DNA of 64,000 bases from the NCBI GenBank assembly GCA_947034885.2, contig OX344751.2, positions 21,328,001 to 21,392,000 on the forward strand. The letters are read 5' to 3'. The notes beneath the pieces are model-generated. The model ran no database searches. It was not told where the DNA came from and was given only the letters and a program-made list of their open reading frames with translations. Positions within the stretch are counted from its first letter, which is position 1; each line of letters opens with the position of its first letter. Source of the DNA: Thuidium tamariscinum. Lineage: Eukaryota; Streptophyta; Bryopsida; Hypnales; Thuidiaceae. The translations under genes and the position numbers were made by a program. This document shows, one piece after another, positions 1 through 64,000 of the stretch.

Positions 1-1
1 A

Positions 2-3000
2 GCTTTACGAAGTCTGGCGACTTCTATAATTGGCATTGGGTTCATGTTGCGAACCTCATTGCATCTTACCTGTGGGTGCTGTTTCTTCTTTTGATCTATC
101 ATGTGACTATTTTCTTGTCGTCAGTCACCATAGTTTTTCGTTATCAGTAGTTTCATCAAGTTGTAATGGTTAGAGCCATTGATGTTGTGTTAATTTTTTA
201 GAGTTACGTAAGCTGGTTCAGGCAGCACAGATTTTATAATTGTATTATTTGTGAGGTTTTGAGTTTCTAATATTCTGATTTTTGTGACTGAACTGCATGC
301 AGTCCTAGCACTTTTAATTGTTCCAGCCATATCGCTTGGCATTCGAGCTTTTGGGAAATATTTGCGTGAGCTTTCACACAAGACACAGGCTGCGGCTGCA
401 GTAGCAGCTTCCATTGCTGAGGTGGAGTCGAGCCCCTGGACTTGTGAATAAATCGACAAGATTCTCTGTATTTTTGACATGCTCTTTATTTCCTTGCGTC
501 TTGATACTTCCTTTTACTGTGAGTATAATGTACGTATGGGAATCCTTTGTTTGTTCATCATGTCAGGAGTCTTTTGGTGCAGTGAGAACTGTGCGTTCTT
601 TTGCAAATGAGGATTACGAGCGGTCACGATATGCTGAGCAAGTGGACGTCACGCTGCAGCTGGGTCTCAGACAAGCTGTACGTTTCTTGCAACTTGGGAG
701 CAATATTGGTTACAATCTATATCATTCTTTAAAATGCTTCAGAAAACTTTGCGGGTCTTGAGAGGAAATGCCAAGAAATTATAGCTAGGGAGTGGAGTTC
801 TGTGATGATTTTGGAACCTAAATTGTGAGCATGTGTTTTCTCCAGTTGGTGGTAGGTTTATTTTCTGGAGGCGTTTCAGCTGCCGCCACGCTCTCCATTG
901 TGGCTGTTGTAGTCTATGGTGCCCGATTGACAATTCTTGGGCGTATGACAACCGGAACTCTCACTGCCTTCATCCTTTATAGCTTAACAGGTTTGTGAAA
1001 CTCTCTACCTGTTGTGCAAATTCAATAGAATTCAAGACATGACAGTTCAATTCATTTTCGTGCAATTACAAGGAAGTGGTGATTTGAGGAATGGTGGTAT
1101 TGACCTCCTGAAATTCCGGAAGTCATTGGACTGTCCTAACTCGAGTTAAGTTTTTTTCCAGTTGGCCTCTCGCTTGCTGCTCTTTCGGGACTTTACACAA
1201 CAGCCATGAAGGCGTCTGGAGCAAGTCGTCGAGTCTTCCAGTTGATGGATCGAGTTTCAAGCATGCCCAAAGCTGGTGACTTGAAGCCGCTTGGGTATGT
1301 ATCTTCCATACCATTGTTATTTCTTCGCCCCTAATTGCCCAAGTTAAAAGTGAACAGTTCGCTTTGGAAGGAACTAATCGAATATACTACCCTTCAAAAC
1401 TTGTTTCCATCGTCAAAAACATAGGGCATGATTTCTTGTGTGTATTTGTATCCTTGAAGCTTCCTGAACGATTTATTTTCACTCTTATTGCAGCTACTTT
1501 GGTCATTTTGGTACTTAGTGGTTAGCAATGGTCTGCAAATAGATCTCTTGACTTTTTCGAGATCGATCTCTGCGATATATCTAGTTGAGACCCCAGCCAA
1601 GTAAATGGATCTTGGGAAGCGCTGACGCTTGTTGGTAGGAATTAGCAATTCATTCTCATTGATAGATATGTAGCTTGAAGAGGCTTCGTTTTTGCTTGAT
1701 TACAGAACATCTCACTCTCTGAAGGTGTTGATTCTCCAGGAAAGATGAAGAAGGGGAGGTGAAGTTGGAGAATGTGTGGTTCTCCTATCCCTCACGACCG
1801 AAAGATTTGGTTTTAAAGGTAATATATTGTCTGTAGAATTCCTGTTTTGTGTCCGTACGACTTCTGTAGCGAGAAGTCACTTTTGGTATCAATCAATTAT
1901 GGCTATAGAAAGAGTTTATTGATCAAGTTTCATCAAACTTTTGATCAGTTCATGAAATAGAATCACCACAGGCATTGGTTTGCATTGTATTGAGAAAGTT
2001 CGATGATTGCTTTTAATACAGGGAGTGAATCTTACATTAAAACCTGGAGCAAAGGTCGCCCTTGTCGGTCCCTCTGGAGGTGGTAAGGTATGATATCAAT
2101 TCCAATATCGACACTTGATCATTTATTTCTTCTCAGGACATGTTGAAGTTAACTTTCAATGCTCCATGATTATTTTAATTGGATCCGATTTAATAATTTT
2201 CTCTGGCTAGTACTGTAGTTACACTTTCTCTGTGCTTGTGTACAGACCACGATTGCAAATCTGGTGGAGAGATTTTACGATCCTGATCAAGGAGTGATAA
2301 CACTCAATGGAACTCCTCTGAAAGACATTAACCATCGTCATCTACATGAGAAGGTTGTTTATCGGTCCTTATAGGTGTACTGCCATTTTGCTTCCATTCA
2401 TTTACTCTTGTGTTATCTCGTTCTACTCTGGTTTTAAGAAGCTAGGACTCTTCACCAGAATGATAGGATGGAAATCGTAGTTGTGGAAAGGTTTGGGGAT
2501 CACTACGCTCATGGCAATCAAGTATGTGTGACGTACGAGTTCATGAACTTAGTTCAATTGCTACCCATTATACTGCGTCAATTTTTGTTTTCGATTCTAG
2601 GACGTTGAATGGATTATTCTTCGTCATGGAGGAAACGGTAACACCCATTTCATTCCATCTTTGTTGCAGATAAGCATTGTGAGCCAGGAACCGACCTTGT
2701 TCAATTGCTCGATTGCTGAAAACATTTCATATGGATTGAAGGAAAATGTAACTCCTGAGGACATTGAACGGGTTTCTGTAAGTCACACCACTTCGAATGA
2801 TCTACTTTTCATTGTCTATAGCCTTGGGTCAGGTTTTTTTGTCACCCTTAAATTGGAATGTTATGTTTCCCAGAGCTAATGGAGAACTTTATTGCTATTA
2901 ATGAAGTTCACCAATCTGTCCTATTCGAAGTCGAGTAAATAGTGGATGCATTCCTGCTTATTTCTCTAAAAGGGCTAAGAGTCCCCAATCGGGTCTGATG

Positions 3001-4446
3001 TGGTTTTGGCAGTTTTGAGTTGGTCGCATTGGGACTTTTTAGTTGACCAATTTTTATGCTTTTTTTTAACAACACGATGAACACATGATATGCACTTTGC
3101 TAATTCTGATGATATAAATTTGGTCCCATCTGAAGATCAATTGAATCGGTCACTCATTTAAAATCCCCGAATTTTTGTTCTTTGGGGCGTTAGTGTCGAG
3201 ATGATAGATCAGAAGCCTTACGTTTCTTCTGCTTTTTCGGAATCATTAGAGGATGGCGAACGCCCATGAGTTCGTAGCCAAATTTCCTGAGGGATATGAA
3301 ACTCAAGTTGGTGAGCGCGGAGTGAGACTATCTGGAGGTCAGAAGCAGCGCATAGCAATTGCAAGAGCCCTTCTTATGGATGCACGGGTTCTTCTATTGG
3401 ATGAGGCTACGAGTGCTTTGGATGCTGAGAGCGAGTACTTAGTGCAGGTAAGTAATCTGATTCTGATTTTTATTCAGGTCCTCTATTTTCTTGGAAATAC
3501 TTGTGTGAGACACTTAAACGTACAGGTTGCTCTTGTTTGACACTCTCCAGCTCGGCAGAGCCATGCATGAGGTAACTACCGTACATAACCTCACTGCGAC
3601 CGAAAGGTAACCCTGCCTAAAATGGACGTGATATGAAGACGAGAACCTAGGGGCAATTTTAGCTTCACCTTTAACCAGGAATTTAAAAATTCATAATTTA
3701 CTAATATGCTATCCCAAAAATTCGAGTTAAGATGCGTTGGAATTGTCTTTGTTTTGACAACAAGAGCAAACAGAAGTTATGTTAGTCTTATAATACAAAC
3801 CATGCTTGGATGCTTATTTGGACACTTATAGGTGTGCATTCCTGTATTTGTCTTATGGCACTGAGGCGTATGTTGATCTTTTATCTCCGTTAAGGATGTG
3901 AACTGCAGGTTGAGTGTTATACCAATCTATTTAACCCATTAACGCCTCAATCCTTGTTAGAATTTTTGCACATTTTTGTTTGTATCTTTGTACAAAAATA
4001 TCAGCGACAGCAATTTTATGAAATTGATCATTAAGGGAGGTTGGCTTCTCCAGATTCAAACATCACACTGGATGAATGTGAAGTCAGTTGGACATGATAG
4101 CGCTTGGAAGCCCTCTGTTCATCGTTCAGAAAATGGACGTAGGAGCGCTTAATGGTTAAACTCTTTGAAATCTTCTGATAAATCCGTGAATGGACTATTG
4201 ATGTGTTGTTTTCAGGATGCAATGGACCGTTTGATGAAAGGTCGCACGGTGCTGGTGATAGCGCATCGCCTCTCAACGGTGCAGAGTGCAGATACTGTGG
4301 CAGTGATAGCGGAAGGGATAGTTGCAGAGCAAGGCTCCCATCCTGAGCTCTTGAAAAGCAACGGACTGTATGCAGCTTTGGTGCGGCGCCAGCTGCAAGG
4401 AGCTGGGAACTCATCTGTAGGCAGTGATCTTGATGAACTAGAATAG
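2..4446 (+). CDS. ABCB27: ABC transporter B family half-transporter, ALS1/ABCB27-like (5' truncated by window edge)
   Basis: Eleven exons read in one frame with GT-AG borders: 2-71, 303-421, 567-677, 846-990, 1162-1294, 1740-1818, 2022-2087, 2246-2353, 2670-2777, 3250-3447 and 4216-4446 (stop TAG). They give the last 455 residues; the N-terminal membrane segments lie outside the window. The end of the transmembrane domain carries [20 protein letters not shown] and [13 protein letters not shown]. The nucleotide-binding domain follows with Walker A GPSGGGKT, Q-loop SIVSQEP, signature LSGGQKQR, Walker [13 protein letters not shown] and H-loop VIAHRLST, so every catalytic motif is present. From family knowledge this resembles Arabidopsis ALS1 (ABCB27), a vacuolar-membrane half-transporter needed for aluminium tolerance, and more distantly TAP-type peptide transporters. 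Substrate and location are inferred from that likeness. The neighbouring genes are unrelated. Confidence 0.93.
3062..3187 (+). repeat. Copy 1 of a dispersed intronic repeat
   Basis: This lies in the intron between exons 9 and 10 of the ABC gene. It reads roughly as 'aacacgatga...cactttgctaattctgatgat', then 'ggtcccatctgaa', then a run ending 'aaaatccccgaatttttg'. The same word order recurs at 7665-7785, 9015-9090, 10285-10400 and 11098-11205. No terminal repeats or coding capacity are visible, so it may be a SINE-like or old MITE remnant. Confidence 0.5.
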
Positions 4447-5569
4447 AAGAAAGTCAATTTTATTGTATTTTCCCAAGTTCTTGACACGACTCAATTAACG
4501 ATTTCAAAGTCCCTTAATCCCTTGTAACTATAGGGACCTTAGAACGATTTGTAAGTGGCCACTATGAATTGGAATCTCTCTCTAAGATTCTTGGGTGGAG
4601 CTATTCCATCCTCTGATATTAAGGTGTTTTAGAATTTTATGGGGTCAAGCAACTTGGCAAACAAAATAATATTATGAGAATGCAGTAACAGCCCTTTGTA
4701 GGCCTTTGCTTGATTAGATTTGAGAGGTGGGTGTTTTGAAACTACTCTCTTCATTTGTAGGATCATCTAGAAGTTACAGTTTTTATGAATCATGTGGTAG
4801 ATTCTTGATTTATGTGGGAAAGGCTAGAGTTTCTTTTTTGATTAATTTTCTTTCAACAATTTTGACAATCTTCTGTTGCAAGTTTTTCCACCATATGAAA
4901 CAATTTCTATAGTTTGTACCAAATCAATTTATGATTTCATATTGCACCTTGATTGGTTTTGTTCAAATTATGTTACTATTTGAAAAATGGTAAATTTTGG
5001 AGAAATTTCATTAGCTTGAAATGTCACAATTTAAAGAAGAAAAAAAATAATAAGTAATTAATTCAATTTCAACATGGTATTTTAGATGCACTTAAAATGT
5101 AAATGAATTGCTTGCTTATAAGCAACCCAATTCAAAGGCAATAGTCAACTTTTTAGAAGCATCAAATTTTTTCTGTTCATAGTGAACATTGTGTAATATT
5201 TGTAAATTTTTTCAAATATGTCTTTTAAATTATATTTCTCAATCAATATCCTAGAAGTGAAGCATTTGAATGTAGATAATGAAAAATCTATGACATTGAA
5301 TGTCTTATTTGTGCTCTTACCTATGGTAAAAGTTCAACAATACTGCCTTCCTCATTTCTCAAAATTACCTTCATTGCTACCAAACAACTTCTCTAAATTG
5401 TCTACCCATCATAAATATGCTCAACCAACACCACATATGTAATAATTCTCAACAATAATTTGATTTTGTTCTTCCAACAATCTGCACAAATTGTATAAAT
5501 AACAATAGAAGTCAATTGATATTTTTCACAATGTCCCTAGATCTAAAAGTTTCAATGACATCATCATTT
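4447..5569. other. AT-rich spacer after the ABC gene
   Basis: This contains the ABC gene 3' UTR and then AT-rich DNA. Only short unsupported open frames occur, with no coding signature, RNA gene or long repeat that I can see. Confidence 0.5.
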
Positions 5570-6000
5570 GATAAACATTAGAAACTAAACACAAGTCACA
5601 TTACTCATAGAAGATACATTTGACATTGATAAACATTAGAAACTAAACACAAGTCACATTACTCATAGAAGATACATTTGACATTGATAAACATTGGAAA
5701 CTAAATACAAGTCACATTCATAAGAGGTTTTCTTACCATGTTGGGAGATTGTGAGTTCCCAAACTATGGGAACTCCCAGAAAACTGTCCCAGGAGCTGAT
5801 CTGATGTGGCATAGAGACTGCTACATCAGATAATAACATTTTACTAAATAAATAAATAAAAATTTTAAAAATTTTAAAAATTTTAATTTAAAAAAAAATT
5901 CTGACTAGCAGTGGCTGGTTCACAGAATGGGGAATGAGGCTAAAACAGTCTCTCAATACCCTGAAAAAACCTCTTATGACTCATAGAAGATACATTTGAC
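5570..6000. repeat. 58-bp tandem repeat, third copy interrupted by an insertion
   Basis: The 58-bp unit starting 'gataaacattagaaac' occurs at 5570-5627 and 5628-5685, identical by eye. A third, slightly diverged copy starts at 5686, is interrupted at 5718/5719, and resumes at 5979 with 'actcatagaagatacat'. The uninterrupted copies show the empty insertion site. Confidence 0.85.
5719..5978. mobile_element. 260-bp MITE-like element with CATAAGAGG termini
   Basis: The element begins CATAAGAGGTTTTC and ends GAAAAAACCTCTTATG, an inverted terminal repeat. It sits inside the third copy of a 58-bp tandem repeat, so both boundaries can be read against intact copies. It has no coding capacity. No clear target-site duplication is visible. 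The interior holds a 'ctgatgtggca...tgctacatcag' palindrome and an A/T-run core. Its terminus-to-core layout resembles the CATTAGAAG elements at 37085 and 44992. Confidence 0.75.
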
Positions 6001-7664
6001 ATTGTAAAAATCTAAATAATTGAAGACGTAACTTTGTGAAGATTGTATGGAGCTCAAGCTTATCTCCAAAAGGAATCAAGATTCTTTTTCATATATAGTA
6101 TTCTTCCAAGAGTGTTGTTAACTACTAAAGGATCTATAGGCCACATATTTCTCTTAGCAATTTTGAATGGGTTATATAGGTTTTTCTTTCTCACTACTAT
6201 AAAAGACCTAAAATATGAATCCTTCTTGCAAAGAATAGATGTACAAGGATGGCCTTTCCTATTCCTTGTCCTAATTGCTAGGGCTTGTGGAACAATACAC
6301 AATGCAATATTGCACAATTTATAGACCATTTTCAACTTACCAAAAGCAACTATCACTAATGCCTTTTCTCCGATTGACAAAATTTCCTTCAAATATTTTG
6401 AGTAGTTTTTATTCAATAACCTCCAACTTAAAAACAACAGATGATTACCAAACCTTCTAGACCTCGATTCCTAAAACAACATCCACTCACTCCATTCATC
6501 CCCCACTCCTATTGCTAACCTCCGTCAAAACATTTCTTTGCCTAGCTATTTGCCTTAATTTTCTTGTTATGATTCTAGAGCCTCCCTCTTCATTGAGGTA
6601 ATGGGAGGTTGTCTTTTGAATCGATAGTAGATAGTGAGGGACTAGTGCATTTCAATTAACGTACCTCCCCCTCCATTCATTCAAAAGACCCCATTTAATT
6701 TTTTCTTAAACTATTTATTAGTCCCCTCCCCCATTTTTGTGATTAAATTTTTTTAATATTAATCTACTACCTCCCTCCTCCTATTTGAATTTGAGGGAGC
6801 AATTTTGAATTGTAAACAATATGGGATATGTCTGTATCCCATATCTATATTGTACCATATTCACATTGTATTCATATTTGAATAGAATCTGTATAATATC
6901 ATACTTGTATCCCATATTTTATATCCTTATCAATATCTATATCCCAAACCTGTAAGGGCAAAATACCCATTCCCGCACTTGTTCCTTGGAATGGACCATA
7001 GATTCATCTAATTGTGTTAGTAGACTCTCCTTAATGTGTTTGCTACATGTGTAATTATAATTAGCTAACACAGTTGAAGGACACATAGGAGAATCTGTTT
7101 GGCTAAGTGCTGATTTTCCCAGGGTTCAATTTTGGGGGCACCTACCAGACGATTTCACAAGTCTAGGGAGCCAATACTTTGAAAATTTGTAGAAATTACA
7201 TACTGTATTGGAAATTTTTTTTTTTAATATTCATGATTTTCACTCACTAATACTAGAAAAATATCATTTTTAGAAAACACTGCCTCCAACTATGCTGAAT
7301 TCCTTATTTGCATGGTTTTGGGTACTTCCACTGTATCTACATTTGTATTTGTATTTCTTATTTTTCCAAATCAATGGAAGATAAAAAAGAGGGGGATTTT
7401 TTCAATGGAGAGATCAACAACTTTCATTTTTTAAAGGTACCATCTTCTGGGGTAATGCGAGGTTGCTGTAATTACAAAAGATGGTACCATCTTCTGAGAT
7501 GATAGTTATGTAGTATTAGTGTCACCCCCTTTAGTTTCTTATGACTATGAGTGGGATGTAGTGTGAATTGGCCCTTAATTTTTGCCAACCCAACAGAAAA
7601 GGGTTGGAGTTCCTTCTCCTTCTCTCTTCTTTTGTTCAAATTCTTTCAACCTCTTTGAGCTTTT
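5979..7664. other. AT-rich spacer
   Basis: No gene is recognised. At 6850-6960 there is a local run of 'atcccatat' words, and an imperfect inverted repeat lies around 7022-7100. Open frames here overlap on both strands without coding character. Confidence 0.4.
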
Positions 7665-7785
7665 GGACCAAGACGTGCAATGTTATTTACTAATTCTGGT
7701 GACATAGAATTTGGTTCCATCATTTCCACAACATGATCAAGCAATTCTGTCTTTTGTAACCCATGAATCCTTTGTCCTCCAGGAC
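7665..7785 (+). repeat. Copy 2 of the dispersed intronic repeat
   Basis: It shares the words 'gcaatgttatttactaattctggtga', 'ttggttccatc', 'aacatgatcaa' and 'ccatgaatcctttgtcctc' (each with mismatches) with the copies inside introns of the ABC and SET genes. This copy lies upstream of the SET gene. Confidence 0.45.
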
Positions 7786-7909
7786 TTGTTGCTTGAAATT
7801 TTGGTTGAAGAAGAAATCTTGCAGGAGGCAGTGACACTGACACCCTCTAATGAAGCTCCTGAAGCTCCCAAAGCAGCTGAACATCCCACCTTGGCCATTT
7901 AGGTTTCTG

Positions 7910-8300
7910 TGTTTTCGAGGAATGGCAGTCGTATGAAATTTCAGTTGATGAAGAAACCATTGGTGTGAACTAAAACTCAGTCCCTCACTCATGAGGCTGT
8001 TTGGCCTCCCAGAGACCCATCATAGCTGCAAGACCACCATGGCAATGTCCATGTAGGGTTTAGGGTTTTAGAGGAATTTCAGTTGCATGAAATTTCATTT
8101 GATGGAGAAGACCATTGCAGTTAACTGACATCACCCACTCACTCATGAGGCTCTTTGGCATCCTTGAGTCCCGTTGTTTTTGAAAATCCCACTGTGGCAA
8201 TGTCCATGTAGGGTTTAGAGGAATTTCAGTTCCATGAAATTTTAGTTGATGAAGAACACCATTGCGATTGACAATTACTCACTCGCTCGCCCAATCACTC
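7910..8300 (+). repeat. Degenerate tandem repeat of about 150 bp upstream of the SET gene
   Basis: Three diverged copies start near 7917, 8072 and 8217. Each begins 'gaggaat..cag' and runs through 'atgaaattt.a.ttgat.gagaa..ccattg'; the first two continue with 'ctcactcatgaggct.tttgg' and 'ggcaatgtccatgtagggttt'. No reading frame is kept across copies. Confidence 0.7.
8055..8070 (+). promoter_or_regulatory. Telo-box-like motif upstream of the SET gene
   Basis: AGGGTTTAGGGTTTT is a plant telo-box/interstitial telomere motif; a second, shorter one is at 8352-8362. In plants such motifs lie near the starts of many housekeeping genes. Whether it acts here is not shown, because the downstream gene looks broken. 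Confidence 0.35.
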
Positions 8301-9014
8301 CGCCGCTAGGCTTCCCAAATCCCACTGGAGCTGAAATTCCCACAAATGTAATTTTAGGGTTTGGAGCTCGAACCTGGTGACATGAACACAAGGGTGAGCT
8401 TGCTGCTGCGGCGATGTTGTAGCATGAGCGTGGAGGTTGGTGAACCGACTCTAATTTCGTAGGTAAAGGAGCAAGGTGGTCGTGTGGGAGCCCTTTATCA
8501 ACACGGAAATTCGCATGAAGGCCATGGATTGACGACCACTGACGCTGTGCGAGCTGGGGATACCATCATCGCTCTTCCTCCTCATCTCCCTCTGTCGGTG
8601 CACACCCAGCATCCCGTGCTACTTGCATTATTCGATCGCATTCCAGGTAATGGCTCAAATGTTCAATGCGACTTCAGACCTAAAATTCCAATTCAATTTT
8701 ACTCTCTGATGCAATGTCTGTCAGGTGGTTTACTAGGTTTAGTCTGCAAGAATCATGTGTAGCAAATCCAAATGGAATTTAAAGGATTTTGAAATATTAT
8801 GAGGTAAGATTTCACTATTTCAGAGACAATTCATTTGTGCTTCTGGATCAGTAGCTCACCTATTGTGGTTATTGGGAACCCATTTTTTTCCATTTTTCTA
8901 AACTTGTAATAATTCTTAACTATAATGAGTCGATTGTGACTAAGGAAAGCTCATTTGTAATATTCGCAATTGATAAGAAGTTGAAACAATCACCATTGGT
9001 TCTACGACCATTCG

Positions 9015-9090
9015 TGATCTGTGATAGTTTTCACAAGATGATCAATCAAATCGGTTATTTTAAAACCCCGAATCCTTGGTCTTCTAGGGT
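9015..9090 (+). repeat. Partial copy 3 of the dispersed intronic repeat
   Basis: 'acaagatgatcaatcaaatcgg' (in parts) followed by 'ttttaaaaccccgaatccttggtcttctaggg' matches the 3' half of copy 1 at 3062-3187. It lies in the second intron of the SET pseudogene, just upstream of the exon at 9126. Confidence 0.45.
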
Positions 9091-9365
9091 TTAAGGTGCA
9101 GAGACTGAGTTTGAGGTTTGGGCAGAGGAGTTGTGGACCGTCAAGCTGGGACTCAAGTTATTGGCCGAGCGCACATGATTACCGACATCGCTATGGCGGC
9201 CTTATATTCAAAATCTTCCCAAACGGTTCACCATCTCGATCTTTTTCAACGCGGAGGAAATTCAAGCGCTTCAATATCTTCCCTTCACACACCAGGAATG
9301 TCTTATCTCTTTAATCATTTTAAACAATATGTAGGAGGGTGCTTTCTTTGAGAGATCACTATAGA

Positions 9366-9700
9366 GCAGTCGAAAGATCACTTTGTGTACAAAAAACAAG
9401 TCTGTTGAGATAAACAAGTCTTTTATTACTATTTGTGAATTACTTCTGCAATATCCAAGTAGGAGGTTGAAGATTACTATCAAAGAGACAGTAGGCAACC
9501 TCATTCCCATTCAAAGATCATTGATTAGAGACATATACAATTACATTTAGGCAAGTCATCCTTATACCCAACGAGCTAATTAAGTTTCAAGCACGTGCAT
9601 GAATAGATGAGTTGTTGTTGGTAAAGGGGTTCAGAATAGGATACGTATCAGGTCCCCAAGGGTTTTGGTATCCTCTACATTATCTCGATCTTCTGAATTT
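9366..9700 (+). repeat. Intronic repeat shared with the borate transporter intron
   Basis: Words such as 'gcaatatccaagtaggaggttgaag', 'agacagtaggcaacctcattcc', 'gggttcagaatagga' and 'ggtatcctctacatta' recur in order, with mismatches, at 33150-33480 in an intron of the BOR gene. No coding potential or terminal structure is seen; it may be an old retroelement-derived fragment. Confidence 0.5.
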
Positions 9701-10284
9701 CCTTCTTACGGGGACCCTTACATATTACAAATACGCTTTTGCTTTGCAGGTGGAGAAGCGAATCAAGTTTCTGAATGAGTTTGCCTCAAAGGCCATGCCG
9801 GCTATAATCGGAGATGCATCAGAGCGTAATCACCCATTTAATAACCATAAAGTACTTCCTCATGCACTTGCTTGGTCGATGGCAGCTGTATGAAGCCGTG
9901 CATTTCATGTGCACACGTCTTCTCGAGGAGGGTCATCACTTTGTGCCTTTGGTGGATATGTGTAACCACAGCTTTGCGCCCACTGGACGTCTTGTACAAC
10001 ATACTTCTGCATCTCACTCTTTGCCTTTATTGGAGGTGAGTTGATTAGCTTAATGGAACATTGTCAGCTTTCAGCCTTTGTATTGTGATATCTTGACAAA
10101 GTGGGGTTTCCAACTCTCTTCAGTTTTGGATTTGCAGGTAGTCCAATAGCCTTATGAGAATTACTCTCTTAACGAGGAGAGTAACTCCTAACATACCAAG
10201 AAGCTTAAAATGGGCCTCATATTTTTTTCACAGGTTTTAGTAGGTTGTAGGGGTACTTTCTTTTGTCCAATTTTATTTATTGAT

Positions 10285-10400
10285 TGAGCAACACTTGCGA
10301 TGTTCTTTACTGATATGATTCCATCTGAATTGTGTTTTTCACGTTATAGTCTGTTTAATTTGTCATTACATAACCATGAATCCTTCTGTTTTCTGGATTA
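10285..10400 (+). repeat. Copy 4 of the dispersed intronic repeat
   Basis: 'gagcaacacttgcgatg', 'ctttactgatatgattccatctgaattg' (in parts) and 'aaccatgaatccttctgttttctgga' follow the same order as copies 2 and 5. It lies in the intron before the SET-gene exon at 10424. Confidence 0.5.
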
Positions 10401-11097
10401 TAATTAACTGAAACATCTGGCAGGTAGTTGCTGAGAAAGACATGAAGAAAGGGGAGAACGTAGTTTTAAATTACGGGCCTCTGAGCAATGACATCTTGCT
10501 GTTGGATTATGGCTTCATGATGCCCAACAATCCAAATGATTGGGTGGAGCTTCGCGACGACGGTCAGCTGCTCAATACAGCTTGCCTAGTGGCGAAAGTT
10601 GAAAACTTTTGTTCGTTCAAGCACCCAGCTCCGTGGCAGCAGGAGCTTCTTGCGCGGTTAAAACTCCATGGACCTGGCTCTTTGCAATTGGTACACTCTT
10701 CATCCTAATTAGTGTTTCTTTTAAAATACAGTTACTCCTACAGGAGATGAGAGCAAGAAGGAGTGGTGTTCGATGAAACTGGCTTGGTGTAAGCTTTTAG
10801 TCTCTTCAGCCCCCAAATAACCTTTGTTAATGTTCCATCTGATTATGTTCAAGGTAGCAAGGAAATGTTTGGCACCTCGATTTTAATCCCTTGCCGTGTG
10901 AGTTTAATTCTCCTGAATCTGGACTTTCCTGGGGTATTTGATGAAGCAGTATTCTAAGGTAGGAGACTGGTTTTTCTTGCCTATGTATGAAGTCCCATCC
11001 TTATGAAGGATCGAGCAGCCCTCATGTTTTTTATTATTTCTTTTCAGTAGGTCATATGAGGTCTTTTTTTCTTCTCAGTTATATTTCCTCTCTGACC

Positions 11098-11205
11098 ATC
11101 TTATTTAATGCTCTTCACTGATTCTGGCGGTACCATCTGAATTATATGTTTCTCAGCATCATCGATCAATTAGGTCTTGTTTTAAATTAACCAGGGAATT
11201 TTGGG
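11098..11205 (+). repeat. Copy 5 of the dispersed intronic repeat
   Basis: 'aatgctcttcactgattctgg', 'taccatctgaatta', 'catcatcgatcaatt' and 'aggtcttgttttaaa' match the order in copies 1 and 4. It lies in the last intron of the SET pseudogene. The flanks of copies 4 and 5 (from about 10216 and 11020) are also alike, suggesting a longer unit. Confidence 0.5.
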
Positions 11206-11530
11206 GTAAAAACTAGTTGAAGGAGATTCTCATTGCTTGCAGGTTACAATGGGCGGTCCTGAGCTTGTGGAAGGTCGGCTATTGGCGGCAGTGAGGTTGA
11301 TGCATGCGTCAAATTCATCCGACGTTGATTTGGAGGCATTACAAGGCTGGGACTCCACCCCTCCGCTTGGATTTACGAATGAGCGAAAGGCTGTTCGCAC
11401 TCTTATCGGTCTTGGTATGCTTGCCCTCACATCCTTTCCTACCGAGATCGAAGAAGATGAAAGGGACCTTTTGAAGGCTGGTGTTTCCAAGAATCTAGTT
11501 TTGGATACTCAAGAAGCAACTGCTACTTGA

Positions 11531-12098
11531 GACAATCAAGGGCTTGAAGGCCAGATACACAACATGATTATGGGCTTTTGGTGAGATTTGGATGTGTTAG
11601 ATGGTGAACAGCCAGGACAATTGCAATTACTGTTACCTTCTCTCACAAATGATTAATTAATTTGTTGGCACAACATGTTGTGGAAATCCTTATCTGAATA
11701 TGTAGAACAAGCTTGTTTTTTAAACATTTTTGCACTTTGTTTTCTTGAATATTTGTAAGATGTTTTGTTTTATGTGAGTAAAATCAACTTCTTGTAGCTT
11801 TGGAGCTCAAGATTAAGTTGAAGGTTTGGAGACTGATAGGTTTGGTACAAGGTGATTTGGTATGTGCCAAATTATCCAAACTAACTACAAACTAGAATGT
11901 CAAAGCTAAATTAACCTTCTGTTTTAAGTTCCAAAACATAACCCAACACACATAGTTGGCTTGTTGTTAACAAATCAATTATGAAATCAATGCCTATTGT
12001 TTTGCTACTGGATATCAACATTGATATTATTGCATTGTAACAATTCATTAGATACAATTGAAGTTCCAAACATGTATGGAGAAAAAGGGAGGTTTAGG
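11531..12098. other. Spacer between convergent genes
   Basis: This holds the 3' flanks of the SET pseudogene (+) and of the unrecognised gene ending at 12099 (-). Nothing else is visible. Confidence 0.5.
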
Positions 12099-15000
12099 TT
12101 AATGGTAAAAGTAATCAGCATTGACATCCCAAGTTGGAGGAAAAACTTTGGGCAAAACTTTTTGGCCTGCAGGTGGCATTTTAGAAGGATCGCCTGGATA
12201 AAATTGCCATCCCAATTGTTCATGACCTAGAGTGAAACCACAACTATGTTAAGTTTGTGCATCAAGTCAACCACAAATTCGTTCATTGCTTTTTAGCAAT
12301 AGAGTTGCTCTTTAGAATTCCTACTTTTTTTTTAAAAATTCCTTATGTTCATGGCATGGTGGACTTTGATTTTCACATTGCAATTACAATATAGTACGTG
12401 CACCTATGATTGCCTCTCATTGCAAAAATAACTAAAATTGACTAAAATTTGGATAAAGGATCAACATGTGGCTTTTAGCAATTAGAAAATATTTCTTACT
12501 TAAATTGAGTATGAGAATTTTGATCCAAATATAGAAAAATATTCACTTTCCAAGTTCATTGTAGAAGAGCTAGTATTAAAATATGATAGAAGACACATTT
12601 ATAAAATAGGAAACCCTTGTATTGAATTCAAATGGTGAATTCACATAATAACACCTATGCAATAATTTCTCCAAATGGAATGCTTTATTTTCAATTTGTC
12701 ATGCCCAACCTTCTTCATGCATGCTCATATGCAAGATGTTGATATTTATGTATAGTTGATAATGGGCCTTTATACCTTATTCCTTCTAATATTTTAGTTT
12801 TAAAAATTTTAGTTAGATTGTGGAAGAAAAAAGACGATTAACTCACCTTGTTTGAGGTCACAATGCTTTTGATCCTTATTCTCTAGCTCATATGCATAAT
12901 GTGTTGGAAATGGGACATAAGTTGTAGGGTCTCGAGGATATGAAATAATCTTTGGAGGATAGACTACTCGTCCAAAGTCACCAGCAGCAATTTTTTTAGT
13001 CAAATCACCAGGATAGAATTTAAATTTTGATTTATGTCCTACATAGTTTCATACAAAGATTAATGACATAGAAAAATCACATACTTTTTCAACCAAAGGA
13101 AATCAATTGGAGAAATGCAAAGAATGTCCAAACCATTGTAAACTAATCTAATTGTTGATGTATCTTTTGTAGATTTTGAGTCTCTAATATCTAGGACTTG
13201 TGTTGTCATTCAAAATTAATTGGTTCGGAGATACTTGAGCTCTTTAATATTTGAGCTTGAGTTTGACATTATAAGGTTTAAGAAAGATTTCCAATTGGAG
13301 GGGTAAGATTTAGCTTTTTTATTTTTTTGACATGAGTAAAGGATGATTTTACAATTTTAAGTTGTTCATTATTATAAATACTTTATTTTATCTAGTTTTG
13401 TTTATCAAGGAACACATTCATTAATCATTAATTTTAATGATAGAAAATTATACTCCATCTCAATTAAAATAGCATCTTCAATTGAGTTACTCATTGTCAA
13501 ATCATGAATCCTTGCTTACCTTCCTTTAAATCACAATGCTTTTCACCTCCTACTTTGTGCTCGTCAGCATGAGGAAATGGCCATGGTTGAAATGTACTTG
13601 GATCTCTTGGAAAACTCAAGAATTGCTACACACCCTCAAATATAAGAATCACAATATTATGAATCAATGTTCGAGGTTCTTTTTTCTTCTTGGAAAGTAG
13701 GAACCTCCAATATAGCATTTTTTTGCCAACCAATGACTCTCTATAGATTAAACTAAATTCACTCTAAGAGATTCATGGAGGGATTCTTCCAATCTTCAAG
13801 GGGGAATGGTTTAGGCCGGTTAACAATGTTATATGACTTGTAGATCCTACATTGGCAAGTTCAAATGATATAATGGAATTGCAATTAATATTTTAGGTCA
13901 CATGCTACTTACTCGAGGGAGTTTGCCTTGTGAGGCATACTCGTGTCGTTCAAATGGCCAGTGGGTTTCCACAAATGGCTTGGGCTGAAATTGGTATACA
14001 TCATTATACAAATGTTAGTTCATGCAAATGTTGAAAACAAAAAGTTCAAAACAAAATTTTTATGTATCAAGAGTGTTGAATGATATAGTGAAGCTTACAC
14101 ATCTTTGACGACGTCGATACAAGTTGTTGCATTGACTTGGCTTACCCTCTCCATACTGCACACAAAGCCACTACATGTACTTGGAAGCTCTTGCTTACAA
14201 TGAAATTGAATTTGCAGTTTCTATATTGATTTTTTTCTCCAAAAATGGTAACAACCTCAACTAGGAAATGTAGCGTTTGATAGTATCTCCCAAGTGAAAA
14301 ACATCATTCTTTTGCAAGCACAATGTGCCACTACAAATGATTTTTTTGGTCATTTAATCCTTCAAGGACTCGACAATCAAATATTGAATAATGAAAGTAT
14401 CCAAACATTCCTTTCCCAAGCCCATTTGTGTTTGTTTTCATCTATGTATATGTTTACAAGTAGATTCTTGATTGCATAAGTTCTCTTATATTTGTATGGT
14501 ATAGATATTTAGAACTTTTCTTTCTAAATATTCTCTAGTTCAAGGCCTACCCCTAGTTCCTCCTTTGAGGTTAAGTCACTTTGGATTAAATGACACAAAA
14601 ATTAGCAACATGATTCAAATGAACTTGTGATTTCAGTGGTGTCAACTAATCCCTTTTTCTAGAAGTAACTAAGTGCCTGGATATAGATAGATTCTAAACA
14701 AAAAACTGGATTCATGATCGGTACCTTCACAACTACTTGATTGTGTTTTGTAGCAAAAGGAGCTGCTAATGTCGTGTTCTCTTGAATAATGGGAGGCTTT
14801 GGCGGTGGAGGACTCATCGGCCTGAATTTGGTTTCCCCAGGCTTACGATTCCAGGGCTCTTCATTCCACTTATTGTCTGGCTGTCAAAGTCCATCACCCA
14901 TCTCACAAAACATATTCTTAAATTGGGGTCTTTCAATAGAATGCAAAACAAACATAACTTTGAGCTTCATAACATAAAGTGCACACAACTTTTTCTTCAA

Positions 15001-16516
15001 TCAAGGTGGCTTCAAAATACAATCCAAGAGCGAAAACCAACCCTAACAATTGTTTGGGACTTGTGCATCAAATGGTCCCTAAATTCTTTTTGTATATAGG
15101 TGAATGAAATTTTGTGACTTCTTACATATTTGAGGTCAAAGACACGAGACTCTCGAGGATGCGCGAAGGAATCAAAGTCCAATTCCCATGGCAACTTGTG
15201 CACCTTCTTCAGCAACTCCGAACCAGCATCAACGTGGCCGAGGCAAAACCCATCCGACTTCATGTGCATGTGCTCGTCTTTCTCCCACGGTGGTATCACA
15301 ATCGGCCTTGTCTACTGCCATCACCGCAAGAGTTGCCCTTTTATCAATCACACAAACGCTATCACTCAATTGGGTATCAATGGAAGCAATTTGAATTTTG
15401 GAATGTTCGGCGAGAATGCAATCGTCAATCAGGAAAACAGAAGCCCAACGCTTGCTCAAGCAAGCTAGTGATAAGCATACATTTCATGTCAACATTCTTT
15501 TATGGCAACGATCTTCCCATTCCATTTCTAAAGAATTAGTAGGGTTTCCAATCAATAGCACAGAAATCCTCCTCGTGAATCACACCAAAAGTTTCAGCAT
15601 GTTATACCTTTCAAATTCTCATCAAAATACCTCTGGAACTCTCAAATTATTATTACTATTCAAAAGACCTTGTTAGTTTTTTCAGGAGATATCTCCAAAA
15701 TTCTCATCATCATATTATATCCCTGAAACTCTCTATTATTACTAGAAATCTTGTTAATTATCATCATGTTCTATCTCTAAAATTCTCATCATAGTATCTA
15801 TGAAACTCTCTGCTACTACTAGAAACCTTGTTAATTCTTCACGATGTATCTTCAAAATTCTCATCATGATTTCTCTGAAACTCTCTGATAATATCACCAG
15901 GAAACCTTGTTAGTTTTTCCATGATACATCTCTTGAATTCTCATCAAGATATCTCTGAAATTCTCTCCTTTTACTGAATCTCGTTAATATTTCATGATGA
16001 ATCTCTAAGCTTCTCACCGTGACATCTCTGAAACTCTCTCTCAACTCTTACTAAAAACCTTGTTAATTTTTCAAAAATCTATGGAACATCAAAGTTGCTC
16101 GGTCGCTTGGAGCTGACCTCTTCTTGCAAGGCTTCATTGTGGTAGGTGGCAAATGGCGCATTCGCAGAGGAGGACACCACCGCGGTGTTGAAAATCCCGG
16201 AGCCTCGCATCGGCCGGGAACGACCCAAAACCAGTTCCCAGGGACGAATTCCGGGCTCCCTCCACCAAGCGCGGTGTCGAAAATACGGCTCTGGGTTGTG
16301 CGGCGGGGGCTTGTAGCGGAGCTCGCCGCGGATGTCGTCGTCCAGCGCCCATGGCTCCTGGTGAAGCCGGCTCCTCGCCAAGTTTTGCTCATAGCTCACG
16401 TGGTCGGAGCGGTCGAAGCAGTAGCGGTGGTGGTGGGGTTTCACGTGGGGGGGTCCGAATTGGGACCTTGGAGAGAAGGCGATTTGCTTGGAGTTGCTTG
16501 CTTGAGGCATGCTCAA
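12099..16516 (-). CDS. Unrecognised eight-exon gene with duplicated PRDP / KHCDLK-GH / FYPGD motif
   Basis: Exons in transcript order: 16516 to about 16118, 15311-15126, 14880-14725, 14155-14099, 13984-13913, 13625-13520, 13038-12847 and 12226-12099 (stop TAA). Every junction from exon 2 on has GT and AG in matching phase, giving about 431 residues. The exon 1 donor is uncertain: GTCAGC after 16118 or GTTCCA after 16088, both phase 0. The protein is rich in Pro, Trp, Tyr and His, with WNRKPGETKFRPM and PPPPKPP stretches. Near the C-terminus a unit of about 60 residues is repeated: F/Y-PRDPS/TTF/Y, then KHCDLK-x-GH, then FYPGD. Both GH positions sit on a phase-1 intron, which suggests exon duplication. 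No signal peptide, membrane segment or known domain is seen. I do not recognise the family; the aromatic/proline-rich, domain-poor style recalls axonemal inner-microtubule proteins, but that is only a guess. Confidence 0.65.
15595..16080. repeat. Tandem repeat of about 80 bp in intron 1 of the unrecognised gene
   Basis: Six diverged copies of 72-87 bp are built around '(c/t)aaaattctcatca', 'tctctgaaactctct', 'actagaaaccttgttaatt' and 'atgat..atctc'. The array ends within about 40 bp of the exon 1 border and fills most of the intron. Confidence 0.8.
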
Positions 16517-17397
16517 TGGATTGAAATCGCAAGTTCACTTTCAAGTTGTTGCATAATCAAATCATACTCTCTCCATTGAAGCATGCTTAACTCTCTCACA
16601 CTGCTGTTTGATGTATGACAGAGAATTTTTGCATGGAAAATAGAATTGCAACTGTTCATCCTTGGAATTTTGTGCAGAAAGAGGGAGATCGTGAATTATA
16701 GTGGTTTGGTCTTCAATGAATACTTTTGAATTTTTTAAAGGACTGAGATGATTTGCATGGGTTCAAAAAGCATGATTTTCAAAGAGACTAGCCAGTCCTT
16801 ACAAGATTAATGAATTGAATTGGTGAGTTCACTTTCAAGTCATAGCAGAATCAAATAATACTCTATTCACTGCGGCAATTTTTGTGGGTTGAGTTGGTGA
16901 GTTAACTTTCAAGTCATATATTATAGTAGAACTAAATAATAGTCTCTTCCTTGGTAGCATTGTTAGATTGTCTTTTCATATCAAGATTACGAGATTTGTA
17001 TCCTTTTTTCATCAAAATTAGAGTCTCTTCAATGGTTGGATTCATTTGTACTTTGGACTCTTGCTATTAGAACTTGAATGGACAAGTGAAGAAAGGGGAG
17101 TGGAAAGGGGAGCTTCTTGCATTTGCCTACATTGTTGATTTGAGAATCTATAGTGATATGCAATATTTGAAGTTAGTACAACAATAGGTAGGTGAAATGA
17201 AGTAGGTGGTTGAATAATTTATGAGAAGTTGTAGAGGGAAACCTAGAGGATGGAAGAAATCAAGATAAATTGTGTAGAGTGTAGAAGATGTAAGAATTTA
17301 CTTTGCATCATTATTTGTGGCGAGTATTTGCAATGAGAATGGAAGTACAAAATGAAGGAACTAAGGATTTTTTTCAAGTAAGATTTGAAAGGGTAAA
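16517..17397. other. Spacer upstream of the minus-strand gene
   Basis: This would contain the promoter of the gene starting at 16516. A short motif, 'gagttcactttcaagtcat' followed by 'agaatcaaataatactct', recurs with changes near 16531, 16825 and 16895. No gene is seen. Confidence 0.4.
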
Positions 17398-17725
17398 TAC
17401 AAAGTGATGATTGATTCCAAGCATGGCTTGATTTGGGCTTAGCTTTTTTCATTGATGAGAAGAAAACTTATTAATAATTGTTTGAGTCAAGATTTGGAAT
17501 TGATAGATTAGTTATTGTAAAAATCTATGAACAAGAAAAAATAAACTTGGATTTAATGAAGTTGGTTACTTTGAGTGAATTAAGCAATCTTGTGCTTTTT
17601 CAAATGATTAGCACTTTCTCATGTGATGACAATGGGTAAGTACATTTAGATACAATAACAAGGTAACTTATGCCTAAACTAAGTTACCTAAAGATGTTGA
17701 TTATTTAAAGATGTTGATTGTTTAG
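17398..17725 (+). repeat. Direct duplication, copy 1
   Basis: About 300 bp starting 'gattgattccaagcatggctt' (in parts) and running through 'gaattaagcaatcttgtgc' to 'gatgttgattgttt'. It is repeated at 18640-18935 with many substitutions and small gaps, and has no coding frame. Confidence 0.65.
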
Positions 17726-18639
17726 ACATAACCCTTTTAGAAGAATGGTAGCTTGATATGGGTGTACAAAAGAATTGTTTCAAGGTCTTTGTTGCATATT
17801 GCTTGCTATTTTGATACTTACAATCTAATTCAACTATAATCTTCATATTTCCAAATTGGATTTATAGGATTGTATGCTTATAAAGCACCCTAAAAATATT
17901 TACAATCTTTGTAGGATCATTTTTGGAATTTGGGTGTCTTTTTTTGTCCTTTATATGCCCATCAAGACTTTGTCCTATTTTTATAAATAGTAAAAAAAAG
18001 AATCATATTGATAAGTACATATTAATATTTTCTTTCAAAAAAATTTGTGTGATTTTTCTATTATGGAATTTATCTAAATTTGATGAATCAAATTGCTTAG
18101 ACACCATCAATTGATCATTTATCTTGTACCCCCAATTGTACAATTCAAGATTGTTTTTCTAAAAGCCTCTAAATCATGCATATTTTGGATTTCATAAAAT
18201 TGAATTTATGAAATGTTAATCATTTGAGGAAAGGAAGGAGTCCATTGGTCTACAAATATTCAAACTAATCCAAATTACAATGCACAATATTTGTGTGATT
18301 ATAGTCTTTTTCTGACAATAGAAGGATTTGTTTATCTTGATTCCTATAGTCAATGTCAAAAGGGTCTAGAACTCATCATTTCTTGGAAAATGCAAGTAAA
18401 AGATGTCACAAAAAAACATCATACCTAAAAGGTAGGGCACAAAAGAATGAACAAGAAGATGGAAGGAGGGAAAGAAATACAAGGAAAAAAGGTAATGATG
18501 TGATGTCAAAGGCCAATATAATGCTTCCAACTTTCTCAAAAGGGAGTGTTGTTGAAGAAAAATGCTCATATCATGAGCATTTTATTGGTTGGATTGTACC
18601 TTGAGCCAATAAAAACAATCCATGTATGTGCAACAAATG
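17726..18639. other. AT-rich spacer between duplicated blocks
   Basis: No gene is supported. A lysine/arginine-rich open frame of 83 codons at 18353-18604 has neither a recognisable domain nor a duplicated counterpart. Confidence 0.35.
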
Positions 18640-18935
18640 CAAAGTAACACTTGATTCCAAGCATGGCTTTATTTGGACTTAGTTTTTCTCATCAATGAAA
18701 AGAAAAAATTATTAATATTTGTTCAAGTCAAGATTTGGATTTTTAGTTGTTATAAGTGTCTATCAATAAGAAAAAATAAAATTAGAATGAAGTTGGTTTG
18801 TATGAATTAAGCAATCTTGTGCCTTTTTAAATGATTAGCAGTCGCTTATGCTATGGCAATGAGTAGGTACAATTGTAAGGTTACTTTGCCTAAAAGGTAC
18901 CTATAAATGTTGATTGTCTAAACACAACTCTTTCC
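18640..18935 (+). repeat. Direct duplication, copy 2
   Basis: This is the diverged second copy of the block at 17398-17725, beginning 'cttgattccaagcatggctt' and ending near 'atgttgattgtctaaac'. Confidence 0.65.
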
Positions 18936-19199
18936 AATAATTAACAAACTCAATTTTTAATATTTAGTTCATGGTACACTATTTTTAATTTGCAAAAATC
19001 AAATATGTCTATTTTTGAACAAACAAACTAAATTTATCACTTTGGATTTTTTACAAATTCTCATTATATTGTGTATCATATACCTAGGTCAATCATACAT
19101 GAAATAGTGGAGACTTCCGATGAAGCACCACAAATGTGACTAGATGAGAGGTCATTTCATTTGCAATGATTCCTATTGGGATTGCAATTCAAACCAAGG

Positions 19200-19368
19200 A
19201 TTTTTTTGAAAATTATTTTTCTTCTTTGTTAGTATATTTTGAAATTATTTAAATTAAAAAAAATTAAATTAAAAAATTCAGATCAATAGTGTCTAGTTTG
19301 CAATATTGGGAACAATTTTAGGGAATGGCCCTAAAACAATTTCTCAAAGGCCAAAAACTCTTCTAATG
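19200..19368. mobile_element. Partial MITE related to the CATTAGAAG family
   Basis: Read on the minus strand from 19368, it begins CATTAGAAG, then 'ttttagggccattccc' and 'gttcccaatattg', followed by A/T runs. This is the same layout as the elements at 37085 and 44992. The other end is not recognisable, so it is probably truncated or decayed. Confidence 0.45.
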
Positions 19369-22009
19369 TTTTGAAAATCAATTCTACCACTAAAAGTATA
19401 GTGATAATTTCCTCTAAACTGAAAGACCCCATCATTTTCTTCTCTAAATAGATCCTTTGGTGTGTTGTGTTTGCTTATGCCTTGAAGACCTTGAATCTAC
19501 CATTTCAATAAAAATTTGCCTTAGTTTACTTGAATATCTAGGAATTGCAAAGATACCAAGCTTAATATACCGAATCAAAAATTTCACCACTCCTATTTTA
19601 AAATCTAATAGGAGAATTGTGGCACCAATGAAAATCTATTTCCAAAACTTTGCATTGAAGCACTCTATTTCAAATTTCATATTCATCCAAGAGCCCTTTT
19701 TAAGGCAATATAGCATTTAAGCCTTGTTTTTTCTTTTATCTTCAAGATAATTGTACACTACAAAACACAAAATTTCATTGTGCATTCAAGTCAAAGGAGA
19801 TGTACTATATGTGAAGTTATCACACTTTGCACAAAGAGTATTTTATTGGGGATATTACTTTGGCCCCTTCTTAATTTTTAGAGTACCCTAGTGTTACCTA
19901 ATTTTCAAGCATTATATATTAAAAAGGTTTATTTTGTTTTATAAATTTTTTTGGGTGGGGGGGAGGCTAGAAATAGTATCTTTGTTTAGGATTTTCGATA
20001 TTTCAATATATTACAAAGAACAAGAAATTTTAGCACTTAGCATACAAAAAATATGAATTTTAGAGATTGTGCTTACAATATCCAATACAACCCATCTAAA
20101 AGCTGAGCCAATAACCGACACCAACCACATAATCATGCAAAATACTCAAAAATACAATGACAAATAAAATTGAGCTCAAATTTGAAACAAATTCATTCAA
20201 ACAACTATGCTATAAGCATCAATGGACAAAGTCCAAAAGTTGATGCATGAAAGTTGTAGCTAGCCTACAACATGCTATACATTACCATTGAAATTTGAAG
20301 AAAAAATCAATTCTCATTTGAAATATTATTAATTTTAAAGTTAGCCATGTTTAAAACTCAATTTTGTTTACTATGATTTGGAATTACTTTACCTTTTGTC
20401 AATTTTTTTTAATTAAAGCTCTGAAAAAACATTTTGTGTCTTGGCATCTTGATATATATCATTTCAAATTGTTGAAATCAAAAATAGATTGAAATTAACA
20501 TTTATAGGATTTGAAATATCAACAACTTGACAACTATGAAAACACTTATGATTCTCACACTATTAAATTTTTTTTTAAAGAATTGGGAACAAGAAATTGC
20601 AATAGACATTGTAGAGAGAGTACTAGTTGCAATTTAGACCATTGTTATAACTTAATACACTTTGCATTGAAATATTTGTTGAATAGAATAGTATTTTCAA
20701 TGAATATTTTTATGCATATAATTTGTTTTTAGATTCAAAATTTATACAATCTATAAGAACAAAAAAATTAAAAGTATGTAGAAAGAAGATTAAAAATAGG
20801 ATTAAAAATGTGAAGAAATAACAAAATCACTAGCAATATAGGGTGCTCTAGCCATAAACTATACCTTCTTCATTTTGGCCAAGGCAAAGTAGTACCAAGA
20901 ACTATGTAATTACGTCTAGCTATAGAAAGATTGGTATTCAGTCAATTCAAACAAAAAGTAGATTTGCAAGCAATGTTCAAAAGATACACAAACTTTTTGA
21001 AATTTCTACAAAACAAAGACAATTACAAAACAAAGCCAGGAAAGAAAGAAATAGAAAAAATGAATCTAATCTAGCTATTGGTGCTATCAATTCACCTACT
21101 TATCTAATGAATTTTGTACTATAGTTTTCATTGTCGAAGGAGAAAATCCAACCTTGAAGTGTGCTATACAAAGTAAGAAGGTGTTTATTATTCACATCAA
21201 GATGAAAGATTCTAAGTTGTACTAAAACTAAAAGTAAAAAATTTCATAATTAGACTAACAATGTTGTAAATTTCTAGCAGAACATGTTTAAACTTGGCCA
21301 TATGATTTTCTAGATGGAGATGTGGATTCCCTATGCTATAGTGGTTTTTGCTAGGGACTCTTTTCAATCTTGACATTCAAAGGCTCCTATAATTACAAGG
21401 CCCAAAACATTCTATGTTTTAATTAAGTATATCAAAAGCCAAATGCCTTGCCCTAAGTGGATGGTATTTGATTTAAATGTTGTTTTTTATAGCACATTAT
21501 ATGTTGATAAGATTGAAAGTAACACAACTATGTATTCTTCATCATAAGTAACTTACAAACACAATATATGCATTATAGTCACCTTATATTACAAGTTATG
21601 AATAAATTACATCTTTTTTTTCTTCTATTATTTAACAAATATTTTATCTTTGGACTTACCTTTAGTTCTAAGACTAACACAAATCGAGCATTTCTATACA
21701 CCTGAAACTGCACCAGCATGACCACCCCTTTTTCCACAAATAATTCATGACTGCCTTCCAAAAAAAATGTTGGATATGACTACAATGTGCATGAAATGCG
21801 ACCTAGTGAGTGCGGTGATTGTGGATTGAGGTGAAGTCTTCCTTGTATTCACCATAGCGGTTACCAGGGCGGTTACTCTTCTTGACACAACATCCAATGA
21901 AGCATTCTTTTGACGACGAAGAGGCCAACAAGCAGCTTCAACATCCAACTCTACCCCACAACCATCCTCTTTGAATGAACAATTGATTGAATTGACTCCC
22001 TTTTGAACC
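19369..22009. other. AT-rich spacer upstream of the proteasome gene
   Basis: No gene or clear repeat is seen until the promoter and 5' UTR of the gene at 22010. The sequence becomes more GC-balanced from about 21780, which fits a 5' flank. Confidence 0.4.
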
Positions 22010-24183
22010 ATGAGTAGAGGAGCGGGAGCTGGGTACGATCGCCATATCACCATTTTCTCTCCTGAGGGTCGTCTCTACCAAGTCGGTAAGCTTCGTCTTT
22101 TGCAATTAATTAATACAGCGAGTTCATAATTTTCACGTCTTGATGTGTAAAATATTTGCAAATTGTGAATGTGGGTGTTGATTTTCGTGAAGCAGAATAT
22201 GCTTTCAAGGCGGTTAAAGCTTCAGGTGTCACTTCTATTGGAGTGCGAGGTAGAGACTCGGCATGCGTTGTCACTCAGAAGAAAGTGCCGGTAATTCGCC
22301 TGCCCTAAATCTGCCCTAAATTACTGAAAGTTCGTCTCATTTTTTTTCGAAACGATTCAGGGGATGATATATTTTTTTAAATGTCTTTGAGGAAAGGATT
22401 GTTATTTCGATAGAGTTGACATCAGTCAGTCCTGACACCTCTTTTTCAATCTTGAAGGACAAGCTTCTGGACCGATCAAGCATTACCCATCTCTTTGTTA
22501 TCACCAAATGCATTGGACTTCTTGCAACTGGGATGACAGGTGAGATGCGTAGTTATTTCTGCAGTGGATTTTATATGTTAATCCTCTGCAGCTCTTAACA
22601 AATTATAAATATTCTCTCGAGGCATAATAATCATGTTTTGTGATTTGAAGTTCTGCAGCGGACGCAAAGTCTCTGGTAGCACATGCTCGGGCAGAGGCAG
22701 CTGAGTTTCGATTCAAAATGGGCTATGAGATACCCGTTGATTACCTTGCAAAGAGGTGACTTCGCTTAAAGAGGAACTTGAAACATTTCATTGAAAGATT
22801 TTGTTTAATTATTGTTGTCTTTTGTTAAAGGCAGTAAAATCCTTGTGATAATTATACCATTGCAGAATGATGAGCAATTTGATTGAGCAATTTTATGGAC
22901 AGGCTTGCAGATAGGTCGCAGGTGTATACACAACACGCATACATGCGGCCTCTTGGAGTTTGTAAGTTAGATATTGTTGCTCCCGTTTGATGTTTTCTAA
23001 ACTACTCAAATGATTTTCCTTGTGAAAATAATCAACTTGCATTGTGTAGGAACCCAATTTACCACTGCTATCTAATGGCATATATTTCAGTGTATCACCA
23101 AGATAAATAAAGGAGAGCTTTAGATTGTATGTTTGAAGCATTAATATGAGATTGAATTATTTTTCAAATCATCACTGTCTCCACAGCTGCAATGTTCATT
23201 GGGATGGACGATGAACACCGACCTCGCCTCTACAAGTGCGACCCCGCAGGCCATTTTGTGGGTTACAAGGCAACGAGCTCTGGGGCCAAAGAACAAGAAG
23301 CAGTGAACATTTTGGACAAGAAGATCAAAAACAATCCCCAACTTTCATATGATGAAACTGTGCAAGTATGCAAACACCAATCCCTCTCACCTTTTATAAT
23401 TAAAATAGAATCTACACTTATTGTCGTCCATCGGTTGATCCGGTTGTGGGTTCTGTTTCATTTCAACTCATAAATTGGTACAACAGGTGTAAGTGTGGTT
23501 GAGTGAATGATTCGATCAAAAATTCAACTTCAAACTCCTAGTTTGAGTACTTAATAGTAATTGCTAGTTACCCTAAAAACTGAGTAGGTCACATTATTTT
23601 GGAGACTATGTTTTATAAACATACGATTTATTAGAAAAATTGAAAATTTTCAGTTAAATAGTTTCATTCTAATTTCGCATTCATTGTGTTCACAATCCAA
23701 AATGAATCGTAGGCTGAAAAAGTAGTTATTTTAAGACATGTGAGACAGAGTAGTATTTCTTGCAATTGTGATGTAGATTTTGAGGAGATGTTATCAACAA
23801 CAATTTTCTTGATTTGATTACTTGTAAAGCTCTGACTGGATGAAATTGATGCTGTTTAAAACGATTTCAGTCGTGCTTACTCTCATTGAACCACGGCTGC
23901 AGACAGCAATATGCGCATTGCAGAGCATCTTGTTGGAAGACTTCAAGCCTACAGAAATTGAGGTACACAGCTAACTAAGATACCTGTGTTTTCAACGCTA
24001 ATTAATCTTTGCTTGGTTCCTCTCAATGTTATAGAATCACATTTGTAAATGGTTGGTACGCATAATATTTGCAAACTTCACATTTTGTAGGTTGGGGTTG
24101 TCAGTAAGACTGATCCGCATTTCAGAGTGCTGACAACGGAGGAGATTGATGACCACTTGACATCCATAAGCGAGCGAGACTAA
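22010..24183 (+). CDS. PAA: 20S proteasome subunit alpha type-6
   Basis: Eight exons (22010-22085, 22196-22290, 22458-22539, 22659-22755, 22903-22961, 23187-23365, 23903-23962, 24091-24183) give 246 residues, the usual length of this subunit. It starts [20 protein letters not shown] and carries the alpha-type N-terminal signature through GRLYQVEYAFKA, which helps gate the barrel. Further landmarks are [41 protein letters not shown] and the C-terminus [13 protein letters not shown]. Alpha subunits are non-catalytic and form the outer rings of the 20S core in nucleus and cytosol, docking the regulatory particle. All splice sites are GT-AG with consistent phases and no lesion is seen. The start is the first ATG in frame and matches the family N-terminus. 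Neighbours are unrelated. Confidence 0.97.
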
Positions 24184-25872
24184 TTAACCCTTGAACAATT
24201 ATAGAGTTAATCATAAGGGAAACCCCAGTTTGAAATAGAGGTGTCAAAGGGAGGTTTAACTAAGAATAGTAAAGAAGAAACATGGCACCAAACTCCTTTG
24301 GATTTCAGTTTTAGTGTTCCAAGGAGTTTCATCTTGTGTTTTCTCCAAACTTTAGCTCCTCTTCCTCCATTGCACACACTTTACAATTAACTCTAATATC
24401 ACAAATGTTTTTTGACAGATGGATGACAAAGAATCCTTTCTATGTAGGACAAAAATGCAATGCTCATTGTTAGAATTTTGTATGAAAAGGAGAAGTCTTG
24501 CATATTTAGCGGTTTGACCTTCAATGAATGCTCTTGTTTTTTTGAAGTAAATGATTCACACAATGTCTAAAAGGGTGATTCTTTGGTGACAAAGTCCATC
24601 CTTTAAGGGGTAATGAACTCTTTGGATTGTTGGTTATTAGACCATGGCTTGGATTTCAATAGTTTGGTCAACAAGATTTGTTTTTGTAGCATAAGAATAT
24701 TGGTAGAGAAATGAGATGATAGGGCCTCTTATAGTTAACTATGTACCAACTACTTAATATCATTATCTTTGTTTCTAAGAGATGCATCTATCATACTAAG
24801 TATTGTCAAATTCTTAATGACAAGTTGAATGTATGATTCTTGCATTGGAAAGTTTGTTAGAATTATTGAATAGTAGCTTTGAGGTTGCCCATTACCTTCA
24901 AGAAGGTGGAAGCTCATTATTGATTAGCCTTTTGAACAAGCTTCTTAATGCCTATATATGATGGATTTGTAATAGCCAACCAAACTTCACCATGCAAATA
25001 TTGCATTAGGTTGTCAATTGAAAAACAAAGCATCATGAATGTAGATGGATTTTTTAAATATTTGCATAATTTTTCAAAGTTCATATTGTATTTTATATGT
25101 ATAACCAAATGTAGCTTGTTTTGTTTCAAATAAAATAAATGTTGTTTATGACAATTTCACATGCAATGCCATATTAATACTTAAGTTAATTTAATTAATG
25201 GAAGAGTTTGAACAGTTCAAAGCCTATTTACAATAATTCAATGAATTTTTATTTATTGATGTCACTTATTTAGTATAATTTTTTAAATTAAAGTTGTTTT
25301 AAAATCAAATGAAGGTAGATGAAAAATATTGAAAATTGGATGAAAATTGAAAGAAGGTAGGTAAATATAGACCAAAATTGATAGATAATTAAACATGATT
25401 TGAAAAAGTAAGAAAATAGTGCGTACAACATTAATTTGACTTTATCTAAAATAACCTCAAGTACCAACTTAAATATAGCTTGTAAATTTTCATAATTCTT
25501 GATATTGGATGCGCAATGATAAATACAATTTGAATAGATAGTTGTATATTAGCCTTCTCATTTATAAATTCAAAATATTTTCCAAAAAAAGATATTAAAT
25601 AGGAGATGAAAGCATTAATTACAATTATTATTTCACTTGAGAAGTTGGTTAACACTTCAATTTGAATGAAATTAAAAAAATTGTAAAATATTGCAAAACT
25701 TCAATTATTTTTTGGATAGATTTTAATACTGAAAATTTTCAAAATACAAATAGGCTTGAAATTATCAAAATGACAACAAAGTATATATATTGTAGTAATG
25801 TTACTTTATATTATATAATTTAATATAATTTTTTACCTTATAACTTCCTAGCCTTACAATTATTTGGAACAT
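24184..25872. other. AT-rich spacer after the proteasome gene
   Basis: This holds the 3' UTR and then strongly AT-rich DNA with no recognised gene or repeat. Confidence 0.4.
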
Positions 25873-25882
25873 AATCAATGCT

Positions 25883-26178
25883 AGGGGAGGACACTTCCCA
25901 TTTTTTAATAACCTACGTGCGGCGGAATATAGGGTACATTTAAATAATCTTAGGTAAAATTTATAAGAAATTTACATATAAAATAGGGGACATTAAAAAG
26001 ACAAAGTGTTTTAAAAATAAAATAGGGATGATAATATGGCTGATTTTTCCGCTTTATGGTAAAATAGGGACTCTTTTAATGTTGCCAAGTAATGATTACA
26101 AGTAATTGATAGCCCCCCTAAAAATACCCCACCGCCGCACGTGGGTCCCCCAAATATACAAAAAGTGTCTTCCCCGGG
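25883..26178. mobile_element. 296-bp Mutator-type MITE with 10-bp target duplication
   Basis: The ends are imperfect inverted repeats of about 50 bp: AGGGGAGGACACTT with CTACGTGCGGCGG inside on the left, and the complement of CCGCCGCACGTGGG and AAGTGTCTTCCCC on the right. AATCAATGCT flanks both sides (25873-25882 and 26179-26188). Long inverted ends plus a duplication of 8-11 bp are the hallmark of Mutator-like elements. There is no coding capacity. Confidence 0.8.
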
Positions 26179-26188
26179 AATCAATGCT

Positions 26189-28175
26189 ACATTTGATTGG
26201 AAGTGAAAAACCTAAAAAAATTAGAAAATTGTGAGAGTTACTTGTAATTTGCTCTATTATGAATAAAATGACACTTAATGCCACACAAGTGGTTAAATCA
26301 CTTGGTAATTTACTATACATTCATTCTTTATGTTGTTATATTATACATATTGTATATCCCTCTAAATCAAAATAAATATACAGTTTCTAGTAAAAGAGTA
26401 TGGAGGTATTATAGATTTATTTTGAGATCGAAGGAATATGTAGATGAATTTCTTACAATTTATATGACATGACCTAGTAGAATAAGGCTTGCAAACTAAG
26501 TACAAAAAGAGGTATTTATATTCACTTATAAAAATTGCAAAAATATCATTCATCACAAAAAAAATAAAATCCTCAACAAATCCAATATATTTTTGCAAAA
26601 ATATTTTTATTTGATGATCCTTCGAAAATAATCAAATAATCAAAGCTTATGAATATGGTGTCTGCCTTTTCCTTCCTGAGGAAACGACAAAAGATAGAGT
26701 AGGTGCGTGTCCATGTCGACGGAACTTACTACCTTCCAACTACAGTTGCACTAAGATAGGTCATCCTTACTACCAAGCTTCCATACCGACCTCCGGTTTG
26801 TAAACCTACCAGGTGGCCACCAGTTCCAGTGAAGCTCAAGAAGCTCGCCGTTAAGCTATCAAAGGCGCTGCAAATTCCGCTCTAGGTTTTCGGAGGACTG
26901 CTCGGAGAATCCATTTTGCTGGTGAGATTATCTCTGTCTCTGAGTTTTTTTAATTTTTTTTCAATGTATACTTCTTTTCAGGCATTTTGAGGATTGAAGG
27001 TATGGTAGTGAATGGTGTGGAGAGAATGTCGCTTCGAAACGCATCTGAGCTTTGAATTGATTCTTCTTAGGGAAGTTTGTTTGCGCTTTAGGTCGTGAGG
27101 TTTGAGAATTAGCGGAAGAGCGTTCTGCGAGTGTTTTGAATTAGATTATTAGAGGCTTCTTGGTGAAGACAGTAAAATGTTGTCGTTAGCTAATGCGCTT
27201 GAGCTTGAGAGTGCAGGTATTCAATCGAATTATATTTCATAAAGTATTTATCAAATCTCGGTGGGAATGCTGCGCATTGAGAGAATCCAGGGATTTCGTT
27301 GTAGGGATTTTTCGTTTCGTTAAGACTCGTTAGTTTACTTTGCGTGATAGCAGAACCAAGGTTACCGGATGGTGGATCGAAATCGCCTCTCCATTTTCCA
27401 ATTTGTAGTCGAGTAATAATTTGAACTCTGTTCTTGTGTATCCAATCTCTGTGTATTTACTTACGAACAGAGTTTTGTAAAACATTATTGAAAAGCCGCA
27501 TTCAAATACCAATGAAAACGAAATATTTAAAATTGAATGAAACGGAAGATTTCGTTTTGGGGAGTACAATCGTGCACTGTGAACAGTCTCAGGGTCGATA
27601 CATGTAGTTTTATGAGTTCAGAGAGGTACAAGATAGGACTCTGGCTTGGCTCTTTGGTTCAGCTAATTTGACGGAGTAGCAGGTTACTTGCCACTGGCTA
27701 TCATAAAACGTAAGTTGCTTGGTTTGATGCAGAGACGAAAATTCTGGAAGATGTGAGTGGAGAGTCGAATGATTTTTGAAGCTATATGAGTGAACGGGAA
27801 GTGATAACTGATTGAAGTAGTTTTGAGGTGCTGGAAGCTCGCAGTATTAGGGCTCGTGGAGGGAATTGACGATAGTATGATGGAGAATGTGCTTTATACT
27901 TTATGCAAATATTAATTGCTGGATCAATAGAAAATCAAGTCAACATTTCAGTCCCTGGATTGTCAATGTACATGAATTTAATTGAGAGTGCATGTTCATC
28001 GAGTAGGGGCCTGCATTGAACATCTGACGGGGGTGGCCCTAGGAATAGGGGCGGCAATACTTTTTTACCAATAGGCGCTAGTGTTGTGTCGGTGGCACAC
28101 CTGACTTCTGCTCCAGGATGTCGTGAAGCTTGAAGCTCCAAGTGGATCATTTTCTGGTGGGGAACCTTAATCGAC
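26189..28175. other. Spacer and probable 5' region of the borate transporter
   Basis: The AT-rich part ends near 26640. From there to 28175 the base composition is more balanced and candidate splice signals occur, as expected for a 5' UTR with introns. No upstream coding exon could be supported. Confidence 0.4.
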
Positions 28176-31100
28176 ATGAGGCAAAAAGTTGTGCCCCTAA
28201 AGGGTGTCCGGGAAGACTTGAGAGGACGCCTTGCTTGCTACAAGGAGGACTGGACTGGTGGCTTCAACTCTGGATACAGGTCTTCATTGACGATCCATTT
28301 ATCAGTTTTACCCAGGGAATCACGCTTTTAACATCATTCCATTGTGAAAGAATAACTGGGAAAATCGTTACAGTTTAGTTTGCAAGCACAACTCGGCAAT
28401 CATTAGACTATTGGTGTTGCCGTCGACAATGATGTATATGCTTGATTGTATTTGCAAATGTTTTCATCATGGAGTCATTGCAAAGATGCAACGTTGACGG
28501 TGTTAATTATTCTTTGTGCTCAACTTCGTGCACATGTATAAGTGAATAATCTCCTATGACCTTGCGAAACAAGTCACAAATTCATATTGTGTACTATATA
28601 ATATTCTGATTAGTTTGTTCACAAGGACGTTGCAGGATTCTTGCTGCAACAACGTATATATTTTTTGCATCGGCACTACCTGTGATTGCTTTTGGAGAGC
28701 AGCTTGGCAGAGATACAGGTGGTGTAACGTTACAGTATGAATTTTCATTTTTTCTTTTTTATGATCCTCCTAATAACTCCATGAGGATTCCGCATCGGAA
28801 GAAGAACGATGATTGACAAGCATTATCACTTTGATTTCTTGCAATTTGATGGATATTCTTAAAACAATTGACTTTTTAACGCGTTTCTTGGATTTTTTCT
28901 TGTTTTGTTACATTGAGAGTTTGCTCTTGGAATTTTAGATGGAATCATCATGGCAGTACAGACCTTGACATCAACGGGAATTTGTGGAATAATTCAGTCC
29001 ATTTGCGGGGGCCAACCACTTCTTATTGTTGGGGTATCGGAGCCAACCTCTTTGGTGTATACATTTATGTACAATTTTGCAAAGGATAGGTCTGAGCTGG
29101 GACTTCACTTATTTCTGGGATGGGCGGCCTGGTATGAATATTTCTTTCCCCATTGAATATTCTATTTTTGCATTTTCCCCATAATGATTGGGCATGTGTA
29201 CTCAATCTTCTGATCATTCCTTGAGAACCTAAATGACCCACAAAGAACTACCGTATGAATGTTTTATCTGTTTTAATTGTCAAGTTGTCGGGTTCTTTGC
29301 TTTCACACCCTTTCTCAAGTACACTAAGATTTTTTATCTCTACTGATGTGCTCCTGCCTGACGTTTAAGTATTGATCTTGAAACTGCATCAATTTCTATT
29401 TCTATTGTGACTGAATTTCTTATTGTCTCCAGGGTTTGTGTTTGGTCTGCATTGATGTTAGCGGCTCTTGCTATTCTTGGAGCGTGCTCTTTCATCAACA
29501 GATTCACGAGGGTCGCTGGCGAGCTTTTTGGTTTACTTATTGCATTGCTTTTTGTTCAGCAGGCTGTTAAGGTGTGTATCCCTCAACTAGTCAAGGTATT
29601 CATCTTAATAGCTTCTTCGTGAACTTCTAGTGATCCTGTTCTAGATCCTGTCTCAGAAAGCTGAAACAACGACCCCATTTTATTTAAAATGGTGGATTTT
29701 CTCGAAATTGGCTGGCATATTAAAGACTAAGTTTTGAGGAATCGGAGCAGTTTTTAGTTTCCCGAGTGAAAACTGGAGCCGATTGGAGTTGTCCAATTGA
29801 GGACTGGAGCCCACGTGAACCTACTTTTCCTAGACTTCAGAGCTCAAGGTTATGATTGACCACCTCAAAACCCCACTCAAAACCCATTTGAGCACCTGAA
29901 AGTCCTAATTTTTAGCCTCGAGCTTTGATCACTTCAGTATGGTGTCTTTAGCACACTAAAATTTGCAATTCTAATTAACGCGATCCTTAAAACCTTTCGA
30001 AAATGACGCAGGCTTTACTTCATTTAAGAAACACTTTAATTTTAAGTGAACTGATTCATTTTCATCGTGGTGCGCTTTTCGCAGGAATAGTCACCAATAA
30101 GCGTATTATATGAGAAGCATCATTTCTTTGATTAGGAGGATTGTTTGTTTTGAAGCGAGAATAATATTATTTTTTGACTCAGGGAGCAGTGAATGAATTC
30201 CGTATTCCGAAGTCTGAGGATGCTGCTGAGGAACAGTTTCAGTTTTCTTGGCGCTTTGGCAATGGCATGTTTGGGTTGATTCTTACCTTTGGACTACTCT
30301 GGATGGCCGTGAAGAGCAGGAATGCAAGGTCCTGGAGATTTGGTCCAGGTAAATTTGAATGATTACTAATTCCAGTAACGAGGTTGTGTCAGTTCACTTG
30401 TAACTGCTAACAATGTATGTTGGTCGGTCAATATTATTCGATGATTGTTGACAGAACCAGATTTGACATGGACATTCGCAGACTTGTAGCTGAGTCGACA
30501 CGAGAGTTAATTGCATGCCATTTTCTCCAGGTTATATCAGGGGCTTTATTGCAAATTATGGCGTTCCTATTCTGGTGATTGTTTGGACTGCGGTTTCCTA
30601 TGCACCAACGTTGTCTGTTCCAGAAGGTATACCAAGGCGTCTGACTAGCCCGAACCCATGGTCACCTTTGGCAACAACGCATTGGAATGTGATTAGGGTA
30701 AGCACGGTCTGTTTTGCACTTGTTAAACTTGATCTGTTACTGTTCTTCTTTGTTATCCTTGCTATTTGAGTTTTTTTCCTTCGTTGACTTTGCTCAAAGT
30801 AATTTGCGCCTTTGGTGCGCACTATCTCATGATGTAATGGTAGTAACGTGTTTCTAACTTGTACTTCAGGATATGAACAACATCCCAACAGTTTACATAG
30901 TAGGAGCCATTGTTCCTGCCTTGATGATTGCTATTCTTTACTATTTCGACCATTGTGTATCTGCACAACTGGCTCAACAACCAGAGTTCAATCTGCGAAA
31001 ACCTTTTGCCTACCATTACGACTTGCTACTCCTTGGATTCATGGTAAGTTATGTGAATATTCCTTTTGAGTGTGTAATCCCTTTGCTGCAAATTAGTGAA

Positions 31101-34100
31101 TATTGATATTGGATCGATTTCTGTGTGGATATTGCGCTATAATTTCAGGAGAATTTTCAGGAAATATGTATTTTTGGATTAAAATATTCAATCAGCAAAA
31201 TATTTTGAACTTGGAGTTCAGTATTTGATGGAGATTCTAGTGTACCCTACTCATGTAGGTTCTTCTGTGTGGACTGCTGGGTCTTCCTCCGTCTCATGGA
31301 GTCCTTCCCCAGTCGCCTATGCATACTCGTGCACTTGCTTCATTGAAGAAAGAGGTGAGCAGCGAAATTATTCAAGTCCAGTAATGTTTTCCAAAGTATT
31401 CTTGTGAACCATTACTGCCAGGTCATTGATATCTTGTGGTTTTTCCTCCTATTACTTAAGTTTCTTAGGTGGTATTTTAACGAAGTTGTGTACTTTTGTG
31501 CTAATATATTTGCAGCTTGTCCGCAGCAAGCTGATAAAGCGAGCAAGAGGCAGCCTGAAACAACATCCCACAGCAATTAAGCTTCAGAATGATTTGCAAG
31601 TTTCATATTGGAAAACTGAGACACCGCTTCCATCTCCATGCGCTCCGCGGGTAGGCTCTAGGCAAATTTTAAACCTCAAGTGGTTATTCGTAGTGTATTA
31701 CAGTGATGGATCATTTTCATTCACGACCTCGTCTGTTATTGCAGGCTATGAAAGACCTTCATTTTCATAACATACCCCTGGGCGCCTTGGAGGCTCCTAC
31801 TGATAATGTGAACTTTGATCCTGAAAAGGACGTTGATCTTCTTCTTCCAGTTGAAGTGAAAGAGCAACGACTGAGCAACTTGCTGCAGTCGCTATTAGTT
31901 GGAGCATCTGTTAGTGCCATGCCTGTCTTGAGGAAGATCCCGTCCTCAGTGTTATGGGGCTACTTTGCTTTCATGGCTGTCGAGAGCTTGCCAGGAAACC
32001 AGTTTTGGGAAAGAATTTGCCTTCTTTTCACTTCTTCATCCCGACAGTACAAGTAAGTGGTTGGAAATAGGAATAGCATGTCTATATTTACTAGTACGCT
32101 TAAAAGTGCAAAAATTATGGGCCAAACTAAATCTAATGCATTTTTTTACTTTTAGAAGCATCATTTTAATCTTAAACGAAAGCGGTAAATATTATGTCAT
32201 GTACAATTTAGTCCATGATACATTAAAAAATATGTTGTGAACATCCACTGCGAAGCTAAGTCATGGACTAGATAACCTTTCGAAAACCAGCAGGCGCAAG
32301 AAAGTTCTAGGACATTATGCTAAGTTCTATTTTTAAATCAAAAATGTCTAAAATCGTAATTTTTGTTCATTAAAGGGCTCACATTGCACTCAGTGTTCTG
32401 GATTATATCCTCCTTCTCAATCAAGAATACTTGACGCATCTGTGTTGAATGGTCAACTTAGCATTCTGGACCTACTTACTTGTTGATGTTTTATTTCAGG
32501 GTCTTGGAAACCGGCCATCCAATGTTTATGCATACAGTACCTTTCAAGGCGACGGCTACCTTCACAATTTTTCAATTAGTTTACTTGGTGAGCTGCTACG
32601 GCATCACATGGATTCCAATTGGTGGAGTTCTATTTCCAGTCCTGATTATGCTTCTGATCCCCGTTCGTCAATTTCTTCTACCTCGTTTCTTCAAGAGGGA
32701 GTACCTGCAGGAGCTTGATCCCGCCGAATACGAAGAGGTCGCACCACTTCCTCTAACCGTGGCCGTGAAGGTATTATTTTCACCTATTGTTGCCGTGCAT
32801 GACCAAGGGCCTCTTGCTATGTGAGTTGGGTGGCAGGGGCAAAGTTCGCAGGGGCAACTACAGTGTCAACTATGTGGACCCAGTGGGTGGGGGAGAGATT
32901 GAGTAGAAATTCCACATGTAGTGATTCCCTTCAAGATTGACTAATCTCCACCAATGGGCTTGTTCACCTATTTTTGTGAAACTTTAAATCCTCCTCCGCT
33001 CACCGAGGCCGGCAAGACAATCGGTGGGGTCATCTTGTCTTCCAGTGCAAACTTTGCCTGCCCGGCTTACATGGCAGGAGACCCTCAATAGGGCAAACGT
33101 TGCCTCATCTATGGTAGAGGATGCTATAAGTATTTTATGTAGAAGTTTGATTCGGGGGAGATTAATGGAGCTGTGGAAAGATTATTTCGGTACAAGTGCC
33201 GAATTTAGGAAGACCGAATTTTTATCACCCAGCATGAATATCTTTGCAATTTCCAAATGGGAGGTTGAGGATCACTATTGAAGGGACAGCAGACAATCCC
33301 ATTTCCGTTAAACTAATCATGATTACACCTAACATGCTAATTGAAGGGCCATCCAAGTGACTGCGAATAAAAGAGATGCTGGTGATAACAGGGTTCAGTA
33401 TAGAGTCTGGAATCGGGTCGCTGAAAGTTTCAATATCCTCTACGTTACATTGTGACTTGTATCTATATTCACCTGTTAGTAGAGTCATTTCCTGCAACAG
33501 GATACTTATTGCATGCCACTCCCTCCCTGTAGAAGCCTCTCTGAGGATTTTGAATCGATTGTTTGCAGGAAGCTGAAGGTCATGGCCACTCTGTTGATGC
33601 GGAAATATCTGATGACGAGTCACTACACCACTTTGCAACTGTGGCTCGTGGGGAAATAAAACACCAACACAAACCTCCTGTGCACCATAATCATTCAGGT
33701 ATCTTCCATATTGCCCGACAGGTTGTGTATGTCCCTGCGCAATGATTACTATTTGTTTTTATTTTTGAATTGGCAATTAAAAAATTTGCAGAAAATTTAA
33801 GAAAAATTCTTTTCTTTTGTGTTTTCCAAGAATAATTCCCAAAATTTTAAGCAGTCGAAGAAGTTGCCCAGAAACCCCGGATGCCTTCTGCAAACTGTCT
33901 CTCTATATCTGTGTCATTATTGCATTTTAGTTTCATGTTTAGAGCAACGTAGCTTCAACGGAACCTATTTTTGTAAAAGTGGAAACCAAGCATTCGATAT
34001 GAAGAGCGTGGTTATACCTTGCCATGTTGTCCTTTAATTTTATGGTGTGCTTTTGAGACCTTTGGTTGAGCGTAGTTGAACAATATGCAATCATTGAGTT

Positions 34101-34376
34101 TATGTCCAATAACTTAATAGTAGAGCCTTGATTAGAAAATAACATCTGTCACCATCTTGAGGCTCAGACATGGTATTTCTCAAATGAGGCTCTAGTTTCT
34201 CGTCACCTTTTCCATTTGCAGATCTTATTAGTGTCCCACACTCGTTTTATGTAGCTGCCCTTCTAATTTTGCAGTACAACTCTGTGCAGGACATATGTGT
34301 ATACTTCTTGCAATTCTTACATCCCTATTGCTTGATTGCAGGCACCTCTGGTCTCGCACCTGAAGATCAGTTGTAA
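28176..34376 (+). CDS. BOR: Borate efflux transporter (BOR, SLC4-like anion exchanger family)
   Basis: Thirteen exons: 28176-28279, 28636-28718, 28939-29131, 29433-29571, 30183-30348, 30531-30697, 30870-31043, 31259-31354, 31516-31650, 31745-32052, 32500-32770, 33569-33698 and 34342-34376. They total 666 residues, starting [19 protein letters not shown]. Family landmarks in order are [128 protein letters not shown] and LDPAEYEEV. BORs are plasma-membrane exporters that load boron into the xylem or remove excess boron. The central loop lacks the tyrosine sorting signals known in Arabidopsis BOR1, while a dileucine-like EKDVDLLLP is present. The C-terminal tail is His-rich, with nine His in about 43 residues. 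All splice junctions are in phase, and no lesion is seen. Confidence 0.96.
33150..33480 (+). repeat. Intronic repeat shared with the SET pseudogene intron
   Basis: This lies in the 798-bp intron between BOR exons 11 and 12. It matches 9366-9700 in word order: 'gcaatttccaaatgggaggttg', 'gggacagcagacaatcccat', 'gggttcagtatagag', 'caatatcctctacgtta', all with mismatches. Function and class are unknown. Confidence 0.5.
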
Positions 34377-35940
34377 CAACCCAATAACTTGTCCTTGCGT
34401 CTAGAGAAGCTACACAAACTAAGAGACCCTACAAGGGGGGCCCTGAAGCAGACGGGATCTCAAAATTCAGTCTACTGTTCCATGCCCAACCCAACTCATT
34501 ACCGTTTGCACAAATGTGCTCATTACAGGTCATTGAAGTTATGATTTTCGCATCTTCTTCTAACATGAGCAGAAGATGAAACCATTTGAAATCATTAAAG
34601 CACAAATGTAACATTCTAGAATCGACTTTGCAAGACTAAGTGGCTTAGATGTAAAGGCCTGAAGAGCGAGTTTAGGAAGAGGATCCCTGTCGGCAGTTTG
34701 AGATCATGGAGGGAGTAGTTATCAGACCAACTATATCAGTTAACCTTCCCAAATGCTTGCAGTAACGAAAGATTCTACAGTACTTGAATTCGACCACAGT
34801 TGAGCACCAGGTAATGTATACCATTTCCCAAGCTGAATTCTTCACTTGAATCTCACGATCTCTTTTAGAGAAGATTCTGCAGTAGTGGCACATTGGTTGG
34901 TGGAGGAAGGAGTTTTAGTTTGTGATGGTGAGGTAAGTGTGCCATATTCTTAATGGGCTTCGACAATGGGGTTGGGGGTACAAGAGGGCAGGTGTGTATC
35001 CTGTGATGTGCAGGTACACCTTTCTCTGCCTATTGACTATGATCAAGTGTAGTTATCTGTTCTTATCATTTTAATATCTGATACAAGGCTCGTTGAGCCT
35101 CATGATATTAATCTCATTTTTCTGAGGGTGCGGTCTAAGTTATTCGGTAGCTTACTGCCTGGACTAGCACGTATTGTACCAACTCCCTGGCAGCCATAGC
35201 CTCAAATCTCCTCCCCACCAGGAGGGACCCAATTCGAAAACCACACTGCAGTGACCCCAGTGAAGTTTCAACATGCTCGGAGGTTTGTAAACTTCAAACG
35301 TATGGATTTCTGACAATCTCAATTCGTACTAAAATCAGAACTGCCACATGCCTTGAGTGCCACTTCCAAACAAGGTAGTTCAAACTTCGGCCGTACACTT
35401 TGCTCTAGGAAAGCAACTGAGAATAAAAAACCCTAAAATGCCCAAGACACCACGTTTAGGTGACAATTTAATTTTGAAGATAAACAAATGCTTACAGAAA
35501 ATATGATTTTATTGTTTCAGGTGAACCGTTTTTGAATGTGAATTATTACCATCAACAAATGTTTTTGGTAAAGAATGTCTTGAACATTTTGTATTCAATT
35601 TTACAAGCATTGCAAAACCTGATTTTCTAGGTGCAAGATCTATTTGAGATCATTTTGAAATACAGAAGGTCTTGAAGGGAAAGATCACATGACAAATTTA
35701 TTGCAAAAAATTTGGACTACGTCTTGGGATGGACAAAAGATTTGTAGTTAGAAATGTTGTTTCCTTTAGTGTCATATATTTTACAAGATCATAATTATAG
35801 ATTTGACATGAAAACAAATTGAAGGAAAATTTTAATTTCTTTTCAAATTTCCAACCTATTTTTGACCAAGCATTAGAATGTTTCAACCTATATGTAATAT
35901 CTTATATGACTTGTTACATATCTAGTTTTAAATTACTACA
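34377..35940. other. 3' flank of the borate transporter and spacer
   Basis: The first few hundred bases are probably 3' UTR. No further gene is seen. Confidence 0.4.
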
Positions 35941-36127
35941 AGAAAATGGGGAATTTTAAGTATAGTCCTAGTAGTAAAATCCTATTAGTAATAACCTAAA
36001 AGGGGTGATTTTAGTAATATGTACTAAAATCCTTGTATTTTCAGTGAAACTTTACTAAAACACTCCTTTAAGGTCATTACTTAAAGAACTATACTACTTG
36101 GACTATACTTAAAACACCCCATTTTCT
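35941..36127. mobile_element. 187-bp foldback MITE
   Basis: The left end 'agaaaatggggaattttaag', then 'tatagtcctagtagta', is mirrored by the right end 'tactacttggactatactt' and 'aaaacaccccattttct'. Terminal inverted repeats are about 35 bp. There is no coding capacity and no clear target duplication. Confidence 0.7.
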
Positions 36128-37084
36128 TCAATTTAAATCCTAGTTGAAACTCATATAGTTAAAGTTAAAGAATGTTAGCTAGAAACAATGATAGTGCTAC
36201 TTTATAGAATTTAGATTATTCAAATTAGGATGATGTGACGAGAAACTTACAATGGTTTCCATCTAATATTTTTGTGTAAGCTTTTTGAATGTGTGTATGG
36301 GATGTTAGATGAAATAATCTCATTGATGTATTATTGGCTAGTCTATAGAAGAAGATGTTAAAAAAGAATGGATCATAATAAATGCCTTTCAAAATATTAT
36401 AGTAGTCATTGTATAATTCCTCCTTGTTCTTGATTTAACTTTTAGTTATAAAATGATTTCTTTTTTATTTGAGCCCAACTAATGAATTGAAGCTTACAAA
36501 TTTGAAAATTGTAGAATGCTTGAAAATTGGATATTTTATTACAATTTGAAATTTGGGCCTATAACCATGGTCTACTAATTTTATAATTATAGAATGACAA
36601 AGAAATGTAGTTTACATCTCAAAGAGTTACACTATATTGTACACCTAAGGTTAAACTTTCAAATTTTTCAAATGAATCTTATTTTGTATTTGATATGAAT
36701 TCACTTTTTCTTAAAAAATTCACTATAGTTTCAACTTTTCACAAAAAATTCTCAAATTTTCATGACTTCTCTCATCTCTAAAAATTAGAATGAAAAAATT
36801 TCCATTCATATATAGCTAGTGGAAAAATAGAAAAAAAAGACGTTTATACTTATAAAGTCACAGGCTCTATCTTTCAACAGTTAAATCTTACCTAAACTTT
36901 GAATTTTTTGAAAAAACTCTACCAAGATTTGAATGACCTAAAGTTTAAAGGCAAAGGCTCAAGGAAGTAAAATCAACGTCAAAATCTTTTGAATCATTTT
37001 GAGGAATTGAAGCTATATTGCCTATTAGGTCTTCGGCCTAGTTGCCTTTATTGCAACAAATTCCATTTGAAGAGTCTAAAATAT

Positions 37085-38101
37085 CATTAGAAGAAATCTG
37101 AGGGCATTACAGGGCCATTTTGGGTCTGTTCCCGAAACGGTTCCCAATGCCGCTGACCGCTGTCAGGCTGATTTTTATCAAAAATAAATAAATAAAAAAA
37201 TTTGGGGTCCTGAAATATGAAAATAAGTCCCAAAAAAAATTTGAATTTTTTTTATTACGTGGCAGTGTCCCGACCACGTAGGATTCAAGTTCACAGGGCA
37301 GAAACTGCGTTCCCGCAGTCCGGGAAACCGCAGTCGGGTGAGTTCAAGAAAGACCGACCGGTTTCTGTACACTTTGGCCATAGTACTCCTGATTTTTCGG
37401 GAGTACTTTAAAAATAGAAAAACAATTTTTAAAAATTATGAAAAATATGCTTAGTGTATGTTTTTTGAAGAAGAAGATATCGTACAAAGGAAAAGTGTAG
37501 GAAAATTTTCTAAGTAGGTGAACTAGAAAAGTACAAAATCTCAGGAAAATAGGCACTTTTACATTTTTATTTGTAAAAAATAGGAAAAAAAACTTTTTGA
37601 GAAAATAAAAATTGGCCATTAGGGAATAGTTGATAATGATTAGATTTCACCAAAAGAATTATCTAAAAACCATCTTCAATGTTAAAAAATTGCGTGCAAT
37701 GGAAGTGTTGTTTGTACTCATGTGGAGGGCATAAAATAATGTATTTTCAAATTTCCTTTGGTGGATACATGATTCCCTACTATGCAAATAGACCATGAAA
37801 TTTTGAGCTCTAAATCATTAAATTTGGGTACTCCTAACGTAGTGAAAACCCTGAAACTCCTAATTGTGACAAATTAGCTAAATTAAAAATTAATTATAAA
37901 ATTAATTTTTAAAAATTTCAAAAAATAAGGGATCTGATAAACATCAAGTTAGGCATCTCCAATAAAAATTTCAAAATTATAGGATTCATGAATCAGAAGT
38001 TATTGCCAAAAACAACATTGTCACATTGATCGTGACGTGAAATAGGACCGGTCTTTCTTGAACTCACCCAGTCTCCTAATGCCCTCAAATTTCATCTAAT
38101 G
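37085..38101. mobile_element. CATTAGAAG MITE carrying a nested insertion
   Basis: The ends are CATTAGAAGAAATCTGAGGG and CCCTCAAATTTCATCTAATG, an inverted repeat of about 25 bp. Without the inner element and its target copy the length is 279 bp, close to the 293-bp relative at 44992-45284. Both contain 'acgtggcagtgtcccgacca' (in parts) and 'gcagaaactgcgttcccgc'. It is inserted in the coding part of the dead AP2-like copy. Confidence 0.85.
37336..38069. mobile_element. 734-bp inverted-repeat element inserted into the MITE
   Basis: It begins GGGTGAGTTCAAGAAAGACC and ends with the exact reverse complement of those 20 bases. AGTC stands on both sides (37332-37335 and 38070-38073). The relative at 44992-45284 keeps the empty site, 'gcagtctcctaatg'. 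The interior is AT-rich and non-coding, so the element is non-autonomous. The 4-bp duplication does not identify its superfamily. Confidence 0.88.
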
Positions 38102-39480
38102 CCAAGAAGTCTCATATAGCCTTTGATTGATTAAGACTAGGCAATCAAGTCATTTTTTGGAACTTGTGGTCCAAACAAAGGCTCCAAACTTCAATCCCAA
38201 CTTTAATTTACAAGGAGATCAAGAAACAACTTATAATACTATTGTATAGTTGCCGGCATGATGTATTCCAAGTCTAATATCTTCAAAAGTAGAAGGGCTA
38301 CTTCAATTTGACCTTTGGGTAGTGAAGATGAAGCTCTTTTATAAGAAATTATTTTGGTGGATCATATTCAAGCAAGCTCTAACTTCACCAAAAGAGAAGT
38401 AAAATTAAATCCTTCCATTATCTAGCCTCCATTATTAATGTGGCTTAGAAAAGATTGTACATGGTTTCCATAAGGAAACAACTTAAAGTATTAAAGATCA
38501 AATTTATCGTGAGACAAAGGTAGTACATTTGTAAGGACCTTTTGAAAAGTAAAAAACTATAATGGAATTAACTACAGGAGATCAATCCAACCAAAAAGAT
38601 GGATTATTTAGGTGAGGTCACTAAATTCTAAGTGTTGTTTTTGAGAGTTTGAGTCTAACTTACAAGTTGCCTTTGCCATCGATGCTACTATTTTCTATTA
38701 CAAGAAGCCACATTAAATGAACTTCCTACATAGCACCATTGCAACAATGGCAATGCTACCTCCCATGCCAACAAGTGACAATGACAAAGGCAAGGAAAAT
38801 TTCATGAGGAACTAAGCAAAGCAATTGGTGAAGTCCGTAGTGGACAACTTGGCAAGAGTCCCAGAAAGAGTAATTGATCCTTCACTTGTCAAAATCAACC
38901 AATAATGATAATAAGAGGAAGTATTGATTGCAACATATCTCCAATTCTTTTGCACCAATTTCATAGTGATTGCATACTTGACCTTGAACTTACAATCTAT
39001 TGAGAACTAGTGCAAAAGAGTAGCAACTTGTTGCAATAGTAAGTCTTGTACATAGAACCAAAGCATACCTATGCCTCCACTACTACAAAAATTGTTGCAA
39101 GTTCATTGGACAATACTATACTAATCCATTGCAAAGTTGTGAAAAGATTTCTTGTAGTCATTGCAAATCCATTGCAGAAAATAATGCAATCTCAACCTCC
39201 TAAAATTCTAAATGTTGTAATGTGTTGAATTGAGTGAGTTGATCAATTTTGTTTCATAGATGATCATTATTATTATTTTGAGGTTTAGACTAGAGATACT
39301 ATAATTATATATGTGTTCATTTGCTTCATCACATCAACCATTTATTTCTTGAAGTGAAATGTCTTATTCACAACCAAAATAGTTCACCCTGTACATTAAA
39401 TATTTATGGACTAGCATGCCGATCGAGCTTTCCCTTGTGCAACAATAAGTTTTGCATCCACAATACGATGCAAGATAAAT

Positions 39481-41791
39481 AAGCCTACTACGGGCAAGAT
39501 TATACTTTGTATTAGTGGTGCAAATTTCAAAACTTGAATGTATAAAATCTTTACAATTTTGTTCACAATGAGCTTACTTCCATTTATGGTTGCAATGGGC
39601 TCATTTACTTTTATCCCGAAAGGTTTTGATGACAAGTACAAAAGTTTAGAAAAAAATCATTTTTTGGCATTTGTAACCATAGGATCTTGTAAAAAACTAG
39701 TTTAAGAAGATGTGGAAAAAATTTCGAAATATTTCACCGAATAGATTGCAAGATATTAACATTTGAATTGACAAAATTCCTTTTTTTGGCCCCTGCAAAA
39801 AAATCAAGCACGTACATAGCACAAGCTCTCATTTGTCATTTGTATGAAAATCTCCAAAATTCTTTGGATTCATTCTTCAATTCAAGTTGGCTACATACTT
39901 GAAAATTTTCAAATCATTTGGACTTGCACAACATGTAGGAAAAATAGTAAGTACAAAGAAGTAGAATGATTCAAAATACTAAATTGTTAATAATTTCTTT
40001 TTGGAATTGAAAAATGCCAGTACCAATGGTTGTAATCTAGTAATAAACAATCTACACCTAATGTTTTTATTTATTTATTTCAATATCAAAAATTGAGTTA
40101 AACAAAAGACTTTAAAGTTTATTTTAGAATAGTAAATCCATAATTGCATACAAATTAAATTTCCTTATAACTTTTGTTTCATTAATCAAAATGGAATAAT
40201 TCAAAGCTTTTAATGTATGTATAAATTTAGAAAACCAATTCCAATTTTTTATTTTTGAAAATAATGTTTTTTCACAATTTTTTTTCACTACCCAAGCTAT
40301 TTGCCAAAGACTAAAAATTACATATCATACAATAACTTTTTAACTATGTTGTCAAAACTTATGAAAGTTGTTGCACCTCAAAGCTAATCTTTGAGAAAAT
40401 GTTGTGTGGAAATTTCAAGGAAAAAAATAAAAATTCCATTTGTAGTCAATTATCAAAAATTGCTAAGTTGCCCAAAAAAATGCAATTTGATCCTTTAGGG
40501 GTTAAGAAATTGAACTCCATCTTGATTGATATACCCTCTATTCCACTAAAATCCTCTAAATTAGGCAAATTTTTTGTCCTACTAAAAAGCTTCATTTCTT
40601 GATTTTGAACATTGAGTAAGTATTTGTTGTATTGAATGATCTCTTAGGGACTAATGAAACAATCTAGAGGCATTTCTTTAGCCTTGCAAGCTTGGCCTTG
40701 CCTATACAAGGCACCTTGTACTAATTGCTTCCTCAAATAGAGGTGTTGATGATGATGCACTTAGAGATAGGCTCCAACACTATGAAACTTTGATCATTAA
40801 AAGGGCCATATTTTCCATATTGCTAGTATTTAGGTTGTGGAATATGTTTCAAGCATCCTATTGTTGCAACCAACTTTTAAATCATCTACAATGACAAAGC
40901 TAGAAAAATTCACAAAATGTACTAAAAACATCATATTTTTCACATGGATTTTGGGTGCCTAAATGGTAGAGCCTAATCTCAATATTTTGCATAAATCTAA
41001 GATATAGGTTACCCATTTTCAAACTCATGTATTAGTGGCACTTTGATTGAAATTACAGTTAATTCCTAAACAGAGATTTTTGGAAGCTATTAGTAAAATT
41101 GGAAGAGTAGTTCTTAGATGAAGCTTTATTTGCATATTTAGAGGGTGTTTTTTTAACTTTATCATGTAGCAAAGCAAAAAGTGGTGCAAAATGGTCAAAA
41201 ATTCATTCCTTCATTTTTGCATGTGCATGCATATACTTGAGGTTAAATGTGGACTATTTTATTTTTTTAATATTTTTGGACACAACAATATTTTAAGAAA
41301 TGATATCCATGTCTATTTAAGAGATTTTGCTACTAGATTTCTTTTTTGCATTTGAGAAAGATTAAAAAAATGAGGCATCCTAAGTTTTTTTTCTAGTGTA
41401 CTTAAAACTTTTCAAGAATTTTTTTATATGAAAATTCATGTATAACTTGGAGTTGAGAATCTATAATTATGTTTCTAAATAAAAAATGATTGAAAAGTTA
41501 GGTTTACACTATAAAATTTTAGAATTTAGACCAAAAATTCAAAATATGCACTCATAGTAAAATTTTCAAACACATCAATCAAGCAAATTTTGTCTTTGAT
41601 GTGTATTTTTTTTCATTTTTTTTGGAAAAATCACAACAACTTCAAAATATCACAAAAATATATTAAAATATAACACATACAACTATTGAAGACTTCTATC
41701 TTCATCCACATGCAAAAGTAGAGAACATTGAAATTTAAGTATATATTTGTAGTTCCTATCTTAACATGGTTAATGTAGGGTGACCCAAAAG
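39481..41791. other. AT-rich spacer
   Basis: No gene or clear repeat is recognised. Confidence 0.35.
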
Positions 41792-41957
41792 TTATGGTCA
41801 ATTTTGTTAAAATGGCAGTATTCCAAGTGCCATTTTGACATATTTTGTGTACCATTTTGACATAGAGGCTTAGTGGTAGAGGAAGAAATTGTGCCATTTT
41901 AATGGAATGTCATGCCATTTTATTGGAGTACTGCCATTTTAACGAAATTGACCATAA
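41792..41957. mobile_element. 166-bp foldback element
   Basis: The left arm 'ttatggtcaattttgttaaa', then 'atggcagtattccaa', is mirrored by the right arm 'tggagtactgccatttta' and 'acgaaattgaccataa'. The arms are about 35 bp, and 'gccattttgacat'-type words repeat inside. No target duplication is seen. Confidence 0.75.
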
Positions 41958-44079
41958 TTCTAAACGCCAACAAATATTCCTTGTTGTAGGGAGTGGTACA
42001 TATTGGAGTATTCATTGGTTGCATGAGTTTTATGTTTTAGGCAACTCCAATTTTCACTATCTCAAATTTAGATATAAAGAATAGGGATGAATTTTATACT
42101 AAAAGTATTTTTCTAGCTTATAGAATTCCAAACATCAGATGTCCATTATTATGTAATTTATAGCAAACATTCAAACACTTGGTTACATATACTACTATAA
42201 TGTACTATACCCACAATTAATTAAAGCACTACAAATTCAACAATCCAATAAAGTAATCCACCAACTTTGTTGACTGCTTCCATTCAATATAACAAGACCC
42301 CATATTACATGCTCACTAGCATGCTCATGAATGCAAGACAAGTTCATAGTCCCTCTTAGCTCTTACCTTGCAAATGTTTACAATCCCATCCTTGCATATG
42401 TAACACCAAGCTTTGCCCACACATATGTCAACCTACACTACTCTTCTAACAAACAATACCTATCATTAACTCCCCATATCAAACTATACAATTCATTGAA
42501 TTTATATACTAATGCCCAATTCTCTCAAAAGCAATCAATTTAAAAATAACCAAACACTTAACTTTTTATACATCCATCCAATGACAAGGCTTGCAAACTG
42601 GATCTCTCATAGGTTGAGTGAACGACTCAATATATAAACATTAGATGAAATTTAAAGGCAATAAAGGGCTATTTCAAGACTATTCCACAAGATGTTCTCT
42701 ATTTTGTCTAGGAATTGCAAACCAACCATTGCTATATGATTTTGCAAAATTTTGGGGAAGAAAATTTGATTATTTAAACTAATAAAAATTATTCAAATGA
42801 TGAAAATTGATTTTTTTTAATGATTTTTTTTCAAGAAAAGTATTTTAAAAATGATTTAAAATTATTCAAATTCATTAATATAATTTGACAAGGCATTGTC
42901 TTAGTCATGTGAGCATGCTAATGTAGCAAGTCCTCATAGTATAGAAACAATTCAAGAACTTAAGGGAATTCATAAGCTTTTAATGCCTTCAATTTTCTTC
43001 TAATATCATCTATTATATAATTCTTTCTCAAGCACTCTCAAAGACCCCAAAATGCTTTCAATGTTAGTAACTCTTCACAAAATCAACCAAGTAGTGATTA
43101 AACTTTGAGTGCCCCATGACTCCAATTCTAAACTTTGTCCAAGCCAATGATGCTAGTATGTGAGCATGAAAATGTGTGCATGTGAGCCTTGAGCATATAT
43201 ATAAAAAGATATACTACAATCATTGAAGGTGCTTATAGCATAAACAACTATTAATATATGTATCTACAATATTAAATACACTATAATTAAAGAAGGTTTC
43301 TTTAATGAAGACACATATACTATATGTATATAGTCTTCTAGGCTCATGGGCTCATACTTTTAGACTCATATATAGCAACCCTCCCCAAAAAATAATTGAC
43401 CATTATAATCTCATGAGCTATACACTAAAAACTTTTACAATTTTCCTTGAAGTTGCCTTTCAAACCTTCTTACAATCTCAATAGCCATGTCTCTAACTTG
43501 GATCTTGTTTTTTCATTGATGGGGGAAACTCAAGTGGTACTTTATGGTTTATTTTGGGAATTTACGTTGGGTGTTCACGGGTTAAATATACTAGTTACAT
43601 TGATTCTATTTAACAAAAAGACATTAGAAAATTAACAACTCACAATAATTTCAACCCTTAACCAAATATAAGTACACCAAAATGATCAAATGTCCCATCA
43701 TACAAGAAAAACTTCAATACCCCAACTAACAATCTTACTAACAAAAGTAACCATATGGTAGGGGTACCCATTACTAACTGGCATCCCATCAACAATCAAT
43801 AGGATATCCTACTTTTCCACCTAAGATTGGAATAGATTTCCATTCTTTCTTTGGAATGTGTGTCTTTGTACTTTTTAAAAGTTATGACGAATGAATCAAT
43901 GACCCATAAGTGAGCAAGAAAGTAGGAAGCAATGAATGGGAAAGTAATTATTGAATGATTTGAATAGGATGACTCTAGATGTTGGTCATGGGTCAGGTCC
44001 AACTTTTGCTTTTCAAAATTCATAGTAATTTGAATTCAAGAGATAAAATTACCAAATTTTTTGCAATCCCCACTATTCA
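41958..44079. other. AT-rich spacer
   Basis: No gene is recognised. The stretch 42130-42600 has short open frames of biased composition only. Confidence 0.35.
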
Positions 44080-44991
44080 TGTTAATACGCCTCTAGAAAT
44101 ATTTTCTTTGCCTTGTACTACCCTAAATCATGTCCAAATGTGCTTATTTTATTAATTATGGGTACTTCTATGATAATACAATCATCACAATCACTTTGTA
44201 CTACTTCCAAGGAGCCTCCCTTCTAACTTAGGTATGTAATAATAGAGTAACTCATCTATTTACTTTGGTAAATAGATGCTGGATGAATAGGATTTTAATT
44301 TGTGCTCATTGTACAAAAGGATTTGAGTTATTTCTTTGTTTAATTTTTTATGAAAGACGCATCTTGCACAATTTTGAAGCAAATTCATCACGAAAAATCT
44401 TCTGAATGTCACTTAACAATGACAAGAGTATTTTTTGGTGAGGTTAGTCAAAGGACAACTTTCGAGAACTCATAAAGAATCAAGATCAAAATCAAGGTTT
44501 TTTTTTCATTTTTTATGAAGTGCCAAAGTGGTGATATAAAATGCAATGGTGGTGCTCCAAATTTCAGCATTCATCCACATATTGGACAGAAAATTTCACA
44601 TTAACACATATTACATGAACACACTTCTATTTTCATCCACAATCTTGCAATTTTATCCAAGTTTTCTTTAGTATCGCAAACTTTTTTGATGAAAACTTCA
44701 AGGTGTTTTGCCATTTGTAGCCAATTTTTTTTTCAAGCGCAATTTGGTTCTAAAAAGTCGAAAAAAAACCCTTGTCACAATAAGGGAGGAGGCTCAGAAA
44801 CCGCTCGTTTAAGAGCTGATCTCCCTTTTCCATATATTTCTTTTGATGCAAATATTTTGAACTTATTTTTTTGTCAAAGAAAAATATTCTAGGAACCTAA
44901 CACAAGTTGTTTCATATTTTTTGAAGCATTACTGATTTAGTTATGAATTTTCAAATGCAGTCTGGCATAGGTCCCTATTTGTGATCAATAG

Positions 44992-45284
44992 CATTAGAAG
45001 AAATCTGAGGACATTACAGGACCATTTTGGGTCTGTTTCTGAAACGGCTCCCAATGCCGTTGACTGCCGTCAAGCCAACTTTTATCGAAAAAGATTTTTT
45101 TTTTTTTTGTTTGTGTTTTTTTGAGTCTTGAAATATGAAAATAAGTCCAAAAAAAAATTTGAATTCTTTTTTTTATTACGTGGCAGTGTCCCGACCACGT
45201 AGGATTCAAGTTCACAAGGCAGAAACTGCGTTCCCGCAGTCCGGGAACTTGCAGTCTCCTAATGCCCTCAAATTTCATCTAATG
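44992..45284. mobile_element. 293-bp CATTAGAAG MITE, uninterrupted copy
   Basis: It starts CATTAGAAGAAATCTGAGGA and ends CCCTCAAATTTCATCTAATG, with the same interior landmarks as 37085-38101. It lacks the 734-bp insert and so shows the empty site. It lies in the 5' flank of unit A. Confidence 0.85.
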
Positions 45285-45975
45285 GCCTCACAAACTCATA
45301 CATGCACAATTTGGAAATAAATGTGGCTTTGTTTAAGAACTAGCATTGCAACATGGAAAAAGTAATCAAGGTGGTTTCTAAATGTGTTCCTTCCTAAATG
45401 CTTGAATTAATCATTATTTCAAATTTTGTAACACTTGTAAGAAGGAATTTCAACAACCAAGTCTTATTTTATTCACTTAGTTGAGAATGAAGCCACTGTG
45501 GCTTTGAAACCATCCATTGAAAAAGGAAAAAACAAACTCTTATCATGCTCCAATGTAATTGGAAATTCATTTACCCACAATCAAGTTCCATTTCACAGCC
45601 TCCCACTGGATGGTTGCAAAAGCCTGGGCGATTTCAGAGCCCTCTGCTATAGTCTCTGCCAACCTCTCAGTTTGGTTAGAGTAAGTTCCGTGAATCCGTG
45701 AATCCAATGCGGGAAGTCCGGAACCTTCCTCGAACCTTCAGTGTGAGAGAGAGAGAAGTCGGCCTTCGATCAGCCTCGATGACGACGGATTCGTTTTTGA
45801 ACCATTGAGCTTTGCTCGTGCTCGTCTGCCTCGTCGCCCTCAACACATGTATTGTATTTTAGCTTGTTCAATTGGTTGCATCTTCCTCAATCCTCATGGT
45901 GTTTGTGCACCACTGTACTTTCCCGTCCGTAGGGCCTAGTTAATTGAGTGAATGTTTCGTGAATTTGGCGGAGAG

Positions 45976-46059
45976 ATGAAGCCGATTTTCGAGCATGTAG
46001 GCGATTTCTCGTCTGTTGGATGTGGTCTGTGGACCGAAGGGAAATCGGTGACTGTGTGA
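45976..46059 (+). other. Upstream ORF of copy A
   Basis: A 27-codon frame starts MKPIFEHVGDFSS and ends before the main start at 46158. Copies B (53192-53275) and C (59535-59609) keep the same start and first 13 codons, with V/A changes. It may be translated as a leader peptide; this is inferred only from conservation between recent duplicates. Confidence 0.35.
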
Positions 46060-46157
46060 GTGAAGTGGAGGAGTTAATTGGAAAGCGCCAGGAGTTGAGT
46101 GAAGCTCGGGTATTCGTAGACTGGACTGGACAGAAGAGCGAAGCGAAGAGCTCGAGG

Positions 46158-48534
46158 ATGTCTCCTTCTGAGCTGAGCTGGCTCCAAGGATGCTTGTTCT
46201 TGTTCCTGGGCCTCGCAGGTGGTTACGGTTTGAATCGGTGTCAAAATCGTCGGACTAACCACGGGACAAGGTAAGGATTCATGGTACTCACTGCCACTCA
46301 AACAGTCGTAGGGCATGCGTCCCCACTAAACCAATTTCACCATGGTCATCAAGTAAGGCCAAAAACAGTGGTTAGAAGGTGAGAGTCCTTCATAGGGTTT
46401 AGTTGTGGTCATGTTTTATTATTGCTAGCGTTTGGTTTTCAAAATCACCAATTTTCTTGACATGCTCATTTACACTTTGTGAAGTGGTACGAGCAAGAAC
46501 TTCATGTGAAACCACCCCTAATATACAAGGTTAAGAGCTGGGTCAAACAAGTCCTCTTGCCCTGGGTAGATTCGTCTGAAGTTGTGAGGGTTTGCAATGC
46601 GCGCAGTGATGTTGAATTGGGCAGGACCACCCCACCTCCATCCGATGATGCAGATTCCTCGGGAGGTGACGAGGAAGCAAGGTCACCTTGGAATCTTTCG
46701 AATCCTTTTGGCGAAGCCATGGCGTTCACCGGGTCTCCCAGGTGCCCTGATCGCAACAGACTCCGATCGAAGAGCCGTAGGCCTTCAAGAGGGCGAATGC
46801 AGCCTTCGGCTGAGACTAGGAAGAAGAGCCATTTCTTGGAATTCGTGGCCACAACGGCGGCCCCAAACTTCGTCAGGAGAGAGACAGCTGACAGGACCTC
46901 AAGTCCAATGTCTTCACCGACAGAGGGGCTGCTTCGACTTTCGGGAGGTGAGGACGAAGCTCTTTCACCTTCCTCGGGAGGTAACGAGGAAGCAAGGTCA
47001 CCTTGGAATCTTTCGAATCCTGTTGGCGAAGCCATGGCGTCCACCGGGTCTCCCAGGTGCCCTGATCGCAACAGACTCCGATCGAAGAGCCGTAGGCGTT
47101 CAAGAAGGCGCTTGCAGCCTCCGGCTAAGATTAGGAAGAAGAGCCATTTATTCGTGGCCGCAACGGCGGCCCCAAACTTCGTCAGGAGAGAGACAGCTGA
47201 CAGGACCTCAAGTCCAATGTCTTCACCGACAGAGGGGCTACTTCGACTTTCGGGAGGTGAGGACGAAGCTCTTTCACCTTCACATCCTGTTCGCGAAGTC
47301 CTGGCGTCACTCGGGGCTCCCAGTTGCCCTGATCGCAAGCGATACCGACCCGATTCTTGCAGGAGGATGAATGCACCTGAGAAAAGGACGAAGAGTCCTT
47401 TCATGGCCCAAGACGAGGCTGAGAACGTCGGCAGTTCCAGCACTTCGATGGCTTCAAAGACGGCGGTGCTTCGCCGACCTCCACGCCGACAGTTTGTTGC
47501 CAGACCGCCACTGGAAATTCCTTTGGTGGATCATGTTCAAGCCGGCACATCCGACGGCCTCCGCTTCCGCCCAAGGGGATCGCAAAAGCCTTCAGGAGAA
47601 GTAAGTGCATCGCCACCAGTTCTTTCTAAAGGTTGCGGTGTTTAATTAGCTTCATGTGTGTCCACAACCCCGTCAAATTCTGGCGTTCTTTACGTCACTT
47701 AATTGTGCTTCGCAAAGGAGGATCTTTGTAGAGCATTGCCACGAAGGAAGACAAGCCTATTACCACCCCGATTTTTTGCAATCTGACTATGTTGGGGTCG
47801 ATTTGAAGAAGGATACATATTTTTGAGAGGTGTGCGCATGTTTCACAAATCAAACCCAAGTGAAATTATAATTTTTGTAAATTTTTGAAGTGTGCAACTC
47901 TAAATTACAAAAGTGTCATAGACTAAGGTCATGAACACCCTAATAACAACCTATAACCAAGTTCGGAAGATGGACTTCGCTTTGATTTGTGAGGAGTTGT
48001 AATTTCTGTGTGTTCTGTTCAATTTCTTGTTTTTTTCTTACTCCAAAAAATTGTGTGCAGAGTGAGAGAGATATATTTAAACGTCTCGATAACTGGGCGC
48101 ATTTGGGAGATGAATCGGGCGTTCCTAAAGTGAACCGCAGAGCTGTGAAAGACTCGAGGGGCTCAGTCACACATTACAAGTACGAGCCCAGATTCAAGCC
48201 ACGCAGAGAGAAACTCGAGTCCGGCGGCTCGCTGCGGTTCAGTTACCTTCCTCTCGGTTTGTACGACACCCGCCGTGAGGCCGAGATTGTGCGTCACATT
48301 GCAGTGGTCCTGTACGGGAAAGAGGAGGGTCGTCCTGTGCAGTTTGAGGATGGACTTTGCCTTCCTTTTCCATCCGTGACCAATCATGAGAAGTGCCCTC
48401 CCTGTGGCAAGGAGAAAGCAGTTTGGGTAGCACGCAAAACCAAGGAGTTGTATGCAAAACTGGTAAAGCAGAAGGCAAACCGATTGCAACGACTCCATCA
48501 GCTCCTGACGCTCCCAGCACTGCTATTGAGATGA
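46158..48534 (+). CDS. AP2-like family copy A, with a different C-terminal exon
   Basis: Proposed exons are 46158-46270, 46607-47600 and 48061-48534, phases 2 and 0, giving 526 residues. Exon 1 starts MSPSELSWLQGCLFLFLGLA, with a hydrophobic run of about 17 residues followed by basic residues. Exon 2 is low-complexity, Ser/Pro/Arg-rich, with CPDRNRLRSKSRR-type basic motifs and a 105-residue internal duplication. Exon 3 ends the protein with LPLGLYDTRREAEIVRHIAV, which fits the second half of an AP2/ERF fold, but it is not homologous by eye to the AP2 exon of B and C. The start is the ATG kept in all three copies; the frame above it is broken in C. The exon 2 acceptor (after 46606 or 46624) is uncertain. 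AP2/ERF proteins are plant transcription factors, so nuclear function is likely but unproven. Confidence 0.55.
46656..47283 (+). repeat. 315-bp in-frame tandem duplication inside copy A
   Basis: The unit starts 'tcctcgggaggt' at 46656 and again at 46971, a period of 315 bp, which is 105 codons. Copies B and C have a single unit. Both units encode EEARSPWNLSNP, CPDRNRLRSKSRR and TSSPMSSPTEGLLRLSGGED. Confidence 0.9.
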
Positions 48535-48770
48535 TGCGCTTCACTCCAGCACATGAAGGCAATGGCGTAGAGGAGTGAGCAACTCGTAAATCCCATGGTT
48601 AAGTGCAGCGGAAGCTACGTAAATCCGAGGCAGGAAACTCCAAGCTGGAGCAGAAGCTACGTCAAGCCGAGGTCGAAAATGAGAAATGGAGATCCTTGTT
48701 TCACGAAGTAGCCAAATTGATGTCAGCTAGCTTCCAAGCTGGACGGATATCCCGTTGACCTCAGCAGAAG
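48463..48770 (+). other. Coding-like remnant downstream of copy A with a coiled-coil-like segment
   Basis: In the frame +2 relative to exon 3, AEGKPIATTPSAPDAPSTAI leads to EMMRFTPAHEGNGVEE and a stop. After another stop the same frame gives KLEQKLRQAEVENEKW, a heptad-like helix, and then FQAGRISR and a stop. It looks like the lost C-terminus of the gene that donated exon 3, disrupted by a frameshift and stops, or like extra exons I could not resolve. Confidence 0.4.
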
Positions 48771-48811
48771 GTTTAGAGTTTTTGAAAAGTTCCAAAGGTT
48801 TTGAAACCTGT

Positions 48812-48954
48812 CACAGGGAGTTTTTTTGGGTTTACTACGTAGTGAACTCACTACCATTACCACATTCAAAGTGGTGAAATCAGTACTATTACCACTTCCA
48901 AAGTGGTAATGGTAGTGAGTTTACCACTTAGTAAACCGAAAAAATCTCCCTGTG
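48812..48954. mobile_element. 143-bp foldback MITE near the 3' end of copy A
   Basis: Arms of about 60 bp are near-perfect inverted repeats: CACAGGGAG, 'gggtttacta', 'gaactcactaccattaccac' and their complements ending 'atctccctgtg'. The loop is only about 20 bp. It starts 277 bp after the copy A stop. Confidence 0.8.
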
Positions 48955-49565
48955 TGTTTGAGCAGGAGTCCGGTACAGTTATACCGTCATATAGAAGTTT
49001 GTGGTGCATCTTTTGAGTCCTCCACTTTCTCAAGGATGACACAGCGACCCAACGTGATTGAGTAGGTGATGTCAGTGTCTCTGTGAATTTTACGTTTTGA
49101 AAGATGCGTGCAGTTTTCTTGCAATAGGCAAATAGTTTCAGTTGCACGTTCTGGTAGATTTCGTGCTTTATCTTCTTCATGTAGTTCTTTGCCAAGCAAT
49201 GGCAAGTGAAATAAATTTGTTTGTGGCTCAGTGAAGACTAGAAATGCAACAATCTGATTTCAGTATTTTGACCAGGTTTGAAACATAGCCTACTGCGTGA
49301 AGTGCTTCGGTCATGGCATGCATTGGCTTTTCCGCAATGCAGTAATTTTTTGCTGGTGACATGAATTGTTGTCGAGTCCCCACTTAAGTTCAGAGTCATT
49401 TCTCTCACACCTGAAAGTTTGCCTAAATTGATCAAAGCATTGCAGTAGCTGCAAAACCTTGCAATCATTTTATGATGAAAATCATGGTATTCAAGATGCA
49501 GCGGATATCTTACGCAGTTCTTAATTGCATGCAACACTTTTGAATTGTTTTTTCAGCGCACTGTT
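48955..49565. other. Probable 3' flank of copy A
   Basis: The base composition is balanced but no frame is supported. Minus-strand frames of 99-109 codons exist here but lack domains and splice context. It may be 3' UTR or remnant of the gene that donated exon 3. Confidence 0.35.
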
Positions 49566-49845
49566 TACCGTACGTGTAGGTCAGTTTCGTAAATAACTCG
49601 GGAAAATTTGGAAGATGTTGAAATTCAGAAAATTATTTACAACCTTTTCTAAAAATTTGAAAAATTATTCTTTAGAAAAATTAAGGAACACATTTCTGCA
49701 TGAGTAGAAGAAATCAATCCAAAATTAGGAAGATCCTCACGAAGTGCCAAAAATTTTAAAAATTCCAATGTGTGCCAAATTATTGAATCGCAAAAAGTAA
49801 AATATTTCGGCATGAACCTGCCAAAACTGACCTACACGTACGGTA
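49566..49845. mobile_element. 280-bp MITE with 22-bp terminal inverted repeats
   Basis: It starts TACCGTACGTGTAGGTCAGT and ends with the complement ACTGACCTACACGTACGGTA. The interior is AT-rich and non-coding. No clear target duplication is visible. Confidence 0.8.
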
Positions 49846-51869
49846 CATCAATAGATTCGAAGCCAGCAAACTGAAATGAAACTCCACCTTGGAACATATG
49901 AAAGCATTGCCAAGCCAAAGCATTGCAGCTTCAGTTAGATGCCCATTACTCTTTCCTGTGTCCTGAGAATCCAACTGATGGTGGGAGATTGAATCTGTGC
50001 AGCAGCTGAAGATCAAACAGACAGACTTGTTACTAATTTGATTTGAGCTTGCAATGAACGGAGGGCCTTCAAATTTCCGCAGCAAGTGGGAGTGTCTGTG
50101 AGGATTACAGTCCCATAGCTAGTCAACATTACAGTCTTGGACTTCCAAAATGCATCTGATATTGTAGAGTATTGTTTATACTGTTTTCACATGCTTGGGA
50201 TTTTTCTGACAATGTTCTCACTGAGTAATTGGTTGGTAGATCCAAAACAAAAGCTTGAAATGAGAGTTTAGAAGATTAGTGTTCAAGTAAGTGATGTGTA
50301 ATTCAAATAAGCCTTCAGAAACATGAAAATAAATACTTTTTCTATATTGAAAGAACTTTTTCCTGTCTTTCATGTTTATTACTCCACATTTCTTTCTTGC
50401 TATTTTACTTGTTCTTCAACCTCAAACAAGGAGAAATGGTCTTTCTTTAGTTCTTTGCTTGTTATTGCTTTAGGTGACCAAAATCTAGAAAGTTGTGAAA
50501 TATAATTAAGAAGAAAAGTGTTGAAGTTAATTAAAATCAATTCAGTGGTTAGGATCAATCTTATTGGACTTAAGGTTATTAATTTAGTTTAAGCATTACT
50601 TCATCCTTTATACATACTATATCTCAATGAAACCATTGGATCAATTTGCTTTTACTTCATTCTCTTTTCATTAAGAGATGGAAATCTTGAAAAAAAAAAT
50701 TTCATAGTTGATATATTAATAATTTGTAAGCTGTAAACCTCAACATCACATTGGAATGGATATTAAATTTTAGGAGATTAATCTCTTACATTTAAAAGTT
50801 ACATTAAAATAAAGAAGTACTTAGATAGCAGTCAAAAAGATGGTCCAATCCCCTTTTAATACTATCCAACTTCTATTCAATCTTTACAACATGTGTAGGC
50901 AATTTCTTATGACATATCAAAATGTCATATTATAAAGTAAACTAATCCATGACACACAAATTGTCTAGTGTAGACACCTAGAAAACTACCCATTATACTT
51001 AGTTTTACATCAATCAATGGCAAAGTTTTTAAAATTAGTAAGATTAACACTTCATTAGGTTGGTTAGAAGCTAAAATCAATGCTTTAGATGAAGGTAATG
51101 GAATTATCAGTGATTGCTTTAGGAGATAAGACATTTTAGGCACACTTCTCAATGGTTTTGGGGTAGTTTAGACACCAGTTTAGGTCAATTGCGCAGCATA
51201 CATTACAAATTCATAACACATTTTTATTTTGGCAAGAAAGAAATTTTCAATTGCTCTCTCCATTTCTCACATTTGTCTTAATATGTCAAAAATGTCAAAA
51301 ATGTCAAAAATGTCAACAATACAAACTAATCATGCTACTTGTCATAGTTTGGTTGACCTTATACAATGACAATGAGATTATAAAATGAGTTTTCCGTCGA
51401 TGTGATTCTAGAGTTTTTTCAAGGTTAGGAATAAAAGGACATGATACAATACTGTCTACTAGTCCATTTACTTTAATCCCAAAATAGAATATGTGGTATT
51501 AAATCATGTGATATTGAATATGTCTATTTCTTAAGGTTTGTATTAATGCAAGCCAAGTAGTGGCTTTAGAACAAAACCCAAGGTAGCAAGTTCATAAATG
51601 GACCATTATATTGAAGGGTTGGAGGTGAATTTTGGAGAGGTGAACCATCTTTAAATATTATTTGGTAAATTTTTCTTGAAAGACAAATGGAATTGACATA
51701 CAATATAATTTGTTTTGGTATTTTTTGGAGTTTTGAAGAATTAGTTATAAATTTTGAAGTTGAAATGGCATGAGGCTCTAAAATGACCAACCTCTTGAAT
51801 GTACACTATTTGTTTATTATTGAAGGCAATGAAAAAGCAAGATGTAAAAAAAGTTTCTATTTATGTCAA
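49846..51869. other. Spacer between units A and B
   Basis: No gene is supported. A 9-bp microsatellite, ATGTCAAAA repeated four times, lies at 51283-51318. Confidence 0.4.
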
Positions 51870-53373
51870 TACACGTCTAGAAATATTTGCTTTGCCTTGC
51901 ATTACCGTAGATCATGTCCAAATGTGCTTATTTTATTAGTTATGGGTACCTCTACGATAATACAATCATCACAATCACTTTATACTACTTCCAAGGAGCC
52001 TCCCTTCTAATTTAGGTATGTAATAATAGAGTAACTCTGGTAAATAGATGATGGATGGATAGGATTTTAATTTGTGCCCATCCTATAAAAGGGTTTGAAT
52101 TATTTCCTTGTTTAATCTTTTATGAAAGACACATCTTGTGCAATTTTGAAGCAGATTCATCACCACTAGTCTTGTGAATGTCACTTAACAATGACAAGAG
52201 TATTTTTTTGGTGTAGTTAGTTGAAGGGCAACTTTCAAGAACTCATGAAGAATCAAGATCCAAATCAGGGCTTTTTTTTCATTTTTTATGAAGTGCCAAA
52301 GTGGTGATATAAAATGCAACAGTGGTGCTCCAAATTTCAGCATTCATCCACGTATTGGATAGAAAATTTCACATTAAGGTAAGAGGTCCTATAATGGACC
52401 ATCTAAGGGCTGAAACAGAATTTCAAGGAGGTTAAACCTCTAGAAATATTTTTCAGTAAATTTTCCTTGAAAAACAAGTAGAATTGACATCTAACCCAAG
52501 TTGTTTCATATTTTTCTGAGTTTTTTTGAATTAGTTATCAAATTCTGAAGTTGAAAGAGCATAGGGCTGTAAATGGTGCCCTAGCTACAATTTACACTGT
52601 TAGTACATTGATGAAGGCTATGAAAAAGCAACATGTACACCTCTTGTACATTTAAGATAGGGCACCATTTTAGGACCCGCTCCATTTAAGAGCCTTGTAC
52701 CTTAGCACATATCACATGAACACACTTCTATTTTCATCCACAATTTTGCAATTTCATCCAAAGTTTTTTAATATTGCAAACTTTTCTAGTGAAAACCTTC
52801 AAAGTGTTTTGCCATTTTTAGCCTATTTATTAATTTTTTTGGTGCAATTTGGCTCTAGAAAGCCGGAAAAAAAGCCTTGTCACAATAGACTGTCAACCTC
52901 TCAGTTTGGTTAGAGTAAGCCGTTAGTCCAATGCGGGAACCTTCCTCGAACCTTCAGTGTGAGAGAGAGAGAAGTCGGCCTTCGATCAGCCTCGATGACG
53001 ACGGATTCGTTTTTGAACCATTGAGCTTTGCTCGTGCTCGTCTGCCTCGTCGCCCTCAACACATGTATTGTATTTTAGCTTGTTCAATTGGTTGCATCTT
53101 CCTCAATCCTCATGGTGTTTGTGCACCACTGTACTTTCCCGTCCGTAGGGCCTAGTTAATTGAGTGAATGTTTCGTGAATTTGGCGGAGAGATGAAGCCG
53201 ATTTTCGAGCATGTAGGCGATTTCTCGTCTGCTGGATGTGGTCTGAGAAGCGAAGGGAAATCGGCGACTGTGTGAGTGAAGTGGAGGAGTTAATTGGAAA
53301 GCGCCAGGAGTTGAGTGAAGCTCGGGTATTTGTAGACTGGACTGGACAGAAGAGCGACGCGAAGAGCTCGAGG
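51870..53373 (+). repeat. 5' flank of duplication unit B
   Basis: This repeats the flank of unit A: 'catgtccaaatgtgcttatt' at about 51914, then a gene-proximal block from 52895 to the start codon that differs from unit A at few positions. Unit B lacks the MITE found in unit A. It holds the B upstream ORF (53192-53275). Confidence 0.75.
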
Positions 53374-54938
53374 ATGTCTCCTTCTGAGCTGAGCTGGCTC
53401 CAAGGATGCTTGTTCTTGTTTCTGGGCCTCGCGGGTGGTTACGGTTTGAATCGGTGTCAAAATCGTCGGACTAACCACGGGACAAGGTAAGGATTCATGG
53501 TACTCACTGCCACTCAAACAGTCGTAGGGCATGCGTCCCCACTAAACCAATTTCACCATGGTCATCAAGTAAATAAAGGCCAAAAACAGTGGTTAGAAGG
53601 TGAGAGTTCTTCATAGGGTTTAGTTGTGGTCATGTTTTATTATTGCTAGCGTTTGGTTTTCAAAATCACCAATTTTCTTGACATGCTCATTTACACTTTG
53701 TGAAGTGGTACAAGCAAGAACTTCATGTGAAACTACCCCTAATATATAAGGTTAAGAGCTAGGTCAAACAAGTCCTCATGCCCTGGGTAGAGTCGTCTGA
53801 AGTTGTGAGAGTTTGCAATGCGCGCAGTGATGTTGAATTGGGCAGCATCGTTGTAGATAATGGGAGCGCCCCACCTCCATCCGATGATGCAGATCCCTCG
53901 GGAGGTGACGAGGAAGCCAGGTCACCTTGGAATCTTTCGAATCCTGTTGGCGAAGCCATGGCGTTCACCGCGGCTCCCAGGTGCCCTGATCGCAACAGAC
54001 CCCGATCGAAGAGCCGTAGGCGTTCAAGAAGGCTCTTGAAGCCTTCGGCTGAGACTAGGAAGAAGAGCAGTTTCTTGGAATTCGTGGCCAAAACGGAGGC
54101 TCTAAACTTCGCCAGGAGAGAGAAAGCCTACAGTACTATTGTTGCTGACAGGACCTCAAGTCCAATGTCTTCACCGACAGAGGGGCTACTTCGACTTTCG
54201 GGAGGTGAGGACGAAGCTGTTTCACCTTCACATCCTGTTCGCGAAGTCCTGGCGTTACCCGGGACTCCCAGTTGCCCTGATCGCAAGCGATGCCGATCCG
54301 ATTCTTGCAGGAGGATGAATGCACCTGAGAAAAGGACGAAGAGTCCTTTCGAGAATTTCATGGCCCAAGACGAGGCTCGGAACGTTGACAGGCCAGAGCC
54401 GGCCAACATGATTGTTGCGGGCAGTTCCAGCACTTCGATGACTTCAAAGACCGCGGTGCTTCGCCGAGCTCCGCGCCGACACTTTGTTCCCAGACCATCA
54501 CGGGAAATTCCTTTGGTGGATCATGTTCAAGCCCGCACATTCGACGGCCTCCGCTTCCGCCCAAGGGCATCGCAAAAGCCTTTAGGAGAAGAAGAGAGGT
54601 TCAGAGGAGTCCGCTACAGATACGACCGAAGAACCTGGATCGCTGAGATGAGGCCACCAAAGTCTAATAAAAAGAAGTTCAGTTTTGGAGAATTCGAGTC
54701 TGAGTTACAAGCCGCCTATGCCGTCGATGCTGCGTTCTTCTATTACAATAAGCCACACCTAACGAACTTTCTGCATAGCACTCCTGCGATGATGGCAATG
54801 CTAACCCCGATTCCAACAGGTCTCGACGACAATTTAGACCGGATACGTTTCGTGAAGGACAACGCAATGCGGCTGGCGATGTATGCAGCAGACGTTCTGG
54901 CAGGAGTGACTCCTTCACTTGACAAAATCAACCAGTAG
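53374..54938 (+). CDS. AP2/ERF-domain protein, copy B (intact)
   Basis: Exons 53374-53486 and 53828-54938 give 407 residues. Residues 1-37 contain a hydrophobic run (GCLFLFLGLAGGYGL) and a basic end. The middle is Ser/Pro/Arg-rich with NLS-like CPDRNRPRSKSRRRSRR and KSRRRSRRLLK stretches. An AP2/ERF domain starts near residue 294: ERFRGVRYRYDRRTWIAEM, FSFGEFESELQAAYAVDAAF and the final HLTNF. The conserved WLG motif is replaced by SFG. AP2/ERF domains bind GCC-box/DRE-type DNA and occur in plant stress and development regulators. The second-exon acceptor could also lie after 53846. A TAG upstream in frame rules out a longer exon 2, supporting the two-exon model. This is the only copy with an uninterrupted AP2 frame. 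Confidence 0.75.
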
Positions 54939-56164
54939 TAACAAGAGGACGTGACGATTGCCCCACATCACCAATTCTTTTGCACTGGTTTAGTAGCGAT
55001 TGCATACTTTGCCCTCAACTCATGATCTATTTCGACCATTGCAAAAGTGTTGCAAACTTGTTGAAATAGTCTTGAGCTTGGAAACAATACATATCTATGC
55101 CTCGACTCTGGTGCAAATACTATTGCAAATCCATTGCACAATATGTTATACTAATGCATTGCAAAATTGTGAATACATTTCTCGCGGTCATTGCAAAATT
55201 ATTGCAAAAAGTAAGGCTATCTAACCTTTCTGGACAAGTGAATTTTGTGATGTGCCCAACTGCTCCAGTTGGTCGATTTTGTTTTTAACCAGTTGGTGTC
55301 TTTTTTCTTCAGGTTTAGAACGGAGGTACCGTATGCCTGTGTTCATCGTATCAACCATTTGTTTCTCGAAGGGAACTGGCTGACTCCCAACGAAAATATT
55401 TCTCCCCGTGCATTCTACCATCTGTTGTTCCGAGGAAAATTCGCTTATTTCACATTCGAGGTTGCCGGACTCAACAAATTTTTTGAATTGTTTATGGACT
55501 GGGATGCAGATCCCTTCCCTTGTGTAACAAGAAGTCTTGCATCTAACTTACAGTATGATGTATCTTGGACTGCATCTTGATAGATAGAACCAAGATGCAA
55601 CTCGTTTTGCACATTTGGATGATATTCTTTTAAGCGTGTAAGGGAGCAGAGCCAAAACGTGGCTCATAGTAGTCAAACAAATCGTTTTCATATTGAAAAC
55701 AGAAGTTCATATCCAGATTTTTCTGGTGTGAGTATCGTCATTGTGGTATATGCATAAACTTGAATTAAATACAAGCCGTTTTAGTTTCTTTTTTAATTTA
55801 AACATGATATTGTGTATTAAATGGCTTACATGTTCAGTATTCTGTATTTTAGCAATTTCGGCATTTAGTGATTCTTTTTCCATTTGAGCAAGAGTTACAA
55901 ATTGAGGATCCTCAAGATTAGGTTCTAATCCACTTGAGAATGTTCAAAAATTCCGTCAAATATTCTTGTGCAATTTGAGAGCCTATAATAACGTATTTTC
56001 CGAAATACAGAATGGCTTCCAAGTTTTACTACAGTATTGTGGACCAAAATACGTGAAATCTTCAGACTCATTAATTAAGCACACTCCATATTTGATGCGA
56101 GATTTCGTCACTTTCTCTTCAAAAGTCCACAGTAATTTCAAAATATCACAAGATATCTGAAAAT
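54939..56164 (+). repeat. 3' flank of unit B, matching unit C
   Basis: This aligns by eye with 61250-62467 at roughly 85-90 percent, and its start also matches the flank of the dead copy at about 39000-39480 ('gcaaatccattgcacaat' type words). It is probably 3' UTR and downstream DNA. Confidence 0.7.
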
Positions 56165-56830
56165 GTGACATATACAACACATCTGATTTCATCTTTAGGC
56201 AAAATGAAGCATGCAGTAGAGGATTCTGAGGTTGGAGGACATGCTCATAGGTCCTGTCCTAACAGGGTAAACGGACACAGCCAAGACTTCCAGACGCCAA
56301 CAAGAATTCCCTCCTCCAGGGTGGCACGCGTAATGGAGTTTTCATTGATCAAGCATGGGCTGCACGGTCTACGCAGCCCCAGTTTACACTACCAAGTCAC
56401 AAACTGCAGGTGCAAGAGGGTTTGTCAATCAGCTACTATACAGCGTTGATGGGGGTAGTATACAAGAAAGGATCCTAAGCAATAGTGTTTCATTCCCGGG
56501 CCAGTCCGAGGCTGCTTGGCGATCAACAGAAAAGCTACCCAAAGGGAAAGGTCAAGAGAGGCCGAAAGTCGCGTCGTCATTGTGCTGCTAACCGAAGCAA
56601 TTCATTGTGTTCATCGGACACAAAGGAATCCACTTTGAATCTCTGAGCGGGCGCTTTGTTCTTCCGATCTCCTGTTCGCGGTCTAGGCCACACAGGATCC
56701 GGGGACAGATGTTTGATTCCAATCAACGTGTTCAAAGCTGGCACAACAAACAATAAGAACATGAGTACGAGATCTCAGTTCAAAACGCCCTTGGATTCAT
56801 CGAAGGGCCTCAGAAAAGCCGAGTAGACTA
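56165..56830 (+). repeat. Highly conserved 3' block of unit B
   Basis: About 665 bp, nearly identical to 62468-63137: five or six substitutions and one 3-bp deletion by eye. One plus-strand frame reads NGVFIDQAWAARSTQPQFTL and, after a stop, KSYPKGKVKRGRKSRRH. The 3-bp indel lies in that Arg run. Three stops interrupt this frame, so it may be a captured gene fragment rather than a working exon. Confidence 0.6.
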
Positions 56831-57548
56831 CCTCTGAAGAATTTTTGCTTTTGTCATTGCACCTCTTAAAATATTTGTTTTATCTTGCACCACCCTACAA
56901 ATATCATGTCCAAATGTGCTTATTTTATGAAGTTATGGGTACCTCTACTACAATTCAATCATCACAATCACTGTGTAACACTCCCAAGGAGCTTGCCTCC
57001 AAACTTAGCTATGTAATAATAGAGTCACTCATCTATTTACTTTGAAAAATAGATGATGGATGAAGGAGATTTGAACCCCTAAAGGACCATTGTCCCTTTG
57101 GGGGACAAATGGGATTTGGGGCAAATACCTATGGGTCCAAATTTTATCCTAATTTCTTGAAACTTTTTTTAAAGTTAGAAAAACTGATTAGCTTGATGGG
57201 AATATAGTTTTTTCTCAATTGGTTTCTAAAAATAAAAATAATGCCCAAATAAGCTCAAAATGGTGAAGACCAAGCAATGAAAATATTTCAAAAATTTTAA
57301 AGAGAAATAATAATTTCTTCTCATAGATATTATTTTTTTTCTACCTAAAAAGCTTTGATTCAATCCATTTGGATTTATTATGGAAAAGTTATGGACAATC
57401 TTGTTTTTTAGGCAATTTAATCATCTTCTTGAAACAATAACTTGTAGGATTCAATTCTAAATACAATTTTTATAATTTCTCAAGAAAAATGCGCATGGTT
57501 TATTTTGCTTGCTAGAACAATCTCACCATTAGGATTAGTGCATCTTAA
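56831..57548 (+). repeat. 5' flank of unit C
   Basis: From about 56860 the sequence repeats the start of the flanks of units A and B ('catgtccaaatgtgcttatt', 'acaatcatcacaatcac'-type words), then diverges into AT-rich DNA. Confidence 0.55.
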
Positions 57549-58245
57549 TTCCATCTTAGAGATATTAATAATTTAGATTTTCCTTCTATATTGTACCTAC
57601 TTCTATCTAACAATTTTTCAAAGAACAAAAATTAAGTTTTTTTGGATTTTTTTTTCGTAGACTGTCAAGTCAATTATACACTACAAAGATTTAAAGCTCA
57701 AAACTCTATAGTGTAAAGAAATAAAGTTAAGAAAATTCAAAGTCAAATAATCCAGTTCTACAATGTGCTAAACAATATAATTCCATCTTAGAGATATTAA
57801 TGATTTAGATTTTCCTTCTATCTTGTACCTACTTCTATTTTGACAATTTCTCAAAGAACAAAAATAAAGTTTTTTTGGATTTTCTTTTCTGTAGACTATT
57901 AAGTCAATTATACACTACAAAGATTTAAAGCTCAAAACTCTATAATGTAAAAAAATAAAGTTAAGAAAATTCAAAGTCAAATAATCCAATCTTATAATGT
58001 GCTAAACAATTTAATTCCATCTTAGAGATATTAATTATTTAGATTTCCTTCTATCTTGTACCTACTTCTATTTGACAATTTTTCAAAGAATAAAAATAAA
58101 TTTTTTTGTATTTTTTCTTCTGTAGACTATCAAGTCAATTATACACTACAAGGATTTAAAGCTCAAAACTCTATAGTGTAAAAAAATTAATTTAAAAAAA
58201 ATTCAAAGTCAAATAATGCAGTCCTACAATGTGCTAAAAAAAATT
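57549..58245 (+). repeat. 233-bp tandem repeat, three copies
   Basis: Units start 'ttccatcttagagatatta' at 57549, 57781 and 58015 (periods 232 and 234). Each ends near 'caatgtgctaaa'. The copies differ by scattered substitutions and A/T run lengths. The array is absent from units A and B. Confidence 0.88.
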
Positions 58246-58969
58246 GTTTTTTTCACTTTAAACGTAGAGATCTTGCCATCTGTGTTGTAAAAAAATTTGA
58301 GATTTTTCTATATACTCTCATACTAATTAGGACATTAGGTGTAAGATCCTATGGTTAGATGTGCAAAAAAAAAAATAGTTTTCAGATTTTTTTACTCTTT
58401 GCTTTAGAAATGGTAATTTTAAGTGTGCTTTTTTGTAGAAAGAAGGCCTTTAGTTGGTCCTTCAAGGGTTAATTTGTGCCCATCCTATAAAAAACTTTAG
58501 TTGTTTTCTTCTTTATTCTTATGAAAGATGCATCTTGTACAATTTTAAAGCAAATTCGTCACCAAAAGTCTTGTGAATGTCATTTAACAATAACAAGAGT
58601 ATATTTTTGGTGTAGTTAGTTGAAAGGCAACTTTAGAGAACTCATCTTGAATCATGATCAAAATCAGGCCATTTTTTCATTTTTTATGAAGTGCCGTAGT
58701 GGCAATATAAAATGTGATAGCAGTGCTCCAAATTTCAACATATTGGATAGAAAATTCCACATTAACACATATCGCATAAACATACTGTACTTCTATTTTC
58801 ATTGCCATATCATCCAAGAGTTTTCCCTAGTACAAAACTTTCTGGTGAAAAACTTCAAGGTCTTCTGCCATCATTAGCCCATTTTTTTTTTCTGGCGCAA
58901 TTTGGCTCTCACTAGAAAGCCAAAAATAAAAAGCCTTGTCACAGTAGACTCTCAGTTTGGTAGAGTTTC

Positions 58970-59268
58970 TTAGTGAAGTAAGAGGCGTTTCCCATGGAGG
59001 GCCTGGAACCTGGAGTCCAAGTGGTTCCCATGGCTTGAGAGAGGGACCTGCAGCTGATGTTCAATTTTTTTGGAGCTGGAGGGCCAGACCCCGCCTGGAC
59101 CCCCGCCTGGACCCCCCCAGATTGGCAGTTCCACAGCGTTTTCGGGGTCGGTAGTTGCTAGGCCGTTTCCCTGCCTCAGTTTTTACATGCCTTGGAGGGG
59201 AGGAGCCCAGGGGCCTCCAGCTCCCCATCCGGCCCCTGGACCTCCAGGGGACGGCCCTAACTTCCGTG
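58970..59268. other. GC-rich insertion of about 300 bp upstream of copy C
   Basis: Units A and B pass directly from 'cagtttggttagagtaag' to 'gcgggaaccttcctcgaac'. In unit C about 300 bp stand between these points, with a composition far more GC-rich than any neighbour, containing 'gcctggacccccgcctggac' and 'cggcccctggacctccaggg'. No frame or domain is recognised. It could be a transposon, captured DNA or a local duplication of an expressed sequence. Confidence 0.6.
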
Positions 59269-59693
59269 TCCGATGGGGGAACCTTCCTCGAGCCTTCAGG
59301 GTGAGAGAGAGCGGAAGATGACTTTCAGTCGGCCTCGTCTTTGAACCAAGTTATTGAGCTTTGCTCGTGCTCGTCTGCCTCGTCGCCCGTACCACATACG
59401 TTGTAGTTTAGCTTGTTCAATTGGTTGCATCTTCCTCAATCCTCATGGTGTTTCTGCTCCACTGTACTTTCTCGTCGGTAGGGCTTAGTTAATCGAGTGA
59501 AGCCATTTGTGTGTTTCGTGAATTTGGCGGAGAGATGAAGCCGATCTTCGAGCATGCAGGCGATTTCTCGTCTGTTGGATGTCGTCTGTGGACCGAAGGG
59601 AATCGGTGACTGTGAGTGAAGTGGAGGAGTTAATCAGGAGTCGAGTTAAGCTCGGGTATTTGTAGACTGGACTGGACAGAAGAGCGACGCGAA

Positions 59694-61249
59694 ATGTCTC
59701 CTTCTGAGCTCAGCTGGCTCCAAGGATGCTTGTTCTTGTTTCTGGGCGTCGCGGGGGGCGTCGCAGGAGGTTACGGTTTGAATCGGTGTCAAAATCGTCG
59801 TCGGACTAACCACGAGATAAGGTAAGGGTTCATGGTACTCACTGCCACTCAAACATTCGTAGGGCATGCGTCCCCACTAAACCAATTTCACCATGGTCAT
59901 CAAGTAAAGGCCAAAAGAAATGGTTAGAAGGTAAGAGCCTTCAAAGGGTTTAATTGTGGTCATGTTTTATTATTCCTAGCGTTTGGTTTTCAAAATCACC
60001 AATTTTCTTGACATATTCATTTAGAATTTGTGAAGTGGTACGAGCACGAACTTCATGTGAAACCACACCTAAAATACTAGGTTAAGAGCTAGGTCAAACA
60101 AGTCCTCGTGCCCTGGGTAGATTCGTCTGAAGTTGTGAGGGTTTGCAATGCGCGCAGTGATGTTGAATTGGGCAGGACCACCCCACCTCCATCCGATGAT
60201 GCAGATTCCTCGGGAGGTGACGAGGAAGCAAGGTCCTCTTCGAATCTTTCGAATCCTGTTGGCGAAGCCATGGCGTTCACCGCGGCTCCCAGGTGCCTTG
60301 ATCGCAACAGACTCCGATCGAATAGCCGTAGGCGTTCAAGAAGGCTCTTGAAGCCTTCGGCTGAGACTAGGAAGAAGAGCAGTTTCTTGGAATTCGTGGC
60401 CAAAACGGAGGCTTTAAACTTCGCCAGGAGAGAGACAGCCTACAGTACTATTGTTGCTGACAGGACCTCAAGTCCAATGTCTTCACCGACAGAGGAGCTA
60501 CTTCGACTTTCGGGGGGTGAAGATGAAGCTCTTCCACATTCACATCCTGTTCGCGAAGTCGTGGCGTTACCCGGGACTCCCAGTTGCCCTGATCGCAAGC
60601 GATGCCGATCCGATTCTTGCAGGAGGATGAATGCACCTGAGAAAAGGACGAAGAGTCCTTTCGAGAATTTCATGGCCCAAGACGAGGCTCGGAACGTTGG
60701 CAGGCCAGAGCCGGCCAACATGATTGTTGCGGGCAGTTCCAGCACTTCGATGACTTCAAAGACCGCGGTGCTTCGCCGAGCTCCGCGCCGACACTTTGTT
60801 CCCAGACCGTCACGGGAAATTCCTTTGGTGGATCATGTTCAAGCCCGCACGTCCGACGGCCTCCGCTTCCGCTTCCAAGGGCATCGCAAAAGCCTTTAGG
60901 AGAAGAAAAGAGGTTCAGAGGAGTCCGCTACAGATACGACCGAAGAACCTGGGTCGCTGAGATGAGTCCACTAAAGTCTAAAAATAAGTTCAGTTTTGGA
61001 GAATTTAAGTCTCAGTTACAAGCCGCCTATGCCGTCGATGCTGCGTTCTTCTATTTCAATAAGCCAGACCTAACGAACTTTCTGCATAGCACTCCTGCGA
61101 TGATGGCAATGCTAACCCCGATTCCAACAGGTCTCGACGACAATTTAGACCAGATACGTTTTGTGAAGGACAAAGCAAAGCGGCTGGCGATGTATGCGGC
61201 AGACATCCTGGCAGGAGTGACTCCTTCACTTGACAAAATCAACCAGTAG
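59694..61249 (+). pseudogene. AP2/ERF-like copy C, frameshifted before the AP2 domain
   Basis: Exon 1 (59694-59821) starts MSPSELSWLQGCLFLFLG and has five extra codons (a VAGG-type repeat). Exon 2 begins at 60158 and follows copy B until about 60870, where two extra bases ('cgcttccgcttccaag' against 'cgcttccgcccaag') shift the frame. Translation would stop at 60897-60899, giving about 289 residues without an AP2 domain. The domain itself is intact in the next frame: KRFRGVRYRYDRRTW, FSFGEFKSQLQAAYAVDAAF, to the stop at 61247-61249. It may be a pseudogene, or may still make a truncated protein that cannot bind DNA. Its upstream ORF is shorter (59535-59609). Confidence 0.75.
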
Positions 61250-62467
61250 TAACAAGAGGACGTGACGATTGCAACACATCACCAATTCTTTTGCACTGGT
61301 TTAGTAGCGATTGCATACTTTGCCCTCAACTCATGATCTATTTCGACCATTGCAAGAGTGTTACAAACTTGTTGAAATAGTCTTGGACCTGGAAGCAATG
61401 CATATCGATCTATGCCTCAACTCTGGTGCAAATACTGTTGCAAATCCATTGCACAATATGTTAAACTTATCCATTCCATTACAAAGTTGTGAAAAGATTT
61501 CTCGCAGTCACTGCAAAACCATTGCAAAAAGTAGTGCAATTTCACCCTTCTGGACTAGTGAATTTTGTGATGTGCCCAACTGCTCCAGTTGATCGATTTT
61601 GTTTTTAACCAGTTGGTGTCTTTTTCTTCAGGTTTAGAACGGAGGTACCGTATGCCTGTGTTCATCATATCAACCATTTGTTTCTCGAAGGGAACTGACT
61701 GACTCACACCTAAAATAGTTCTCCTGGTACATTCTACCATCTGTTGTTCCGAAGAAAATTCGCTTATTTCACATTCGAGGTTTATTGCAACAGCTTTTTG
61801 AATTATTTATGGACTGGGATACCGATCCCTTCCGTTGTGAAACAATAAGTCTTGCATCCAACTTACAGTATGATGTATCTTGGATAGATGGAACCAAGAT
61901 GCAACTCGTTTTGCACATTTGGATGATATTCTTTTAAGCGTGTAAGGGAGCAGAGCCAAAACGTGGCTCATAATAGTCAAACAATCGTTTTCATATTGAA
62001 AACAGAAGCTCATATTCAAACTTTTCTGGTGTGAGTGTCGTCATTGTGGTATATGCATAAACTTGAATTAAGTACAAGCCGTATTAGTTTGCTTTTTAAT
62101 TTAAACATGATATTGTGTATTAAATGGCTTACATGTTCAGTATTCTGTATTTTAGCAATTTCGGCATTTAGTGATTCTTTTTCCATTTGAGCAAGAGTTA
62201 CAAATTGAGGAGCCTCGAGATTAGGTTCTAATCCACTTGAGAATGTTCAAAAATTCCGTCAAATATTCTTGTGCAATTTGAGAGCCTGTAATCACGTTCT
62301 ATCCGAAATACAGAATGGCTTCAAAGTTTTACTACAGTATTTTAGACCAAAATATGTGAAATCTTCAGACTCATTACTTAAGCACATTCCATATTTGATG
62401 CGAGATTTCGTCACTTTCTCTTCAAAAGTCCACAGTAATTTCAAAGTATCACAAGATATCTGAGAAT
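61250..62467 (+). repeat. 3' flank of unit C
   Basis: This is the counterpart of 54939-56164, with more substitutions and small gaps than the block that follows it. Confidence 0.7.
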
Positions 62468-63137
62468 GTGACATATACAACACATCTGATTTCATCTTTA
62501 GGCAAAATGAAGCATGCAGTAGAGGATTCTGAGGTTGGAGGACATGCTCATAGGTCCTGTCCTAACAGGGTAAACGGACACAGCCAAGACTTCCAGACGC
62601 CAACAAGAATTCCCTCCTCCAGGGTGGCACGCGTAATGGAGTTTTCATTGATCAAGCATGGGCTGCACGGTCTACGCAGCCCCAGTTTACACTACCAAGT
62701 CACAAACTGCAGGTGCAAGAGGGTTTGTCAATCAGCTACTATACAGCGTTGATGGGGGTAGTATACAAGAAAGGATCCTAAGCAATAGTGTTTCATTCCC
62801 GGGCCAGTCCGAGGCTGCTTGGCGATCAACAGAAAAGCTACCCAAAGGGAAAGGTCAAGAGAGGCCGAAAGTCGCGTCATTGTGCTGCTAACCGAAGCAA
62901 TTCATTGTGTTCATCGGACACAAAGGAATCCACTTTGAATCTCTGAGCGGGCACTTTGTTCTTCCGATCTCCTGTTCGCGGTCTAGGCCACACAGGATCC
63001 GGGGACAGATGTTTGATTCCAATCAACGTGTTCAAACCTGGCACAGCAAACAATAAGAACATGAGTACGAGATCTTAGTTCAAAACGCCCTTGGATTCAT
63101 CGAAGGGCCTCAGAAAAGCCGAGTAGACTACCTCTGA
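62468..63137 (+). repeat. Highly conserved 3' block of unit C
   Basis: This is the counterpart of 56165-56830 and nearly identical to it. The likeness ends at 'gactacctctga' (63137), which marks the end of the duplicated segment. Confidence 0.75.
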
Positions 63138-63217
63138 CAACATATGTGTAGCTTTCTCAAATAGAACAGGAAAGTAAGAACAGGCATCATGGAGACATCA
63201 TGAAGTAGGGAAGTCTC

Positions 63218-63927
63218 TTACTGGAGTGCACACGGCCATAAAGCATTCTCTCTCCCCTCCACCAATCCAAAGGTTTTGATCTTATACGTGTGCTCTGTCG
63301 CTTTCCGTTTGACCACTTCGAACCAGCATCTGCGCATGAAAACCAAGCTTACAACTTCAGGTCTTGTGATGAACAAAAGACCGTTTGCAAGGAGCTGATG
63401 ACAGATCAAATGACATGATTCCAGTGCAGTCTGTCGTGACCACTGTCCAGTTGAAGCCACAATCTTACCCAAAGGACTATCTACTTTCTTAGTCTTCGTA
63501 CTCTTTCTGGATCGTTTCGTCTTGCTTGGTTTCCGCACAGGAGTGCATTCATCTTGTGACTTGGATAGAGATCTGTTTGCATCTTTTCCAGGGGTGACCT
63601 GCAAATAACAAACCGTTTAAAAGACCAAAATGTCATTACACAAGTCATTAACGACCCATCACCTATAGCTCATTCAACTCCAACAGACTCGCGTTGATTT
63701 GGAAAGGAAAATCAGAGCATGCGTGGCACTGACTGCAGTGTCAGCCGCAACATTTCGAAACCAAATCCACTGACAGAAAATTTCTGAATAATAAGATATT
63801 CAATCTTAGAAGTGGCTCCATCAAATACAGCTTGAAAGAGTAATTACCCTCTCCTTGATTAAACTGGGAAGTCCGTCTTTTCCAGCAGGAGAGTTGCCGT
63901 CATGGTTAACTTTCGAAACATCTTCAC
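63218..63927 (-). CDS. 3' end of an unrecognised gene with a basic segment
   Basis: Two exons are visible, 63927-63848 and 63598-63218 (stop TAA), joined in phase 0 by a GT-AG intron. More exons probably lie beyond the window. The 153 visible residues start [18 protein letters not shown], then a Lys/Arg-rich stretch [16 protein letters not shown] that could be a nuclear localisation signal. The rest is a more ordinary globular sequence containing [17 protein letters not shown] and [21 protein letters not shown] recognise no family. The gene runs opposite to the AP2-like array and begins 80 bp beyond the duplicated unit C. Confidence 0.55.
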
Positions 63928-64000
63928 CTGGACCCACATTCACAGTGCATTAAATAAACTGGCTCCTGATGGAAATTTACATCATATCAATGGACATCCA

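Follow-up and report, generated by a model that had tools for sequence, protein, structure and literature searches.

The window analysed here (64,000 nucleotides of Thuidium tamariscinum, contig OX344751.2, positions 21,328,001 to 21,392,000) carries on its minus strand an eight-exon gene which, together with its family, can be regarded as secure, exon 4 apart. The predicted protein is organised as N, N, linker, C, C, with two N-terminal modules (N1 and N2) and two C-terminal units (A and B). Judged by sequence similarity, the gene is kin to three further loci of the same genome, on contigs C10, C1 and C4, and makes up a small family of repeat proteins with them. An initial annotation of this DNA had observed the C-terminal repeat; the observation was right and understated, and its interpretation is supported in part. 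The duplication of the N module and the relatives in the same genome go beyond it.

The gene extends from an ATG at 16510 to a TAA ending at 12099, and its eight exons comprise 1290 nt encoding 429 amino acids. The initial annotation had proposed eight exons with phase-matched junctions and a clean stop, and this structure was confirmed, including coordinates, strand and GT-AG boundaries of all seven introns, with exon 4 unproven. The spliced frame passes through in-phase junctions without stop or frameshift, and the intron phases are, in order, 0,0,0,0,0,1,1. Five of the seven donors read GTRAG, the remaining two being GTCAG (exon 1) and GTACC (exon 3). Exon 1 (16118..16510, minus strand, as are all following coordinates of this gene) begins with the ATG and encodes the 131 residues of N1, ending ...SSANAPFATYHNEALQEE at its phase-0 donor. 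The second module is divided between exon 2 (15126..15311, 62 aa) and exon 3 (14725..14880, 52 aa), which ends ...TTLAAPFATKHNQVVVK, likewise at a phase-0 donor. Exon 4 was first drawn at 14099..14155 (19 aa) and is followed by exon 5 (13913..13984, 24 aa), the linker. Unit A starts in exon 6 (13520..13625; FPRDPSTF...KHCDLKEG), which has a phase-1 donor. The symmetrical 1-1 exon 7 (12847..13038) holds the end of unit A (GH...FYPGD) and the start of unit B (YPRDPTTY...KHCDLKQG), and exon 8 (12099..12226) contributes the end of unit B (GH...FYPGD...YFYH) and the stop codon TAA. Intron 1 (15312..16117, 806 b) contains a 75-b minisatellite. A second copy of the gene was not found in the assembly search.

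Junctions in matching phase prove little by themselves, as suitable splice sites can always be picked. Therefore, an unsupervised search for the longest splice chain was run over positions 12050-16560, with dinucleotide shuffles as the null. Under strict settings (GTRAG donors and YAG acceptors) the chain was 897 nt long, a length reached by none of 200 shuffles (maximum 828); this comparison supersedes an earlier one with 20 shuffles (897 vs a maximum of 486). The strict chain landed exactly on the ATG at 16510, the stop and exons 2, 5, 6, 7 and 8, and it shortened exon 1 and omitted exon 3, since neither of them ends at a GTRAG donor. When the donor rule was relaxed, a chain of 1314 nt was obtained (maximum 921 in 10 shuffles), in which exons 1 and 5-8 were exact, exon 2 was too long and exon 3 was recovered in part (14821-14725). 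Exon 1, exact in the looser chain only, is homologous to exons 2-3 and to exon 3 of the C10 relative. For exon 3, absent from the strict chain, support comes mainly from the resemblance to exon 1. The drawn form of exon 4 is unproven: both chains took 14220-14146 in place of 14155-14099, and the true structure may be either that alternative or an in-frame skip.

Composition was in line with this gene model. Each of the eight exons (GC 0.359-0.611) lies above each of the seven introns (0.263-0.351), and the coding frame scored +0.12 bits/codon compared to -0.27 to -0.01 for the five other frames, in a rough test whose training set of 1124 codons leans on an AP2-like frame. Taken singly, exon 2 (1/142 null stretches as high) and exon 3 (8/287) stood out. 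No clear excess was observed for exon 4, with its ordinary score (599/2164), exon 5 (200/1584), exon 6 (218/814), exon 7 (36/132) and exon 8 (54/567); for exon 1, a null stretch of equal length was not available. Exon 4 excepted, the locus combines a chain beyond chance, consensus splice sites and protein selection, as a real protein-coding gene would. That it is instead a pseudogene or a chance chain of open frames is highly improbable. The absence of exon 4 from the unsupervised chains, the weak donors GTCAG and GTACC, and the scores of exons 4-8, which singly are not clearly above background, would fit such a reading; against it stand the strict chain length, unmatched in 200 shuffled sequences, the intact spliced frame, the synonymous change between the C units, and the homology and common intron position with the C10 relative.

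The genomic spans of the two C units were computed by hand from the exon table. Unit A (12953..13918, aa 287-352) is interrupted by intron 6 and unit B (12135..12958, aa 351-418) by intron 7, and the two introns agree in position and phase. Thirty of the 66 aligned residues are identical (score 145, shuffled mean 26.9, equalled in 0/500 shuffles), and both units follow the pattern PRDP-[ST]-T-[FY] ... KHCDLK-x-GH ... FYPGD. Introns 6 and 7 each split the glycine codon of the GH after its first base (phase 1), so that the C-terminal repeat with its GH on phase-1 introns, as first noticed, was borne out. At 17 of the 30 identical residues different codons are used, as expected of an old duplication kept by protein selection. 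Between the two introns themselves no similarity was detected at E <= 1; similarly, the C units showed no significant similarity to the N modules or to the C10 relative. The exon duplication suggested at the outset holds as far as the repeat is exon-aligned, but it was not a plain one: exon 7 resembles exon 8 in its 5' part and exon 6 in its 3' part. The simplest account is that a segment with a single phase-1 intron was duplicated, with breakpoints lying within exons, and that exon 7 arose from this as a fusion.

A second internal duplication was found in the N-terminal half, where exon 1 (131 aa) aligned to exons 2-3 (114 aa) with a score of 69 against 31.8 +/- 5.9 for shuffles (0/500 as high; BLASTP E 0.001). 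Common to N1 and N2 are the marks H-x-x-PW-x-LD-x-D, W-x-R-x-PG and APFAT-x-HN. Each module ends at a phase-0 intron soon after the last of these, and N2 has an additional internal phase-0 intron.

Relatives were sought in the whole assembly (363 Mb, 19 contigs). The C half gave three matches at E <= 0.001, each an exon of the window gene itself, and residues 1-288 gave six matches at E <= 10, five of which were again the window gene and one of which lay on C10 at E 0.18. The N half belongs to a repeat family marked by PW ... P[FY][AG]T-x-x-[N/D], with three more loci on C10, C1 and C4. The C10 relative (C10:23408917-23412142) was predicted, with its exons joined by hand, as a gene of seven exons and 304 aa; its introns are all phase 0 and two of them are GC-AG. 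Each of its exons 1-5 encodes a unit APW-[FND]-K ... P[FY][AG]T-x-x-[N/D]. The relatives on C1 (from 35635807) and C4 (from 12090320 downwards) were modelled as exon 1 only, and both first exons start M-[SP]-S-T-[NT]-APYATL.

Direct comparison of the window protein with the C10 protein by BLASTP yielded a match of 39% over 56 columns (E 8.7e-8; E 1.25e-7 in the comparison run alongside shuffled proteins), including 42 ungapped residues that run up to an identical intron position: intron 1 of the window gene and intron 3 of the C10 relative fall in the same alignment column, in phase 0, after the unit. The window protein also matched the C1 exon (E 2.8e-5), and its match to the C4 exon (E 0.099) was not significant alone; among 300 shuffled window proteins, which served as the null for these comparisons, the lowest E was 0.001. 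When the similarity to C10 was resolved by part, shuffles scored as high in 0/2000 cases for N1 alone, in 118/2000 for N2 alone (not significant) and in 1625/2000 for the C half. The similarity to C10 resides in N1 together with the N1-exon 2 junction. Searched against the assembly, the C10 protein found C1 (E 1.9e-17) and C4 (E 2.8e-12), and the window gene at E 0.70 only, and the C1 exon matched only itself, C4 and C10. The strings KHCDLK, PRDP and FY[PS]GD were absent from the coding-strand frames of 10 kb each at C1 and C4. The C10 relative has FYSGD, but it lacks the KHCDLK of the window gene, and its product is acidic (pI 5.4), whereas the window protein is basic.

No Pfam family was assigned to the window protein, searched whole and as four pieces, or to the C10, C1 and C4 relatives. 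Several PDB sequence searches with the window protein returned no match at E <= 10, and the remaining ones, with this protein and its relatives, returned matches at E 0.65 to 4.5 only, which were judged to be chance. These were the acetyltransferase 3shp for the window protein and, for the relatives, the antibody chain 3dvf, 8r1d, the saposin-like 2js9, OST3 (6c26) and IJAP3 (9y6s, E 4.5), which by its name may be an inner-junction protein. In the literature, the name IJAP3 did not occur among the matches listed, the KHCDLK and FYPGD strings gave an unrelated match only, and for five PFAT-type strings the titles among the matches listed look unrelated. Relatives of the window protein were also not found in viral and prokaryote contigs. 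The gene had initially been left outside any family; this stands for Pfam and for the PDB, where matches were at chance level at best, but within its own genome it does have a small repeat family.

The predicted protein has a mass of ~50 kDa, a pI of 9.1 and a GRAVY of -1.0, and is rich in Pro (12.8%), Trp and His; the chain is probably extended. Its maximal 19-residue hydropathy is 0.65 without any membrane stretch, and by eye no signal-like N terminus was seen. A structure model of exon 1, which as a single-sequence prediction without alignment says little, had a mean pLDDT of 47.8 and one 8-residue helix, with no fold.

The composition had been taken to recall axonemal proteins, an idea that presupposes swimming sperm. 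To our knowledge, dynein heavy chains are altogether lacking from flowering plants. In the present genome, the dynein heavy chain AAA1 domain gave 25 matches, grouped as six clusters on C1, C2, C3, C4 and C8, and radial spoke protein 3 (RSP3) gave four. Because both are present, the plant very probably has swimming sperm. A search for RIB43A gave no matches, and neither did its controls. Loss of many flagellar genes in conifers, Gnetum and flowering plants is described in one report (PMC9023351). Neighbours of the window gene include a proteasome subunit and a bicarbonate-transporter-family protein, together with an ABC transporter piece and an AP2-like frame whose matches lie below the Pfam cut-off.

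The axoneme idea is plausible in a plant that very probably has swimming sperm, and the basic, hydrophilic protein without a membrane stretch fits it, but direct support was not obtained. Neither the window protein nor its relatives had a credible PDB match to an axonemal chain. The DUO1 motif RRCSGTT was not found within 2 kb upstream of the window gene, leaving control by DUO1 unsupported, and for the four genes of the family the first upstream kilobase held 0, 0, 0 and 1 such sites. These counts favour a conserved, lineage-specific repeat protein unlinked to flagella, namely a disordered cytosolic or nuclear scaffold, acting for example in stress biology, with repeats that bind some other partner. 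The acidic C10 relative of a basic protein points the same way, as does the fact that all hard evidence concerns the gene and its family and not the place of action. On the other hand, short aromatic and proline-containing repeats without a fold are, in a flagellate plant, at least typical of axonemal proteins, as general knowledge and PMC10973386 indicate. We hold such a scaffold to be quite possible, and a role in sperm akin to that of microtubule inner proteins (MIPs) to be equally likely.

The same source (PMC10973386) describes how MIP repeats, among them Mn, PYG and GFG, attach to the inner wall of the microtubule. Literal NWE, PYG, GFG, SNYG and SHIPPO strings each occurred zero times in the window protein. 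The minimal Mn syntax [TS][TS]x4[YF] occurs at matching positions of the two N modules (SSANAPF and TTLAAPF), which would suit a classical Mn/SAXO protein, or a member of another known MIP module family, diverged past recognition. We consider this improbable. Two or more such matches also occurred in 83 of 2000 shuffles, and the syntax is found in only five of 15 hand-listed units from the four loci. The Mn-like stretch of the N modules contains a proline, which makes a helix like that of Mn units less likely, and the conserved core P[FY][AG]T-x-x-[N/D] with PW differs from the Mn syntax. Pfam gave no match, and PDB profile hits were at chance level only. None of the MIP motifs tested was conserved across the family.

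Repeat proteins of this kind commonly lie along polymers. The most specific reading of the window protein, which we put forward tentatively, is a MIP-like structural protein of the sperm axoneme or spline. Its repeats would then be short linear docking units along a repetitive polymer, for which, in a plant that has kept radial spokes and dynein heavy chains, the sperm axoneme or a spline microtubule would be the likeliest candidate. As a lineage-specific, MIP-like strut, the protein could contact successive tubulins with each repeat unit and thereby stiffen the microtubule. A wider proposal is that the window gene and the loci on C10, C1 and C4 found a family of land-plant proteins that sit in the microtubule lumen of the sperm axoneme or of the plant-specific spline. 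The PW/P[FY][AG]T units would then be a new kind of tubulin-docking repeat, and the family would have been kept solely in lineages with swimming sperm; this we consider rather unlikely.

Whatever its place of action, a repeat family with a clear motif can be searched for directly in antheridial transcriptomes and proteomes. Furthermore, the locus illustrates how open-frame and domain-based annotation may overlook a gene with short exons whose product is a fold-poor repeat protein. We know of no list of lineage-specific parts of the plant sperm axoneme, and a structure of it was not found among the literature matches listed.

Compared to Mn-repeat proteins (MAP6/SAXO, FAP363), the window protein is similar in carrying short repeats in a fold-poor chain, with the Mn syntax in both N modules, but it differs in the restriction of that syntax to a third of the family units and in the absence of a Pfam or credible PDB match. 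Lineage-specific MIPs offer another parallel. Twenty-seven trypanosomatid MIPs unseen in earlier structures, many of them without a globular domain, are described in PMC7617938, and PMC10105768 gives a further precedent for lineage-specific, fold-poor MIPs in Tetrahymena. Whereas the trypanosomatid proteins (DMIPs; PMC7617938) were located by cryo-EM and the window protein is predicted from sequence, the likeness lies in an apparent restriction to one clade, in the lack of a visible globular domain and in a proposed structural role.

Relatives of the eight-exon window gene with PW/P[FY][AG]T repeats lie on contigs C10, C1 and C4 of the same genome. On C1 the relative begins at position 1807 of the stretch L033, and on C4 it occupies the minus strand of the stretch L034, with its first exon running from C4:12090320 downwards. 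These two first exons are 61% identical to one another, and the subsequent exons were found as fragments only.

Within the window, three similar segments (45890-62749) were observed near 46, 53, and 60 kb, spaced ~7 kb apart; they apparently represent a recent tandem triplication. The frame SPWNLSNPVGEAMA... is present near 46 and 53 kb, with a close variant near 60 kb, and the AP2-like frame FRGVRYRYDRRTW was found near 54 and 61 kb. The 117-aa translations of frames 56096-56446 and 62399-62749 are identical. Additionally, intron 1 of the window gene contains a minisatellite (15667-16068) in which a 75-bp unit is repeated in tandem ~5.2 times, with divergence between the copies.

The relative on C10 (L023 2917-6142, G000:C10:23408917-23412142) carries one repeat unit per exon in exons 1-5. 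Its introns are in phase 0 throughout, two of them with GC-AG borders. Its C terminus, PLFYSGDDGPFNAPYATEPR, bears a short, tentative resemblance to the FYPGD motif of the two C-terminal units of the window gene's protein.
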